Source of the DNA: Myxococcales bacterium
GTDB taxonomy: Bacteria > Myxococcota_A > Polyangia > Fen-1088
Direction: 5' to 3'
Length of the DNA stretch: 62,560 nt
Assembly (NCBI GenBank): GCA_025350815.1
Contig: JANXXE010000048.1
Span: forward strand, 1 to 62,560
The notes beneath the pieces are model-generated. The model was not told the origin of the DNA. It was given only the letters and a program-made list of their open reading frames with translations, and did no database searches. Made by a program: the position numbers and the translations under genes. Shown here piece by piece: positions 1 to 62,560 of this stretch (position 1 is its first letter; each line of letters opens with the position of its first letter).

Positions 1-9
1 AAAGAAGCC

Positions 10-3083
<3,074 letters not shown>

Positions 3084-3087
<4 letters not shown>

Positions 3088-3533
3088 AGCTGCGGCGTTC
3101 TCACCTTGACTTGCCCTTCCATCCAGCTGGCATCTCGGGATCCGGCTCCTCGGCGTCGACGTACCGCGTGCAGTGGTCCGCTGCCGCTCAACCCCGACGG
3201 CACTCAGCGCAGCTCGCCGTCATCCCGGGGGCGTCGCACGCGCTGGCGATGGAGAAGCCGGAGGTCGTGGACCGGCTCCTGCTCGACTTCCTCGCCGCCG
3301 AGCAGCGGCGCCAGCCCAGCTCGAAGGGCGTCGACGCCGACGTCGCCGATGTTGTCGTCGGGTTGAGGAAGCCGCGTGCGAAGCGGAGAGTGGACGCGAG
3401 CGTTCGCGGGTGCCCGATCGCCCTCTCCGGGCCCGTTTTGGGCGGAGACTGCCACCAGCCGCCGCGACGCGCGCCGCCCAGGACGCGCGCCGTCGTCGAG
3501 TCGAGCTCAGGCCCTGCTCGGGGACAAGCGTGA
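3084..3533 (+). pseudogene. Degraded region with the C-terminal end of an alpha/beta hydrolase
   Basis: The ATG overlaps the hsdR stop (ATGA) and opens a 149-codon frame, but its composition is not that of a normal protein. Only 3213-3305 looks like a real family: it reads as the last beta strand, catalytic-His loop and final helix of an alpha/beta hydrolase (IPGASHALAMEKPEVVDRLL, then LDFLA). The nucleophile and acid parts of that fold are absent. The rest is Arg/Ser/Pro-rich and looks like out-of-frame GC-rich sequence. I read this as a fusion or deletion scar at the edge of the restriction locus. It is also the only content I see between hsdR and the next gene. Confidence 0.5.
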
Positions 3534-3534
3534 A

Positions 3535-4992
3535 TCAGCCCGCGCGGGTGTCGAGGATCACCTTGATCGTATCGCTTTTCCCGCCTGCGCTCACGACGGC
3601 GACCAGGGCATCGGTGCGGGCGGCCGAAGGCGGCTTGCCCGAGATGGTAGCGCTGTTCGCCACCGCCTTCACCCACGCTGGCTTCTGCGGATAGTTGATG
3701 GTTGCCTTTTCCCCGGTGCGATTGTCGATGTCGAACGTGTACCGGAACGAAGCGTCGCCAGCGGTGGCCTGGACCGCGAGTTCGCCAGTGGCCGTCGCAA
3801 AGTGGACCCCGGCGGCACGGTTGTTCGCGCTGCGAGCCGTCGCCCGCGCGGCGCCCAGGGAGGGAAACTTTTCCTTCGGAAACCACTTCTCGTTGAGGGT
3901 TGCCGGGTCGAGGTAGTTGGCACCGTTGTAGTACCAGCTCAGGTAGTCAGACTGCGTGAGCGCGTGTGTCATGCCTTCTTGCGTGCACCCGTAGCTCATG
4001 CCGTAGCCGACCCTCAGCCGGCGCGTCCACAATGCCCGATCCTCGGGCGAAAGGCTGGGGCTGTCGTGCCGACTCGTTGGGATCTCATACTTCCGGAACT
4101 GGTAGCTTCCCGCGAACATCTTTTGATCTTTCGATGACACGATTTCATCTTTCCCTGCCACGACTGCCCTCTTGTAAAAGACATTTGTGTCGATGACCAT
4201 GCCTGTTTCCCCGGCCCCAGCCAGAAGGCCACTGTAGAAAGCGGTTATCAAAGAGTAGTCCGGGCGGGCCTCGATAAAAGGATCCCCTTTTTCTGCGGAG
4301 GACGGCCCGATCAGTAGGGCCAGCTTGAACGTCGGGTATTCCCGCACGCAGGCCTCCATTATTTGCTTGCCCCGCAGTCGGACCTGGCGACGGTAATCGT
4401 TCAGCGACTTGGCGGGGTTGGGCTTCGGACCGGGAAACTGCCAGAGCGGTACGGCGTGATACTTGTTGTCGGTGTTGTCGAGGAACAGGCCCTCCATGCC
4501 CAGATCCCGGCACGCCCGGGCCATTACCGCGAAATTGCCGACGCAGGTCGACCAGTCGGCAAACCAGTCGCCCGCTTTCATAGTACTCGTGGCGAAGAGC
4601 CAGCTCCGGTTGAGTTTCGAGAACTTTCCTTTGAGCGGTGCTACTTCATCGAACACGTGCGCAGGCTTGAGCGAGTCCCGGTTCGACCAGACGCAACTGG
4701 GGACTTTCTCGCCAGCCGCCACCACCGTATTGTTGTGAATGACGATCCCGTCGATGGGCAGCGATTCGATATAGGCACGGTCCGTGAGGACCTTGGCGGG
4801 CGAGGGATCCTCCGTAGGTCCCAAAGGCAAGAAGATCAGATAAGGAGGCCCAGCTGAACGTCCGGGCGCGGCCGAGGCAGCCTTCTGGTCAGCGCGCGCG
4901 GACTTCATGGCGGGCGGGATCGCGAACGCCCCGGCCGTGAGGGCCGCCTGGTGCAGGAACTGGCGTCGGGCACTGCCTAGCTTGGTGTGCAT
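3535..4992 (-). CDS. Tat-exported protein of unknown function, copy 1 of a duplicated gene
   Basis: 485 residues from the ATG at 4992, chosen because AAGGAG lies a few bases before it. The N-terminus has a twin-arginine signal (RRQFL at 9-13, then a hydrophobic stretch and an Ala-rich cleavage region). The mature part carries a conserved block GLFLDNTDNKY and a basic helix RLRGKQIMEAC. The acidic strand-end block followed by a helix is reminiscent of TIM-barrel glycosidase-like folds, but I cannot name a family. A close paralogue starts at 61300 on the other strand and a distant lipoprotein relative is at 33810. It is separated from the glycosyltransferase by 210 bp and probably has its own promoter. 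Function unknown. Confidence 0.8.
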   Translation of the reverse strand: MHTKLGSARRQFLHQAALTAGAFAIPPAMKSARADQKAASAAPGRSAGPPYLIFLPLGPTEDPSPAKVLTDRAYIESLPIDGIVIHNNTVVAAGEKVPSCVWSNRDSLKPAHVFDEVAPLKGKFSKLNRSWLFATSTMKAGDWFADWSTCVGNFAVMARACRDLGMEGLFLDNTDNKYHAVPLWQFPGPKPNPAKSLNDYRRQVRLRGKQIMEACVREYPTFKLALLIGPSSAEKGDPFIEARPDYSLITAFYSGLLAGAGETGMVIDTNVFYKRAVVAGKDEIVSSKDQKMFAGSYQFRKYEIPTSRHDSPSLSPEDRALWTRRLRVGYGMSYGCTQEGMTHALTQSDYLSWYYNGANYLDPATLNEKWFPKEKFPSLGAARATARSANNRAAGVHFATATGELAVQATAGDASFRYTFDIDNRTGEKATINYPQKPAWVKAVANSATISGKPPSAARTDALVAVVSAGGKSDTIKVILDTRAG

Positions 4993-5202
4993 GGGATCTC
5001 CTTCATCGTGAGGTTCGCGCATTTCCTCTGTGGCGGCGGCATCCTAGGACACAAAGGTTGGATTCGGGTGCAGATCTTCCCAGCGACGGAAATCACCGGG
5101 GCTCTCGTCAATCTGGGTAGACGAAGAGGGGACCAACAAGGCACCTAATGGGTTGTGGAATCTCATAGACCACACCCGGCTGTCTACCGGCGGCGCCGCC
5201 CG

Positions 5203-6300
5203 TTACGTGCGCACTGGGGCGCCCAGCACAGCGTCGTACACACTGACCAGGCTCCCCATGACGGCGCCCACGCTGTACACATCCAGAATCCGTCGCCGGA
5301 ACGCCCGGCCCAGCGCGGCCCGATCTTCCGGGGACTGCAACAGCGACAGCATCGCGGCGCCCAGCTGTTCGGAATCCCCGCTGGGCACCAGCACGGCCAC
5401 TCGCCCGTCGTCCACGACCTGACCGCACTGCCCGATGTTGGTCGTGACCGTCGCCATACCCGCCATCCCGTATTCCAGCAGCGCGATCGGCAAACCCTCG
5501 GACGCTGAAGCCAGGACGGCCACCTCGCAGGTCTTCAAGATCGCCGGGACATCAGGTCGCGACCCCAACCAGGACACGTGACCTGCAAACACACCCGTGG
5601 ACATTTCCCGGATGATGCGCGCGTGGTACGCGGCGTCGCCCACGGCCCCCAGAAGAATCAGGTGCGCGGCCGGCACCTGCGTCAGCACCTTCTTGAAGGC
5701 ACGCAGCAGGTTGTCGTGGTCCTTTTCCGGGCGGAAGTTCGCCACGCAGACGATGCGGCTGCCCGCCTGCCCCGGCAGCGGTGGCGCGGGGGTCGGTTCG
5801 GGCTCGACGACGAAATTGGGCAGGTACCACACGCGATCGGCAGGCGTGTGCAGGCGGGTCCGCGCCCATTCGGCCAGCGGTTCATTGACCGCGATGATGC
5901 CGCTTGCCCGCTGGGACGCTGGGCCGAAGATCAGCGGGGGGCGCTCCTCGACGGCATAACGGCCATAGTGATCGTGCCAGATGACACGGGGGAACCGGCC
6001 GACCAGCGACGCCAGCGCGACGAAGAACAGCGATGTCCCGTGCGCGTGCACCAGCTTGATATTGTTCTGCTGCGCATAGCGGACCAGGCGCAGGGCCGCC
6101 CGCAGGTCCAGCTTGCCCGTACGGCCCAGGGATATCCGCCTGACGTCGGCCGCCAGCCCCGCCGCCAGCGGCCCCTCGTTCCGCGTCATGCAGACGTGAC
6201 TGCGGAAGCGGTCGCGCGGCAGGTGGTTGGCGATGGTTACCAGCATTCGCTCAAGCCCACCGGCCGACAGGGAATCACAGACCTGCAAGACATCGATCAT
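5203..6300 (-). CDS. GT4-family glycosyltransferase
   Basis: Transfers a sugar from a nucleotide donor, probably for an envelope or exopolysaccharide glycan. The 365-residue protein starts at the ATG at 6300 with MIDVLQVCDSLSAGGLERM, the typical GT-B N-terminal strand and Gly-rich loop. A much longer open frame extends upstream, but that part is Arg/Gln-rich and not protein-like. The C-terminal half has the VANFRPEKDHDNLLRAF block and the donor-binding EX7E motif (EGLPIALLE). No clear Shine-Dalgarno is seen. The neighbours (a kinase-like phosphotransferase on the opposite strand) do not identify the substrate. Confidence 0.88.
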   Translation of the reverse strand: MIDVLQVCDSLSAGGLERMLVTIANHLPRDRFRSHVCMTRNEGPLAAGLAADVRRISLGRTGKLDLRAALRLVRYAQQNNIKLVHAHGTSLFFVALASLVGRFPRVIWHDHYGRYAVEERPPLIFGPASQRASGIIAVNEPLAEWARTRLHTPADRVWYLPNFVVEPEPTPAPPLPGQAGSRIVCVANFRPEKDHDNLLRAFKKVLTQVPAAHLILLGAVGDAAYHARIIREMSTGVFAGHVSWLGSRPDVPAILKTCEVAVLASASEGLPIALLEYGMAGMATVTTNIGQCGQVVDDGRVAVLVPSGDSEQLGAAMLSLLQSPEDRAALGRAFRRRILDVYSVGAVMGSLVSVYDAVLGAPVRT

Positions 6301-6414
6301 CGCAAAGGCGGCGCAGGATACACGATCAGCTGACCGTCGGGCAGATCGTGCGGCGACGGTCCGTCGACGACCGGCGCCGTTCGCTGGCCTTTCGACCACG
6401 GTCGTTGACTGCGC

Positions 6415-6420
6415 TAAAAT
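6415..6420 (+). promoter_or_regulatory. Possible -10 hexamer TAAAAT, 9 nt before a start codon
   Basis: TAAAAT matches TATAAT at five of six positions and lies in an AT-rich patch of otherwise GC-rich DNA. The following gene starts at 6430 without a Shine-Dalgarno. No convincing -35 is seen. Confidence 0.35.
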
Positions 6421-6429
6421 GCCTGACAA

Positions 6430-6795
6430 ATGGAAATCACCGAAACAGCCGATCTGGTTGCCTGCCTGACGGCCCCGCTGGCCGACGCCAAAGAATTGCT
6501 TGAGGCCTGCCTGGATGCCGATATTTCGGCAACGCTGGCGCGCGATGCGTGTTGCGGCAAGGGCGGCTGCGGGTGCAGTCCCAAGATGCAGTTGCTGGTG
6601 CCGCCGGCCGACGTGCCGCGCGTGGCGCTGTTGTTGCGGCAGCGCTGGGATGACTTGGCGGATCGCGAGGGCCTGGATGTTCAGGCTCAACGGGCGGATC
6701 TGGCGGAAGGTGAATTTGCCCCATGTCCCGCATGCAACACCGCAGCTGCCTTGAAGGACGGGGCGTGCAGCGACTGCGGTTTGCAGCTCGAATAA
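6430..6795 (+). CDS. Small DUF2007-like protein with C-terminal zinc ribbon
   Basis: 121 residues. The middle contains a Cys-rich loop (CCGKGGCGC) followed by a strand-helix unit (LLVPPADVPRVALLLRQRW) that resembles the ferredoxin-like DUF2007 signal-transduction fold. The C-terminus has two CxxC pairs (CPAC and CSDC) that can bind one zinc as a zinc ribbon. It is divergent from the glycosyltransferase (130 bp between starts) and 7 bp ahead of the phosphotransferase, so it is probably the first gene of that short operon. The function is not known; the zinc ribbon is clear from the sequence, the DUF2007 link is tentative. Confidence 0.75.
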   Translation: MEITETADLVACLTAPLADAKELLEACLDADISATLARDACCGKGGCGCSPKMQLLVPPADVPRVALLLRQRWDDLADREGLDVQAQRADLAEGEFAPCPACNTAAALKDGACSDCGLQLE

Positions 6796-6802
6796 ATTCG
6801 CT

Positions 6803-7864
6803 TTGAATGCACAGACGGTGACGGCCGCGATCCGGCAACGTGTCCTGCCGCATTACGACGGCCTGCGGGATGCGGCGATCACGCCGTTTGGCACGGGCCT
6901 CATCAATCAGACTTTCCGGGTCGACGCGCCGATGGGACGGTTTCTTTTGCAGAGGGTCAATCCGATCTTTCCCGTGGCCATTCAGGAAAACATCCGGGCC
7001 GTGACCGCCCGTCTGGCCGAAGCCGGCCTCGTTACGCCACGTTTGTTGCCGACCCTTACGGGGCAACCCTGTCTCGATCTGGGCCCGGGCGAGGTCTGGC
7101 GGATCATGACGTTCATCGATGGGGTCGCCTTCGAGGCCGTTGCCAGCGCCGCGCAGGCGCGGTCGGCGGGCGCGCTGGTGGCGCGGTTTCACCGGGCACT
7201 GGACGGCCTGCCGCACACGTTCTTGGGCATGCGTCCGGGCGTGCACGACACCCCCCGGCACATCGAAACCTTGCGCCGGGCCGTCGGTGAGCACATCGGA
7301 CACCGTCTCCACGGGTCGGTATCGACCCTGGCCGCGCAAATGATCCCGGCGGCCACCGCCATGCCGGCGCTGCCGGCCATGTCCGCCCAGATCTGCCACG
7401 GCGATCTGAAGTTCAACAACATCCTGTTCGCGGGCCCCGACGCCGCCGAACGCGATCGCGCCCTGTGCCTGATCGATCTTGACACCGTGGGTCCCATGTC
7501 ACTGGCGCATGAGATGGCCGACGCTTGGCGGTCGTGGTGCAACCGCAACGGCGAAGACCAGCCCGAGGCCGCGCTCGATCTCGACGTGTTCGCGGCCTCC
7601 GTCACGGGATACGAGGAAGGTCTGGAACGTTCGCTGACACAGGACCAGCGTCTCGCCTTCCTGCACGGGGCTGAGTGGATCAGTCTGGAACTCGGCGCGC
7701 GTTTCGCCGCCGATGCACTGAACGAAAGCTATTTCGGATGGCACCCGCAGCGCTTTGCGGGCCGCGGTGAGCACAACTGGGCCCGGGCGCGCGGTCAGTG
7801 GTCGTTACACCAGGCACTGCTGGCGTCCCGTCCGCAGCGGGCCCGCCTGCTGCGACTGGCCTGA
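6803..7864 (+). CDS. APH/choline-kinase-fold phosphotransferase (sugar kinase-like)
   Basis: 353 residues from a TTG start. The protein-kinase-like fold is shown by the Gly-rich loop FGTGLINQTF (near residue 30), the catalytic loop ICHGDLKFNNILF (Brenner motif, HGDxxxxN), and LIDLDTVG as the Mg-binding Asp. The organisation resembles N-acetylhexosamine 1-kinases (NahK-like) and other sugar or amino-sugar kinases more than antibiotic kinases, so a role in sugar salvage or glycan precursor supply is plausible. It lies directly after the zinc-ribbon gene and is likely cotranscribed with it. The substrate is not determined by the sequence. Confidence 0.85.
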   Translation: MNAQTVTAAIRQRVLPHYDGLRDAAITPFGTGLINQTFRVDAPMGRFLLQRVNPIFPVAIQENIRAVTARLAEAGLVTPRLLPTLTGQPCLDLGPGEVWRIMTFIDGVAFEAVASAAQARSAGALVARFHRALDGLPHTFLGMRPGVHDTPRHIETLRRAVGEHIGHRLHGSVSTLAAQMIPAATAMPALPAMSAQICHGDLKFNNILFAGPDAAERDRALCLIDLDTVGPMSLAHEMADAWRSWCNRNGEDQPEAALDLDVFAASVTGYEEGLERSLTQDQRLAFLHGAEWISLELGARFAADALNESYFGWHPQRFAGRGEHNWARARGQWSLHQALLASRPQRARLLRLA

Positions 7865-8029
7865 ACCGGCCGGTGCGTCAGCCGCTTCGCAGTCGGCTCG
7901 CCGTTTGTGGGCAGGTTTCTTTGCACCCTCGCCCTAAGCGTGTGAATTTGTTGTTGTCGTGTCGTGGCCCGCAACGTGCATTCACCAGCGCTCCTCGACA
8001 CTGTGTTCAAGAAAGGAAGGCTGTTTGCC

Positions 8030-8218
8030 ATGTCCTCGGTCACATCCGCCCTTCGCGTTTCCCGCCCTGCCGGAATGAATACTGCCTCGGCGCAGACCGC
8101 CCCCCGCCAGGGTGAGGCCGAAAGCCGCGACCCGCTCGCCGAGGGCGCCAGCGCCCGCGCTTACGTCGAACTCCTGGAGCCGCACTGGCTCAGCGCCATC
8201 GAATCGGCCACCGACTAG
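8030..8218 (+). CDS. Small hypothetical protein, 62 aa
   Basis: ATG at 8030 is preceded at good spacing by GAAAGGAAGG, a strong Shine-Dalgarno, which is the main support for a real gene. The product is Ala/Ser-rich with no recognisable domain, signal peptide or membrane segment; the C-terminal half is more regular (ARAYVELLEPHWLSAIESA, helical). It ends tail-to-tail with, and overlaps by a few bases, the M32 carboxypeptidase gene on the opposite strand. I do not recognise it. Confidence 0.4.
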   Translation: MSSVTSALRVSRPAGMNTASAQTAPRQGEAESRDPLAEGASARAYVELLEPHWLSAIESATD

Positions 8219-9717
8219 AGATAGCGGGTTTGCAGGTGATGCTTGAAGGCAGCGGCCGATAGCGGCGCGCCCGTCGCCTCGATCAGGAGATGTTGTGTGC
8301 CCAGCAAACTGCCGCGGGACCAGATACGCTCGCGCAGCCAGTCGTTCAGCGGCGTGAACTCACCCCGCGTTAGCTGCGCTGACAAATCGGGCAAGGCCCG
8401 TCGCGCGGCCGCAATGATCTGTGCCGCCGTCAGGGCTCCCAGGGTGTAGGTCGGGAAATACCCGAACAGCCCCGCTGGCCAATGCACGTCCTGCATGCAG
8501 CCGTCCTTGTAATTGCCCTTGGTCGACAGGCCCAGTAGCTGCCGCATGCCCTCGTCCCAGGCATCGGGGATTCCCGAGACTTGCAGGCTGCCTTCGATCA
8601 ATTTCTTTTCCAGCTCGTAGCGCAGGATCACGTGACAGGGGTAGGTGACCTCGTCGGCGTCGACGCGGATGTAGTCGGGGTGAACCCGCGTGTAGAGGCG
8701 ATACAGATTGTCGGCCGTGAACGCCTCGGGTCTGCGGTCGGCCGCCGCGGGAAAGGCCTGCCGAATCAGCGGGGCGACAAAGGAAAGGAACTCGCGGCCG
8801 CGGCTGACCTGCATTTCCTGTAGCAGGCTCTGGCTTTCGTGCAGGCTCATGCTGCGCGCCGCCCCCACCGGCTGATCCAGCCAGTCGTGCGGCAGGTTCT
8901 GTTCGTACTTCGCGTGGCCGGTCTCGTGCAGCACGCCCATGAACGACTTGGTGAAGTCGCCCTCGTCGTAACGGGTGGTGATGCGCACGTCCTGCGGCAC
9001 GCCGCCGCAGAACGGATGGTGGCTGGCGTCCAGGCGCCCACGGGAGAAGTCGAAGCCAATCTGGGCCATCACCGCCAGGCCCAGCCAGCGCTGGCGGTCT
9101 GTGGGAAAGGGACCGGAAGGCATCACGGCGGGCTGGGACTTTTGTCGCTCGACGGCCGCCTGGATGAAGCCCGGCAAGAAGGCGCGCAATTCCGCAAAAG
9201 CGACGTCGATTTCGGCGCTGCGCGCACCCGGCTCGAATCCGTCCAGAAGGGCGTCGTACTTGCCGAGTCCGAGCGGCCCCTGCCAGGCCGCCGCGACGTC
9301 TCGCTTGCGCGCCACCACCTCGGACAGCAAGGGTGCGAAGGCGACCCAGTCGTTCTGCGCGCGCAGGGTTCGCCACGCCTGTTCGCAGCGCGATTCCGCG
9401 CGGGACGAGGCTTCGACCAATTCGATCGGGATGCACGTGGCCCGGACCCACGCGCGCCGCATTTCGCGCAGATTCGCCGCCTGCCAGGGCGACAAAGATC
9501 CGGCTGCCTGTTCCCTGTCGGCTTGTTCGAACAGGTCGCCCTGCGCGGGATCCGTAGACAGCTCGTGCATCAGGCCGCGCAGTGACGCCAGCGCCTCGCC
9601 GCGGGCCTCACCACCGCCCTGTGGCATCATGGCCGCCTCATCCCATCCAGCAATCGCCTCGACGTGGTGAAGGTGGGCCAGGCGGCGTTGGCGGGTCTCA
9701 AGTGCTTGGTAGGACAT
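8215..9717 (-). CDS. M32-family metallocarboxypeptidase (carboxypeptidase Taq type)
   Basis: Cytoplasmic zinc carboxypeptidase that removes C-terminal residues from peptides. With the ATG at 9717 it is 500 residues, the usual M32 size. The zinc site HETGH is at 264-268, with the family motifs DVRITTRY before it, HESQSLLQE after it and YFPTYTLGA near the C-terminus. An alternative start 11 codons upstream exists, but the family normally begins near SYQALE. A TAGACT hexamer lies 8 bases before the chosen ATG and no Shine-Dalgarno is seen. It is divergent from the MFS gene. Confidence 0.93.
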   Translation of the reverse strand: MSYQALETRQRRLAHLHHVEAIAGWDEAAMMPQGGGEARGEALASLRGLMHELSTDPAQGDLFEQADREQAAGSLSPWQAANLREMRRAWVRATCIPIELVEASSRAESRCEQAWRTLRAQNDWVAFAPLLSEVVARKRDVAAAWQGPLGLGKYDALLDGFEPGARSAEIDVAFAELRAFLPGFIQAAVERQKSQPAVMPSGPFPTDRQRWLGLAVMAQIGFDFSRGRLDASHHPFCGGVPQDVRITTRYDEGDFTKSFMGVLHETGHAKYEQNLPHDWLDQPVGAARSMSLHESQSLLQEMQVSRGREFLSFVAPLIRQAFPAAADRRPEAFTADNLYRLYTRVHPDYIRVDADEVTYPCHVILRYELEKKLIEGSLQVSGIPDAWDEGMRQLLGLSTKGNYKDGCMQDVHWPAGLFGYFPTYTLGALTAAQIIAAARRALPDLSAQLTRGEFTPLNDWLRERIWSRGSLLGTQHLLIEATGAPLSAAAFKHHLQTRYL

Positions 9718-9789
9718 CGAACCGTAGTCTACCGCCTCACGCGTCGACAAATTGCATCGCTGACCCCAGATATCAAGTAGGAATCATTC

Positions 9790-11046
9790 ATGGACGACAC
9801 CGCCGGGTCGGGCGAGCCGGACGCCTGGGCGCCCTTGCGCCTGCGGGACTTTCGGTTGCTGCTGGTCAGCCTGCTGGCGGCCACCCTGGGCACGCAGATG
9901 CAGGCGACCGCCGTTGCGTACCAGATCTATTCCCTGACCCACGATCCGCTTTCGCTTGGATTGATCGGTCTTGCCGAAGCCTTACCGTTCATCAGCCTGG
10001 CGCTGCTTGGCGGTCACGTGGCCGACGCCTCGGATCGCCGGCGGGTGATGCTGGTGGCGATGGTCGGGCACGTGGCCTGCTCGGCTGTCCTGGTGGCGCT
10101 GGTGGCTGCCCGCCACGGACTGTCCGGGGCAGCCCTGAAGACGTCTATATACGGCGTAATTGCCTGCACGGGCGTCGCGCGCAGTTTCCTGCAGCCGGCG
10201 CGGCAGGCACTGGCCGCCGAATTGGTTCCGCGCCCGCTGTACCCTGCGTCGGTCGCCTGGCGGACCGGTTCGTTCCAGGCCGCCTTGGTTGCGGGCCCCG
10301 CACTGGGCGGCTTGTTCTACGCTTTCGTGGGACCGGGGCGGACGTACCTGATAGCGGGCGTGTTGATGCTGGTCGGTCTCACCGGCGTGTCGCGCATTCG
10401 GCCGCCCGCCCGCCCGGTCGATCCGGGGCCGCGCCCGCCGCTTTTCGAAAGTTTGCGCCAAGGCGTCGCGTTCTTGCGCAGCGACGAGATCTTGCTGCCC
10501 GCCATCTTGCTGGACCTGTTCGCCGTGCTGTTCGGCGGTGCCGTGGCCTTGCTGCCCGTGTTTGCCAGCGACATCTTGCACCTGGGTGCCCGCGAGTTCG
10601 GCGTTTTGCGGGCGGCACCGGCGGTCGGGGCCGTTTTGATGTCGGTCGTCCTTGCGCTTGCCGGACCCATTGTCCGGGCGGGCGTCACACTGCTGCGTTC
10701 GGTGGCCGTGTTCGGCCTGTGCATGATCGGGTTCGCGCTGTCGCGATCGTTTCCGCTGTCGGTGGCGCTGCTGGCCGTCGGCGGGGCGGCGGACATGATC
10801 AGTGTCGTCCTTCGGGGAACACTCATGCAGTTGCGCACGCCGCGTCATATGCTGGGACGCCTGTCGTCCATCAATCAGATCTTCATTGGATCATCCAACG
10901 AGATTGGCGCATTTGAATCGGGCGTGGCGGCGCGTCTGCTGGGCACCGTTCCGTCGGTGGTGGCGGGCGGAACCGTCACCCTGCTGGTGGTCGGGATTGC
11001 AGCCTGGCGCGCACCGGCCCTGCGCCGATTGGGGCGGATGAAATAG
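9790..11046 (+). CDS. Major facilitator superfamily exporter
   Basis: 418 residues with about twelve hydrophobic segments. The N-terminal LRDFRLLLVSLLAATLGTQM and the loop GGHVADASDRRRVM between helices 2 and 3 are the MFS signature (GxxxDrxxRR). The pattern resembles the EntS/MFS_3 branch of drug and siderophore exporters. It is an inner-membrane proton-coupled exporter; the substrate cannot be told. Its start at 9790 is 72 bp from the divergent carboxypeptidase start, so the two share one short regulatory region. It stands alone: the following operon starts 119 bp after its stop. Confidence 0.88.
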   Translation: MDDTAGSGEPDAWAPLRLRDFRLLLVSLLAATLGTQMQATAVAYQIYSLTHDPLSLGLIGLAEALPFISLALLGGHVADASDRRRVMLVAMVGHVACSAVLVALVAARHGLSGAALKTSIYGVIACTGVARSFLQPARQALAAELVPRPLYPASVAWRTGSFQAALVAGPALGGLFYAFVGPGRTYLIAGVLMLVGLTGVSRIRPPARPVDPGPRPPLFESLRQGVAFLRSDEILLPAILLDLFAVLFGGAVALLPVFASDILHLGAREFGVLRAAPAVGAVLMSVVLALAGPIVRAGVTLLRSVAVFGLCMIGFALSRSFPLSVALLAVGGAADMISVVLRGTLMQLRTPRHMLGRLSSINQIFIGSSNEIGAFESGVAARLLGTVPSVVAGGTVTLLVVGIAAWRAPALRRLGRMK

Positions 11047-11165
11047 CCGCGACCGGGGCGCACCCGTCACGCGATCTCAAGGACAGGTGTTAGCGTTTCC
11101 TTGGCTTCGAAACCGCCTCGAAATGGGGTTGCGCGCTGGGGCTTCTAATCGTATTGCTAAAAGCC

Positions 11166-14100
11166 ATGCGTAGGTCCTGCCTGCTGCGGTCCGTTATCTT
11201 CACCGCACCCCTGGCCTTCGCGCTGCCTGTGCAGGCCGCCGGCGTCGATTTCGCTCGGGAAATTCAGCCTATTCTCGAGGCTTCTTGCATCAAGTGCCAC
11301 GGGCCCGAAAAGAAGTCGGGCCAGCTACGACTGGACGCTCGAACCCTCGCGTTTCAAGGTGGCGTTTCAGGGCCGGTCATTGTCCCGGGCAAGGGCGCCG
11401 AAAGCCCCCTTTACACGGCCCTCGTCGACCCCGATCCCGATGAACGCATGCCGCGCAAGGCGCCCGCCCTGACGAAGGCGCAGATCGGCCTGATTCGCGC
11501 CTGGATCGATCAGGGCGCCGTGTGGCCGGGGGGCCCTGCCGCGGCCGAGCCGGTGGTCCAGAAGCACTGGTCGTATCGAAAGCCGCTTGCTGCTGCGCTG
11601 CCGGCCGTCAGTCGCGCAGGCTGGGTGCGCAATCCGGTGGATGCCTTTGTTCTGGCCCGTCTCGACAAGGAAGGGTTGGCGCCGTCGCCGGAGGCCAATC
11701 GGACGGCGCTGATTCGTCGGGTCAGCCTGGATCTCATCGGGTTGCCGCCGACGGTGGCCGAAGTGGATGCCTTTGTGGCCGACAAGCGCCCCGACGCCTA
11801 CGAGTGCCTTGTCGATCGTCTGCTGGCCTCTGCCCACTATGGCGAGCGGCAGGCGCGCATGTGGCTGGATCTCGCGCGCTATGCGGATTCGAACGGCTAC
11901 GAGAAGGATCGTCTGCGAACGATGTGGAAGTACCGCGACTGGGTCATCCGCGCATTCAATCAGGACATGCCGTTCGACCGCTTTACCATCGAACAAATCG
12001 CCGGCGACATGCTGCCAAACCCGACGACGGACCAGCTGATTGCGTCGGGGTTCCACGGCAACTCGATGCTGAACGAAGAGGGCGGCGTCGATCCCGCCGA
12101 GGCGCGCTTCCAGGTCATGGTGGATCGGGTCAACACCACGGGCGCCGTGTGGCTGGGCACGACAGTGGCGTGCGCGCAGTGCCACAACCACAAATACGAT
12201 CCGATCTCGCAGAAAGAGTATTACGGGCTGCTGGCCTTCTTCGACAACACGCGCACCAAGGACGGCGCCGACAAGTTCGCGGGCAACGAGGCGCCACTCG
12301 AAGATCTGCAGATCCAGGTGCCGACGCCCGACCAAGAAGGGGCGCTGCGCAAGCTGGAGGCGGAGATTGCGAAGCGCGAAGGGGCGTTGGAAACGCAGAC
12401 GCCGGCGCTCGACGTGGCCGAGGCAGCCTGGCGGTCGCAGAAGAGGACTGTGCTCGAAAGCTGGCATGTGCTGTCAGCCGGAAAAACCAGCACCGAATCC
12501 GCGGCGGCGGGGCGGGGCAAGGGCGCGCTGCTGACGCTGCAAAAAGATGGCTCACTGTTGGCGCAGGGCCCAAGTCCGATCAAGGACAGCTACACGGTGG
12601 CCGGACGTACCACCGATGGGCCTATCCAGGCGATTCGTCTCGAGGTGCTGCCGGATCCTAGCCTGCCAGGGCAGGGTCCCGGGCGGGGGCCGAATGGCGG
12701 TTTCGTGCTGTCCGAGTTCAAGGTCACCGCCGCGCCGGCGGATCGCTCGACAAGCGCCCGGCCCGTTGGGTTCAGCACCTCAAGTGCCGACGTGGGTGGT
12801 CCGGGCTCGGAGGTGGCGCTGGCCATTGACGGGCAATTGGATACCGGGTGGGCGGTGGGCACGGCGTCGGGTGCCGCGCATCAGGCCAGCTTCGGCCTTG
12901 CCTCGCCGGTCGGTTCACAGGGCCGCACCACCGTGCTGACCGTGACTCTCGATTGCAAGACCGTTCATCCCCAACACACCTTGGGGCGGTTTCGCCTGTG
13001 GACCAGCAGCAACGGCGACGCGGCCGAACTGAAACTACCGGCCAACATCCAGGCGCTGCTGCTGGTGCCTGGGGGCAAGCGCACGGCGGCCGACGCTCAG
13101 GCACTGTCGGCCTATTACCGTTCGATCGCGCCCGAACTTGCCCCCGTGCGCACCGAAATCGCCGCCCTGCGGAAGAGAATCGCGGATCTCAAGATTCCGA
13201 CGGCGATAGTGATGGGCGAGAAGCCCACCTTCGAGCGACCTTCGACGTTTCTGCGGGTGCGTGGCGCGTACACCAGTCCGGGCGCCCGTGTCTACGCCAG
13301 CGTGCCCGCCATGCTCAACCCGCTGGGCGACAGCTTGCCGCCCAACCGCCTGGGGCTGGCACGCTGGCTGGTCGACAGGGAAAACCCACTCACCGGCCGG
13401 GTTATGGCGAATCGCTTGTGGGAACAGTATTTTGGCCGCGGCATCGTCGAGACCAGCGAAGATTTCGGGGCGCAGGGCTCGGCCCCTTCGCATCCCGAGT
13501 TGCTGGACTGGCTGGCGGCGACCTTGGTCGACAAGGGCTGGAGCGTGAAGGCGCTGGTCCGTCTGATGGTGACATCGGCGACCTACCGGCAAAGGTCGAA
13601 GGTGACGCACGATGCGCTGGAAAAGGATCCCTACAACCGGTTTTATTCCTATGCGCCGCGCTTCCGGGTCGAGGCCGAGATGATTCGCGACGTGGCACTG
13701 GCGGTCAGCGGTTTGTTAAGTCCCAAGATTGGCGGACCCAGCGTCTTCCCAGTCCAGCCCGACGGCATCTGGGACAACATCAGCTACGGGGTTGAAAAAT
13801 GGCAGACCGATACGGGGCCGGATCGTTATCGCCGCGGCCTATACACTTTCATGCGGCGAGCGGCGCCCTATCCGATGTTCACGACCTTCGATGCGACCAG
13901 TCGCGAGGTCTGTACCTTGCGGCGCGTGCGGACGAATACCCCTTTGCAGTCGCTGAACCTGCTGAACGATCCGGCCTTTGTCGAGGCGGCGCGTGCCCTG
14001 GCCGGGCGCATGGCGATCGAGGCGGGTCCCGATCCACGAGCCCGCGCGACACATGGTTTCCGGCTGTGTACGGCGCGCAAGCCGGTAGCCGCCGAGGTTG

Positions 14101-14279
14101 ACCGTCTGGTGGCGCTGTACCACAGCGAGCGCGAGAGGTTTGCCAAGCAGGGCGGCGCGGCCGAGGTTCTGCAGGGATTGAGTCCTGTTCCTTCCCCAGC
14201 CGCGCGCGATGATCTGGCCGCCTGGACGCTGGTTGCGAATGTGCTTTTGAATTTGGACGAGACGCAGACCAAGGAATGA
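11166..14279 (+). CDS. Secreted planctomycete-type cytochrome protein (PSCyt1 - DUF1549 - DUF1553), long form
   Basis: 1037 residues from the ATG at 11166 (a TTG 12 bases upstream is in frame but less likely). A Sec signal peptide (to about residue 24) leads to a PSCyt1 cytochrome-c-like domain with CIKCH at 41-45. DUF1549 follows with the hallmark CAQCH at 336-340 continuing into NHKYDP, giving a second CxxCH. DUF1553 is C-terminal ([15 protein letters not shown]). Between them, roughly residues 430-650, is an insert with a beta-sandwich, carbohydrate-binding look ([20 protein letters not shown]) that the paralogue at 41267 lacks. It overlaps no bases with but abuts the DUF1501 gene, forming a two-gene operon. 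The biochemical role of these families is unknown; a periplasmic redox role is implied by the haem motifs. Confidence 0.9.
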
Positions 14280-14282
14280 GTG

Positions 14283-15728
14283 ATGGACGAAGGTAACGAA
14301 CGACTGAAGAACATCACGCGGCGGCACTTCTTCCAGCAAGCCGGCTTCGGCATCGGAAGCCTGGCCCTGGCCGAGATCATGCGCGGCGAGGGTCTGGCGC
14401 GCGCCACCGGCCCGGCGCCCTTCGCCCTGCCGAAGCCGCATTTCGCCCCCAAGGCCAAGAACATCATCTTCTTGATGATGGCCGGCGCCCCGTCGGTGCT
14501 GGACATGCTGGACCACAAGCCCAGGCTGTCCGAGATGAACGGGCAGCCCTGTCCGGACAGCCTGATCAAGGGCGAACGTTTCGCGTTCATCAAGGGTGTG
14601 CCCCGGCTGCTGGGAAGCCCGTACACCTTCAAGCGCCACGGCCAGTCCGGCGCCGAGGTGTCCGATCTGATGCCGCATCTGGCGACGGTGGTCGACGACA
14701 TCGCCATCGTGCGTTCCATGTATACGACGCAGTTCAACCACGCCCCGGCGCAGGTCTTCATGAATACGGGTCACCAGATCGTGGGCCGCCCCAGCATGGG
14801 GGCGTGGCTGAGCTATGGCCTCGGCAGCGAGAATCGCGACCTGCCCGGTTTCGTCGTCCTGCTGTCGGGACAGAGCAATCCGGACGGCGGAAAGTCGTGC
14901 TGGGGCAGCGGTTATCTTCCGACCACTTTCCAGGGCGTCGAGTTCCGCAACACGGGTGATCCGGTCATGTTCCTGTCGAATCCGCGCGGCGTCCGGCCCG
15001 AGGCCCGGCGCAGCACGCTGGACGCGCTTGGCGATCTCAACCGCATGCGCCTGCAGGAGGTTGGGGATCCGGAAATCGGCACGCGCATCGCGGCGTACGA
15101 GCTGGCGTATCGGATGCAAACCAGCGTGCCCGAATTGATGGACGTGGCGCGCGAGCCTGCAGCCGTTCACGAGATGTACGGGACGCAGCCAGGCAAGGCG
15201 TCGTTCGCCAACAACTGCCTGCTGGCGCGGCGGCTGGTCGAGCGCGGTGTTCGTTTCGTGCAGCTTTACCACCGGGGCTGGGACCATCACGGCGCCGGCA
15301 AGAGCGACGATCTGATGCATGGGTTGCCCCTGCGCTGCAAAGAGACCGATCAGGCGGCCGCGGCCTTGATCAAAGATCTGAAACAGCGCGGCCTGCTGGA
15401 CAGCACCCTGGTTGTCTGGGGTGGCGAGTTCGGCCGGACGCCCATGAACGAGGAGCGCGCGGGGTCCAAGTTCCTGGGTCGCGATCACAACCCCAAGGCG
15501 TTCACGATGTGGATGGCCGGTGGCGGTATCAAGCCCGGCGTCACGGTGGGGGCGACCGACGATTTTGGCTATAACGCGGTCGAGGATCCCGTACACGTCC
15601 ACGATCTGCACGCCACGGCGCTGCACCTGATGGGACTCGACCACACCCGACTGACCTTCCGGTTCCAGGGGCGGGACTATCGATTGACCGACGTCATGGG
15701 CAACGTGGTGAAGAAGGTCCTGGCTTAG
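14283..15728 (+). CDS. DUF1501 Tat-exported protein (alkaline-phosphatase-superfamily-like)
   Basis: 481 residues. The ATG at 14283 follows an AAGGA and lies 3 bases after the stop of the cytochrome gene, so the two are translationally coupled. A Tat signal (RRHFF at 13-17) marks it for export in folded form. Family blocks include [19 protein letters not shown] near the N-terminus, WGGEFGRTP and [16 protein letters not shown] near the C-terminus. DUF1501 is placed in the alkaline phosphatase/sulfatase-like superfamily, which fits the metal-binding-like Asp/His residues (the GWDHH and GRDHN blocks). The partner gene is nearly always a DUF1549/DUF1553 protein. Substrate and reaction unknown. 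Confidence 0.9.
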
Positions 15729-15800
15729 TCGGTCGGCGCGCCGCGCCGCGCTGCCATGTTGCCACCCGAAAGGGGTGAAAATTACGGGTTCCGGTGGGCC

Positions 15801-15822
15801 CTCCCTATAGTTACCGAGGGAG
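15801..15822 (+). promoter_or_regulatory. Hairpin that can pair with the ribosome binding site
   Basis: CTCCCT (15801-15806) is complementary to AGGGAG (15817-15822), with a 10-base loop. The second arm is the only Shine-Dalgarno-like sequence before the next gene, so the pair could lower its translation. Six base pairs is weak evidence. Confidence 0.3.
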
Positions 15823-15828
15823 ACTCCC

Positions 15829-16260
15829 ATTCGTTCGCGCGATCCCCTCCAGTTCGTCCTGGTCGTATGCCTGCTGGCCGGCGTGGCGTGTGCGCGTGCG
15901 GCGCCGGCGGCCCGCCCGGTGGGGGGCGTGGTCCTGGACAAGCAGGGCGCCGCGGCGGCGCACAACCTGGCGACCGCCAAGCGTTACGTCGCCGACGTAT
16001 TGCATGCGCTGAAACAGGTGGGCGCCATTGTCGAGGCGTCGCCCATCGACGGGGACGATCCTGTGGTCGCGACCTGCCTGACGGAAGCCCTGTTCGAGCT
16101 GAAGATCCTGGCAAATGCGGGCGAGCGACGCCTGGGTGAGCTGCGCGCCAGCATCATTGAACAGGCGCGCGATGGGTCCGAGGAGATGGTGGACATCATG
16201 CGCTTTCGCACCCAGGCCACCCGCGCGCGGGAGCGGGCCGAGCAGTGCGTGATTCGCTGA
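15829..16260 (+). CDS. Secreted small helical protein of unknown function
   Basis: The frame is open from 15811. The first conventional start in it (GTG 15883) would cut off what reads as a clean signal peptide (RSRDPLQFVLVVCLLAGVAC, then an ARA-AP cleavage region). That peptide would begin at the ATT at 15829, 6 bases after GAGGGAGA. I therefore mark 15829 as the likely start, a non-standard ATT, while noting that GTG at 15883 is the conservative alternative. The mature part, about 120 residues, is alpha-helical and charged, with one Cys in the middle and one near the end. No family recognised. The next gene is on the same strand after 81 bp. Confidence 0.6.
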   Translation: MRSRDPLQFVLVVCLLAGVACARAAPAARPVGGVVLDKQGAAAAHNLATAKRYVADVLHALKQVGAIVEASPIDGDDPVVATCLTEALFELKILANAGERRLGELRASIIEQARDGSEEMVDIMRFRTQATRARERAEQCVIR

Positions 16261-16341
16261 GCCGCGCCCAAGGCCGATTGTCTGTGCCGCGTCGCGCGTC
16301 AACGTTTTCTATCGGCCGGCAGTAGTGGGTGGCACAGGCCC

Positions 16342-17022
16342 ATGCGCACCATCGGAATGCTTGTCGCCTTCGGATTGGGCATCTGTTCGCTGGTCGAAGG
16401 CGCCTATCTGGTCAAGTTATCACGCGATGTGAAGGGCCTCGCCGATGAGTTGCGGCTGACCCAGGAAGCCGGGGGCGCTGAGCGCGCCGCGGTGGCTGTA
16501 CCTGCTTTGCACACGGCGCCCTTGCGGGTGGTGCGCGAGGTGGCCCGGCCACGGGATGTTCCCCCCGCATTTGTGGTTTCGACGCCGGCGCCGACGACAC
16601 AGGCGGCCACGACCTTGCACGAAGCCCTGGCGACGGCCGAGGGCCGCGAACAGTTGAAGAATGCGCTGGCCATCATCGACGAGGAGCGACGGCAGGACAA
16701 AGTCGGCAAGCGCGTCGAAAAGCAAGAAGGCCACAACCAGCAGCTCAAAGAGAAGATCGCCAAGGTGGTCGCGCTCAACGGCGATGAGTCGTACAAGCTG
16801 GACACATTGCTGGCCGGCGTACAGGCCGAGCGCCACCAGTTGGTCGAGGACATGAAAGTTGGCTTGAAGAATGCCCGTGAGGTCGACGATCAGCTCGACA
16901 CCGTCGACACCCGGGTGGACAAGGAAGTACGAGCGCTGCTTGGGGACGAGCGCTGGAAGAAGCTGCGCGAACAGGATCGGCGCGGCCGGGGCGGCAACCA
17001 GGGCCCCCCCGGCCCGCGCTAG
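16342..17022 (+). CDS. Membrane-anchored coiled-coil protein, CpxP/Spy-like helical domain
   Basis: 226 residues. A single N-terminal hydrophobic segment (about residues 5-24) anchors or exports it; an Ala/Pro/Thr-rich linker follows to about residue 95. The C-terminal half is long charged helix (EGREQLKNALAIIDEERRQD, later EVRALLGDERWKKLREQDRR). The final LLGDERWKKL resembles the ends of periplasmic LTXXQ/heavy-metal-sensor type helical proteins such as Spy or CpxP, but the LTXXQ motif itself is not obvious. It may form a unit with the preceding secreted helical protein and the following DUF218 gene. Function not assigned. Confidence 0.7.
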   Translation: MRTIGMLVAFGLGICSLVEGAYLVKLSRDVKGLADELRLTQEAGGAERAAVAVPALHTAPLRVVREVARPRDVPPAFVVSTPAPTTQAATTLHEALATAEGREQLKNALAIIDEERRQDKVGKRVEKQEGHNQQLKEKIAKVVALNGDESYKLDTLLAGVQAERHQLVEDMKVGLKNAREVDDQLDTVDTRVDKEVRALLGDERWKKLREQDRRGRGGNQGPPGPR

Positions 17023-17092
17023 CTGGTGTTCGATTTCGTGGTGGGGCGCGGCTAGTATCCCGCCCGGCGCAATCAGCCGCGCGGAGCCGTCC

Positions 17093-17872
17093 ATGTTTGT
17101 CCTCAAGAAGCTCATATCCCTGTGTCTGTATCCGATGTCGCTGTGTGTGTTCCCGTTGGCTGCCGGGATGGTTCTGCTGTGGTTCTCGCGGACGCAAAGG
17201 GCCGGCAAGGTGCTGGTCACCCTGGGCACGTCCCTGCTGTTGTTGTTCGAATTCCGCCCCTTCGCTGAATTCGTTACCGAGTCCTTGGAGCAGCGCTACC
17301 CGCATCTGACCTCGGTCGACAAACTGCTTGCCGACAAGCGCGATCCGGTCAAGTGGGTCGTGGTCCTCGGCGCAGGTAGTGCCGTCGACAAATCTTTGCC
17401 CGTCAATTTGCAGCTGCACCCCATCGCGCTGGCCCGTCTCGTGGAAGGAATCCGGATCTACCGGGGATTGCCGGGTTCCAAGTTGTTGCTGTCGGGGGGC
17501 AGGGTGCTCGGCCGCTATCCCCACGCCGAGATCTTGGGGCAGGTGGCCCAACAACTGGGGGTCAAGGCCGAGGACATCGTCCTTGAACTGGAGTCGCGCG
17601 ACACGGAGGACGAGGCCGTCATGATTCGCCCGGTGGTCGGCAAGGATCGTTTCGTGCTGGTGACGTCGGCCTTGCACCTGCCGAGGTCGATGGCCCTGTT
17701 CGAGAAGCTGGGGATGAAGCCCATTCCCGGGCCCGCCGATCAGTGGTCCAAGCCGGGCTCGGGCTTGTCCCTGTTTTCGTTCTTTCCCACCACCTTTCAG
17801 CTGCACATTTTGGAAAGCTCTTATCACGAGTACCTGGGCATTTTGTGGGCCAAGATGCGCGGCGCGATCTGA
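17093..17872 (+). CDS. ElyC/YdcF-type DUF218 membrane protein
   Basis: 259 residues starting at the ATG at 17093, where two N-terminal membrane helices begin (FVLKKLISLCLYPMSLCVF). The DUF218 domain follows with VVVLGAG, the LSGGRV block and ALHLPRSMALFEKLG. The two-helix plus DUF218 layout and the length match ElyC, an envelope factor linked to peptidoglycan and lipid-carrier metabolism in Escherichia coli. A longer open frame upstream is not protein-like. A TAGTAT hexamer at 17052-17057 could be a -10 for this gene. Confidence 0.88.
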   Translation: MFVLKKLISLCLYPMSLCVFPLAAGMVLLWFSRTQRAGKVLVTLGTSLLLLFEFRPFAEFVTESLEQRYPHLTSVDKLLADKRDPVKWVVVLGAGSAVDKSLPVNLQLHPIALARLVEGIRIYRGLPGSKLLLSGGRVLGRYPHAEILGQVAQQLGVKAEDIVLELESRDTEDEAVMIRPVVGKDRFVLVTSALHLPRSMALFEKLGMKPIPGPADQWSKPGSGLSLFSFFPTTFQLHILESSYHEYLGILWAKMRGAI

Positions 17873-18090
17873 ACGACGCCAGGTTTTCGACAGAATTCAC
17901 AGAATAGATCCGCGCTTGTTACGGCCTTGAAACAAAGGCGCATGAGCCTGTGTGGGAGGTGTCGTGCGAATTGCCACCGGCACGCCCAAAAGTGCAATGG
18001 CGAATGTCTTTTCGCGAGCATTTGTCGTTCATTTATCTAAACTGGCAATCGTTCAGTTGGCGGGGAGGCGAAGGAGGCTCTGGAACGGAG

Positions 18091-18114
18091 TGCGAGACTG
18101 CGAGTCTGCGAGAC
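18091..18114. repeat. Three tandem 8-bp near-repeats
   Basis: TGCGAGAC, TGCGAGTC, TGCGAGAC in direct succession, one mismatch in the middle unit. Possibly slippage-derived; no function evident. Confidence 0.7.
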
Positions 18115-18173
18115 ACCGTTGTTAGAGGGTTGGGTGGTCAAGGGGAAGGAGGTCGTTGAGTCGGTCGGGACAC

Positions 18174-18197
18174 GGGTGGAACAATGGGTGGAACAAT
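18174..18197. repeat. 12-bp perfect tandem duplication
   Basis: GGGTGGAACAAT occurs twice in succession and is followed by a third partial unit (GGGTGG). Lies in the same gene-poor stretch as the terminator hairpin. Confidence 0.8.
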
Positions 18198-18234
18198 GGG
18201 TGGCGGGTACGGTGGCCCGGGGGATTTCGGTCAT

Positions 18235-18277
18235 AGCGAAAACGGCGTCGAAGAAATTCGACGCCGTTTCGCTTTTT
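18235..18277 (+). terminator. Strong intrinsic terminator with GAAA tetraloop
   Basis: Arms 18235-18252 and 18257-18273 pair over 17 bp with one bulged A, closed by a GAAA (GNRA) tetraloop and followed by TTTTT (18273-18277). It lies 363 bp after the stop of the DUF218 gene and 57 bp before the next start, so it ends either a long 3' tail or a separate transcript. Confidence 0.85.
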
Positions 18278-18298
18278 GGCAGGTGATGCAGATCCCCC

Positions 18299-18326
18299 TT
18301 GTCTGGGCGGCCCTGAGGGGTAGTGT
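18299..18326 (+). promoter_or_regulatory. Candidate promoter for the following dehydrogenase gene
   Basis: TTGTCT (18299-18304), 16-base spacer, TAGTGT (18321-18326). The hexamer is 7 bases from the ATG at 18334, so transcription would begin at or next to the start codon. Confidence 0.4.
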
Positions 18327-18333
18327 CCGTGCC

Positions 18334-19797
18334 ATGTCAGACCTTTCGCGCCGAAGATTCCTGGAAGAGTCGATGTTCGTTGCCGCCGCGGCCGCCGCCG
18401 GCTGTCGCCCGGCGCGCCCACCCGAGGTGCCCAGCAAGGCGTCCGGGAAGGTGCCGGGCCCGAACGACGTCCTGCGCGTGGCCGTGGTCGGGGTCAATGG
18501 TCGCGGGATGGCCCATGTCGGCGGCTTCGCGGCACTCAAGGAATCCTGCGTCGTGGCCGCGATCTGCGATGCCGACCAGAACGTCTACGAAAAGGCGCGC
18601 AAGGCTGTTGAAACGCGCACCGGCAAGGCGCCCGTCTTTTATCAGGACTACCGCAAGCTGCTGCAGGACAAGTCCATCGACGTCATCTCCATAGCGACGC
18701 CCAACCACTGGCACTCGCTGGGCGCCATCTGGGCCATTCAGGCCGGCAAGGACGTCTATCTTGAAAAACCGATCAGCCACAACGTCCGCGAGGGCCGCAT
18801 GGTGGTCGAGTTTGCGCGCAAGAACGGGCGCATCTGTCAGACGGGCACGCAAAGTCGCAGCAACCCCGGCATGCAGCAGTTCATCGGCGCCGTGCACGCG
18901 GGGAAGATTGGCACCGTGAAACTGGGCCGTGGTTTGTGCTACAAGTCGCGCCCCAGCATCGGCAAGCTGCCGGCCCCGATCGCGCCGCCGCCCGGTGTCG
19001 ACTACGACCTGTGGCTGGGCCCGGCGCCCGCGCGCGCGGATGTGCCGCGCACGAAGTTTCACTATGACTGGCACTGGCAGGACGACTACGGCAACGGCGA
19101 CGTCGGCAACCAGGGCATCCACGAGATGGACAAGGGGCGCTGGGGGCTCGGGCAGAACCAGTTGCCGAAGTCGGTCATCAGCGTGGGTGGCCGTTTTGGC
19201 TACGAGGACGACGGACAGACCCCCAACACGCAGGTCTGCTTCTACGACTTCGGCGACGTGCAGATGATATTCGAGGTGCGCGGCCTGCCGACCCCCGATT
19301 TCAAGGGCGCCAAGATCGGAAACATCTTCTACGGGTCGGACGGCTACGCGGTCAGCACGAACTACAACAGCGGCACCCTGTTCGATCTCAAGGGGCAGAC
19401 CGTCGCGCACTTTGACGGCAGCGCCGATCACTTTGCCAATTTCGTGACGGCCGTCCGTTCACGCAAGCCCACCGATCTGAACGCCGATGTCCTCGAAGGG
19501 CACCTGTCAAGCGCGATGTGCCACCTGGGTGGCGTTTCGCACCGTCTGGGTACGGACCAGCCACTGGGCGCGCTGCCCAGTCAGTTGACCAACGTGAAGG
19601 AAGCCCAGGACGCGTTCTCGCGCTTCGAGGAACACCTGGTGGCGAACCACATTCCCCTCGACAAGACCCGGTTCCGGCTGGGACGCGAACTGACCATCGA
19701 CCAGAAGACCGAGACCTTCATCGCCGGCAGCGCGGATGCGAATGCGCACCTGACACGCGCGTACCGCAAGGGCTTCGTCGTGCCCGACCGGGCGTAA
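18334..19797 (+). CDS. Tat-exported Gfo/Idh/MocA-family oxidoreductase
   Basis: 487 residues. The N-terminus has a Tat signal (RRRFL at 6-10). The NAD(P)-binding Rossmann strand reads VAVVGVNGRGMAHVG, followed by the sugar-binding block VYLEKPISHNVREGR (EKP motif) and QTGTQSRSNPGMQQ. Exported members of this family, common in Planctomycetota and relatives, act on sugars or cyclitols in the periplasm with tightly bound NAD. The ATG at 18334 is preferred over an upstream extension that runs through the terminator. It is monocistronic: PilZ follows with its own start context. Confidence 0.9.
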   Translation: MSDLSRRRFLEESMFVAAAAAAGCRPARPPEVPSKASGKVPGPNDVLRVAVVGVNGRGMAHVGGFAALKESCVVAAICDADQNVYEKARKAVETRTGKAPVFYQDYRKLLQDKSIDVISIATPNHWHSLGAIWAIQAGKDVYLEKPISHNVREGRMVVEFARKNGRICQTGTQSRSNPGMQQFIGAVHAGKIGTVKLGRGLCYKSRPSIGKLPAPIAPPPGVDYDLWLGPAPARADVPRTKFHYDWHWQDDYGNGDVGNQGIHEMDKGRWGLGQNQLPKSVISVGGRFGYEDDGQTPNTQVCFYDFGDVQMIFEVRGLPTPDFKGAKIGNIFYGSDGYAVSTNYNSGTLFDLKGQTVAHFDGSADHFANFVTAVRSRKPTDLNADVLEGHLSSAMCHLGGVSHRLGTDQPLGALPSQLTNVKEAQDAFSRFEEHLVANHIPLDKTRFRLGRELTIDQKTETFIAGSADANAHLTRAYRKGFVVPDRA

Positions 19798-19863
19798 GGT
19801 GCACCGCCTAAACGAACAGGCGGCTCTGTTGCCGAAGCGCGCAGACCCTGCGTAAATAGAGCC

Positions 19864-20526
19864 GTGGCCGGAACATTTCTCGTCGGGCAGGCGACCCACC
19901 TGCTGCTGAATCACGCCCAGAAGGGGGAGGTCCGCGGCTTCGTACTGGATATGTCGCCGCGCGAGGTGATCCTGTCCTTCCCCAGCCTGTCCGCGCCGCC
20001 GCCGGGCTTTCTTCCAGGGCGCAACGTCACGGTTCGATTCTGGAGCGATCTCGGCGTGCACAACGCCACCAGCGCGATTCTGCGGTACGGCCAGGGGCCG
20101 CAGGTTCGCATCGTCATCGAACGTTTCCAGAAGTTCGATACCGTGCAACAGCGACGTTACTTCCGGGTTATCGCTGCGCTGTCGGTTTCGTTCCAGGTGG
20201 TCGCGTCCTCGCTGGCCGAGGCTCAGGGGAAAGCGGGCATCAAGGCGGTGACCCGCGACATCAGCGCGGGCGGGCTCAGCATGAGCGCGCCTTTGCGTCT
20301 GGCCAAGGGGGATCGGCTGAGGCTGGCGGTGTCGCCGCCGCGATCGCTCGCGAAGACGCTGCCCGCCACCCTGAACGCGGACGCCGAGGTGGTGCGGGTG
20401 CAGGAGACCAAACACACCACCAAGACGGTGATTTCCGTCGGTGTCGACTACCGATTCCCAGCCGAGATCGAGCGGGATCGCTGGGTGCAGCTGACCTTTC
20501 ACCTGCAGCGCGGCGTGAAGTACTGA
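19864..20526 (+). CDS. PilZ-domain cyclic-di-GMP-binding protein
   Basis: 220 residues from a GTG start. The N-terminal 100 residues form a beta-rich YcgR-N/PilZN-like domain. The PilZ domain shows both ligand motifs: the RxxxR loop in QRRYFRV (about 98-104) and DISAGGLSM (about 137-145). Such proteins link c-di-GMP to motility, adhesion or exopolysaccharide output. A TAAATA hexamer lies 5 bases upstream of the start and no Shine-Dalgarno is present. Its stop directly abuts the gpmA stop on the other strand, leaving no space for a separate terminator. Confidence 0.88.
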   Translation: MAGTFLVGQATHLLLNHAQKGEVRGFVLDMSPREVILSFPSLSAPPPGFLPGRNVTVRFWSDLGVHNATSAILRYGQGPQVRIVIERFQKFDTVQQRRYFRVIAALSVSFQVVASSLAEAQGKAGIKAVTRDISAGGLSMSAPLRLAKGDRLRLAVSPPRSLAKTLPATLNADAEVVRVQETKHTTKTVISVGVDYRFPAEIERDRWVQLTFHLQRGVKY

Positions 20527-21273
20527 CTACTTCGACTTGCCCTGGTTGGCGACCGCATTCATCGCCGCGGCAATCGCCGCCTGGTCGCCCAGGTAGTAAT
20601 GCCGGATGGGCTTGAGATCGTCGCCCAGTTCGTAGACCAGGGGAATACCCGTCGGGATATTCAGCTCGATGATGTCCTTGTCCGACACATCGTCCAGGTA
20701 CTTGACCAGGGCACGTAGGCTGTTGCCGTGCGCGGCGATGACGACCTTCTTGCCTGCGCGCACCGCCCTTGCGATGGTCTCGTGCCAGTAGGGCAGGAAG
20801 CGCGCGACGGTGTCCTTCAGGCATTCGGTCACGGGCAAATCGGCGGCCGACAGATCCTTGTAGCGCGCGTCGAAGCCCGGGTAACGGGGATCGGTCTTGT
20901 CGAGCGGCGGCGGCGGGATGTCGTAGCTGCGCCGCCAGATCTTGACCTGCTCCTCACCGAACTTGGCGGCGGTCTCGGCCTTGTTGAGACCCTGCAACGC
21001 CCCGTAGTGTCGCTCGTTCAGACGCCACGACCGTGACACCGGCAGCCACAGCTGGTCCATCTCGTCGAGCACCATGTTCAGCGTGCGAATCGCCCGCTTC
21101 AGGACCGAACTATAGGCCTGGTCGAACGCGAAACCTTCGCTTTTGAGCAAGATCCCGGCCGCCTTGGCTTCCCCGCGGCCCTTTTCAGAAAGGTCCACGT
21201 CGGTCCAGCCGGTGAACCGGTTCTCTCGATTCCAGTCGCTTTCGCCGTGGCGAAGCAAAACCACCTTGTGCAT
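20527..21273 (-). CDS. gpmA: 2,3-bisphosphoglycerate-dependent phosphoglycerate mutase
   Basis: Interconverts 3- and 2-phosphoglycerate in glycolysis and gluconeogenesis, in the cytoplasm. The 248 residues match the dPGM length. The phospho-His motif LRHGESDWN (7-15), the substrate loop [13 protein letters not shown] (about 86-98) and the second His in [17 protein letters not shown] are present. The ATG at 21273 follows a good AGGAA. It ends head-on against the PilZ gene with no gap and sits downstream of the DUF4178 gene on the same strand. Confidence 0.96.
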
Positions 21274-21300
21274 CTGTCCGTTCCTCCGTGGCGGGCGTTT

Positions 21301-21744
21301 CTACGTTCCGGGAAGAATGTCGATCATGGCCTTGTGCACGGATTCACCGGCAAGGACGATCAGCCGGTCCGGCCATTTTTCGATCTGCAGGAACAGATCG
21401 CCCGCCGCGCGGTAGCGCCACACGTCGCAGGGCCCCGGTGTGCGGTCGGGTACGTTACCGGTCATCTCGACCGTGGCTGTGCCCGAAAGACGGGGTACGT
21501 AACTTGCGCCCTTGTACTGGATGGTCGCGGGCGGCGGCGCAATCACTGCCAGGTCGGCGACCTGCCGCAGCACGAGGATCCGGTCATCGAGATCGTCCAG
21601 TAACGGTTCGATCCAGACCACGCCCGGACCGTCAGTTGCACGCGCCAGAGGCAGGACCTTGGGGCCAAGGCGGTAGGTCAGCAGTCCGTCGATCACATAG
21701 TCTCGTCCCTGATGGCTGATGACGTCTCGCAGGCGCAGTTTCAT
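21301..21744 (-). CDS. DUF4178-domain protein
   Basis: 147 residues. The pattern DYVIDGLLTYRL near the N-terminus and the ending WRYRAAGDLFLQIEKWPDRL then VLPGT-like ILPGT are typical of DUF4178, a beta-rich domain of unknown function. The start at 21744 is preceded by GAGAGGA. It ends 27 bp before gpmA on the same strand, so the two may be cotranscribed. No signal peptide or membrane segment. Confidence 0.75.
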   Translation of the reverse strand: MKLRLRDVISHQGRDYVIDGLLTYRLGPKVLPLARATDGPGVVWIEPLLDDLDDRILVLRQVADLAVIAPPPATIQYKGASYVPRLSGTATVEMTGNVPDRTPGPCDVWRYRAAGDLFLQIEKWPDRLIVLAGESVHKAMIDILPGT

Positions 21745-21827
21745 GGGGTCCTCTCGTGGGCGATAATGGCGGATGGATCGACCATCGAGTATAGGATTTA
21801 ATCGGTCGGGACAGAAAAGGGAACCAC

Positions 21828-22928
21828 TTGAAACTGGAACTTGTCCGGGTGCTGGACGACGACGGAAACGTCGTTCACGCCGAGCGTGAGCCGCAGTTCG
21901 CGCCGGCCGAGTTACGTAAGATCTACGAGACGATGCTGTTGGTCCGCCTGCTGGACGAGCGGCTCTTGCGCCTGCAGCGGCAGGGACGGATCGGGTTCTA
22001 TCTCACGGCCACGGGCGAGGAGGCGACGCACGTCGGCCCCACTTGCGCCCTGCGCGGCAGCGACTGGATTTACTCGTCGTACCGCGAGATCGGCGCTGCG
22101 TTGTACCGCGGATATCCCCTTCGGGTGCTGCTGTGCCAGCTGTTCGGCAACGCCGAGGATCCGGTCAAGGGCCGCCAGATGCCGGTGCACCATTCGGTGC
22201 GCAACCTGAATTTCGTGTCCATCAGCTCGCCCGTCGGGACGCAGATCCCGCAGGCGGTGGGCACCGCGATGGCCGCGCGCATGACGGGGCGGGACGACGT
22301 CGCCCTGACCTATTTTGGCGAAGGCGGCAGCTCGACCGGGGCCTTTCACATCGGATGCAACTTTGCCGCGGTTCGCAAGGCACCGGTTATTTTCGTGTGC
22401 CGCAACAACGGCTGGGCCATCTCCGTCCCGCGTTCGGTGCAGACTGCCGCCCCGACGTTTGCGCAGAAGGCGATCGCCTACGGCATGCCCGGCATTCTGG
22501 TCGACGGCAACGACGCCCTGGCGCTGGCCTGGGTCACGCGCGAGGCGGTGGCCCGTGCGCGGAAGGGGGACGGCCCAACGTTGATCGAGGCCCGTACGTA
22601 CCGGCGGGGGCCGCACAGCTCGTCGGATGATCCGTCTGTGTATCGAGATCCGGCCGAGCCGCGCGAGTGGGAATCCCACGATCCCATTTTGCGCTTCCGC
22701 AAGTACCTGGCGAACAAAGGCCACTGGACGGACGCCGACGAGACGGCGTTTCGCGGCGCCTTCGACCGTGACTACGCGCTGGCCCTGGCCGAGGCAGAGG
22801 CGGTGGCCCCCAAGCCCGCGCTGGGAACCTTGTTCGACGACGTTTTCGCACAACGGCCCTGGCACCTGGCCGAGCAGGCGGTCGAACTGGAATCCCACCT
22901 TCGCAAGTGGCGCGCACCGGACGCCTAA
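21828..22928 (+). CDS. Thiamine-diphosphate-dependent 2-oxoacid dehydrogenase E1 alpha subunit
   Basis: 366 residues, TTG start after AAAAGGGAA. The thiamine diphosphate and Mg site reads GEGGSSTGAFH, ending at CRNNGWAISVP, and the phosphorylation-loop-like RRGPHSSSDDPSVYR is present; these features fit the branched-chain (2-oxoisovalerate) E1 alpha type more than pyruvate E1. It should form an alpha2beta2 heterotetramer and decarboxylate branched-chain 2-oxoacids for an E2 lipoyl carrier. The E1 beta, E2 and E3 genes are not adjacent or anywhere in the window, which is unusual for this family. Confidence 0.88.
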   Translation: MKLELVRVLDDDGNVVHAEREPQFAPAELRKIYETMLLVRLLDERLLRLQRQGRIGFYLTATGEEATHVGPTCALRGSDWIYSSYREIGAALYRGYPLRVLLCQLFGNAEDPVKGRQMPVHHSVRNLNFVSISSPVGTQIPQAVGTAMAARMTGRDDVALTYFGEGGSSTGAFHIGCNFAAVRKAPVIFVCRNNGWAISVPRSVQTAAPTFAQKAIAYGMPGILVDGNDALALAWVTREAVARARKGDGPTLIEARTYRRGPHSSSDDPSVYRDPAEPREWESHDPILRFRKYLANKGHWTDADETAFRGAFDRDYALALAEAEAVAPKPALGTLFDDVFAQRPWHLAEQAVELESHLRKWRAPDA

Positions 22929-23353
22929 CGCAGGCGCTTTTCCAGAATTTCGTAAGCGTGCGTCAGCTTCTGGGCCAGCTCGTTCGCGGTCTTTTGCTTG
23001 TCCGGCGTGCTGGTGTGTCGATCCGGGTGGTACTTGCGCATCAGGGTCCGGTAGGCCCGCCGCACCGTCTGAAAATCTGATCCAGTGGGCACCTCAAGGG
23101 CCGCGTATGCCAGGGCCACTTCGTCGGGGGGGACGCGTGGTCGAGCTGGCTCAGGTGCGCGGCGGGTGCCACCGGGATCCATCTTCGCCCGGTGTCGTCG
23201 CTCGATCTCCGCGGTCAGCTCGTCGTCGGACAGTGCTGACAGGTTGATGGGGCTGCTGCCACTGCCGTCGTGATCGCCCGATTCGCCGGCGCGATCCAGA
23301 AGCGAATTCAGCTCGGAACGCGCCAGGTCGATCAGCCGCTTGCTGACGCTCAT
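22925..23353 (-). CDS. Protein with C-terminal J-domain
   Basis: 142 residues. The J-domain occupies about 80-140 with the HPD tripeptide in MRKYHPDRHTS, which stimulates the ATPase of an Hsp70/DnaK partner. The N-terminal part is helix then a Gly/Ser-rich linker. The J-domain at the C-terminus and the lack of Gly/Phe and zinc regions make this a class III co-chaperone of unknown client. Its last bases overlap the E1 alpha stop on the opposite strand. Confidence 0.85.
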   Translation of the reverse strand: MSVSKRLIDLARSELNSLLDRAGESGDHDGSGSSPINLSALSDDELTAEIERRHRAKMDPGGTRRAPEPARPRVPPDEVALAYAALEVPTGSDFQTVRRAYRTLMRKYHPDRHTSTPDKQKTANELAQKLTHAYEILEKRLR

Positions 23354-23394
23354 GGCCGTGGCCCCCGCTTGCGCATGGCGCTGACTTTACACCG

Positions 23395-23817
23395 TCAGCG
23401 GTTGTACGGCTCGCCCCGAAGCGCCGACAGCACGCGGTAGATCTGCTCGCACAGGACGACGCGCGCCAGACGGTGCGGCAGCGTCAGCGGCGACAAGGAC
23501 AAACGCAACTGCGCGCGCGCGACGGTGGCGGCGGACAGTCCGTCGGCGCCGCCGATGAGGAAGGCAACAGCTTTCGTTCCCCGCAGCATGCGCTCGCCGA
23601 TGTAGTCGCCGAAGGCCTTTGTGTTCCAGCTGTGTCCGCCCGGCTCCAGCGCGATGATCTCGGTGCCGGCAGGAAGATTGCGCAGCAGGGCGGCGTCCGT
23701 GTCGACCTCGTTAACCTCGACGCGCACGTGCCGTCCGGCGCGCTCGATGTATTCGGCGCATACCTCGTCCAGGCGGCGGTCGCGCATCTTGCCGACCGCG
23801 CGGATGAGGATCTTCAC
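23395..23817 (-). CDS. rlmH: 23S rRNA pseudouridine-1915 N3-methyltransferase
   Basis: SPOUT-class methyltransferase that modifies pseudouridine 1915 in helix 69 of 23S rRNA using S-adenosylmethionine. The 140 residues contain the family blocks VAFLIGGADGL and SLSPLTLPHRLARVVLCEQI, ending in GEPYNR. The GTG at 23817 is chosen because it overlaps the rsfS stop (GTGA) and starts the conserved KILIRAVGKMRD; a longer frame upstream is not homologous. It lies in the common rsfS-rlmH order. It is slightly shorter than the roughly 155 residues of Escherichia coli. Confidence 0.93.
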   Translation of the reverse strand: MKILIRAVGKMRDRRLDEVCAEYIERAGRHVRVEVNEVDTDAALLRNLPAGTEIIALEPGGHSWNTKAFGDYIGERMLRGTKAVAFLIGGADGLSAATVARAQLRLSLSPLTLPHRLARVVLCEQIYRVLSALRGEPYNR

Positions 23818-24389
23818 AACGTGTCGTAAAGGACGTCGGACTGGGACAGGGTCGCTTCTGGGGGGACCTGGACCGTCACGCGGGGCGCATCGATCCACAG
23901 GCTTTCGATGTCGTAGAACTCGCGCACCGGGTGATAGAAAACGTGGACGATCACATCGCCGAAATCCAGCAGCGCCCAGCGGCCGTTGCCGGTCCCTTCG
24001 CGCCCGATGAGCTGGCAGCCGCGCGCCCGCATGACCGAACTGACGTTATCGGTAATGGCCTCGACCTGACGATCGCTTCGCGCGCTGACCACGGCGATGA
24101 AGTCCGTGTAGCTGGCCTGGCCCGAGACATCCAGCAAGACCGGCATCAAAGCCTTTTTCTCAAGCGCGGCATCGATGGCCGCTATGGCGGACTCACGCGA
24201 CTGGCGGTGGCTCCGATCGGCGGTCGGGGTGCGTGCGGCCAAGGGCTGGGGGGCCCGCGAACGATGCGTCCCGCTGACCGGTATTCGCTTGGTGGGCGCC
24301 TTCCGCCTGGGTTTGCCGGGGCCATCTGGCTTGCGGCGTGAGTTTGGGCCGGGGGCACCACTTGCGGGGACAGGTCGCTTTTTCTTCAC
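23814..24389 (-). CDS. rsfS: Ribosomal silencing factor RsfS with basic N-terminal extension
   Basis: Binds uL14 and blocks joining of ribosomal subunits under nutrient limitation. The conserved domain covers about residues 65-180 (VLDVSG-like LLDVSGQASYTDFIAVVSARS, then GRWALLDFGDVIVHVF and YDIESLW). The first 60 residues are Lys/Arg/Pro-rich and not part of the family fold; they may bind RNA or the ribosome, or the true start may be further in. GTG start at 24389. Directly upstream of and overlapping rlmH. Confidence 0.92.
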   Translation of the reverse strand: MKKKRPVPASGAPGPNSRRKPDGPGKPRRKAPTKRIPVSGTHRSRAPQPLAARTPTADRSHRQSRESAIAAIDAALEKKALMPVLLDVSGQASYTDFIAVVSARSDRQVEAITDNVSSVMRARGCQLIGREGTGNGRWALLDFGDVIVHVFYHPVREFYDIESLWIDAPRVTVQVPPEATLSQSDVLYDTL

Positions 24390-24459
24390 CTGCCCGTGAT
24401 GGTAGCAAAGGCGGGCGCTGGCCTCAATGGAACGAATCTCGGGAACGAATCTCGCGCGG

Positions 24460-25284
24460 TCAGGCGGCCGGTGGGCGGGTGCGCCATTCGCTCTCGAAGG
24501 CGTTCACCAAGGTGCCGAGGTAGTCCGACCCGAGGGCGGACAGGCGGTCATCAACGGCGCGCGCCGCCCGATCCAGCCAGCGATCCGCTTCGGCCCCGCT
24601 GTCCCCGACCTCATCGACCGCCGCACCGAAGGTTGCGTCGACATTACCGCGGCTGCTGATCCAGCGGCTGCCCAGCGTGGCCAGGCGGGTGGACAGCCAC
24701 TGCGGCGCCTCCAGCAGCGACCGCCCGAGCATCCGGCCACCGTCGCGGAAGACAGCGACCAGACGGGCCTTCTCGGTCCGGGAGACGGCGGTGTGAATGG
24801 CGGCCCGCAAGTCAGAAGCGCGCGACCGATCCAGTGCTGCGCCCACGTGCAGCTGCGCGCAGTAGTGATCGAACAGTGTCGCCATCTGGAAGGTGGTGGC
24901 CATCTCCTCGGCCCCGCGGCTGGCGGCCAGCAGGGCAAAGAATTTGCGCCAGGTCAGCTTCAGTGCGACCAGGGTCGCTGCCGTCAAGGTCGCGTGGCGC
25001 AAAGCCGAGCCCTCCTGCGCATCGGACAGGATTTCGGCCGAGGCGGGCGGCAGATCCACCTGCCGGCTTTCCGCCAGCTTCATCAACAGTCCGGCTCGCA
25101 CACGCCCTGCGACGTATTCGTCCATCACCGGCAGCGGAATCAGTCCCGCCATCGCCGTGGATAGCAACGATCTGCGAACGATGAGCCCGCGATTTCGGGT
25201 CAGGTGCGTGTAGCGTGCGGGATCGGCGGCGGCCACGGGCTCGGCACCCACCACGGTCAAGACCGACGGGCGTTCGTCCTTCAT
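24460..25284 (-). CDS. Hypothetical alpha-helical protein
   Basis: 274 residues, mostly helical, with moderately hydrophobic stretches (for example LLSTAMAGLIPLPVMDEYVA near residue 40 and ATLVALKLTWRKFFALLAAS near 105) that may be membrane-associated rather than clean transmembrane helices. I do not recognise the family. The ATG overlaps by four bases the stop of the lipoprotein gene upstream (25281), so the two are translationally coupled and probably act together. Confidence 0.75.
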   Translation of the reverse strand: MKDERPSVLTVVGAEPVAAADPARYTHLTRNRGLIVRRSLLSTAMAGLIPLPVMDEYVAGRVRAGLLMKLAESRQVDLPPASAEILSDAQEGSALRHATLTAATLVALKLTWRKFFALLAASRGAEEMATTFQMATLFDHYCAQLHVGAALDRSRASDLRAAIHTAVSRTEKARLVAVFRDGGRMLGRSLLEAPQWLSTRLATLGSRWISSRGNVDATFGAAVDEVGDSGAEADRWLDRAARAVDDRLSALGSDYLGTLVNAFESEWRTRPPAA

Positions 25285-26120
25285 CGGGATCCCTTTCCCA
25301 GCAGCGCTCGCTCTTCCAGGATGGTGCGCGGGCGGAGGTGCAGCTCCTCCGATGCCGGGGGCGCAATCGGGGCGGTGCTGCCGATGTCGTCTATCGACGT
25401 GGTGACCGCCAACTCGCCTTCAAGCGGCTCACCGTCGCGGGTGGCCGTGAACCGCGCCTTGAGCGTGAAGGCAATCGGCAGGTTGTTGGCGCCGTGCAGG
25501 CTCACCTCGCCATTCAAGCTTTGGACGGCGATGGTCTCCCGCCACTTGCGCAAGGACGTCGTCTCGCTGATGGGCGCGGTGTGCACAGCCCCCGACGACG
25601 GGTCCGGGCGCAAGCGGTAGGTGCGCGGGGCAGCGGGTCCAGGCTGACCGTCGATCCTGTCGGCGACGGCGAATCTCCGCACGACGTCCCAGGCGGCGCC
25701 GGGCGCACCGACGGCCTCCTGGAGGAATCGCGTGGGCTCGGGCTCTTGGGCGGGGCGCCGGGTCATCTTGCCGTAGCGTAGCCCAACCGACAGATCGCGT
25801 TCGTGCAGGACCACCTCGCGACCTCCGTCCTGATCGTTTGTTTCGACCAGGCGGAAGTGGCCGCGCGCGTCCAGCCAGACGTCGGTGGTGGTGGTGACGG
25901 CGTCGGCCGTTGGCGCGTCATCGCCCGTCGGCGCCTGACGCGAGCTGACCCGCCAGTAGCCGGTACCGTGGAAGTGCGCACCCCCCACCTTCTTGAGCTT
26001 CGCCACCAGCGCCGCCGGTTCAACTGCAACCGCCAGCTCGTCGAATGCCGAGGGCGCCGCGGGCGGGGCCGGTCTGGCACAACCGGCGGCGACGACAATC
26101 AACAGGGGAATGCGTTTCAA
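25281..26120 (-). CDS. Lipoprotein of unknown function
   Basis: 279 residues from a TTG at 26120, the codon that places a short positively charged n-region before a hydrophobic stretch and the lipobox VVAAGC. The much longer open frame upstream (to 26948) crosses pilD on the other strand and is not protein-like. The mature part is beta-rich with many Arg/Thr residues (VWLDARGHFRLVETND, TYRLRPDPSSG), like outer-membrane lipoproteins that assess a modelled quantity, but no named family is clear. Coupled to the helical protein downstream. The start is uncertain because no Shine-Dalgarno is visible. Confidence 0.75.
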   Translation of the reverse strand: MKRIPLLIVVAAGCARPAPPAAPSAFDELAVAVEPAALVAKLKKVGGAHFHGTGYWRVSSRQAPTGDDAPTADAVTTTTDVWLDARGHFRLVETNDQDGGREVVLHERDLSVGLRYGKMTRRPAQEPEPTRFLQEAVGAPGAAWDVVRRFAVADRIDGQPGPAAPRTYRLRPDPSSGAVHTAPISETTSLRKWRETIAVQSLNGEVSLHGANNLPIAFTLKARFTATRDGEPLEGELAVTTSIDDIGSTAPIAPPASEELHLRPRTILEERALLGKGSR

Positions 26121-26177
26121 GGGAGGGCGAAATCTATCACCCCGGGGCAAGAAGGTTCGAGCCGTCGTGGGCGGTGG

Positions 26178-26183
26178 TAGGGT
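26178..26183 (+). promoter_or_regulatory. Candidate -10 hexamer TAGGGT for pilD
   Basis: TAGGGT lies 6 bases before the GTG at 26190, with no Shine-Dalgarno between. This fits a leaderless start. No good -35 at the proper distance. Confidence 0.35.
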
Positions 26184-26189
26184 TGTGTC

Positions 26190-27056
26190 GTGGACATCGG
26201 TGATTGGCTCGGCTCGCCGGCGGCCGTGGTGTTCGCGGCGGTATTCGGGGCGCTGTGGGGCAGCTTCTTCAACGTCTGCATTGCCCGCATTCCGCTGCAC
26301 CAGTCGGTCGTCAGCCCGGGGTCGCACTGCTTTTCGTGCGGCAAGGCCGTGCGGTCCTGGGACAACGTGCCTGTGTTGTCGTACGTTCTGCTTCGCGGGC
26401 AGTGCCGATCGTGCGGGGCGCGTTTCTCTGCGCGGTACTTGATGGTCGAGGTCCTGACCGCCGCTATCAGCGGCGTCATCTTCTGGCAGTTCGTGGTTCT
26501 GGCGCCCGGCGAGCCCGTGGAGGCCCGCCTCGGCCGTTACGTCGTGTACTTTCTGTTCGCCGGGGTGATGATCGTGCTGTCGTTCATCGACCTTGACACC
26601 AAGCGGCTGCCCGATGTCATCACCTTGCCCGCGATTCCGATTCTGTTTGTCGCCAGCTTCGCGGCGCACGACGTGCCCTGGCACGAGCGCGCGATAGGCG
26701 CCGCCGCAGGGTACCTGGCGGTCCGCCTGATAGGCGACGTGTACTACCACCTGACCAGGCGCGAGGGTCTGGGACTGGGCGACGGAAAGCTGCTGGCCGT
26801 GATCGGCGCCGTTCTCGGCTGGCGGGCCTTGCCGGTGATCATTTTTCTCGGCTCCTTGCTGGGAATTCTGGTCAGCGTGCCACTTTTGCTGCGGGCACGC
26901 CGGGCCGCCGCCAGGACCGACGCCGGCGAGGGCCCTTCCGTGCGGCACACGGAGGTGCCCTTTGGACCCTTTTTGTCGCTCAGCGCGCTGCTGTATCTAT
27001 TCGGGGCTCCGTCGGTCATGGGCTTTGTGACGCGCCTGATAGGTGGCCAAACATGA
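26190..27056 (+). CDS. pilD: Type IV prepilin peptidase / N-methyltransferase
   Basis: Inner-membrane aspartyl protease that cleaves and N-methylates type IV pilins and pseudopilins. 288 residues, about seven to eight membrane helices. The cytoplasmic zinc loop has paired CxxC motifs (HCFSCG and QCRSCG). The catalytic Asp residues are in SFIDLDTKRLPD and in the GLGDGK (GxGD) motif, and the family block LPGSFFNVCIARIP is present as LWGSFFNVCIARIP. No other pilus gene is beside it, which is common for pilD in delta-proteobacterial relatives. Confidence 0.95.
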   Translation: MDIGDWLGSPAAVVFAAVFGALWGSFFNVCIARIPLHQSVVSPGSHCFSCGKAVRSWDNVPVLSYVLLRGQCRSCGARFSARYLMVEVLTAAISGVIFWQFVVLAPGEPVEARLGRYVVYFLFAGVMIVLSFIDLDTKRLPDVITLPAIPILFVASFAAHDVPWHERAIGAAAGYLAVRLIGDVYYHLTRREGLGLGDGKLLAVIGAVLGWRALPVIIFLGSLLGILVSVPLLLRARRAAARTDAGEGPSVRHTEVPFGPFLSLSALLYLFGAPSVMGFVTRLIGGQT

Positions 27057-27072
27057 CTCCCGCCTGGCGCGC

Positions 27073-27090
27073 GTACCATGATTATGGTAC
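27073..27090. promoter_or_regulatory. Palindromic operator-like element
   Basis: GTACCATGATTATGGTAC: perfect 7-bp arms with a 4-base spacer, in an AT-rich patch immediately upstream of a candidate -10 (TAGAAT, 27095-27100) and the next start (27106). Position and symmetry suggest a binding site for a dimeric regulator. Confidence 0.5.
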
Positions 27091-27105
27091 ATATAGAATG
27101 TAAGT

Positions 27106-27711
27106 ATGATTACGTCGTATAAAACTAGATCGATTCTGCTCGCCCTCGTTTGCGTCGGCGGCTGCGCGAGCAGTGGCACCTACCGCCTGCAAACCGAGCA
27201 CTTCACCGCCACCTACCCGCGCGGCTGGACCGTGGAGCCCGACCTCGGAGGAACCGTCCGCAGCTATCGCTTTCGCCTGGGCGACAACGACGAGGAGGTG
27301 CGCGTGTTCGCGTGGCTTGAACGGGGTCAAATCAGTGATCCCGCAGGCGAGGTGGCGCGCCGGTTGCGAAACCAGGCGAATTTAGGGCTGGGTGCGTACC
27401 AACTGATTTCCGGTCCCGCCCGTGGCTGCGGTGACGTGGACGGTGCCGTAAGCTTCCTCGGCCAGCCTGCGCAAGTTTTGGACTTGCGGGGGCAAGGGCG
27501 CGCGCGTGCGTTGGTGATTGCCGGTCAGGCGGAAGGATCTTTGATCGCTGTGGTCACGCAGAGGGGCGATGCGAGCGCGGCCGCAGCGGCCTGCGAGGGA
27601 ATGAGCCCAGCGGCCAGGCAGCTCATTGCGGGCATCAGCCCCGCTGTGGGACTTCCCCTGCCGACCGATACCTTCAACCCCAACCCGCCCGGCCGTCCGC
27701 CGCAGCACTGA
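27106..27711 (+). CDS. Lipoprotein of unknown function
   Basis: 201 residues. Signal with lipobox VCVGGC; mature part begins SSGTYRLQTEHFTATYPRGW, a pattern seen in small secreted proteins with a PsbP/DUF1795-like beta-helix-beta fold (TATYPRGWTVE). The C-terminal 20 residues are Pro/Asn-rich. The ATG at 27106 is 5 bases after a TAGAAT hexamer. Convergent with manC; only 3 bp separate the stops. Confidence 0.75.
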   Translation: MITSYKTRSILLALVCVGGCASSGTYRLQTEHFTATYPRGWTVEPDLGGTVRSYRFRLGDNDEEVRVFAWLERGQISDPAGEVARRLRNQANLGLGAYQLISGPARGCGDVDGAVSFLGQPAQVLDLRGQGRARALVIAGQAEGSLIAVVTQRGDASAAAAACEGMSPAARQLIAGISPAVGLPLPTDTFNPNPPGRPPQH

Positions 27712-27714
27712 TCT

Positions 27715-28779
27715 TCACAGCAAGTCGCTGCGCTTGGCGTCCTTGAGGGCTTCTACGACCGCCCGCACGTCCTGCGCCTTGTCCCGCGGAACCACCAGGA
27801 TGGCGTCTTTGGTGGCCACGACGACCAGGTCGGCGACCCCCACTACGCCAACGAAGGGCGCGCCCGGTTCGCCGATCACCACGCTGCGGTGGCTGTCACG
27901 GACCACAGCGTCGCCCGCGATGAAGTTCCCGTCGGCATCGACAGGGCGAATCGCGGTCAGCGCCGCCCAGCTGCCGACGTCGTTCCAGCGAAAGTCACCC
28001 GGCACCACCCGGATGCCAGATGCTTTTTCCATGATGCCGTAGTCGATCGAGATGGCAGGCACGCCCGGATACAGCGCCGCGATGGTGGCCGTGGGGTCGG
28101 CGGCCGCGACAATGGCATCCAGCGCCTCGCCCAGCGCGGGCATGTGGGTGCGCGCCTCGGCCAGCAGGCGCCCGGCGGTGAAGAAGAACATGCCTGAATT
28201 CCAGTGGTGATCACCGGAGGCCAGGTACTGCCGTGCCTTGTCCAGGCTGGGCTTTTCGACGAAAGCCGCGACCTCGAACACCCCGGGTGCGACGGCGGGA
28301 CCCACGCGCAGATAGCCAAAGCCGGTTTCGGGATGGGTCGGCTTAATGCCGATGGTGACGATGGTTGTGCGTGCTTGGTCGAGGGCGGTGCGCACGATCT
28401 GCGCAAAGCGCGTCTCGTCGCCGATGTGGGCGTCCGATGGCATCACCGCCAGCACGGCGTCGTTTCCCGCGCGCCGGGCGACCAGCGCGACCCCTAAACC
28501 AACCGCGGCGGCCGTGTTGCGGGGCAGGGGCTCGCTGATCAGGTTGTCCGGTGGCAACGACGGCAGGGCACTTGCCACCGCCTGGGTCTGGTCGGCGGCC
28601 GTGACCACCAGGGTATTGCTGACGCCAAAGATGCCGGCGGCCCTGCGAAACGCCGCTACCAAAAGCGATTCGTCAGAACCCAGGGTCAGAAGTTGTTTGG
28701 GCCGCCGGCGCCGGCTGGCCGGCCACAGTCTGGTGCCACCGCCGCCCGCCAAAATCAGCGCAAAATCGCGAACGCTCAT
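27715..28779 (-). CDS. manC: Mannose-1-phosphate guanylyltransferase
   Basis: Makes GDP-mannose from mannose 1-phosphate and GTP for polysaccharide or lipopolysaccharide synthesis. 354 residues, the short form without the C-terminal isomerase domain. The nucleotidyltransferase signature AGGGGTRLWPASRRRRPKQL is intact, and so are the sugar-binding blocks VMPSDAHIG, FVEKPSL and WNSGMF. A TAGAGT hexamer lies 6 bases before the ATG with no Shine-Dalgarno. The divergent small membrane protein starts 78 bp away. Confidence 0.93.
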   Translation of the reverse strand: MSVRDFALILAGGGGTRLWPASRRRRPKQLLTLGSDESLLVAAFRRAAGIFGVSNTLVVTAADQTQAVASALPSLPPDNLISEPLPRNTAAAVGLGVALVARRAGNDAVLAVMPSDAHIGDETRFAQIVRTALDQARTTIVTIGIKPTHPETGFGYLRVGPAVAPGVFEVAAFVEKPSLDKARQYLASGDHHWNSGMFFFTAGRLLAEARTHMPALGEALDAIVAAADPTATIAALYPGVPAISIDYGIMEKASGIRVVPGDFRWNDVGSWAALTAIRPVDADGNFIAGDAVVRDSHRSVVIGEPGAPFVGVVGVADLVVVATKDAILVVPRDKAQDVRAVVEALKDAKRSDLL

Positions 28780-28856
28780 GGCCGCACTCTATCGCGGCAC
28801 CGTTTCGCCATCGGCAATTTGTTCCGCCGTCCCGTCGGGGCGACAATCCACGGATC

Positions 28857-29036
28857 ATGGTGCTTGGCCTGCTGATGGTGATTGCCGGCCTGGCCCTGGC
28901 GATTGTCGGTGTGAGGCTGGCGCTGGAACGCGGGCGCCCCGTCAATCTGGGCGGTGCCTTGCTGGCGCCCACCGGCCTGGCGTTGGCGTTGCTGGGGGCG
29001 GCGCGCCTGCTGTCACCCGGCTTTTTCGGCGGCTGA
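28857..29036 (+). CDS. Small two-helix membrane protein, 59 aa
   Basis: Short ATG-initiated gene that a length cutoff would miss. It encodes 59 residues, nearly all hydrophobic: two transmembrane helices (LLMVIAGLALAIVGVRLAL and LLAPTGLALALLGAARLL) separated by a charged turn (ERGRPVN). High use of GC-rich Leu/Ala codons matches the local genes. Divergent from manC. No family recognised; the coding status is inferred from its regular two-helix layout. Confidence 0.5.
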   Translation: MVLGLLMVIAGLALAIVGVRLALERGRPVNLGGALLAPTGLALALLGAARLLSPGFFGG

Positions 29037-29104
29037 ACGGAACGATGACGGTTTGCGGGGCGGTGTCGAACTGCATCGACCTTCGTTCGGGTAGGCGCCG
29101 CGGA

Positions 29105-29551
29105 TCAGCGGTCGCTCGCAGGGGCGATGCCGAGGCTGGCTAGCCACGCGCGGGCGGGGCCTGTGAGGCTGCGGTCCCGGTGGTGCAGCCACTGTTCGAA
29201 CAGGCCGCGCGTGCGTCTTAACAGCTGTGCAAAGGCTGCGAAGGCCTGGTCGGGCGACGCAAGGGCGTCCGCCAGTTGCAGCCGCAGTTGCGGATCGTTC
29301 ACGTCGTCGACGAAGGTGGAACGGGCGCGTCGCCGCTCGGCGGTGCCGAGACTCGGAATACGCAGCCAGCGCTCCGGCGCCTGCAGGACGTCGGCGAACA
29401 GGCTTTCGTCCTCCAGTTCGAAGGGCAAGTATTCGATCTCGCCGGACCACAGGTCGAAGAACGCGCGCGTCTGCACGTCCTGGTCCCCGCCCTCATTATC
29501 AAAGGCGCTCACCAGCTCGGACAGATCCACGGGTAGGGGCTTGAGGCTCAC
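29105..29551 (-). CDS. UPF0158-like small protein
   Basis: 148 residues. The first half reads as a helix followed by FFDLWSGEIEYLPFE, similar to the DLxTGEV block of UPF0158 proteins; the second half is helical with many Arg residues. No signal or membrane segment. GTG start at 29551; a TAGGCT hexamer is 8 bases upstream of it. Function unknown. Confidence 0.6.
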   Translation of the reverse strand: MSLKPLPVDLSELVSAFDNEGGDQDVQTRAFFDLWSGEIEYLPFELEDESLFADVLQAPERWLRIPSLGTAERRRARSTFVDDVNDPQLRLQLADALASPDQAFAAFAQLLRRTRGLFEQWLHHRDRSLTGPARAWLASLGIAPASDR

Positions 29552-29756
29552 GGGTCGGCAGCCTAGCGCGGTTGGCGCAGGCCTCTCGCACTTCTCACGG
29601 CTATGTGCGTCAGCACACGGTGGGTCCGGTCCCGAAAGATTTCTTGGCGTTCAACCGTTACCCAGCGGAGGCGCCGGCATAAGCAAGGTGTCAGGGCGCA
29701 TCCTGAGCCGAAACAGAGTCCCGCGGGGCGATTGCAACTCTAGCCACGAGGTCACC

Positions 29757-31538
29757 ATGTTTGAAGGACGGTCCCAGTTTCGAGGGCATCTCCTCTTTCG
29801 CACCACGCTACGAGCCTCTTTGGTGCTTGCTTGCGTGTCCTGTACGGGCAGCATCGAGCAGGGTGACCCTGGCAACGGCGGCACCGCTGTCGACCCTGTC
29901 GGGTCTCGGAACGGCGCGCCGGGCACGAGCGGTCCGGGGGTGACCAACGTGCCGGGTGCGCCGGCTGCGCCGCCCGAACGCGGGGCAAGTACGATGTGCA
30001 AGGCGGTCGATCCCGGGCCGCAGGTGATTCGTCGGCTGACCCGACGTGAATACACCAATACAGTACGGGACCTGTTGGGCGCGGCCGGCGATCCCGGCAG
30101 CGTCTTCCCCCCGGAGAACGTCGTTCATAGCTTCGACAACGAAGCGGTGTCTTTGACGGCGTCGCCCGAACTCATCGAGGGCTATACGGACGCGGCGATT
30201 CGTCTTGCGACCGACGCTGTCGACAACAAGCTGGCGACCATTACCGGCTGCGATCCCGTGACGGCCGGCGAGGACGTCTGCGCCGGTAAGTTCATTGATT
30301 CCTTCGGCAAGCGCGCGTATCGACGCCCGCTGACGGCCGAAGACCGCACCATCTTGATGGACATGTACAGCCAGGGGAAGGCGTCCTCGGGCTTCAAGGG
30401 CGGCATCCGGGTGGCCCTGGCGACGATGCTGGGCTCCGTGCATTTCCTTTATCGCGTCGAGTTCGGCGCCGCGCCCAAGGCCGGTCAGACCGTTACCACG
30501 CTGACGTCCTGGGAAATGGCGACGAGGCTTTCTTATTTGATCTGGCGAACGATGCCCGACACCGCCCTGATGGCAGCGGCGGAATCCAACAAGTTGGGGA
30601 CGTCCGACGAGATCGGCGCCCAGGTGACCCGGATGCTGGCCGATCCGCGCGCGCGGGACACGGTGGCCGACTTTCACGAGCAGTGGCTGCGACTGCGCGG
30701 CCTGGACGGCCTGACGAAGGACACCAAGGTCTATCCGGCCTTCAAGGCCGAGACGCCCGCCCTGATGAAGCAGGAGACCCTGAAGTTCGTCGACAGCGTG
30801 GTCTGGGACGGCGACGGCACTCTGACGCAGTTGTATACGGCGCCCTTCACATTCGTGAACACGGCCCTGGCGACGTACTACGGCCTGCCCGCGCCCACGG
30901 GCACGGGGTTCCAGAAGGTGCCGGGCGACACGCAGGGCCGCGCAGGGCTTCTGACCCAGGGCGGGCTGATGTCGGTGCTGGCACAGGAAAACCAGACGCA
31001 CCCAATTCGCCGCGGGGCCTTCGTGCGCAAGGATCTTCTCTGCCAGGTCCTGCAGCCGCCCCCCAACGGGGTCAAGATCGAGTTCCCGCCTGTCGATAAG
31101 GCCTTGACCGGGCGCGAACGTTTCGTACAGCACCGGGCGGATCCGAATTGCGCCGCCTGCCACACGCTGACGGATCCGATCGGCTTCGGGCTCGAGAACT
31201 TCGATGGCATCGGACAATATCGCCAGACCGAGAACGGCAAGATGATCGACGTCACAGGCGAGGTCGTGGGTCTCAAGGGCGGCGGCAAGTTCAATGGCGC
31301 CGCGGAACTTGGGGCCTTGCTGGCCAAGTCCGAAGAGGCGGGCGACTGCGTTGCGCTGGCGTGGTTCCGCTACGGCTACGGGCGGGATGCGGATGGCACC
31401 GCGGACGCGTGCTCGTTGGATGTGCTGAAGCGATCCTTCGCTGGCTCGAATTTCAAGGTCAAGGACTTGATTGTCGCCCTGGCCAAGACCGATGCATTCC
31501 AGTTCCGCCGGGTTGTCACTGCAGGAGGTGCCCAATGA
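29757..31538 (+). CDS. Lipoprotein with DUF1587-DUF1595-DUF1592-DUF1588-DUF1585 cytochrome module
   Basis: 593 residues from the ATG at 29757 (GAGG just upstream). Lipobox-type N-terminus (LVLACVSC), Gly/Pro/Asn-rich linker to about residue 75, then the canonical order: DUF1587 (RLTRREYTNTVRDLLG), DUF1595 (FGKRAYRRPLT), DUF1592, DUF1588 (HPIRRGAFVRKDLLC) and DUF1585. A CAACH haem motif is at 465-469, between DUF1588 and DUF1585. Families of this kind are known from Planctomycetota, Verrucomicrobiota and Myxococcota and have no assigned reaction. Its stop overlaps the start of the DUF1552 gene (ATGA), giving a coupled pair. Confidence 0.9.
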   Translation: MFEGRSQFRGHLLFRTTLRASLVLACVSCTGSIEQGDPGNGGTAVDPVGSRNGAPGTSGPGVTNVPGAPAAPPERGASTMCKAVDPGPQVIRRLTRREYTNTVRDLLGAAGDPGSVFPPENVVHSFDNEAVSLTASPELIEGYTDAAIRLATDAVDNKLATITGCDPVTAGEDVCAGKFIDSFGKRAYRRPLTAEDRTILMDMYSQGKASSGFKGGIRVALATMLGSVHFLYRVEFGAAPKAGQTVTTLTSWEMATRLSYLIWRTMPDTALMAAAESNKLGTSDEIGAQVTRMLADPRARDTVADFHEQWLRLRGLDGLTKDTKVYPAFKAETPALMKQETLKFVDSVVWDGDGTLTQLYTAPFTFVNTALATYYGLPAPTGTGFQKVPGDTQGRAGLLTQGGLMSVLAQENQTHPIRRGAFVRKDLLCQVLQPPPNGVKIEFPPVDKALTGRERFVQHRADPNCAACHTLTDPIGFGLENFDGIGQYRQTENGKMIDVTGEVVGLKGGGKFNGAAELGALLAKSEEAGDCVALAWFRYGYGRDADGTADACSLDVLKRSFAGSNFKVKDLIVALAKTDAFQFRRVVTAGGAQ

Positions 31539-32905
31539 ACCGCATGAATCGCCGCGCCGTGCTCAGGGGTCTTGCTGGCACGACTATCGCCCTGCCATGG
31601 CTGGAGGCGATGAACATGCAGAAGGCGAATGCGGCGCCTGGCGTGTCGGACACGGGCTTCCCGAAGCGGTTCATCGTGTGGGTGACCTGCAACGGCTTTC
31701 ACCCTCCGATCTGGAATCCCACCGGGGGTGAGACCGACTTCGTCCTGCGCCCTGTGCACAAGGCGCTGGAGCCATTCAAGAAGGATCTGGTGATGGTGGC
31801 GGGTCTGAACGACGCCGCCTTCGGCATGGGCGGCGGCGATCTGCATTCGCGGGGCATGTGCACCTTCCTGAGCGGGATCGAGTCCGTCGTCAACACCGCG
31901 GTCGGATCTTTTGGTGGCGAATCAAAGGCATCTGGCGGCATCACGCTCGACCAGCAGATCGTCAAGAGTCTGGCGCCAAAAACGAAGTTTCCTTCGCTGG
32001 AGATGAACTTTCTCCAGGGCGGCGGCGCCTACGGCACGACCAGTTACCTGGACGCCTCGAAGCCACTGCCGGGTTCAAAAGATCCGAGCGCAGTCTTCAA
32101 TCGCCTGTTTGCCGGCGGCACCGGCGGCGGGGCGGTGGGGGATCCGGCGGCGGCCGCCCGGATTCAGGTCGAGAAACGATCGATTCTCGACGGTGTTGGC
32201 AGAACCTACCAGGGGTTGTTGCCCAGGTTGGGTCTGGCGGACAAGGACAAGGTCGAGTCGCACTTGAGCCAGATTCGTGATCTAGAAATGCGACTGCAGA
32301 CGGCAGCAGCCCCCGCTGCGGCTAGCCCCGCAGGGGGCGGCGTGTCCGGTTGTCCCAAGACGGCCACCGCCCCGACGGGGTCGGATCGGCCCGCCCAGGC
32401 CGCGGCCTTCGTGGATTTGCTGGCAACAGCCATTGCCTGCGATCTGACGCGTGTGTCGTCCATGCAGTGGGATTTCACCACCGGAAATTCAGTTTATTCG
32501 TGGGTGGGCGTTTCGCGCGGGCACCACGACATGAGCCACGACGGCGACGAGCGCACCGACACGATTGCCGAGTTGACCAAGATTCACGTCTTTTACAACG
32601 ACCAGCTGGCGCGTCTGGTGACCCGTCTGAAGGCGATCCCGGAAGGCCCCGGAACGGCATTCGACAACACCATCATCCTGCACGCCACCGATCTGGGGCG
32701 CGGAAACAACGGCCATACCGGCACGAACAAGTTCCACATGTTGATGGGACACGGCGGCGGCGCCCTGAAGAACACCGGTCGCCTGCTGCGCTACAGTGGG
32801 GACGCCAACAACAAGTTGTTCGTGTCGATTCTCAACATGTTCGACATCCCGATGACGAGCTTCGGGAAGCCCGGACTTTCGTCCGGACCGCTGGCGGGGC
32901 TGTAA
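31535..32905 (+). CDS. DUF1552 Tat-exported protein
   Basis: 456 residues. ATG at 31535 after GGAGG and overlapping the preceding stop. A Tat-type signal (RRAVL at 6-10 then a hydrophobic run) precedes the DUF1552 domain. The body contains GDLHSRGMCTFLSG near residue 100, SHDGDERTD near residue 335 and LHATDLGRGNNG later, with many His/Asp residues as in alkaline-phosphatase-like exported proteins. DUF1552 partners the DUF1592-type cytochrome in the same way DUF1501 partners DUF1549. Reaction unknown. Confidence 0.9.
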   Translation: MNRMNRRAVLRGLAGTTIALPWLEAMNMQKANAAPGVSDTGFPKRFIVWVTCNGFHPPIWNPTGGETDFVLRPVHKALEPFKKDLVMVAGLNDAAFGMGGGDLHSRGMCTFLSGIESVVNTAVGSFGGESKASGGITLDQQIVKSLAPKTKFPSLEMNFLQGGGAYGTTSYLDASKPLPGSKDPSAVFNRLFAGGTGGGAVGDPAAAARIQVEKRSILDGVGRTYQGLLPRLGLADKDKVESHLSQIRDLEMRLQTAAAPAAASPAGGGVSGCPKTATAPTGSDRPAQAAAFVDLLATAIACDLTRVSSMQWDFTTGNSVYSWVGVSRGHHDMSHDGDERTDTIAELTKIHVFYNDQLARLVTRLKAIPEGPGTAFDNTIILHATDLGRGNNGHTGTNKFHMLMGHGGGALKNTGRLLRYSGDANNKLFVSILNMFDIPMTSFGKPGLSSGPLAGL

Positions 32906-33027
32906 CCACTGGCAGAGTAGTTGCAGGATACGCCGCGCCCGCTTCCGCCTGCCTCGTTCCGATCGACTTTCGCTTAGCCCGGATGGCACGGGTTGCAGTC
33001 TTTGGCGATCGGGCTAATTTCCCTGCC

Positions 33028-33735
33028 ATGGCGTCCAAGCCCCACACCATATTGCCCCACGGCGATCTCGAAGAACTGGCGCCCGGTCTTTGGACAGTGC
33101 AGGGCAACCTGCCGATCCCGTTGCTGCGGAAGATGACGGTCTATCGACTGCGCGACGGATCGTTGTTGTTGCACAGTGTGATCGCCCTTGGTGACGAAGG
33201 CATGGCCAGGCTGGCGGCGCTGGGCCGCCCGTCGGCGATGATCGTGCCGAACACCGGTCACCGAATGGACGCGCCCTTTTACAAGGCCCGCTTTCCCGAA
33301 CTGCGCGTGCTTTGCCCGGCGGCGGCCCGCGCGAAGGTCGAGGAGGTCATCAAGGTCGACGCCACCTGCGAGGAGACCTTGCCGGCCCTGGGTGTCCAGG
33401 TGCACGGGATTGACGGCTGCAAGAGCGGCGAACTGGTCTACGAGGTCCAGATCGACGGTGGCAGTGCCTTGCTTTTCTGCGACATCGTCGGCAACAACCT
33501 GTACGCACCCGGGTTCCTGGGCCGGCTGATGAGTCGGATCACAGGCGGGGTCAAGGGGCGCCTGGGCGTCGCGCGCATCGTGCGGATGTTCCTGCTGAAG
33601 AACAAGGCAGCCACGCGTGCGTCGCTTGAGAGGCTGGCCGCGTTGCCGGATGTCCGCCTGCTGCTGCCCACCCACGGCCACCCGGTGCGGCAGGACTGCG
33701 CCGGGGCCCTGCGCGAGGCCGCCGCCGGGTTGTGA
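33028..33735 (+). CDS. DUF4336 / metallo-beta-lactamase-fold protein
   Basis: 235 residues from the ATG at 33028; an upstream in-frame ATG at 32983 is possible. The pattern LWTVQGNLPIPLLRKMTVYR and SLLLHSVIALGDEGMARL is typical of DUF4336, a metallo-beta-lactamase-fold family. The metal-binding HxHxDH motif is not present in its usual form: PNTGHRMDAP takes its place. Metal binding may be reduced or rearranged. A possible regulatory inverted repeat (TTAGCCCG at 32974-32981, CGGGCTAA at 33010-33017) spans the region just before the start. Confidence 0.7.
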   Translation: MASKPHTILPHGDLEELAPGLWTVQGNLPIPLLRKMTVYRLRDGSLLLHSVIALGDEGMARLAALGRPSAMIVPNTGHRMDAPFYKARFPELRVLCPAAARAKVEEVIKVDATCEETLPALGVQVHGIDGCKSGELVYEVQIDGGSALLFCDIVGNNLYAPGFLGRLMSRITGGVKGRLGVARIVRMFLLKNKAATRASLERLAALPDVRLLLPTHGHPVRQDCAGALREAAAGL

Positions 33736-33773
33736 CCCATCGCCCGGTCTGTGGACGCAGGCCTCGCATTCTA

Positions 33774-33802
33774 TTGACAGCACCGACGGCGGTCGCTAGG
33801 TG
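33774..33802 (+). promoter_or_regulatory. Candidate promoter with leaderless geometry
   Basis: TTGACA (33774-33779) exactly 17 bases before TAGGTG (33797-33802), and the ATG begins 7 bases later. AGGTG could also be read as a weak Shine-Dalgarno, so the interpretation is open. Confidence 0.55.
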
Positions 33803-33809
33803 TAACGGC

Positions 33810-35189
33810 ATGATGACCCGTTCAATCGTTGCTTCATTCATGGGCGCCGCCATTGTGGCGTCGCTGGCTTGTTCGTCGGTCAAGTCGACGCCATCGGGTG
33901 GAGCGGCCCCGGCGGTTGCTGGTCCTCGAAAGAAGGTTATCGAGTACGGCCACGACGTGCCGGAACCGCGGTTTGCGCGTGACCATGTCCGCGAAATGGA
34001 GAAGCGCCCCTTCGAGGGCGTCGTTCTGCGCATCCCGAAGTACCAGCAGATGTTCGACGTCAAGCCGTGGCCCGAGGCCGACCTGCGGCCCGAGGCCGAG
34101 GCCCTTGCGGCGACGAAGTGGGAAAAGTTCACCGACAACTTCTTGTTTCTCAATGGCACCCATATCGGCGTCAAGGAAACCCAGGCGGATTGGTTCAACG
34201 ACGCCCACTGGGAAACGATTGCCGCCAACATGCGGCTGCTCTCGCGTGTTGTGCGCGATGGCCGTCTCAAAGGCATTTGCTTCGACGCCGAGCCCTACAA
34301 AGAAGTGGGCGAGAATATCTGGCTGTACCCCGGGCGCTACCAGGGCGAGGCGCTGGCCAAGCTTCCGGCCCAGGCGCGCGCGCGCGGCCGCCAGATCATG
34401 CAGGCCCTTCAAAGCGAGACGCCCGTGTTGCGCCTGTTGAATTTTCACATTCTGGCGCGGCTGCTGTATCAGATGGGCGGCAACGATCAGGCCTGGATGG
34501 AATGGAAGACGCCCGAGCCGATTCCGGGGCAGCCCTACTTTCACCACCAGGGGCACAAATACGCCCTTCTGGGAGAATTCTTCGTCGGCATGCTGGAGGT
34601 CGCGGGCCCGGGGGTGACCTTCATCGACGGCAACGAGCACGCGTACTACTACAGCGGCCTTGCGGATTTCGAACGAGCCCGAAAATTGATCCGACAAGGG
34701 GCCCTATCGCTGGTGCCGGCTGAACTGCACCAGAAGTACGCGCGGCAGGTGCAGGTGGGCGCGCCGACGTATCCGAACTGGATCTTGGGTCTGTGGCCGA
34801 AGGAGAAGCTGGGCCCGACGGCCCCGCACTTCATGTCGGCGTGGGAGCAGTTCCGCTACTTGGAAAGCGACATGTACAACGCCCTCGTCACCACCGACGA
34901 ATATGTCTGGTTCTACAACGAGGATCAGGACTGGTGGCGCAAGCCGGGGGATCCCATCGCCCCGGGCATGACGGGCGAGCCGCCGATGCCGCTTGGCCAC
35001 CATCGTCCCTACAAGATCGAACCGCTGCCCGATGGGCTGGAGGACGCGCTGGTATCCGCGCGCAACAAGTACTTTAACGGGTTGCCGCTGGGCTACGATC
35101 TGGCGCCGATGATCCGGGCCGCCCGCGAGAAGCAAGCCGCCGAGATGAAAGCCACGACCAAGGTTCGCGACGCCAAGACCGCGGACTGA
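33810..35189 (+). CDS. Lipoprotein of unknown function, distant relative of the Tat-exported pair
   Basis: 459 residues. Signal with lipobox ASLAC. The core block KGICFDAEPYKE and the helix ARGRQIMQALQSETPVLRLL match, in position and character, GLFLDNTDNKY and RGKQIMEAC in the two proteins at 3535 and 61300. All three therefore appear to be one fold with an acidic strand-end motif, probably a TIM barrel. This version is a lipoprotein with DAE instead of DNT. An aromatic-rich region (DEYVWFYNEDQDWWRK) sits near residue 385. The gene ends inside a 15-bp tandem repeat. Substrate unknown; a glycosidase-like role is only a guess. Confidence 0.75.
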   Translation: MMTRSIVASFMGAAIVASLACSSVKSTPSGGAAPAVAGPRKKVIEYGHDVPEPRFARDHVREMEKRPFEGVVLRIPKYQQMFDVKPWPEADLRPEAEALAATKWEKFTDNFLFLNGTHIGVKETQADWFNDAHWETIAANMRLLSRVVRDGRLKGICFDAEPYKEVGENIWLYPGRYQGEALAKLPAQARARGRQIMQALQSETPVLRLLNFHILARLLYQMGGNDQAWMEWKTPEPIPGQPYFHHQGHKYALLGEFFVGMLEVAGPGVTFIDGNEHAYYYSGLADFERARKLIRQGALSLVPAELHQKYARQVQVGAPTYPNWILGLWPKEKLGPTAPHFMSAWEQFRYLESDMYNALVTTDEYVWFYNEDQDWWRKPGDPIAPGMTGEPPMPLGHHRPYKIEPLPDGLEDALVSARNKYFNGLPLGYDLAPMIRAAREKQAAEMKATTKVRDAKTAD

Positions 35190-35225
35190 AAGACTGCGGA
35201 CCGAAAGACCGCGGACTGACGGACC
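35181..35225. repeat. 15-bp tandem repeat running over a stop codon
   Basis: Three near-identical 15-mers (35181-35195, 35196-35210, 35211-35225) of the form GCGGACYGAAAGACY, in phase with the gene. The stop TGA (35187-35189) is inside unit 1. Without it the frame would read further copies of KTAD. Confidence 0.8.
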
Positions 35226-35339
35226 CGGCGTCGGCGCGGTTCACCGGACCGTGGACAGCGCCGCCCAAGCCGCGCGTATTTGTTGTCCGTTCCAGCCGCA
35301 CCGAAGTGACCGACGTAGGCGCACGCCGAAGGAGGACTC

Positions 35340-37067
35340 TTGGCCCATCTCAGCCGTCGCCCGCTGCTGCTTCTTGCACTTGCGCTGTCGGTCGTTTCGC
35401 TTGCCTGCGGTGGTCCAGGGTCCGTTGCTGACGCGGGGCTTGCGATGTCTTTGGGCCCCGATGCCCTGCCTGGCGCCGCGGCGGACGGCCCGCCCGGTGC
35501 TTGTGTGCGAGGCCCCGTTTCGACGAATACGACCTGGCCTGCGCGGGGCAGCCTCGTCTCGGTGTGCGGCACCGTCACCGTCGAAAGCGGCGCAACCCTG
35601 ACCATCGCACCAGGCGCCACCGTCGAGCTTGATCCCGAGGTCAGCATCAACGTGGCCAACGGTGGCCGGCTACTGGCGGAGGGTACGGAGGCAAAGACGA
35701 TCTCCTTCACGCGCCCGGCGAAGTCGACCGCCAGTTGGGGCAACATCACCATCAACGGCGGCGCCGGATCGCCCGAGACGCGGATCTCCCACGCCCATTT
35801 CGACTTCAACGCGTCTGCGTTGGGGGCGACCGCGGTGCCGTGCCTGCAAGTTACTGGTGGAACGGTCCACTTCGACCACTTGACGTTCGGAAATACGGGC
35901 TCGCCCTACATCCATCTGGATGGCGCGTCCTTCGTCGTCAGCGACTGCACCTTCCCGACGCCGACGGCCGTCTTCGAACCCGTGCACGGCACGCAAGGGG
36001 TCAAAAGCGGCGGCCACGGGATTGTCAGTCGCTGCTTTTTTGGCGCACCAACGGGCTACAACGATGCGGTGGATTTTACCGGTGGCAACCGTCCCGGCGA
36101 TCCAATCGTGCATTTCATCAACAATGTCTTTGTCGGCAGCGAGGATGACATCCTGGACCTCGATGGCACCGACGCCTGGGTCGAGGGCAACATCTTCATG
36201 CACGCGCACAAGGGCCGCGCGACGCCCGATTCGGCCAGCGCGGTCAGCGGTGGCGGTGACAGCGGCAACACCTCCGAGATCACCATCATCGGCAACGTGA
36301 TCTACGACTGTGATCAGGCCGCCGCGGCCAAGGAGGGCAATTTCTTCACACTGATCAACAACACCATCGTCCGCCAGAATCACGCAGCCGGCGACGACAC
36401 CGACGGGGCCGTGGTGTTGCTGGCCGAGGGCAAGACGTCCGAGGCCGCGGGAATGTACCTGGAAGGAAACATCCTTTTCGACATCGAGAAGCTGACCCGC
36501 AACGCGAAGGCCGCCGTCGTCACCTTCACGAACAACCTGATGCCTTTGCGCTGGGACGGCCCTGGCACGGCGAATACCACTGGTGATCCGATATTCAAGC
36601 ATGTGCCACAGCCGACAGAAACTGTCTTCATGAACTGGGCGCAGGCGCAGGTGATGCGCACCTGGCTTGGCCTTGACGCCGCTTCGCCTGGTAGGGGCAC
36701 GGGCCCCAATGGCATCGACAAGGGTGGCGGTATCCCTCCTGGCGTGTCGATCTCCGGCGAGCCGGATGGCGTCACCAAGCAGACGACGGCCACGCTGGTC
36801 GTGGGCCCCAACCGCATGGGCAATTCCATCCCCTTGCCAGGCTGGCCGAACGGTTCCGGTTATACCCACTACAAGTGGCGGCTCGACGGCGGCGTGTGGA
36901 GCCCGGAGACGCCGATTGGCTCACCCGTCGCCCTCAAGGGCCTCGTGGCAGGCCCCCACCAGGTCGAGGTCACGGGCAAGCGCGACTCGGGGCTGTACCA
37001 GGACGATCCCCTGTTCGGCGCCGACGCGGTCCTGTCGCGATCTCGAACCTGGACCGTGACGCCGTAG
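35340..37067 (+). CDS. Lipoprotein with right-handed beta-helix
   Basis: 575 residues, TTG start after GGAGGAC. Lipobox SLAC at about residue 22. The body from about 75 to 400 shows the short repeating rungs of a parallel beta-helix (TVTVESGATLTIAPGATVEL, then ILDLDGTDAWVEGNIFMHAH and ITIIGNVIYDCD), as in pectate-lyase-like and adhesin-like folds. An Ig-like or fibronectin-like end domain follows (about 490-575). Probably an outer-membrane-anchored polysaccharide-binding or degrading protein; no catalytic residues identified. Confidence 0.78.
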   Translation: MAHLSRRPLLLLALALSVVSLACGGPGSVADAGLAMSLGPDALPGAAADGPPGACVRGPVSTNTTWPARGSLVSVCGTVTVESGATLTIAPGATVELDPEVSINVANGGRLLAEGTEAKTISFTRPAKSTASWGNITINGGAGSPETRISHAHFDFNASALGATAVPCLQVTGGTVHFDHLTFGNTGSPYIHLDGASFVVSDCTFPTPTAVFEPVHGTQGVKSGGHGIVSRCFFGAPTGYNDAVDFTGGNRPGDPIVHFINNVFVGSEDDILDLDGTDAWVEGNIFMHAHKGRATPDSASAVSGGGDSGNTSEITIIGNVIYDCDQAAAAKEGNFFTLINNTIVRQNHAAGDDTDGAVVLLAEGKTSEAAGMYLEGNILFDIEKLTRNAKAAVVTFTNNLMPLRWDGPGTANTTGDPIFKHVPQPTETVFMNWAQAQVMRTWLGLDAASPGRGTGPNGIDKGGGIPPGVSISGEPDGVTKQTTATLVVGPNRMGNSIPLPGWPNGSGYTHYKWRLDGGVWSPETPIGSPVALKGLVAGPHQVEVTGKRDSGLYQDDPLFGADAVLSRSRTWTVTP

Positions 37068-37094
37068 GGCCCCCCGGGGATTGCGGCGAAGCGA

Positions 37095-38015
37095 CTACTC
37101 TTGCAAGAAGCGCGTGGTCGTTATGAGTATGCCGCGGTCGTTGAAGATCTTGGCGGCATTGGTCAGCGCCTCGGCGGTGATTGAAGGGTCATAGCCGAAA
37201 CGCCCGGAATCGTTGTTGAGCGTCGAGTTGCTGATGACGCCTGCAATCAGCGCCAGGGGCACACCGCCCCCGGCCGCGCAGGCGCTCATCGTCGGATGGC
37301 CGAGCGGCTGGGTGAGCTCGACGTTGGCGGACACCTCGGGGCCAACCGTCAGCACGATGTTGTTGAGCTTGTTTTGAGAAATGACGTAGTTGATGGTGAG
37401 CGGTCGGGGAAAATAGTACGCGCCCGTGCCGTCGGGGCCGGGGTGGGGCTGCGCCGAGCCCGCCCAGGAATCCCAGGTGGCAAGGGCATCCAGGAAGCCC
37501 TTTCCTGCGGCGACGTTCGTGATGGTCAGGGTGAAGGGATTCTGGCGAACGGTGCCACCCGACGCCTCGTCATATTCCTGCGGTTTCACCCATTGCGGGG
37601 CGTGGGGCTTGCCCAGGTAACCCGCCGGCGTGAGGGGAACGTCCTCGAAGCCCATGGCGCTGCCGCCCGCGTCGCAGCACACCCGGGGGTCGGCCACCCA
37701 GCCGTTGGCGGGCTTGACCAGCGTGTAACCGTGTTTGAGGGTCCAATCGATGGCGCAGACGTGGCGCAGAACCACGTCGCCGGGCTGCGAGATTGTCAAA
37801 TACCCTTTCTGCGAGGGCAGGCCCCCTGGGTCGACGCCGCAAGATTTTATGCGACCGGTTGCCAGCAACGGACAACGGGTGCCGGCGCTGGATCCGACGG
37901 CCCCTGTGCCCGCCTGCGCATCGGGCGCGCCCGGACTCGCCGACCCCTTGTCGGCCCCCGTGCAAGCGGCCAGGGTCATCGCCAAAGCGACAAAAAACTT
38001 GTGCCAGATGTTCAT
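37095..38015 (-). CDS. Lipoprotein of unknown function
   Basis: 306 residues. Signal with lipobox LAAC, then a Gly/Ser/Ala linker. Six to seven Cys residues in the mature part (CPLLATGRIKSC, HVCAIDW, CCDAG) suggest disulphides. No family recognised. Convergent with the beta-helix gene: only 27 bp lie between the stops. AAGG lies before the ATG at 38015. Confidence 0.7.
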   Translation of the reverse strand: MNIWHKFFVALAMTLAACTGADKGSASPGAPDAQAGTGAVGSSAGTRCPLLATGRIKSCGVDPGGLPSQKGYLTISQPGDVVLRHVCAIDWTLKHGYTLVKPANGWVADPRVCCDAGGSAMGFEDVPLTPAGYLGKPHAPQWVKPQEYDEASGGTVRQNPFTLTITNVAAGKGFLDALATWDSWAGSAQPHPGPDGTGAYYFPRPLTINYVISQNKLNNIVLTVGPEVSANVELTQPLGHPTMSACAAGGGVPLALIAGVISNSTLNNDSGRFGYDPSITAEALTNAAKIFNDRGILITTTRFLQE

Positions 38016-38148
38016 GTGGCTGCCTTGTGACGGCCACAGTAGCGCATGGCGGGCACAACGGACTGGCCGAATACGACATGTGTGCGCACGTGGGGCGGGT
38101 CGGCCGTGCGGCCCTTCGCAAAATTCCCGGTCGTCGCCGGCTTGGACT

Positions 38149-38154
38149 TAGACT
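38149..38154 (+). promoter_or_regulatory. Candidate -10 hexamer TAGACT before the wlbA-like gene
   Basis: TAGACT is 6 bases before the ATG at 38161; there is no Shine-Dalgarno. The same hexamer occurs before the M32 carboxypeptidase gene. No convincing -35. Confidence 0.35.
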
Positions 38155-38160
38155 GCCGTC

Positions 38161-39135
38161 ATGGCCCCGCCCGCCGTCCTGAACTTCGCCAACGTTGGCG
38201 TCGCCGGTTACGTGGCCCCGCGCCACCTCAAGGCGGTCAAGGACACGGGGAACCAGCTGCTGTGCGCGTACGATCCCAGTGACTCGGTCGGCGTGCTGGA
38301 CAAGTACTTCTTCGACACGCGCTACTTTAACGAATTCGAACGCTTCGACCGCCACGTCGAGAAGCTGCGCCGCCGCCCCGAGGCCGAACGGATCCATTAC
38401 GTTTCGATCTGTTCGCCCAATTATTTGCACGACGCGCACATTCGGTTTGCCCTGCGGGTCGGGGCGCACGCCATCTGTGAAAAGCCGCTGGTCATCAATC
38501 CGTGGAACCTGGATCCGCTGATCGAGCTTGAACAAGAGTATGGCCGGCGCATCTACACGATTCTGCAGTTGCGGATGCACCCCGCGCTGATTGCCCTGCG
38601 CGCCGAGGTCAGCAAGACGCCCCCCGGCCGAAAGCACGAGGTCGTGCTGACCTATGTCACCGCGCGCGGCGGCTGGTACCTGCATTCGTGGAAGGGCAAC
38701 GTCGACCTGTCAGGCGGGCTGTCGACGAACATCGGCATTCATTTCTTCGATTTGTTGATCTGGCTGTTCGGGCGCGTCGAAGGAAACGAGTTACACGTGT
38801 CGGAAAGTCGCAAGGCCTCGGGTTTCCTGGAACTGGAACGCGCGACGGTGAAGTGGTTTCTTTCGGTTGATCGGGGCGACTTGCCGTTTGTCGCCGTGCC
38901 AGGTCAAGAGACGACCCATCGTTCAATCACCGTCGACGGCAAGGAGGTGGCGTTTTCTGAAGGGTTCTCGGATCTCCACACGGAGCTGTACCGCGAGATC
39001 CTGGCGGGCCGAGGCTTTGGCATCGAGGACGCACGACCGTCCGTCGTCCTGGCCCACACCATTCGCAACGCGGTGCCGGTCGGGGCGACGGCGCGCTCAC
39101 ACGATTTCGTCAGCCGCAGCCGCCTTTTCCCCTGA
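38161..39135 (+). CDS. wlbA: UDP-GlcNAc-uronate 3-dehydrogenase type oxidoreductase (WlbA/WbpB)
   Basis: Oxidises C3 of UDP-N-acetylglucosaminuronic acid with NAD, the step before transamination to UDP-2,3-diamino-uronate in bacterial surface glycans. 324 residues. The match to WlbA/WbpB is strong: ANVGVAGYVAPRHLKAVKDT at the N-terminus, YVSICSPNYLHDAHIRFALR, ICEKPLVINPWNLD (EKP motif) and STNIGIHFFDLLIWLFG. The ATG begins 6 bases after a TAGACT hexamer. The usual partners (WbpA dehydrogenase, WbpE aminotransferase, acetyltransferase) are not beside it; the SDR downstream is convergent. Confidence 0.88.
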   Translation: MAPPAVLNFANVGVAGYVAPRHLKAVKDTGNQLLCAYDPSDSVGVLDKYFFDTRYFNEFERFDRHVEKLRRRPEAERIHYVSICSPNYLHDAHIRFALRVGAHAICEKPLVINPWNLDPLIELEQEYGRRIYTILQLRMHPALIALRAEVSKTPPGRKHEVVLTYVTARGGWYLHSWKGNVDLSGGLSTNIGIHFFDLLIWLFGRVEGNELHVSESRKASGFLELERATVKWFLSVDRGDLPFVAVPGQETTHRSITVDGKEVAFSEGFSDLHTELYREILAGRGFGIEDARPSVVLAHTIRNAVPVGATARSHDFVSRSRLFP

Positions 39136-39145
39136 ACCGCCTTGA

Positions 39146-39931
39146 TCAGTCGACGGTCGCCTTGGTCGCGCCGGTCGAGATACCGCCGTCGACCAGCAGG
39201 GTCTGGCCGGTGATGTATTCGCTGGCGTCGGAGGCCAGAAACACCACGGCGCCGTCGAGATCGTTGGCCTTGCCGGGGCGTTTCAGCGGAATGCGATCCT
39301 TGATATACGCGAGCCACTTTTCGTTGTCGTAAAGGACCTTGTTCTGGTCGGTCTTGAACCACCCGGGCGCCAGGCAGTTGACCGTCACGCCGTGCTTGCC
39401 CCATTCGTCGGCCAAACTCATCGTCAGCTGTTTGACGCCGCCGCGGCTGGCGCAGTAGGGGCCAAGACCCGCGTAACCAAATACTGCGGTGACAGAGCCG
39501 ATGTTGATGATGCGGCCGCGCTGGCGCGGGATCATGTGGCGGGCGACCTGTTGCGCGACGAAGAATGTCCCGCGCAGGTTCGTGTCCAGGACCTTGTTCC
39601 AGTCGTCCCAGGTGACTTCCGACGACGGCTTGCGCACGTTGCAGCCGGCGTTGTTGACCAGGATGTCTATCTGTCCGAACGCGGCCTGCGCGTCATCCGC
39701 CATCTGGCGAATGCTGACCTCGTCGCGCACGTCCAGTGACAGACCGGTCGCCCGACGGCCAAGATCGCGGATTTCGCGAACGAAAGGCTCGGTGTCTTCT
39801 TTCTTGCGCGCCGTAACGATCAAGTCCGCGCCGGCCAGGGCCAGTGCGCGACCGAAGTACTGACCCAGGCCCCGGCTGGCGCCGGTCACCAGGGCAACCT
39901 TGCCTGTGAGATCGAAAAAATTCTTGACCAT
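39146..39931 (-). CDS. Short-chain dehydrogenase with Lys-to-Arg change in the active site
   Basis: 261 residues from the ATG at 39931 (AAGGA upstream). Classical SDR: TGASRGLG for NAD(P), NNAG, catalytic Ser146 and Tyr159. The motif is YCASR, so position 163 is Arg where almost all family members have Lys. The rest fits the gluconate 5-dehydrogenase/2-deoxygluconate dehydrogenase (IdnO/KduD) branch. It follows the ADH gene by 5 bp on the same strand. This order resembles the idnD-idnO pair of idonate catabolism in Escherichia coli, but the substitution makes the activity uncertain. Confidence 0.88.
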   Translation of the reverse strand: MVKNFFDLTGKVALVTGASRGLGQYFGRALALAGADLIVTARKKEDTEPFVREIRDLGRRATGLSLDVRDEVSIRQMADDAQAAFGQIDILVNNAGCNVRKPSSEVTWDDWNKVLDTNLRGTFFVAQQVARHMIPRQRGRIINIGSVTAVFGYAGLGPYCASRGGVKQLTMSLADEWGKHGVTVNCLAPGWFKTDQNKVLYDNEKWLAYIKDRIPLKRPGKANDLDGAVVFLASDASEYITGQTLLVDGGISTGATKATVD

Positions 39932-39936
39932 GTTCC

Positions 39937-40974
39937 TTATCCGTTTGGTTTGAGGACGACCTTCATCAGCCCCGGTTCCTGCTGGTACAGACGCTGGAAC
40001 CACGAGGCCCCTTCATCGAGAGATCCCGTCGCCGAGATGAACCGATCGACGGTCACCTTGCCCGACGAGATAAGGTCGAGACATTCGGGATATTCGCCCG
40101 CCGAGGCGCATGTGCCCTGCAAGCGGATCTGGCGCGTCACCACCTGTTGCAGCGGCAGTGCCAGTTCCTTGGCCAGGTTCCCGATCAAAGTCACCGTGGC
40201 GCCCTTGCGCACCGACGCGATGGCCAGACGAACCGTGGGCTCGATGCCGACGGCCTCGAACGCGATGTCCGCGCCGCGTCCCGAGGTGACGTTCTTGATC
40301 TCGGCGGTGGCGTCGGTGGTCTTCGAATTGAAGGCATCGGTGGCGCCCATCTCGCGCGCGACGGCAAGTTTGCCGTCGTCGATGTCGACGGCAATGATGC
40401 GTTCGACGGCCGTCTGCTTGAGCACCTGGATCATCATCAGGCCGATGAGGCCCGTGCCGATGACCAGGGCGGTGTCGCCGGGTTCAATCGGCGTCAGCGT
40501 CCGCGCGTGGACGGCAATCGACACCGGTTCGACCAGGGCCGCCTGGTCATAGGTCATGCTTTCGGGCAGGCGATAGACGATGTGGTCGGGCACCGAGACC
40601 AGTTCGGCGAAGGCGCCGTTTTGTCGATAGTCCTCGCACGACACGCCAAGGACCCGGCGATCGTCGCACAAGTTGATCATCCCGCGGCGCGAGAAGAAAC
40701 TGGATGGGTTGTAGATGGTGGAATCGAAGGTGACGCGATCGCCAGAATGATAGCCGACGGCATCCGGGCCGACGTGCTCGACGATGCCGGACGCCTCGTG
40801 GCCCATCACGACTGGGGGGCGCCTGCGGCCGGTGCTACCATCCATTCCGTGGACGTCGCTGCCGCAGATGCCGCAGGCCTGCACGCGAATCAGGACGTCG
40901 TGCGCGGCGACGGCCGGCGTCGGCAGATCCTGGACCTCGAACTCTTTGTAACCGGTCATCACCAGGGCTTTCAT
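39937..40974 (-). CDS. Zinc-dependent medium-chain alcohol/polyol dehydrogenase
   Basis: 345 residues. Catalytic zinc region CGICGSDVHGMDG and GHEASG, NAD-binding VIGTGLIGLMMIQV. The structural zinc lobe, normally four Cys, keeps only its last (NLC): the first three positions read Asn, Ser and Ser in STIYNPSSFFSRRGMIN. The sequence is closest to sorbitol, L-idonate and related polyol dehydrogenases. A GATACT hexamer lies 8 bases before the ATG. First gene of the pair with the SDR; together they could interconvert a sugar acid or polyol through a keto intermediate. Confidence 0.85.
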   Translation of the reverse strand: MKALVMTGYKEFEVQDLPTPAVAAHDVLIRVQACGICGSDVHGMDGSTGRRRPPVVMGHEASGIVEHVGPDAVGYHSGDRVTFDSTIYNPSSFFSRRGMINLCDDRRVLGVSCEDYRQNGAFAELVSVPDHIVYRLPESMTYDQAALVEPVSIAVHARTLTPIEPGDTALVIGTGLIGLMMIQVLKQTAVERIIAVDIDDGKLAVAREMGATDAFNSKTTDATAEIKNVTSGRGADIAFEAVGIEPTVRLAIASVRKGATVTLIGNLAKELALPLQQVVTRQIRLQGTCASAGEYPECLDLISSGKVTVDRFISATGSLDEGASWFQRLYQQEPGLMKVVLKPNG

Positions 40975-41100
40975 GGGGCGGTAGTATCACGATTTTTTGC
41001 CGTCTTGCACATGTTGTCGGGCTTTGACGCGCAGGTGGGTTGCCCGATGGGCTGCGGCGGGGTGGTGTGATGTCTACAGGCGCCGGCATAGGTACCGCTG

Positions 41101-41196
41101 ATGGACGCCGTTGTCGCAGCTCTGGCGATCGCCGCCCTGTCCTTGGCTGGCTGCACGGGCGGGATGGCCAGCCTGTGCAAGGGGCCCATCGTTTAG
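41101..41196 (+). CDS. Possible 31-residue mini-lipoprotein
   Basis: Short ATG-started frame reading a hydrophobic signal with lipobox LAGC and a 14-residue mature tail ending in LCKGPIV. A TAGGTA hexamer lies 6 bases before the ATG. Entericidin-like short lipoproteins have this form, but the gene is unsupported by anything other than the signal pattern. It occupies the 292-bp space between the ADH and the DUF1549 gene, where I see nothing else. Confidence 0.3.
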   Translation: MDAVVAALAIAALSLAGCTGGMASLCKGPIV

Positions 41197-41266
41197 CAGT
41201 GTGATCCATGTCCGGTGGATGGGTTTCTTGTCGCCTCTTTTGCCCCGGGGGACGTAAGATTCCAGG

Positions 41267-43624
41267 GTGAACGCCGCGGGCCTCCTGTTTGGATACGCTT
41301 GGCTGGGTGTTCTGGCGCTGCCGCAGGTCGCGGTAGCGGCGGCCGCGATCCCGACCGTGGATTTCGCCCGGGACGTGCGGCCCATCCTGGCCAAGAACTG
41401 CTTTTCCTGTCATGGGGCGGACGACAAGGAACGCAAAGCCGGGTTGCGCCTGGATCTTGCCGACAGCGCCTTTGCCGACCATGCCGGAACGCGCGCCTTC
41501 GTGGCCGGTGCGCCCGATCGCAGCGACGCGTATCTGCGCCTGATTACGACAGACGCGGATGATCGGATGCCACCGACTGATTCGAAACACAACGTGTCGC
41601 CACAGGAGATTCAGGTCATCAAGGCCTGGCTGGCGCAGGGGGCGTTGTGGGACGGCAAGAGCCCGACGGTGGCCCCTGCCGCCGTGGAGGCGAAGGCGCC
41701 GCTTGGCAGCTACAGTCCGAAGGATCGCGCCTTGTGGTCCTTCGCGCCGCCCGCCAAGGTTGAGGTGCCCCAGTTTGCGAAGCCCGCCGACCAGGGCTGG
41801 GTCAGGTCGCCGGTCGATGCGTATGTCCTGCAGCGCCTGCACGGCGCGGGCCTTGCGCCGTCGCCCCGGGCGGACAACGTGACGTTGGTTCGGCGCCTGT
41901 ACTTCGATCTGATTGGTCTACCCCCTACGCCCGCGCAGATCGATGCTTTCACCACCGATCGCACGCCGGATGCGTATGCGCGGCTGGTTGAGCGCTTGCT
42001 GGCCAGTCCGCAATATGGTGAGCGATGGGGCCAGCACTGGCTGGATCTGGTGCGTTTTGCCGAGACGGACGGTTTTGAGTACGACACGCACCGGCCGGAC
42101 GCCTACCGGTTTCGCGACTATGTGATCAAGTCGTTCAACGACGACAAACCGTACGACCGTTTCGTCACGGAGCAAATGGGTGGGGACGAGCTGGCGGGCG
42201 AGCACGACGATGACTTGTTGGTGGCCGCTGGCTTCAATCGCCTGGGGCCCCTGCGCAAGAACGCCGGGAATCAGGCCGTGACCTCCAGTCGTAACGAGGT
42301 GCTGACCGAAATGACCAACGTCGTCGGCGCGGCGTTCCTGGGTGTGACCATCGGGTGCGCGCGTTGCCACGATCACAAATTCGACCCGATCAAACAGGCC
42401 GACTACTACCGCATCCAGGCCTTCTTCGCGGCCACGCAGGACCGGGATGTGCCGCGCTACACGCCCGACGAACAGGTGCTGTGGAAGCAAAAGGTTGCGC
42501 TGGTCCAGGACGAGATAAGGCCGCTGCGGGCTGCGTTGCGGAGGGCTTCGGACGATGAACGCCCGAAGTTGGAACAGAAGATCATGGATGCGGAGGATCG
42601 CCTGCCCGCCCCGTTGCCGGCCCTGTACAGCGTCTCTCACGATGTCGAGAAGAAGTCGCCCGTTCATGTTTTGGTGCGAGGGCAGTACCAACAACCCGGC
42701 CCGCGCGTGGGGATGCGGCCGCTTGGCGTCCTGCTACCCGACGGCGCCGCCGAACTGCCGGACGACACGCGTCAGCCGCGCACGACGCTGGCCAAATGGA
42801 TCGTCGATCCGAAAAACCCCCTGACGGCGCGGGTGATGGCGAATCGCATCTGGCTGTACCACTTTGGCCGCGGCCTGGTCGCCACTCCCAACGATTTCGG
42901 AAACAACGGCATGCGCCCGTCGCACCCCGAATTGCTTGACTGGCTGGCCGGGGCCTTCGTCGAGCGGGGGTGGAGCATCAAGGAGATGCACCGGATCATT
43001 CTGAACAGCGCGACTTACCAGCAGTCGTCGTTGGCCGCGGATGCCGTGGGGCGGGCGAAGGATCCCGAAAATGTGTTGCTGTGGCATATGAACCGCCACC
43101 GCCTGGACGCCGAGCAGCTGCGTGACACCTTGCTGTCGGTCGCGGGCACACTGAACCTGAAGGCCGGTGGGCCAAGCGTGATGGTGCCCATCGACAAAGA
43201 GCTCATTGATGCGCTGTACAAGCCGCTGCAATGGCAGATTACCCGCGATGCGTCCGAGCACCAGCGACGCAGCATCTATCTAATTGCGAAACGCAATCTG
43301 CCGTTGCCGTTCATGCAGGTGTTCGACGCGCCTGACATGCAGGCCAGTTGCCCCCGACGTGAAGCGACCACACACGCCCCGCAGGCGCTGGAACTCTTGA
43401 ATGGCGCCTTGTCCAACACACAGGCTGAAGCCCTGGCGCGGCGGCTGCGCACCCAGACCGGGTCGAATGTCCGTGCGCAGGTGGCGCTGGCGTACCGGTT
43501 GGTCACGGGGCGGCCGCCCACAGCGAAAGAACGGGCGCTGGCACTGCGCTTCCTGCAGAGGCAGCCATTGCGCGAATTCGCCGTGGCGATGTTCAATCTC
43601 AACGCCTTTGTTTACGTGAACTGA
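41267..43624 (+). CDS. Secreted planctomycete-type cytochrome protein (PSCyt1 - DUF1549 - DUF1553), short form
   Basis: 785 residues from a GTG. Sec signal peptide to about residue 26, PSCyt1 with CFSCH at 45-49, DUF1549 with CARCH at 364-368 continuing into DHKFDP, and DUF1553 with [15 protein letters not shown]. Compared with the protein at 11166 it lacks the approximately 220-residue beta-sandwich insert between the two DUFs. It is 2 bases before the DUF1501 gene, giving the same two-gene operon. Function unknown; the two CxxCH motifs imply haem attachment. Confidence 0.9.
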
Positions 43625-43625
43625 C

Positions 43626-45044
43626 ATGACCCTCGACAGCCGACCGACGCGGAATCGCCGCGAATTTTTGACCGATGCCTTCTGCGGATTTGGGTCGCTG
43701 GCGTTCGCGTCGCTGCTGGCGCAGCAGCAGGCACGGGCGTCGGTGACGAATCCGCTGGCCGCAAAGACGCCGCCGAAAGCGGCGCGGGCCAAGTCGGTCA
43801 TCTTCCTGTTCATGGCCGGGGGCCCCAGCCACATGGAGACCTTCGATCCCAAGCCCCTGCTGAACAAGCTGCACGGACAGAAACGCCCGGCCAGTTTTGG
43901 CGAGGCGAAGTATCAGTTCGTCCAGCCCAACGCCAAGCTTCTGGGCACCAAGCGCACCTTCGCCCGCTACGGCCAAAGCGGCATCGAGGTCTCCGACCTG
44001 TTTCCGCTGACCGCCGCGTGTGTCGATGATCTGGCTGTCTTGCGTTCCTGCCACGGCGACATGGTCGTGCACTCGGCGGCGCAGTACCAGTTGTTCACGG
44101 GGCGCGTGGTACCGGGTTTTCCCAGCATGGGCTCGTGGGCGGTTTATGGCCTTGGCACCGAAAGCGACGCCCTGCCGGCGTACGTCGTCCTGCCCGATCC
44201 CAAGGGCGCGCTTGAGGCCGGGCTGCCGATGTACGGCAACGGTTTTCTGCCGGCGGTCTACCAGCCGACGATGTTTCGCCCGGGTGCGCGGCCCGTGTTG
44301 AACCTGGAACTGCCGCCGGGTGTGTCCGCGGCCGGACGGCGCAAGACCATCGATCTTGTGCGAAGTCTCAATCAGGCGCAGATGGCGCCCGAGGACGGTG
44401 AGCTGGCCGCGCGCATCGGCGCCTACGATCTGGCGTTCAAGATGCAGACCGAGGCGCCGCGTCTGTTCGATTTGTCGAACGAGCCGAAGGAGACCCTGGC
44501 TCTCTATGGCATCGGGCAGCAGCCGACTGACGATTATGGGCGTCGTTGCCTGCTGGCGCGGCGGCTGGTCGAAAAGGGAGTGCGCTTTGCCTGTGTTGTT
44601 TCGGGCGGTGGGCCGGGGACGTTGCAGTGGGACGCGCACGACGACATCGAAGAGAATCATCTGCGCATGAGCGGCCACACTGATCGCCCGGTGGCGGCGC
44701 TGCTGCAAGATCTGAAACGGCGCGGGCTGTTGGACACGACCCTTGTGGTGTGGGGCGGCGAATTTGGTCGCTCGCCGGAATCACAGGGTTCAAAGGGTCG
44801 CGATCACCACAATCTGGGCTTTACGATGTGGATGGCGGGCGGCGGCATCAAGGGCGGCCGGGTGGTCGGCGCCACCGACGAGATCGGCCTGCGCGCCGTC
44901 GACAAGCCGTACCATTTTCGTGATGTGCACACGACGATTCTGAACCAGCTGGGCCTGGATCAGGATCTGCTGACGTACCTGCACCAGGGGCGCAAAGAGC
45001 GGCTGACCGAGGTGCAGGGCAAGGTCATCCAGGAAATTATCTAG
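43626..45044 (+). CDS. DUF1501 Tat-exported protein, second copy
   Basis: 472 residues, ATG one base after the stop codon of its partner. Tat signal RRREFL-type (RREFL at 11-15). Same blocks as the copy at 14283: FLFMAGGPSHMETFDPKPLL, then WGGEFGRSPES and [16 protein letters not shown]. The copies are clearly homologous but not recent duplicates. Its stop is 6 bp before the end of the convergent ALDH gene, so transcription of the two units meets here. Confidence 0.9.
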   Translation: MTLDSRPTRNRREFLTDAFCGFGSLAFASLLAQQQARASVTNPLAAKTPPKAARAKSVIFLFMAGGPSHMETFDPKPLLNKLHGQKRPASFGEAKYQFVQPNAKLLGTKRTFARYGQSGIEVSDLFPLTAACVDDLAVLRSCHGDMVVHSAAQYQLFTGRVVPGFPSMGSWAVYGLGTESDALPAYVVLPDPKGALEAGLPMYGNGFLPAVYQPTMFRPGARPVLNLELPPGVSAAGRRKTIDLVRSLNQAQMAPEDGELAARIGAYDLAFKMQTEAPRLFDLSNEPKETLALYGIGQQPTDDYGRRCLLARRLVEKGVRFACVVSGGGPGTLQWDAHDDIEENHLRMSGHTDRPVAALLQDLKRRGLLDTTLVVWGGEFGRSPESQGSKGRDHHNLGFTMWMAGGGIKGGRVVGATDEIGLRAVDKPYHFRDVHTTILNQLGLDQDLLTYLHQGRKERLTEVQGKVIQEII

Positions 45045-45050
45045 GGCGGC

Positions 45051-46430
45051 TCAGGCGCCGCGCAGGTGCCAGGCCTTCGGCTGCAAAAAGGCTCGGATGC
45101 CAGCGTGGGACATCGTCGATCCAATGCCGGAATGCTTGCGCCCGGTCCAGGGCAGGCGCGGGCTGACACGGTCGCAGCAGTTCCAGTAGACGCTGCCGGC
45201 GGCGATCTGGCGCAGGATGCGCGTGGCGCGGGCGCTGTCCTTGCTGTAGACGCCGGCGGTCAGGCCGTAGTCGGTGTCGTTCATCAGGCGCACGGCTTCG
45301 TCGTCGTCTGACACTGACTGGATACCGATGATGGGACCGAAACTTTCGTCGCGCATGACCTGCATCTCGTGGCTGGCATTCGCCAGCACCGTCGGTGCGA
45401 AGTAGAAACCGGTGCGATCCAGACGCTTGCCGCCGCTGCGCACCTTGGCGCCGTGTTTGACGGCGTCCGCCACCTGGGACGCCAGTACGTCCAGCTGCGC
45501 CTCGCGGGCCAAAGGCCCGATGTACGTGGCCTCGTCCTCGGGATCGCCGACTACGAACTTGTCCACGGTCGCGACGAATGCCTCGACGAACGCGTCGTAG
45601 ATCCGTTTGTGCACATAAAGCCGTTCGACCGAGCAACAGCTTTGGCCGGCGTTGTAAAAAGCCCCGTCTGCCAGGCCTTCGGCCGCTCGGGCAACGTCGA
45701 CGTCTTCGCACACGTACGTGGGATCTTTTCCGCCCAGTTCAAGCTGCGTGTGAATCAGGCGGGGCGCAACGGTTTCGGCGACCTTGCGCCCGGTGCCGTA
45801 GCTGCCGGTGAAGAAGACGCCGTTGATGGGCTGGCGCAACAGGGCCGCGCCGATGTTTCCGGCCCCGACCACGTGCAGGAACGCATCCGCGGCGACACCC
45901 GCCTGTTGCAGCAGATCGGCAATGCGCAGACCCGTCATGGTTGCGAACTCGGAGGGCTTGTACAGGACGGCGTTGCCGGTCAACAGTGCCGGGACGAAAA
46001 CGTTCGAACCGACGAAGTACGGGTAATTCCAGGCCGATATGTTGGCAATCACGCCCAGGGGCTCGTGCGCGATGATTTCTTTCAGCTTGGGCCTTGCCGG
46101 ATCTCCGTCGCTGAAGACCACCTCGTCGGACATCACAGCGGCGGTCTCGCCCAGGAAGTAGTCGATGCGGCTGGGCATGGCGCCGAGCTCGTTGCGCGCC
46201 TGCTTGATGGGCTTGCCCATCTCGCGCGTCAGGACCAGGGCCAGTTCGTCGGCGTTGGCGGTCAGTAGGGCGCCGAAGCGGCGCAGGGCCTCCACGCGCG
46301 TCGTCAGGGGTGTCCGTGCCCATTCGACCTGGGCCTCGCAGGCGCGCTGGTATTTGGCGGCCACGCTGCCGGCCGTGTCGGCGGGGATGTCGGCCAGTAA
46401 CTTGTGGGTGGCGGGGTTGACGATCTTCAT
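45051..46430 (-). CDS. NAD(P)-dependent aldehyde dehydrogenase
   Basis: 459 residues. Rossmann and substrate tunnel of the ALDH superfamily, catalytic Cys in GQSCCSVERLYVH and catalytic Glu in LELGGKDP. Fourth and last gene of a tight operon; its ATG overlaps the PuuD-type stop by four bases. In that context it would oxidise a gamma-glutamylated aminoaldehyde to the acid, as PuuC does in putrescine catabolism. Length and motifs are normal. Confidence 0.92.
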   Translation of the reverse strand: MKIVNPATHKLLADIPADTAGSVAAKYQRACEAQVEWARTPLTTRVEALRRFGALLTANADELALVLTREMGKPIKQARNELGAMPSRIDYFLGETAAVMSDEVVFSDGDPARPKLKEIIAHEPLGVIANISAWNYPYFVGSNVFVPALLTGNAVLYKPSEFATMTGLRIADLLQQAGVAADAFLHVVGAGNIGAALLRQPINGVFFTGSYGTGRKVAETVAPRLIHTQLELGGKDPTYVCEDVDVARAAEGLADGAFYNAGQSCCSVERLYVHKRIYDAFVEAFVATVDKFVVGDPEDEATYIGPLAREAQLDVLASQVADAVKHGAKVRSGGKRLDRTGFYFAPTVLANASHEMQVMRDESFGPIIGIQSVSDDDEAVRLMNDTDYGLTAGVYSKDSARATRILRQIAAGSVYWNCCDRVSPRLPWTGRKHSGIGSTMSHAGIRAFLQPKAWHLRGA

Positions 46431-47212
46431 GGGGCCTTTCGACGGGCGTCCACCTCGGCGAGAAAGCCGCGCAGAAGCACACGGGGGTCAAGGTTGGCGG
46501 AATCGCCGGTGGTCAGCAGAAATTCGGGATGCCATTGCACGGCATAGGCGAAGGGGGCGGGACCGCCCGGCAGCGGCGCAAGGCGAATCGCCTCGACGAT
46601 CCCGTCGGGCACCGAGCGCGCCTCGACCACCAACCCGGCGCCCAGTTTGTTGAGTGCCTGGTGGTGCACGCTGTTCACGCGTCCGCCCGCGCTGCCGTAC
46701 CACGCGCCGATGCGCGAGCCCGCCGTGAAGGCGACTTCGTGGAAGTTGTGATCGTAGATTTCCCAGTTGCGGTGCCCCAGTGCGCCCGGCTGCTGGGTGG
46801 CGATGTCCTGGTACAGCGAGCCGCCAAGCGTGACGTTGAGCAACTGCGCGCCCCGGCACACGCCCAGCACCGGCTTGTCGGCGGCCAGGCACAGGCGAAC
46901 GAGTTCCATCTCGTAGATGTCGCGGTGGTAATCGCCTTCCCATTCGGGCCGCAGCGGCGTCTCGCCGTAGTTCAGCGGCGACATGTCCGAGCCGCCCGCC
47001 AGAACCAGGCCGTCGATTTCCTCTATCAGATCCGTTGCAGTGACGGCGCCGCCGGCGGTGGGCAACAGCAGCGGCACGGCGGCCTCGCTCATGATCCAGT
47101 GCAACAACGACTGTTCGGTATAAAGCAGCGTCTTGCCCTTGAACAGATTGCGCTGGGGGTCGGCGGGAAGGAAACAGGCCGATACCCCGATGCGGGCGCG
47201 CCGGGTGCTCAT
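46427..47212 (-). CDS. Gamma-glutamyl hydrolase, PuuD type (class I GATase fold)
   Basis: 261 residues. The nucleophile Cys is in GVCRGAQLLNV, the catalytic His-Glu in QWHPE; these are the PuuD/gamma-Glu-GABA hydrolase motifs. It would release glutamate and the free amino acid at the end of a gamma-glutamylation pathway. Overlaps the genes on both sides by four bases each, so it is translationally coupled to the Fe-ADH and ALDH genes. Confidence 0.9.
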   Translation of the reverse strand: MSTRRARIGVSACFLPADPQRNLFKGKTLLYTEQSLLHWIMSEAAVPLLLPTAGGAVTATDLIEEIDGLVLAGGSDMSPLNYGETPLRPEWEGDYHRDIYEMELVRLCLAADKPVLGVCRGAQLLNVTLGGSLYQDIATQQPGALGHRNWEIYDHNFHEVAFTAGSRIGAWYGSAGGRVNSVHHQALNKLGAGLVVEARSVPDGIVEAIRLAPLPGGPAPFAYAVQWHPEFLLTTGDSANLDPRVLLRGFLAEVDARRKAP

Positions 47213-48408
47213 GAAGGGCGCAGGGCGCGGTCGAACAACTGGCGGAAATCCTGCGGCGAAACCGTCTTGGGATTGTTGGCGTGGCAGACGTCGGCGACGG
47301 CGATCTCCACCAAACGGTCCCGATGTTCGGGCCGTGCGCCGCCACCCGGGTCGGCCAGGCTGCGCGGAATGCCGATGGTCGCCTTTAGGTCATCGAGCCA
47401 CGCCAGGAAGGTCGGCGCGCTGGGGTTGGCCACGCCGGCCGCGGCCGCCAGATCGGCGAGGCGGGTCGGCACGGTGTCTTGGTTGAAGGCCATTGCGTAC
47501 GAGATCATGATCCCGTTGGCCAGCCCGTGGTGCAGATCGCAGACCGTCGACAGCGCATGCGCCAGCGAATGCGTGACGCCCAGACCCTTTTGGAAGGCGA
47601 CGCCGCCCATCAGCGCCGCGTTCAACATCATGCCGCGCGCTTCACGGTGTCCCTCGTCGGTCAGCAACGCAACCTCGCCGGTTTCTATGCGCCGGGCGTA
47701 GTCCACGCAGCGGGGCAGGGCGCGCGCCACCAGACGGACGCCTTCCAGGGCGATGCCGTCGCACAGCGGTTGAAAGCCCTTGGCCAGGTACGACTCGACC
47801 AGGTGGGTCAGGGCGTCCATTCCGGTTGCCGCCGTGACCTTTGACGGTAGGCCCATCGTCAGATCGGGATCGACGAACACGCGCGACGCCAGCAGGCGCG
47901 GCGAGAAGATGATCTTTTTGACGTGCGTGGCGTCGTCGGACACCACCGTGCTGCGTCCGACCTCGCTGCCGGTTCCGGCGGTGGTGGGCACCGCGATGGT
48001 GTACGGGATGTCCTTGTCGATGGCGCGCGCGCCGGGTTTTTCGTCCTCGTAGTCGAACAGATCGCCAGGATGACGCGCCATCAGGGCGATGGCCTTGGCC
48101 ACGTCGATGGCCGCGCCGCCGCCGACGGCGACGATGGCGTCGGCCTTGTGGGCCGCGAAGGCCTGCACGCCGGCCGTGACCTGGGATTTGACCGGATTGC
48201 CCCACACGCCCGGGTAAACCGCGACGTCCAGACCCGCAGCGGCGACCAGCGTCCGCGTGTCGGTGATGACCGGCAGCGCCGCAAGACCCTTGTCGGTCAC
48301 GATGAGGGGGCGCTGCTTGCCCGCCTCTTTCAGGGCATCGGGCAGCAGGCGAATCGCCCCGGGGCCGAACTGGATGCGCGTCGGAAAATTGTATTGATAT
48401 ATTGCCAT
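47209..48408 (-). CDS. Iron-dependent alcohol dehydrogenase
   Basis: 399 residues, group III ADH. Metal ligands are visible as the Asp and His of GMDALTHLVE, the His of VTHSLAHALS and the His of LHHGLANG; NAD-binding block VGGGAAIDVAKAIA. It sits between the glutamine-synthetase-like gene (13 bp upstream) and the PuuD gene (4-bp overlap). The place normally held by an FAD amine oxidase (PuuB) is taken by this alcohol dehydrogenase, which points to a gamma-glutamylated amino alcohol as substrate. Confidence 0.92.
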   Translation of the reverse strand: MAIYQYNFPTRIQFGPGAIRLLPDALKEAGKQRPLIVTDKGLAALPVITDTRTLVAAAGLDVAVYPGVWGNPVKSQVTAGVQAFAAHKADAIVAVGGGAAIDVAKAIALMARHPGDLFDYEDEKPGARAIDKDIPYTIAVPTTAGTGSEVGRSTVVSDDATHVKKIIFSPRLLASRVFVDPDLTMGLPSKVTAATGMDALTHLVESYLAKGFQPLCDGIALEGVRLVARALPRCVDYARRIETGEVALLTDEGHREARGMMLNAALMGGVAFQKGLGVTHSLAHALSTVCDLHHGLANGIMISYAMAFNQDTVPTRLADLAAAAGVANPSAPTFLAWLDDLKATIGIPRSLADPGGGARPEHRDRLVEIAVADVCHANNPKTVSPQDFRQLFDRALRPS

Positions 48409-48421
48409 GGTGGTGTCGTCC

Positions 48422-49795
48422 TCAGATGATCTCGAAGTAGCGCTGTAGCTCCCAGTTGGTCACGGCCTTGCCGAACTGGCGCCATTCCCAGTGCCGGGTG
48501 GCGGCGAAATGCTCGACGAAGGTTTTGCCGAACAGATCGCGCGCGATGGCGGATTTTTCCAGGCGCATCGTGGCGTCGTGCAGATCGCGCGGCAGGGGAA
48601 CAGCCTTCGTGTCGCCGTAGCCGCTGCCGACGATGGGCGCCGCATCCAGCTTCAACTTGTGCTCGATGCCGTAAAGCCCGCTGGCCAGCGCCGCGGCCAG
48701 CGCCAGATAGGGGTTCGTATCCGAGCCGTTGACCCGCGTTTCGAGGCGGGTCGATTTCGTGCTGCCAGGGATCACGCGCAGCGCGGTCGTCCGGTTGTCC
48801 ACGCCCCAGTTGACCCGAGTGGGTGCCCAGGCGCCCTCGACCAGGCGCTTGTAGCTGTTCACCGTCGGCGCAAAGAAAGGCAAGATCTCCGGCATGCAGC
48901 GCATTTGCCCCGCCAGATAGCTTTCGAACAGCGGGCTCATCTTGTGCGGATTGCGCTCATCGAAAAACAGATTCGTGCGGTGGTCCTTGTCCCACAGACT
49001 TTGGTGGATGTGGCCGCTGCATCCGGGCAGCTGGCTATTCCACTTGGCCATGAAGGTCGGCATGACGCCAAAACGATGGCCGATCTCTCTCGCGCCCGTC
49101 TTGAAAAGAATGGCGCGGTCGGCAGCCTCGACCGGCTCGCAATACAGCAGCGCGGCCTCGAACACGCCGGGCCCGGTCTCGGTGTGCAACCCCTCGATGG
49201 GCACGCGGAAGGCGGCCATCTCGTCCATCAGCGCGTTCAAGAACGGCGCATTCTGATTCATGCGCAGAAGCGAATAACCGAACATCCCCGGCGTCAGGGA
49301 TTCAAGGCGCGTGAAGTTCTTTTCCGCCAGGGACTGCGGCGTCTCGTGAAAATTGAACCATTCATATTCAAGCGAGGTCAGCGCCTCGAATCCGGCGGCG
49401 CGCAAACGGTCGACCACGCGTTTGAGAAGCTGGCGTGGGCAAATTTCCAGGGGCGCGCCCTTGCCGTCGACGAATTCGCCCAAAAAGAACGGGACGTTGT
49501 TGTCCCAGGGGACTTCCCGAAAGGTCGACAGGTCCAACCGCGCGGCGGCATCGGGATAACCCGTGTGCCACCCGGTATAGGCCGCGTTGTCGTAGCAGAC
49601 GTCGCCGGAATCCCAGCCGAAGACAACACTGCAAAACCCAAAACCGGAACCCGCGGCCGACAGGAACTTGTCCTTGTGCAGGTACTTGCCGCGCAGGACG
49701 CCGTCGATGTCCGTCACGGCGACCTTGACCTTCGTGGCCTCTGACTTCAGGACCCGGTCGACGATCTTTTTCGACGCAGCAGCGACTTTGGGCAT
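48422..49795 (-). CDS. Glutamine-synthetase-family gamma-glutamyl-amine ligase (PuuA/GlnA4/IpuC type)
   Basis: 457 residues from the ATG at 49795; a TTG at 49822 would add 9 residues, and neither has a good Shine-Dalgarno. The GS fold is shown by ESxGPxE-like TETGPGVFEAA, the GSGxHxH-like CSGHIHQSLWD and NGSDTNPYLALAA near the C-terminus. The N-terminal part is unlike true GlnA, and the gene heads an operon with Fe-ADH, gamma-glutamyl hydrolase and ALDH, so it most likely joins glutamate to an amine rather than to ammonia. Known relatives act on putrescine (PuuA), ethanolamine (GlnA4) and isopropylamine-derived alaninol (IpuC). Confidence 0.85.
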   Translation of the reverse strand: MPKVAAASKKIVDRVLKSEATKVKVAVTDIDGVLRGKYLHKDKFLSAAGSGFGFCSVVFGWDSGDVCYDNAAYTGWHTGYPDAAARLDLSTFREVPWDNNVPFFLGEFVDGKGAPLEICPRQLLKRVVDRLRAAGFEALTSLEYEWFNFHETPQSLAEKNFTRLESLTPGMFGYSLLRMNQNAPFLNALMDEMAAFRVPIEGLHTETGPGVFEAALLYCEPVEAADRAILFKTGAREIGHRFGVMPTFMAKWNSQLPGCSGHIHQSLWDKDHRTNLFFDERNPHKMSPLFESYLAGQMRCMPEILPFFAPTVNSYKRLVEGAWAPTRVNWGVDNRTTALRVIPGSTKSTRLETRVNGSDTNPYLALAAALASGLYGIEHKLKLDAAPIVGSGYGDTKAVPLPRDLHDATMRLEKSAIARDLFGKTFVEHFAATRHWEWRQFGKAVTNWELQRYFEII

Positions 49796-49824
49796 GGGTG
49801 ACGTCGCGAAGTATTGGGCCAAGG

Positions 49825-49849
49825 GGCCCCCCGTGCAAGAAGGGGGGCC
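49825..49849. promoter_or_regulatory. GC-rich 8-bp hairpin upstream of the GS-like operon
   Basis: GGCCCCCC (49825-49832) and GGGGGGCC (49842-49849), perfect 8-bp stem with a 9-base loop. On the operon strand it lies between the CLC stop and the ligase start. No U-run follows, so it is not a classical terminator; it may act as a transcript boundary or attenuator. Confidence 0.5.
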
Positions 49850-49858
49850 GCGCGGATG

Positions 49859-51112
49859 TCAGTGCGCCCGATGGCGATACAGCCCCCGCCGGCCCGACAG
49901 CAGGTGCGCGACGCCGGTGACGACCGCGACGTGGGGCAACAGGGCGGCGCCCAATAATTCAACCACCATGATTGACAGCGCCAGGGGCGCTTTGGCCGCA
50001 GCGCCGAAGACCGCGCCGAGGCCGACCGCCGCGCCCAGTGCCAGCGGAAGGCCCAGCGCGTGGGCGAGCACGCTGCCCAGGGTGGCGCCGACGAAGAACA
50101 GGGGCGTCACTTCGCCGCCCAGGTAGCCAGCCGCGAGTGTCACGGTCGTGAATAGCAGCTTGGCCGCAAAGGCGTAAACCAGCAGCTTCGGATCCGAAAA
50201 GGCACGCACGATCGTCGGCACCCCGAGGCCGAGGTAGTCGCTGCTGCCGACCAACTTCCACAGGAACACCACCACCATGCCGCCCACGAACATGCGCATC
50301 GGCAGGCGCGGAATCCGCCGTTCGAACTGGCCTTTGAGCGCATGCGTCGACGCGACGAAGGTGGCCGCAGCCAGGGCCATGGCCGCGCCGATCAGCAGCA
50401 GTTTGCCGATCAGTGCGGGCGACAGCGCCATCGTCGGTGGCACGGGGTACGCAGTGTGAACGACGCCCAGGGCCCGTGTGACCCGATCACCGATCAGCGC
50501 GGCGCCGAGAGCCGGCAGCAGCGCCCGGTAGTCGATTCGCCGCAGCCCGACCACCTCCAGCGCAAAGACCACACCGGCGATTGGTGTACCGAAGACCGAA
50601 CCGAATCCCCCGGCGATGCCGGCCGCCAGTAGGGCCCGGCGCAGATCCCGACTGGCGCCAAAACGATGCGCGATCTCGTCGGCGAGACTGGCGCCCATCT
50701 GGACGGCGGTGCCCTCGCGCCCGGCGCTGCCGCCGAACAAATGCGTCAGCACGGTGCCGACCAGCACCAGGGGCGCCATGCGCACGGGCAGCTGCGCCAG
50801 ATCGTTGTGAATGGTGTCGATGATCAGGCTGCTGCCGCCCTTCATCGACGTCCCGATGCGCTCGTAGACAAGCCCGATAAGCAGGCCGGCCAGCGGCAGT
50901 GTGTAAACCATCACCTCGTGAGCGGCACGGAATTGCGTTGCGCCGTCGAGAAGTCGCAAAAACACGGCGGACGCCACGCCGCACAGGACGCCGACGAGGC
51001 TTGCCAGCGCCACCCACTGCACGACGATTCCCGCCCGTTGCGCGCGGGTCATGCCGGCATGCGCTCGGAACGTGGGGAAATCGCCATGCGGCTGCAGTTT
51101 TCTTGCCACCAT
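49859..51112 (-). CDS. CLC-family anion transporter, possibly the fluoride (CLC-F) type
   Basis: 417 residues from the ATG at 51112; a downstream ATG at 51052 is also plausible. About ten to twelve membrane helices. The motif that is GREGP in ordinary CLC proteins reads GREGT (131-135), as in CLC-F fluoride/proton antiporters, and the surrounding TVLTHLFGGSAGREGTAVQM is characteristic of that clade. The first selectivity loop, GSSLI in place of GNNLI, departs from it. The gene stops 27 bases upstream of the TTG alternative start of the ligase gene and could share its transcript. Role: fluoride or chloride export, with fluoride favoured. Confidence 0.85.
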   Translation of the reverse strand: MVARKLQPHGDFPTFRAHAGMTRAQRAGIVVQWVALASLVGVLCGVASAVFLRLLDGATQFRAAHEVMVYTLPLAGLLIGLVYERIGTSMKGGSSLIIDTIHNDLAQLPVRMAPLVLVGTVLTHLFGGSAGREGTAVQMGASLADEIAHRFGASRDLRRALLAAGIAGGFGSVFGTPIAGVVFALEVVGLRRIDYRALLPALGAALIGDRVTRALGVVHTAYPVPPTMALSPALIGKLLLIGAAMALAAATFVASTHALKGQFERRIPRLPMRMFVGGMVVVFLWKLVGSSDYLGLGVPTIVRAFSDPKLLVYAFAAKLLFTTVTLAAGYLGGEVTPLFFVGATLGSVLAHALGLPLALGAAVGLGAVFGAAAKAPLALSIMVVELLGAALLPHVAVVTGVAHLLSGRRGLYRHRAH

Positions 51113-51255
51113 CGGCCATCTCACGCAAGGCGGGGGCCCTCGATCCAAACTGCGTCGACTCAGCTGGTGCGCCCCGTAGTTTCTTGCCAGCCGCATAAAC
51201 CGCGCGCAAAATCGCCCCCTTTTCGCCACAGGGGACAGGGGGGCGACGACCAATC

Positions 51256-52935
51256 GTGACCGACCAACATTTCGACGTCATCGTTGTAGGGTCCGGGTTC
51301 GGCGGGTCCGTCATGGCCTTGCAACTGGCCACGGCCGGCCGGCGCGTCTGTCTGCTCGAGCGCGGCAAGGCGCATCCGCCGGGCTCTTTTGCACGCAGCC
51401 CGCACGCCATGAAGGACAACTTCTGGGATCCGGGCGCGGGCAAGCACGGCATGTTCGACGTGTGGACCTTCCGCGGGCTCGACGCCCTGGTGTCCAGCGG
51501 CCTCGGCGGCGGCTCGCTGATCTATGCCAACGTTCTGATCCGCAAAGACGAGCACTGGTTTGCGCGGGATCTGGACTCAGGCGGCTTCGAATACTGGCCG
51601 GTCACGCGGGCCGATCTGGATCCCCATTACGACGTCGTCGAGAAGCTGATCGGCATCGAGACCATCCCGCCGCATCTGCGCGAGTCGACGCCCAAGGTTC
51701 GCGAATACGCGGCAGCGGCCAAGCGCATGGGGCTGGCGCATCAATATCTGCCGCTGGCGGTGCGCTTCGCCGGGCCGGGGCAGGCGAACGGCGAGCCGCA
51801 GGCGAATCAGCTGCCCAATCGCTTCGGCCAGACGCGGTCAACCTGCCGCATGTGCGGCGAATGCGACCTCGGCTGTAACTACGGCGCCAAGAACACAATG
51901 GACCTGACGTGTATCTCGGCCGCCGAGCGCGCCGGGGCCGAGGTGCGCACGCTGTGCGAGGTTCGTAAAATTGTGCCGCTGCAGTCGGGCTACGCAGTCA
52001 AATACATCGCGCACCGCCCGGAATCCGACGTCGAGCCCCCGACACCCGGCGAGCCGCAACTGGCCACGCTGACTTGCAAGACACTGGTGCTGGCGGCGGG
52101 GACGCTGGGCAGTACGTTCTTGTTGTTGCGCAACCGAGATCAGCTGCCCGGCCTCAGCGACAAACTGGGCACGCGTTTTTCCGGCAACGGCGATCTTCTG
52201 GGCCTGGCCCTCAACGCCAAGAAAGACGACGGCAGGGCGCGTCTACTGGATGCGAGCCGCGGCCCCGTCATCACCAGCGCCGTGCGTATCCCGGATGCCG
52301 CCGACGGGGGCACGGGGCGTGGTATTTACGTCGAGGACGCGGGTTACCCCGAGCTTTTCAACTGGCTGATCGAGGTGGCGCAGGCGGCCACGCCGTCCGG
52401 CTGGGGGCGTATCGCGGGGTTCGCGTGGGACATCGTCGGCAAGCGCCTGGGGCGGGATCGCGACACCAATCTCGACGCCGAGATCTCGCGCCTGATTGGC
52501 CCGTGTGCGACGACGAAGGCATCCCTGCCGATGCTGGGCATGGGTCGGGACATTCCCGACGGCGTGATGAGCCTGGTAGACGACGACACGCTGGACGTCG
52601 ACTGGAACATCGCCCGCTCACGCGAATTCTTCGCGCGCGTGCGCGAGACGATGGAGATCCTGGCGAGGGGTCTGGGGGCGGACTTTCATGACAACCCCAT
52701 GTCATTGATCAATCGTCTGATCACGGTGCATCCCCTGGGCGGCTGTCCCATGGGGCGGGGCGCGCACGAGGGCGTGGTGGATGCGCACGGCGAGGTTTTC
52801 GGGCACCCGGGGCTGTTCGTCGCCGACGGCGCCGTCATGCCCGGTCCCGTGGGGCCGAATCCCAGCCTGACGATCGCGGCCCTGGCGCATCGGTTTTCGG
52901 CGCGCGTTCTGCAACGAATCCAGCAGGCGCCATGA
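51256..52935 (+). CDS. GMC-family oxidoreductase, cholesterol-oxidase-like
   Basis: 559 residues from a GTG. FAD-binding GSGFGG (about 12-17), then LGGGSLIYANVLIR and the C-terminal GMC block HPLGGCPMG with VADGAVMPGPVGPNPSLTIAALA. The Cys cluster STCRMCGECDLGCNYGAKNT near residue 198 is a CxxCGxCxxGC motif common in sterol-oxidase-like GMC proteins of actinobacteria and myxobacteria. First gene of a four-gene coupled operon. It probably oxidises a hydroxysteroid or another lipid alcohol. Confidence 0.9.
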   Translation: MTDQHFDVIVVGSGFGGSVMALQLATAGRRVCLLERGKAHPPGSFARSPHAMKDNFWDPGAGKHGMFDVWTFRGLDALVSSGLGGGSLIYANVLIRKDEHWFARDLDSGGFEYWPVTRADLDPHYDVVEKLIGIETIPPHLRESTPKVREYAAAAKRMGLAHQYLPLAVRFAGPGQANGEPQANQLPNRFGQTRSTCRMCGECDLGCNYGAKNTMDLTCISAAERAGAEVRTLCEVRKIVPLQSGYAVKYIAHRPESDVEPPTPGEPQLATLTCKTLVLAAGTLGSTFLLLRNRDQLPGLSDKLGTRFSGNGDLLGLALNAKKDDGRARLLDASRGPVITSAVRIPDAADGGTGRGIYVEDAGYPELFNWLIEVAQAATPSGWGRIAGFAWDIVGKRLGRDRDTNLDAEISRLIGPCATTKASLPMLGMGRDIPDGVMSLVDDDTLDVDWNIARSREFFARVRETMEILARGLGADFHDNPMSLINRLITVHPLGGCPMGRGAHEGVVDAHGEVFGHPGLFVADGAVMPGPVGPNPSLTIAALAHRFSARVLQRIQQAP

Positions 52936-54044
52936 CGGGCATCGGGCATCTATCGACGGGGCTGTTGCTGAAGGGCAAGTTCCCGCGCACACCGTTGCCG
53001 CTGCTGTTGTTCGCGGCCGTGGCGCCCGATTTGCTGTGGGCGTTCTTGAACCTGGCGCCGATGTCGGGGCGGCCCCCGTTGGAGGTGGCTCGCGTCGCGC
53101 AGCCGTACGACTACATCGGCAGTCAGATGCTGATTTCCCAGCCGTGGTCGCATTCGCTGCTCGGGACGGCGTTGCTGGCTGCCCTGCTGGCGGCGCTGAC
53201 CTTCCTGGCTTTTCGGCGCGCGTCGGTGGCGGCGGCGGTGTTGCTGGCGACGCTGGGTCATTGGGGGCTCGACTACCTTGTTCACGACGCGGACCTGACT
53301 CTTGGCTGGGCCTGGGACGCCGCGCGCGTCGGGCCGCCGTTCGTGCTGGATCCGGCGCAGCCCGCACGCGGCCTGTTCGCGACGTCGCCGCTTGTCGGCT
53401 TTGCCTTGCAGACGGCGGTGGTTCTGTGGGGCAGCGTCGCTTTCGCCCGCGCGTTCCCCTCGCCGCAACGACGGGGCCGCCTGTGGCTGGTGGGCGGCGT
53501 CGGGGCGCTGGTGTTGTTGTCGCTGCCGGTGTTCATCAAGGGGGCGCTCGGCGGCCGGATCACGTCGTCGGACGGGCTGATCATCGGTGCCCTGGCCGAG
53601 ATTGCGGTGGGCGCATTCGTGCTTGTGCGGGTGTGCGCGCGGACCGCGGGGCCGGCCTTGCAGGCGACGCCGTTTGCCGCGCCCGATGGTCCCGAGGCGG
53701 TCAGGTTCGTGCGCAACCTGCTGGATACTGCGGCTGCGATCTGCTTCTTGTTGGCTGCGCTGTATCTCGGCCAGGGAATGCGGGACGCGCAGCGGCTACC
53801 CTCCGTGGGGGCGTGTTCGACGATTCTGGCGGTCTGCTATCTGGTCGTCGGGCGGCGCTTTGTCGCCAAGAATGCGTCGATGTTGTGGGTGGCTGTTCTT
53901 CTGACGTTGGTCATCGGGCCTGTCGCGCGCGCGGCGTTCGCGCCGGGCAGCTTTGCCCTGGGCCTGTTCGCGCTTGAGGCGGGACTGGGCATCTTGAGCG
54001 CGTCGCTGGTGCGCACCCTGCTGCGTCGGGATCTATTGCTGTGA
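52932..54044 (+). CDS. Multi-spanning membrane protein, DUF457/YdjM-like
   Basis: 370 residues with about eight to nine membrane helices. The N-terminal half has the spaced polar residues of membrane-bound metal-dependent hydrolases (GHLSTG, APDLLWAF, PWSHSLLGT, HWGLDYLVHD), so His and Asp ligands for a metal are in the right order. ATG overlaps the GMC stop by four bases and the stop overlaps the next start by four, so it is fully coupled to the operon. The DUF457 link is tentative. Confidence 0.7.
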   Translation: MTGIGHLSTGLLLKGKFPRTPLPLLLFAAVAPDLLWAFLNLAPMSGRPPLEVARVAQPYDYIGSQMLISQPWSHSLLGTALLAALLAALTFLAFRRASVAAAVLLATLGHWGLDYLVHDADLTLGWAWDAARVGPPFVLDPAQPARGLFATSPLVGFALQTAVVLWGSVAFARAFPSPQRRGRLWLVGGVGALVLLSLPVFIKGALGGRITSSDGLIIGALAEIAVGAFVLVRVCARTAGPALQATPFAAPDGPEAVRFVRNLLDTAAAICFLLAALYLGQGMRDAQRLPSVGACSTILAVCYLVVGRRFVAKNASMLWVAVLLTLVIGPVARAAFAPGSFALGLFALEAGLGILSASLVRTLLRRDLLL

Positions 54045-55141
54045 TTGATCGCCCCTACATGGTTCGCACCCGAAAAAGCGGGGTCGTGACCAGCACCCTG
54101 CACCCGCTGACCACCGCGGACGGTCTGGCCATCTCGGTGTCGCGGCTGGCCCACCCGCAGGCGACGGATGTTTGCCTGCTGATTCACGGCCTGACGACGT
54201 CGTCGGACATGTTCGTCATGCCCGAACATTACGGCCTGGCGGCGTATCTGCACGATCAGGGGTTCGAGGTGTGGCTGGCCGACTTCCGGATGAGCAACCA
54301 CTTCGGCCACAACATCACGGGCAGCTTCACCTTCGAGGACATCGCGGCCTACGACTGGCCCGCCATCGTCGGGTTTATTCGCTCGGCCATCGGCAACCGG
54401 CGGTTGCATGTCGTCGCGCACTGCCTGGGCTCGGCCACGTTTCACCACGCGCTTTACGGCAAAAGCGTCGACGGCATCACCAGCGTCGTCTCGAACAGCA
54501 TCTCGTTGCACGCGCGCGTTCATCCCTGGTCGTTCGCCAAGCTGGTGGTCGCGCCGTTCCTGGTCGACAAGGTGCTGCGCCTGCCGTACCTCGATCCCGG
54601 GTGGGCCGAACGCGAAAACAAATCGAAGCCCTGGCTGGGGCGGGCCATCGCACGCGCCGTGGGCCTGGTGCATCTCGAATGCAACGAGGACGCCTGCAAC
54701 ATGGTCAGTTTCATCTGGGGCACAGGTGCCCCGGCCATCTTCCAGCACGACCAGATGTCCCCCATCACGCACGGGCGCGTCGGCGAACTGTTCGGCCCCA
54801 TAGCCATGCCGTATTTCCGCAACGTGCGCAGCGCTGTCTGGCACAACAACACGTTCGGACGCTACAGCGACAAGCCCGAGCACCAGCGCTTTCCCGCGCG
54901 TTACATCGACAATGTCGGCGACGTGCGCGTGCCGACGCTGCTGTTGTCGGGGGACAAGAACAACATCTTTCCCGGTTCGAACAAGCTGACCGCCGAACGC
55001 ATCGCCGCCAAGGGCATCGACGGATACGAGTACCGGGAGATCGCCAATTACGGGCATCAGGATCTGTTCATGGGCAAGGACTGCGATCGCGACACCTTCC
55101 CGGTGATGGTGGATTTTCTGCACAGGGTGATAGCCCGGTGA
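54041..55141 (+). CDS. Alpha/beta hydrolase with a cysteine nucleophile
   Basis: 366 residues, GTG start. Oxyanion block LLIHGLTTSSDMFVM; the nucleophile elbow is VAHCLGSATF, so the catalytic position is Cys128 where most family members have Ser (GxSxG). A Cys here is also seen in the hydrolase part of large actinobacterial GMC sterol oxidases. The acid and His are supplied by LLSGDKNNIF and NYGHQDLFMG. Likely an esterase or thioesterase acting on the product of the GMC enzyme. Coupled to the genes on both sides. Confidence 0.88.
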   Translation: MIDRPYMVRTRKSGVVTSTLHPLTTADGLAISVSRLAHPQATDVCLLIHGLTTSSDMFVMPEHYGLAAYLHDQGFEVWLADFRMSNHFGHNITGSFTFEDIAAYDWPAIVGFIRSAIGNRRLHVVAHCLGSATFHHALYGKSVDGITSVVSNSISLHARVHPWSFAKLVVAPFLVDKVLRLPYLDPGWAERENKSKPWLGRAIARAVGLVHLECNEDACNMVSFIWGTGAPAIFQHDQMSPITHGRVGELFGPIAMPYFRNVRSAVWHNNTFGRYSDKPEHQRFPARYIDNVGDVRVPTLLLSGDKNNIFPGSNKLTAERIAAKGIDGYEYREIANYGHQDLFMGKDCDRDTFPVMVDFLHRVIAR

Positions 55142-57522
55142 AGCCGTCGCCGCTGTCAACGCTGGACGCGCAGCCGGTCGTCGTCGTGGTCGGCGCCACC
55201 GTCGCTGGTGCCGTGGTCGCGCGCTGCCTGGCGCAGGCGGGCCAGCGTGTCTGTGTGTTCGACCGCGCGCCTGAACCCGGCGCGGGGCAGGCGGCCGACG
55301 CGTACTTGCAGCAGGCCGTCGCCGCGGGTGCCCGCGTGTTCGGTGCCCTTGACGTGCGCGGCGTGCAGCGCGGGGGCACCCGGTGGGTCGTGGCGTTCGA
55401 AGCTCCCGGCCTTGGGCGCGAGAAGTTCGAGGCGCCCGCGATGTTTGTCCTGTGCGATGTCGTCGTGGTCGCGGATCCGGCGCAGGCGCCACTGGTCGCT
55501 GGACTGGGGGGCGGGATCGAGATCGTCGTGTTGTCCGATGCTGTCGACGTGCCGGCGGCCGAGTCGACGGCGATGCGTCTGGCGACGGCGCGCGGCTGGA
55601 CCATCGTTGCGGGGGCTCCCATTTCGCCGCCGCCTGCGCCGACGGCGGGTTTGTGCTTCACCGAATCGATGAAGGGGCACGTCTCGACGCAGGTGAAGGA
55701 CGGCGACTACGCGCGCGGCCTGCGCCTGGGCAAGGAAGAAGGCTCGGACTTTGTCTTTGTCCTCACCCTCGTCGGTGAGGACGCCCGGGTCCTGATTGGC
55801 GATGCCGATCATCCGGCCCGCAGCGTGGGCACCGTCGTGGCGAACCGGCTGTCTGGGCACCCGTTGATGGTCGCAGGCGGCGATTTCAATCTGTTTGTCG
55901 ATCAGCCGGGCGCGCGGGGCGATCCGCCCGTCCGCCGCATGAAGTACCGCATGAAGATGCTGTCGCAGGAAGGCCAGACGTTTTTCATGGACGGCTTCAA
56001 GGTCATTCGCGACGATCCCGGCCTTGACGTGTGGGCCGACACCACGACGCTGTACACGACTGTCTACGACGGCCCGGGCCCGGACAGCCCGATGCTGGGA
56101 CAGGGCATCCTGCGTATCTTGCCGGCGGATTTCGCCCACCAGCTGACGACATTCCAGGTCACCAATGGCCGGTCGATGCGGGAACGCGTGCGCCTGCTGG
56201 TGGCGTTCGCGCGCGTCTTTCTGGGCACGCTGTTCGACACCTACGTCGGCGCGGCGCTGGATCTGCCCGGTGTCCGGCGGCCCGGCGGCCCGCAGCGCGC
56301 GCTGGCCGCGTTGTTGTTGCGCACCGTCGGCATCGCTGTGCTGGCGGCGCTGGCGCTGTGGCCGTGGCGTCCGGCGCTTCTGCGCGGCCAGCCGCCGATT
56401 GTCGCCGAGGGCCTACCCCCGTCGCCGCTGCCCGCCGACGTGGCGGCGCTGGGCCTGTTTCCGCAGTATCTGCGCGGTCTGGATCTGCGGCCGGGCCAGT
56501 ATCAACTGGAGACGCTGCGCCTGCGCGTGACGCTGCCTGCGGACGCGTTGGTGCAGGATCACGGGGGGCTGGCCAAGATTCCGTTTCATCCACCCGACAT
56601 TCAGCCGCTGCATGATCTGCCCCTGCGTCGGGGCTACTGCACGCTGATGCGGCTGCGCGATGCTGCCGGGCAGGTCGTGGGCATCGGCAGCCAGGTCGAG
56701 ATCGCGTCGTTCGATTCGCAGCCTTTGCGGCATGACGTGAGAACCGATTCCCACTGGACGCTGACGCTGCCGGGGCGGGGCATGTTGTTTCTGGGCCAGC
56801 ACGAGGGCGGGCCGGACCTGGGCGGTCTGCAGGCCGCAGCCCAGAAGGACGGACATCCCTGGCGGGGCGAGCGCCGAATCAATCACACGCTCGGTCCCTT
56901 GCCAGAACAGCGAGGTATCGTCTTCGGTGGCACGGGCAGCCTGATCGGTGTCGTCGGTGTGTTTCGCGAGTACAACACCTTCAGCGAGGTTCCGGGCGAA
57001 GGTGACGTTTCGGGCAGCGCCGATTTGGAGATTGTGCTGCTGACCGCCAGTCGCGCCCCCGCCGCCGCGACGAATGGGCAAGTCATTCACCGATCGCTCG
57101 AAATCGATCTGGGCCGCGACATTCTGTATCGCTCGCAGGGAAACGGGGTGGCGGGCGAGATTGTTCCGGCCTCGCTGGGTATGCTGCCTGATCGGGCGCT
57201 GGCCGCTGTGACGGTGTTCATGGCGAAGGTGCGCGACGAACGCGGCGCGGTGGTCGGTCAAGCGTCAGCCTCGCGCGTGGACGCGCCGGGCGCGGCGCCG
57301 CTTGGGCAGTGGTCGTTGACGTTCCCGGAGGGCACGGTCTTCGTTGCGCCCCGTGAGGACGGCACTGTTGCCGGCGCTGCGACCGGGTTTCTGGGCTCGC
57401 ACGGGGGCAGGGTCGTCGGTGGAACCGGTGTGTACGCCCACGCGATGGGCACGATGCGGGAGCAATCGCCCGACGGTGCCGCGGTCTGGCGTCTCTTTCT
57501 GACACTCGCGCACGACCACTAG
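55138..57522 (+). CDS. Two-part protein: sterol-oxidase C-terminal region plus tandem GGTG beta-barrel repeats
   Basis: 794 residues; GTG at 55138 overlaps the hydrolase stop (GTGA). Residues 12-160 form a Rossmann-like segment (VVVVVGATVAGAVVARCLAQ). From about 174 (FTESMKGHVS) to 380 the sequence matches the C-terminal block that large GMC sterol oxidases carry (FNLFVDQP, GFKVIRDDPGLDVWADTTTL, FAHQLTTFQV). A membrane helix (about 389-412) follows, then two copies of a barrel-like unit with GGTG at 597-600 and 761-764; the form VVGGTGVYAHAMGTMRE resembles allene oxide cyclase/dirigent proteins. The long upstream frame starting at 54172 is out of frame with the hydrolase and is not protein-like. 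Confidence 0.8.
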   Translation: MKPSPLSTLDAQPVVVVVGATVAGAVVARCLAQAGQRVCVFDRAPEPGAGQAADAYLQQAVAAGARVFGALDVRGVQRGGTRWVVAFEAPGLGREKFEAPAMFVLCDVVVVADPAQAPLVAGLGGGIEIVVLSDAVDVPAAESTAMRLATARGWTIVAGAPISPPPAPTAGLCFTESMKGHVSTQVKDGDYARGLRLGKEEGSDFVFVLTLVGEDARVLIGDADHPARSVGTVVANRLSGHPLMVAGGDFNLFVDQPGARGDPPVRRMKYRMKMLSQEGQTFFMDGFKVIRDDPGLDVWADTTTLYTTVYDGPGPDSPMLGQGILRILPADFAHQLTTFQVTNGRSMRERVRLLVAFARVFLGTLFDTYVGAALDLPGVRRPGGPQRALAALLLRTVGIAVLAALALWPWRPALLRGQPPIVAEGLPPSPLPADVAALGLFPQYLRGLDLRPGQYQLETLRLRVTLPADALVQDHGGLAKIPFHPPDIQPLHDLPLRRGYCTLMRLRDAAGQVVGIGSQVEIASFDSQPLRHDVRTDSHWTLTLPGRGMLFLGQHEGGPDLGGLQAAAQKDGHPWRGERRINHTLGPLPEQRGIVFGGTGSLIGVVGVFREYNTFSEVPGEGDVSGSADLEIVLLTASRAPAAATNGQVIHRSLEIDLGRDILYRSQGNGVAGEIVPASLGMLPDRALAAVTVFMAKVRDERGAVVGQASASRVDAPGAAPLGQWSLTFPEGTVFVAPREDGTVAGAATGFLGSHGGRVVGGTGVYAHAMGTMREQSPDGAAVWRLFLTLAHDH

Positions 57523-57640
57523 ACGTAGACGGGTGTCCCGGCGTGATTCGCCTCACCTGCGACCTTTCGCGCGTGTTGCATCCGCATTCCTCGGCCGATA
57601 TCAATGATCCTTCGCGACCGTCTGAAACGGGGAGGGTGCC

Positions 57641-59197
57641 ATGTACTCAGCTCTTTGCGCAGTCGTAGTCCTAGCCGCCAGTCCAGCCGCGCACCCGCGC
57701 GTCGCGGTTGGTAATTTCTTTGCGGAATCGAACTCGCTGTATCCGCGCATCGTGCCGATGACCGGCAGCGACACCCCGCCTGAACGGGAAAAGTGGCTTG
57801 CCGATGCCGCCAAGGAAAATACGATAACCACCGGCGTGGTCGAGGCGGGCATCAGGCTGGGCCTGGATCTTCAGCCCGTGCACACGGCGCGCGCCCCGTC
57901 GCTAGGCTCGGTCGAGCGGGCGTCCTTCGAAAGCCACGTGGGTAAGTTGATTGCAGACCTCAAGCGCGCGCAGCCGCCGTTTGCCGGGGTCATCCTGAAT
58001 CTGCACGGCGCCATGGTTGTCGATGGGTTTCCCCACGGCGACGCCGAACTTGTCCACCGCGTGCGCACGGCGATGGGCCCGAAATTCCCGATTGTCGTGA
58101 CGCACGACTTTCACGCAAATGTCGCGCCCGAGATCGTCGAGAATTCGGATGTCCTGATCACGTTCAAGGAAAACCCGCACGTCGACACCAAAGAACGGGG
58201 CATCCAGGCGTCGACGATCATGGCCGGCATCCTGTCGGGCAAGCTGCACCCGGTGCAGGCGCTGGTGAAGCCGCCCATGGTCTTCAACATCGTCTATCAG
58301 GACACCTTCCACGCGCCGCTGAAGGCGATCGTGGATGAATCCCGGCGCATGGAAAAGATGGACCCGAAGATCCTCGCGGTTAGCTTTTCGGGCGGCTACC
58401 AGTATGCCGACGTGCCGCAGATGGGACCCAGTGTCATCGTCGTCACCGACGGCGACAAGGATCACGCCCGGCGCGAGGCGCAGCGGCTGTCGGATATGGT
58501 GTGGGCGCTGCGCGACCGTCTGGTGATGCGCGCGCCCGATGCGGCCGCAGCGGTGCGCATGGCGCAGCAGAACGACAAGTTTCCCGTGGTGCTGATGGAC
58601 ACGGGTGACAATGTCGGCGGTGGCTCGGCGGGGGACGGCACGGCGCTGCTGGATCAGCTGCTGCAACAGCACGCCACGGGATGGGTGATGACCATCGCAG
58701 ACGCCCAGGCCAATGAGGCTGCGTTTCGCGCTGGTGTGACCGGAACCTTCGACTTCATGGTCGGCGGCAAGACCGACAAAATGCACGGCGTTCCGATCCA
58801 CGTGCGCGGCCGTGTGAAGGCGCTGACCGACGGGGCTTTTGTCGAGACCGAGGTCCGCCATTCGGGCCGCCGCTACCACGACATGGGTCCGACCGCGGTT
58901 ATTCTCGTCGAGGGTTCCACTCGCGATTTGCCGAATCTTCTGCTTTTGACCAAGACGCCGACGACCCCCTACAGCCTGCAGCAGATCGTCAGCAACGGCG
59001 TCTACCCGGAACGCCAGCACATCCTGGTCGCCAAGGGCACCACGGCCCCGCGCGCCGCGTACGAGCCCGTCGCCGCGCGCATCATAGAGGTGAATACGCC
59101 GGGCGCCACCGACGTGAACCCCGCGCATTTCACCTACCGCAACGTGCGCCGCCCGCTGTTCGGCCTGGACGACAACAAGGTGCCGACCAAACGCTGA
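57641..59197 (+). CDS. M81 metallopeptidase, MlrC (microcystinase C) family
   Basis: 518 residues, ATG after GGAGGG. An N-terminal hydrophobic stretch (about 1-17) suggests export, unusual for the family. The zinc-binding parts of M81 (LNLHGAMV, THDFHANVAPEIV) are in the N-terminal domain and the C-terminal MlrC domain has MDTGDNVGGGSAGDGT. Family members hydrolyse peptides or acyl-amino bonds and the name comes from microcystin degradation; the natural substrate here is unknown. Follows the GMC operon after 118 bp, in which I see no gene. Confidence 0.9.
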   Translation: MYSALCAVVVLAASPAAHPRVAVGNFFAESNSLYPRIVPMTGSDTPPEREKWLADAAKENTITTGVVEAGIRLGLDLQPVHTARAPSLGSVERASFESHVGKLIADLKRAQPPFAGVILNLHGAMVVDGFPHGDAELVHRVRTAMGPKFPIVVTHDFHANVAPEIVENSDVLITFKENPHVDTKERGIQASTIMAGILSGKLHPVQALVKPPMVFNIVYQDTFHAPLKAIVDESRRMEKMDPKILAVSFSGGYQYADVPQMGPSVIVVTDGDKDHARREAQRLSDMVWALRDRLVMRAPDAAAAVRMAQQNDKFPVVLMDTGDNVGGGSAGDGTALLDQLLQQHATGWVMTIADAQANEAAFRAGVTGTFDFMVGGKTDKMHGVPIHVRGRVKALTDGAFVETEVRHSGRRYHDMGPTAVILVEGSTRDLPNLLLLTKTPTTPYSLQQIVSNGVYPERQHILVAKGTTAPRAAYEPVAARIIEVNTPGATDVNPAHFTYRNVRRPLFGLDDNKVPTKR

Positions 59198-59203
59198 CGC
59201 GTT

Positions 59204-60403
59204 CTACGGCGCCGCGTTCACGTTGGTCACCACGTAGACGTAATCGTTGAAGTCGCCGTTGGCGGCTTCTTCGTAGGCCAGTAAATAGGCGTTTGCGACC
59301 GGCGCGCCGCCGCGGTCGCGTAAGGGGTAGACGCGAACGGCGTGCTTGGTCGGATTGGCGGCGTTGAGCGCATCTTCTGTGTACGTCGTGCGCGTCTTGC
59401 TTTCCGAGTAAAAGCCGAACGACGCGTCAGCCGGATCGAAGCCGTCCTTGGCGCCCGGTTGTACGGCGGGCAACAAGGTCTGTTCGTTGCCCCGGTCGAT
59501 GACGCCCACCACGACGCGTTTGGGCGTGCCTGTGCCCATGTAATAGCCGTAGGGCAGGGGCTCGTCGGGCGAATAGCGCGCGACCGGTTTCATCGTCACG
59601 GCCGTCGGGGATGCGCGCACAAAGCGCTGCGCGCGCACTTCCGTTCCCAGAAGGTTGTCCGTGATGCCCAGGATCAAGCCGGCGCCGCCGACGTCGATCT
59701 TGTAGCCCAGGGTTTCCAGTACCACCTGCAATGGTGGCTCGTTGTTGCCCTGTTCGCCCTTCGTGGCAAGCGCATACAGCGATACCTCCGTGTTCGCGGC
59801 CGTGTTCGAACTGGTAACGGTGAGACTGGCCGTGTGCAGCCCCAAGGCCGCATCGACCGGTGGGGTGAAGGTCAGCCTCAGCGTCGTGGCGGCGGCCGGT
59901 GCAAGCTTGACCGGCAGTCCCGGCGCGGCCAGCGAGAACAGGGCCTTGTCGGCCCCCATCAAGGCCAGAGCCGTCAGGTCAATCGCAGTGCCGGCGGTGT
60001 TGCGGACAGTCAGTGTCTTGTCGGGCAGCTTCGTACCGCGCACGCCGCTGAACACCAGTTCGTTGGGGACGAAGACCAGTGGCCCGGTGGCTGTGGTCCC
60101 GGCATCGCGTCCCGCAGGTGTTGCGGTCGTGTCACTGCCTACGTCGGAATTGTCTCCCGCAGGGGCCAAGTCCATTCCCGATCCAATCGTTCCGCCCGCC
60201 CCGTCCCCAGTCGAGTGCTCGGGCTGAGACCCCGCGTCTGCAGTTGTGGGCGCCGCCGGCCCATCCGTGCCGCTGCTGGCATCCGCCGTCGGCGAACTGG
60301 TCTGTGTACCCGCGCCGCCGGCACAGCCAATTCCGAGACCCAGAATCAACGCAACGGCGCCGTGGCGGTACCTGCTGATCTTCCCGTGGCTGGGTGCGTC
60401 CAT
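59204..60403 (-). CDS. Lipoprotein with choice-of-anchor (HYDIN-like) domain and DUF4114-like end
   Basis: 399 residues. Lipobox LGIGC, then a Thr/Asp/Gly/Ser-rich linker to about residue 108. An Ig-like choice-of-anchor domain follows (FVPNELVFSGVRGTKLPDKT, TLTVRN) and the C-terminus has the acidic EEAANGDFNDYVYVV pattern of DUF4114. AGGAGG precedes the ATG. Likely displayed at the cell surface and Ca-binding at the end domain. Convergent with the MlrC gene. Confidence 0.75.
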   Translation of the reverse strand: MDAPSHGKISRYRHGAVALILGLGIGCAGGAGTQTSSPTADASSGTDGPAAPTTADAGSQPEHSTGDGAGGTIGSGMDLAPAGDNSDVGSDTTATPAGRDAGTTATGPLVFVPNELVFSGVRGTKLPDKTLTVRNTAGTAIDLTALALMGADKALFSLAAPGLPVKLAPAAATTLRLTFTPPVDAALGLHTASLTVTSSNTAANTEVSLYALATKGEQGNNEPPLQVVLETLGYKIDVGGAGLILGITDNLLGTEVRAQRFVRASPTAVTMKPVARYSPDEPLPYGYYMGTGTPKRVVVGVIDRGNEQTLLPAVQPGAKDGFDPADASFGFYSESKTRTTYTEDALNAANPTKHAVRVYPLRDRGGAPVANAYLLAYEEAANGDFNDYVYVVTNVNAAP

Positions 60404-60480
60404 CGGGTCCTCCTGACCGGGTTCTACTGGACAATGTCCGGCAGCGTGGAAACGGTTACGCCGTTACAAGCCCCGGCGGT

Positions 60481-60509
60481 TTGACATACAGAAGCATACA
60501 AATCACAAT
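60481..60509 (+). promoter_or_regulatory. vapBC promoter (TTGACA, 17 bp, CACAAT)
   Basis: TTGACA (60481-60486) is a perfect -35; CACAAT (60504-60509), 17 bases away, is a four-of-six -10. The expected start of transcription falls on the vapB ATG (60517), giving a leaderless message. Confidence 0.65.
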
Positions 60510-60520
60510 TATTTGTATGC
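60494..60520. promoter_or_regulatory. vapBC operator palindrome, overlapping the start codon
   Basis: GCATACAAAT (60494-60503) and its perfect complement ATTTGTATGC (60511-60520), 7-base spacer. It covers the -10 and the first codon, exactly where a VapB or VapBC repressor would block initiation. Confidence 0.75.
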
Positions 60521-60762
60521 GCACCACGCTTGACCTCCCCGACGGCCTTGTCGAAGAGGCGCGGCGCCTGCTGGGTTTCAAATCCAAGACGGACACCATC
60601 GTGCTGTCGCTGACCGAACTCATCCGTCGTCGCCGGATTGACGAGCTCAAGGCCATGGCTGGAACCATCAGGCTTGAACTGGATGTTCCCGCATCGAGGC
60701 GCCGCCCGGGCCAGCGGCGGGAGGCGGCGGTGCCCGCCCGCAAGACGCGCCGAGCGTCGTGA
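60517..60762 (+). CDS. vapB: VapB-type antitoxin
   Basis: 81 residues. N-terminal ribbon-helix-helix-like start MRTTLDLPDGLVEEARRLLG typical of VapB/DUF2191 antitoxins, with a basic C-terminal tail for toxin neutralisation. The stop overlaps the toxin GTG, so the pair is coupled. The ATG lies within the right arm of the operator palindrome. An in-frame upstream extension to 60394 exists but is ruled out by the promoter and operator. Confidence 0.9.
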   Translation: MRTTLDLPDGLVEEARRLLGFKSKTDTIVLSLTELIRRRRIDELKAMAGTIRLELDVPASRRRPGQRREAAVPARKTRRAS

Positions 60763-61145
60763 TCGTCGTCGACACGTCCGTGTGGATCAGTTTTTTTCGC
60801 GGATCCTCACCGGGCATCACCGCCGAGTTGCGGGCCAGACTTGACCGGGACGAGGTTGCCCTGCCGGCGCCCGTGCTGGTCGAGTTACTGGCCGGGGCCA
60901 GCCGCGCCGACGCACCGAAGCTCAAGCGGGTCCTTTCCGCGCTGCCGCAATGGCGGCCCGCCGATGCCACCTGGACGACCATCGAAACATGGGCGTCGTG
61001 GGCAAGCGCGCGCGGCCAAAGGTTTGGCATCGGTGATTTGCTGATCGGGGGCATTGCCGCCGCGCACGGCGCCGCCGTCTGGTCATTGGACGGCGACTTT
61101 GAGCGAATGAATCAGCTTGGGTTCGTGCGTCTGTTCGCCCCGTGA
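60759..61145 (+). CDS. vapC: VapC-type PIN-domain ribonuclease toxin
   Basis: 128 residues, GTG start. PIN acidic residues: D5 in VVDTSVWI, the conserved Glu in PVLVELLAGA, and the Asp pair in IGDLLIGGIAA and SLDGDFERM. Mg-dependent RNase that cleaves RNA and halts growth when VapB is lost. Adjacent to, and likely regulated with, the antitoxin. Confidence 0.93.
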   Translation: MIVVDTSVWISFFRGSSPGITAELRARLDRDEVALPAPVLVELLAGASRADAPKLKRVLSALPQWRPADATWTTIETWASWASARGQRFGIGDLLIGGIAAAHGAAVWSLDGDFERMNQLGFVRLFAP

Positions 61146-61299
61146 CAATCCACCCGCCGGCAGCACCAGGTGCGCGTGCCGCGTTTCGCAGTTGGAATTC
61201 GCCGGCCACCTGCCGGCAGGGGTAGATCTGGGCCACAGGCGTGCCTAAGATGCGCCTTCCGCAGAGGCCATGAGCGAAGCTCAAGAAAAGGAAAATCCC

Positions 61300-62560
61300 A
61301 TGGAAACCAAGCCAGGCAGTGCCCGACGCCAGTTTTTGCACCAGGCGGCCCTCACTGCGGGGGCGCTTGCCATCCCACCTTCCTTCACGTCGGCGCACGC
61401 TGCCGACAAAGGCGCACCGGCCGCGCCCTCGGCGACGCCCGGGCGTTCAGCTGGGCCTCCTTATCTGGTCTTCCTTCCTTTGGGTAGTGATGACCCCTCG
61501 CCAGCCAAGATCTTCAAGGACCGCGCCTATATCGAATCCCTACCCATCGACGGGATCGTCATACACGGCAACACGGTGGTGGCGGCTGGCGAGAAAATCC
61601 CCAATTGCGTCTGGTCGAATCGGGACCCGCTGAAGCTTGCCCATGTGGTCGACGAAGCCGCCCCGCTCAAGGGGGCGTTTTCGAAACTGAACCGCAGCTG
61701 GTTCTTCGCGGTGACGACCATGAAGGCGAGCGATTGGTTCAGCGACTGGTCGACCTGCGTCGGCAATTTCGCCGTCATGGCCCGGGCCTGCCGGGATCTG
61801 GGCATGGAGGGTCTGTTCCTCGACAACACCGACGACAAATATCACCCCGTACCGATCTGGGGTTATCCCGGGCCGAAGGCCACCCCCGGCAAGACGCTGG
61901 ATGATTACCGCCGTCAGGTCCGTTTGCGCGGCAAGCAGATCATGGAAGCCTGCGTGCGGGAATACCCAGCGTTCAAACTGGCGCTCATCAAGGGGCCGGC
62001 TGTGACAGAGAAAGGGGATCCCCATATCGAGGGCGGCCTTCCAGAATTCGCTTTGACGACGGCGTTCTACAGCGGCCTTTTGGCCGGGGCCGGGGAAACC
62101 GGCATGGTCATCGACACCAGTGTCTTCTACAACACAAAAGAGCAGAAAAAGTTCGCGGGAAGCTACCAGTTTCGGAAGCATGAAATCCCGTCGAGCCGGT
62201 ACAACTGCCCAAGCCTTTCGCCCGAGGATCGGGCGTTGTGGACGCGCCGGCTCAAGGTCGGCTATGGCTTGAGCTACGGGTTCACGCAGGAAGGCATGAC
62301 CCACGCGCTCATGAACTCCGACTACGTGACCTGGTACTACAACGGCGGCGACAACCTCGACCCGGCAACCGTCAAAGAGAAATGGTGGCCCAAGGAAAGG
62401 TTCCCGGCCTTGGGCGGTGCAAGGGCGGCAGCGACCGCCCGAACGGCGAACAACCGTGCCTCGGGGATCCACTTTGCGACGGCCATGGGCGAGGCGACCG
62501 TCCAGGCCATCGCTGGCGACGCCTCGTTCCGCTACACGCTCGACATCGACAATCGCACCG
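61300..62560 (+). CDS. Tat-exported protein of unknown function, copy 2 (truncated by window edge)
   Basis: At least 420 residues; the window ends before the stop, and comparison with the 3535 copy suggests about 65 residues are missing. Starts METKPGSARRQFLHQ with the Tat motif RRQFL. The core has GLFLDNTDDKY and RLRGKQIMEACVREYP as in copy 1. Copies differ mainly by a short deletion near residue 270 and by the loops. The homology includes the 5' flank (AGGAAAATCCC before the ATG and the GCCTAAGATGC block further up), so a promoter-bearing segment was duplicated. Function unknown. Confidence 0.85.
   Translation, partial: METKPGSARRQFLHQAALTAGALAIPPSFTSAHAADKGAPAAPSATPGRSAGPPYLVFLPLGSDDPSPAKIFKDRAYIESLPIDGIVIHGNTVVAAGEKIPNCVWSNRDPLKLAHVVDEAAPLKGAFSKLNRSWFFAVTTMKASDWFSDWSTCVGNFAVMARACRDLGMEGLFLDNTDDKYHPVPIWGYPGPKATPGKTLDDYRRQVRLRGKQIMEACVREYPAFKLALIKGPAVTEKGDPHIEGGLPEFALTTAFYSGLLAGAGETGMVIDTSVFYNTKEQKKFAGSYQFRKHEIPSSRYNCPSLSPEDRALWTRRLKVGYGLSYGFTQEGMTHALMNSDYVTWYYNGGDNLDPATVKEKWWPKERFPALGGARAAATARTANNRASGIHFATAMGEATVQAIAGDASFRYTLDIDNRT

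Follow-up and report, generated by a model that had tools for sequence, protein, structure and literature searches.

Four-gene operon and its enzymes

The window, i.e. the whole stretch of 62,560 nucleotides of DNA that was analysed, contains a block of four genes at positions 45051–49795 of the minus strand. The genes and an upstream hairpin are as follows:

48422..49795, minus strand: glutamine synthetase (GS)-like gamma-glutamyl amine ligase, predicted gamma-glutamylethanolamide synthetase; 457 aa from the ATG, Gln-synt_C 313.7 bits
47209..48408, minus strand: iron-containing alcohol dehydrogenase (Fe-ADH), predicted to convert gamma-glutamylethanolamide to the aldehyde; 399 aa, Pfam Fe-ADH 155 bits and ADH_Fe_C 123 bits
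46427..47212, minus strand: gamma-glutamyl hydrolase of the Peptidase C26 family, with gamma-glutamylglycine as its predicted substrate; 261 aa, Peptidase_C26 181 bits
45051..46430, minus strand: aldehyde dehydrogenase (ALDH), predicted to convert gamma-glutamyl-aminoacetaldehyde to gamma-glutamylglycine; 459 aa, Aldedh 449.8 bits
49825..49849, minus strand: GC-rich hairpin of 8 bp in the gap that separates the ligase gene from the CLC chloride-channel gene upstream of it, from the predicted fold of 49790–49870

The ligase and Fe-ADH genes are separated by 13 bp, and the next two junctions are 4-bp ATGA overlaps; an alternative TTG start of the ligase is located 27 bp upstream of the ATG. The four genes, their common strand and this spacing had been described in a first-pass annotation and were all confirmed by open reading frames and Pfam matches, as was its remark that an FAD oxidase of the PuuB type is missing, none being present among the operon genes. 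A GS-like ligase, an alcohol dehydrogenase, an aldehyde dehydrogenase and a gamma-glutamyl hydrolase are all found in one operon, and we infer that they are co-transcribed. Neither a transporter nor a regulator adjoins the operon. The modelled hairpin possibly separates the chloride-channel and ligase transcripts; the z-score is −1.2 for the whole stretch 49790–49870, no T-run follows the hairpin, and it is absent from the list of the terminator scan. Promoter and terminator scans of the operon region gave nothing clearly beyond chance.

Alignments indicated that the catalytic residues are intact in all four enzymes. In the ligase, those of GS are kept, and the position of GlnA Glu327 is occupied by Trp in the window protein and in 78/78 rows of its clade, which together with Pro at position 264 forms the residue pattern of the clade (the GlnA ammonium-site positions 50, 53 and 179 fall in poorly aligned parts of this alignment). 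The window genome encodes a separate GlnA, which retains Glu at position 327. The ligase scored 191.8 bits against the GlnA type I model TIGR00653 (cut-off 429), far under the cut-off of the type III glutamine synthetase model, and 176.4 bits against the model of PuuA, the gamma-glutamylputrescine synthetase (cut-off 650). The metal ligands of the Fe-ADH (D198, H202, H280 and H293) are kept in 65/65 clade rows, in line with its assignment to the Fe-ADH family. The hydrolase has a Cys119-His228-Glu230 triad that aligns with that of Escherichia coli PuuD and belongs to the C26 family, with a score of 88.9 bits against the PuuD model PRK11366, under the cut-off of 266. In the ALDH, catalytic Cys265, Glu231 and Asn135 are conserved.

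Gene order in relatives and ligase phylogeny

Among 80 named homologous loci, the Fe-ADH gene directly follows the ligase gene in 71, and the order ligase-ADH-hydrolase-ALDH on one strand is found in 57; several of the remaining 23 loci are truncated contigs. These counts argue that the grouping of the genes is not due to chance. In class relatives L140–L143, no hydrolase gene is present next to the ligase gene. The best plasmid matches of the window Fe-ADH include Fe-ADHs from operons with a TRAP transporter, ligase, ALDH and Fe-ADH; one match, in Pseudosulfitobacter, does not adjoin a ligase, so ADH similarity alone is no proof of the pathway.

In the more careful of the two trees that were calculated, the window ligase belongs to a clade of its own (support 100/100), outside the clades of IpuC, PuuA and PDB entry 5dm3, which we take to be the ligase of Chromohalobacter salexigens. 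The clade is found across the window's class, Bdellovibrionota, Burkholderiales and Verrucomicrobia, and as far as checked it has no characterised member; cultivated bacteria with a ligase of this clade include Ramlibacter, Caenimonas koreensis and Aquabacterium. It is placed nearer to IpuC than to 5dm3, weakly (89/61), PuuA is far outside, and the ligase of Ruegeria groups with 5dm3. Of the phylogenetic comparison that had been suggested in the first-pass annotation, this tree covers PuuA and IpuC, and it separates the window ligase from both. Class III aminotransferases and Pot-type polyamine transporters are encoded in operons of the sister clade (L115, L120), which indicates that substrate switches happened close by. 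A sister relation between the window ligase and permease-bearing Bdellovibrionota, with a support of 94 in the quick tree, was lost in the careful tree, which contains more rows.

Proposed pathway and choice of substrate

Judged from sequence, the operon probably serves the breakdown of a small amino alcohol, with ethanolamine as the most likely substrate (estimated probability approximately 0.72). In the proposed pathway, the GS-like ligase would spend ATP on linking the amine to the gamma-carboxyl group of glutamate. The free hydroxyl of the resulting gamma-glutamylethanolamide would be oxidised to the aldehyde by the Fe-ADH. Since the glutamate tag masks the amine, no free aminoaldehyde would arise at this step. 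The ALDH would then form gamma-glutamylglycine, from which the C26 hydrolase would free glycine and regenerate glutamate. The operon would stand in for the B12-dependent EutBC lyase of other class members. The same chemistry, from a glutamylated amino alcohol through aldehyde and acid to an amino acid and glutamate, had been proposed earlier and is the reading best supported by the relatives; ethanolamine as a source of glycine is favoured over alaninol or isopropylamine by the evidence from permeases and EutB described below.

A gene for an ethanolamine permease (TIGR00908) is located directly upstream of the clade ligase gene in three lineages. These are five Bdellovibrionota-type loci (L046, L052, L053, L056 and L060, the last with 413.8 bits against a cut-off of 381.75), a member of the window's own class (G204, locus L139; 434 bits, about 50 bp from the ligase), and the Burkholderiales loci L062 (606 bits) and L075. 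In the window genome, no TIGR00908 permease was found, and none lies beside the ligase.

The distribution of canonical EutB points in the same direction. The window's class was sampled with 192 genomes: a wider ligase group, in which clades are pooled, was found in 91 and EutB in 52, with no genome carrying both (24.6 expected); Fisher's test gave 6e-19, a value that, like the other p-values for EutB exclusion below, is overstated because the genomes are related. Counted by genus, the overlap was 1 versus 14.5 expected, and 48/50 class genomes with an ethanolamine permease carry either a wider-group ligase or EutB. For the window's clade alone within its class the exclusion is weak (EutB in 0/10, p about 0.04). 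In one Burkholderiales family, the clade ligase was present in 26 genomes and EutB in 42, with an overlap of 1 versus 7.2 expected (p = 0.0015), and for clade ligases from other phyla, 0/25 of the genomes that carry them have EutB. The window genome itself contains the ligase and lacks EutB. As far as checked, this exclusion pattern of the clade is new.

The same chemistry could act on another amino alcohol, such as alaninol or 3-aminopropanol (giving alanine or beta-alanine), or on a mixture in which ethanolamine is one substrate. Any amino alcohol would suit all four activities, and the weakly supported proximity of the clade to IpuC, an enzyme of isopropylamine metabolism, rather than to the ethanolamine-type 5dm3 fits this reading. 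However, the P450 hydroxylase of ipu clusters is missing, and permease adjacency and EutB exclusion favour ethanolamine, so we regard it as rather unlikely.

A role in aminophosphonate breakdown, in which an amine linked to 2-aminoethylphosphonate (AEP) is processed and ethanolamine is secondary, is suggested by the loci of Burkholderiales. PhnW is encoded upstream of the ligase in 34/80 loci, within about 150 bp in 32 of those, usually behind a PhnS2-T2-U2 transporter, with PhnR, PhnA and a phosphonoacetaldehyde-dehydrogenase-like gene lying opposite. However, these phn clusters mostly hold a complete-looking AEP set already (PhnW, PhnA and a PhnY-like gene), and AEP offers no hydroxyl to the Fe-ADH. 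Moreover, no phn genes adjoin the cassette in the window or in Bdellovibrionota-type loci, and the only PhnW relative of the window genome scores under the cut-off, which makes this role improbable for the clade. The embedding of the cassette in AEP operons of Burkholderiales is new as far as checked: no literature linking AEP with glutamine synthetase or ethanolamine catabolism was found, and the phosphonate gene-context papers examined do not mention glutamine synthetase. It is conceivable, if doubtful, that in Burkholderiales the cassette and the AEP operon together form one scavenger for AEP as well as ethanolamine, the two common C2-amine head groups, or an undescribed gamma-glutamyl branch of aminophosphonate catabolism, with the window copy as the free-standing form.

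Gamma-glutamylation of a polyamine of the putrescine type, with an unrelated role for the ADH, is very improbable: the hydrolase and ALDH are of the PuuD and PuuC kinds and some sister-clade operons appear polyamine-related, but the operon lacks an amine oxidase and an aminotransferase, the PuuA model and the tree both place the ligase far from PuuA, and the Fe-ADH gene adjoins the ligase gene in 71/80 loci. The GS fold and the kept catalytic residues might speak for another genuine glutamine synthetase whose neighbours are unrelated to it, but this is extremely improbable given the loss of Glu327, the low scores against GlnA and type III models, the separate GlnA and the strong conservation of the operon.

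Relation to known pathways

The ethanolamine pathway of C. salexigens was reportedly first described by Vetting et al. in 2015. The gamma-glutamylation operon of this organism and of Phaeobacter MED193 encodes ETAGA, GAADDH, GETADH, GGAH and the TRAP transporter EtoVWX (PMC10132767), and the annotated operons of Paracoccus and Ruegeria, with a TRAP transporter, ligase, ALDH and Fe-ADH, match the published Phaeobacter operon (PMC10132767). In Legionella, too, the annotated operon contains an Fe-ADH. The window operon has the four-step logic in common with the Phaeobacter/C. salexigens system but differs in gene order and in the absence of a TRAP transporter and an RpiR regulator, and its ligase is in another clade than 5dm3. 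The hydrolase is of the C26 family, whereas that of the Paracoccus operon is of the N-formylglutamate-amidohydrolase type.

In the GlnA4 (SCO1613) pathway of Streptomyces coelicolor, which has been shown biochemically for the GlnA4 step only, the alcohol step is assigned to a short-chain dehydrogenase (SDR) (PMC6529630). Ethanolamine glutamylation, oxidation of the alcohol and then of the aldehyde, and a final amidohydrolase step are common to this pathway and the one proposed for the window, but the window has an Fe-ADH in place of the short-chain enzyme. The chemistry is therefore not new in principle, as ethanolamine glutamylation has been published for C. salexigens, Phaeobacter and S. coelicolor (PMC10132767, PMC6529630).

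The Ipu system (IpuC, plasmids of Paenarthrobacter aurescens TC1) shares a GS-like ligase, a GATase-type hydrolase and, as predicted, an amino-alcohol intermediate with the window operon. However, the window ligase is 38–39% identical to IpuC and forms a separate clade, and an Fe-ADH replaces the P450 and SDR of Ipu clusters; no P450/ferredoxin system is present beside the ligase, which places the operon outside the Ipu type. Gamma-glutamyl tagging and the folds of the PuuD-type hydrolase and PuuC-type ALDH are common to the E. coli Puu pathway, which uses the FAD oxidase PuuB and the aminotransferase PuuE where the window has an Fe-ADH, and the PuuA of which is only 31% identical to the window ligase. 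EutBC ethanolamine ammonia-lyase shares the presumed substrate and has a complementary distribution, but it is unrelated to the window enzymes, depends on B12 and yields acetaldehyde and ammonia, not glycine.

Ethanolamine is a product of lipid breakdown. With the proposed pathway, ethanolamine catabolism through a glutamate tag would extend to ligases of a clade for which no characterised member was found, and the Trp327/Pro264 pattern provides a means to stop labelling genes of this clade as glutamine synthetase. For the window's class, we predict a B12-independent ethanolamine route in place of EutBC in as many as roughly half of the sampled genomes, so genomes judged ethanolamine-negative for missing eutBC may often be able to use ethanolamine.

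Operon structure and window context

Four open reading frames (ORFs) lie on one strand of the window, flanked by a chloride-channel gene and a convergent gene:

49859–51253, minus: CLC chloride-channel gene, upstream of the ligase (Pfam)
48422–49795, minus: glutamine synthetase (GS)-like ligase (ORF, Pfam fold)
47209–48408, minus: iron alcohol dehydrogenase (Fe-ADH; ORF, Pfam fold)
46427–47212, minus: C26 hydrolase (ORF, Pfam fold)
45051–46430, minus: aldehyde dehydrogenase (ALDH; ORF, Pfam fold)
43626–45044, plus: convergent gene downstream of the operon, DUF1553-like by eye

The ligase and Fe-ADH genes are separated by 13 bp, and the Fe-ADH/hydrolase and hydrolase/ALDH junctions are ATGA overlaps, exactly the arrangement described in the first-pass annotation. 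A short GC-rich hairpin, statistically unremarkable, separates the CLC gene from the ligase. No amine oxidase, pathway transporter or pathway regulator adjoins the operon, in agreement with the earlier remark that an FAD oxidase (PuuB) is missing here. Elsewhere, the window contains two gene pairs (11154–15728 and 41267–45044) that by eye resemble DUF1549/DUF1553 (PSD1-type) proteins, which are typical of Planctomycetota, and an M81 family (MlrC-like) metallopeptidase (57641–59197; Pfam).

Ligase clade and catalytic residues

None of the four operon proteins matched an NCBIfam equivalog above its cut-off; the ligase scored 204 bits against type III GS (cut-off 470), 192 against GlnA (429) and 176 against gamma-glutamylputrescine synthetase (650). 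The 4.5 Mb draft host genome carries two GS-family genes, this ligase and a GlnA-type gene on another contig. In a careful maximum-likelihood tree, the ligase falls within a 27-row clade with 100/100 support, and it groups most closely with ligases from four further genomes of its class (96/87). Outside the clade lie 5dm3 (a PDB entry that we take to be the ligase of C. salexigens), ligases from annotated operons of that type in Paracoccus and Ruegeria, P. aurescens IpuC, PuuA and GlnA, a separation with which a larger quick tree is concordant. For PuuA, IpuC and GlnA, the references of the proposed phylogenetic check that the tree covered, the ligase was thus set apart. We know of no characterised member of the clade. 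The sister clade is functionally mixed: one of its operons, on a Legionella plasmid, combines ALDH, Fe-ADH and a GATase-like gene, but others carry a class III aminotransferase and transporters of the polyamine type.

Residues E129, E131, E212, E220, H269, R339, R344, R355, E357 and R359 (GlnA numbering), which serve metal and substrate in GS, are all retained in the ligase. Glu327 of GlnA, a flap residue that helps to close the ammonium site, is aligned with Trp in the window ligase and in every one of the 78 clade rows, with Tyr in PuuA, Phe in 5dm3 and Trp in IpuC; the host's own GlnA has Glu. In the partner enzymes, alignments revealed clade-wide conservation of the four Fe-ADH metal ligands, Cys-His-Glu of the hydrolase and Cys, Glu and Asn of ALDH, residues that PuuD, PuuC and the Paracoccus enzymes also have.

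Gene order and association with phosphonate genes

When 84,980 species genomes were scanned, 80 close ligase relatives were retained (59–74% identity), mostly from Burkholderiales and Bdellovibrionota, with some Verrucomicrobia, one Planctomycetota-labelled bin and one Myxococcales-labelled bin. The same Fe-ADH gene is next to the ligase in 71 of the 80 loci, and the full order ligase–ADH–hydrolase–ALDH is present in 57, several of the others ending at contig ends. This adjacency goes far beyond chance, and the window operon is real and well conserved.

Variants of the cassette were also observed. A GNAT acetyltransferase (∼170 aa) separates ligase from Fe-ADH in some Burkholderiales, among them members of Ramlibacter and Polaromonas (locus L047, 10732–11241; similar places in L049–L051, L057, L058, L066, L067, L070, L076, L077, L083, L086, L088, L100, L102 and L104). 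A family 5 (peptide/nickel-type) solute-binding protein, replacing other transporters beside the ligase, lies between ligase and ADH in L059, L069, L093, L097, L099 and L112, and upstream of the ligase in L105 and L109. The hydrolase is duplicated in tandem in L065, L082 and L084.

PhnW is located upstream of the ligase in 34 of the 80 loci (within ∼150 bp in 32); the taxon labels of all these loci are Burkholderiales, Betaproteobacteria or the looser Proteobacteria. Where the flanking sequence is long enough, a PhnS2-T2-U2 transporter is usual, and PhnR, PhnA and a PhnY-like gene are often there as well:

∼1–8000 of each of L047, L055, L057, L058, L061, L071–L074, L077, L091, L098 and L111: cassette behind PhnW in an aminoethylphosphonate cluster (PhnY-like, PhnA, PhnR, PhnS2-T2-U2, PhnW)

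No report of this coupling was found in the papers searched. The PhnW-linked arrangement may serve the two common C2-amine head groups from one operon; the cassette could also take part directly in phosphonate breakdown.

Ethanolamine as the probable substrate

Three lines of genomic evidence point to ethanolamine. The first is permease adjacency: a TIGR00908 ethanolamine permease lies directly upstream of the clade ligase in five Bdellovibrionota-type loci, in L139 from the window's class and in Burkholderiales L062 and L075; in two Polaromonas loci a relative that scores below the cut-off takes this position. A profile search did not find this permease in the window genome.

The second is exclusion of EutB, a subunit of the B12-dependent ethanolamine ammonia-lyase. 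The window's class was sampled with 192 genomes, of which 91 have the wider ligase group, 52 have canonical EutB and none has both (24.6 expected); at genus level the overlap is 1 versus 14.5 expected. For the clade ligase alone, the overlap is 1 versus 7.2 expected in one Burkholderiales family (p = 0.0015), and exclusion holds in 25 of 25 tested hosts outside the window's class and 10 of 10 genomes within it (p ∼0.04), these p-values being optimistic because the genomes share ancestry. The exclusion recurs in two unrelated groups, and the window genome, with ligase and without EutB, fits it. Unlike canonical EutB, a divergent relative (∼450–465 bits, open frames >700 aa) co-occurs with the ligase in seven genomes (G140, G148, G157, G158, G169, G170 and G188). 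The third line is permease coverage: where a genome of the window's class has an ethanolamine permease, it also contains the ligase or canonical EutB in 48 of 50 cases.

Judged from sequence, the ligase would join glutamate and ethanolamine, with ATP, into gamma-glutamylethanolamide, which Fe-ADH would oxidize to gamma-glutamyl-aminoacetaldehyde and ALDH to gamma-glutamylglycine, from which the hydrolase would release glycine and glutamate. This route, from glutamylated amino alcohol through aldehyde and acid to release as first suggested, matches the scheme proposed for S. coelicolor, where the GlnA4 step alone was demonstrated (PMC6529630), and for Phaeobacter and C. salexigens, from proteomics and transporter binding (PMC10132767). 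The S. coelicolor alcohol step was assigned to a short-chain dehydrogenase (PMC6529630), whereas the window has Fe-ADH. Annotated Paracoccus and Ruegeria operons of the Phaeobacter/C. salexigens type also have an iron-containing ADH, so replacing the amine oxidase by an ADH is not by itself a novelty.

The window operon is most probably an ethanolamine catabolic operon that works like known glutamate-tag pathways, and as far as our literature search reached, its lineage has not been characterised before. Three points are new: the ligase forms a clade of its own, in which the order of the four genes is conserved and the hydrolase is of the C26 type; this clade and EutB are distributed in a complementary way; and PhnW lies upstream of the ligase in 34 of the 80 loci.
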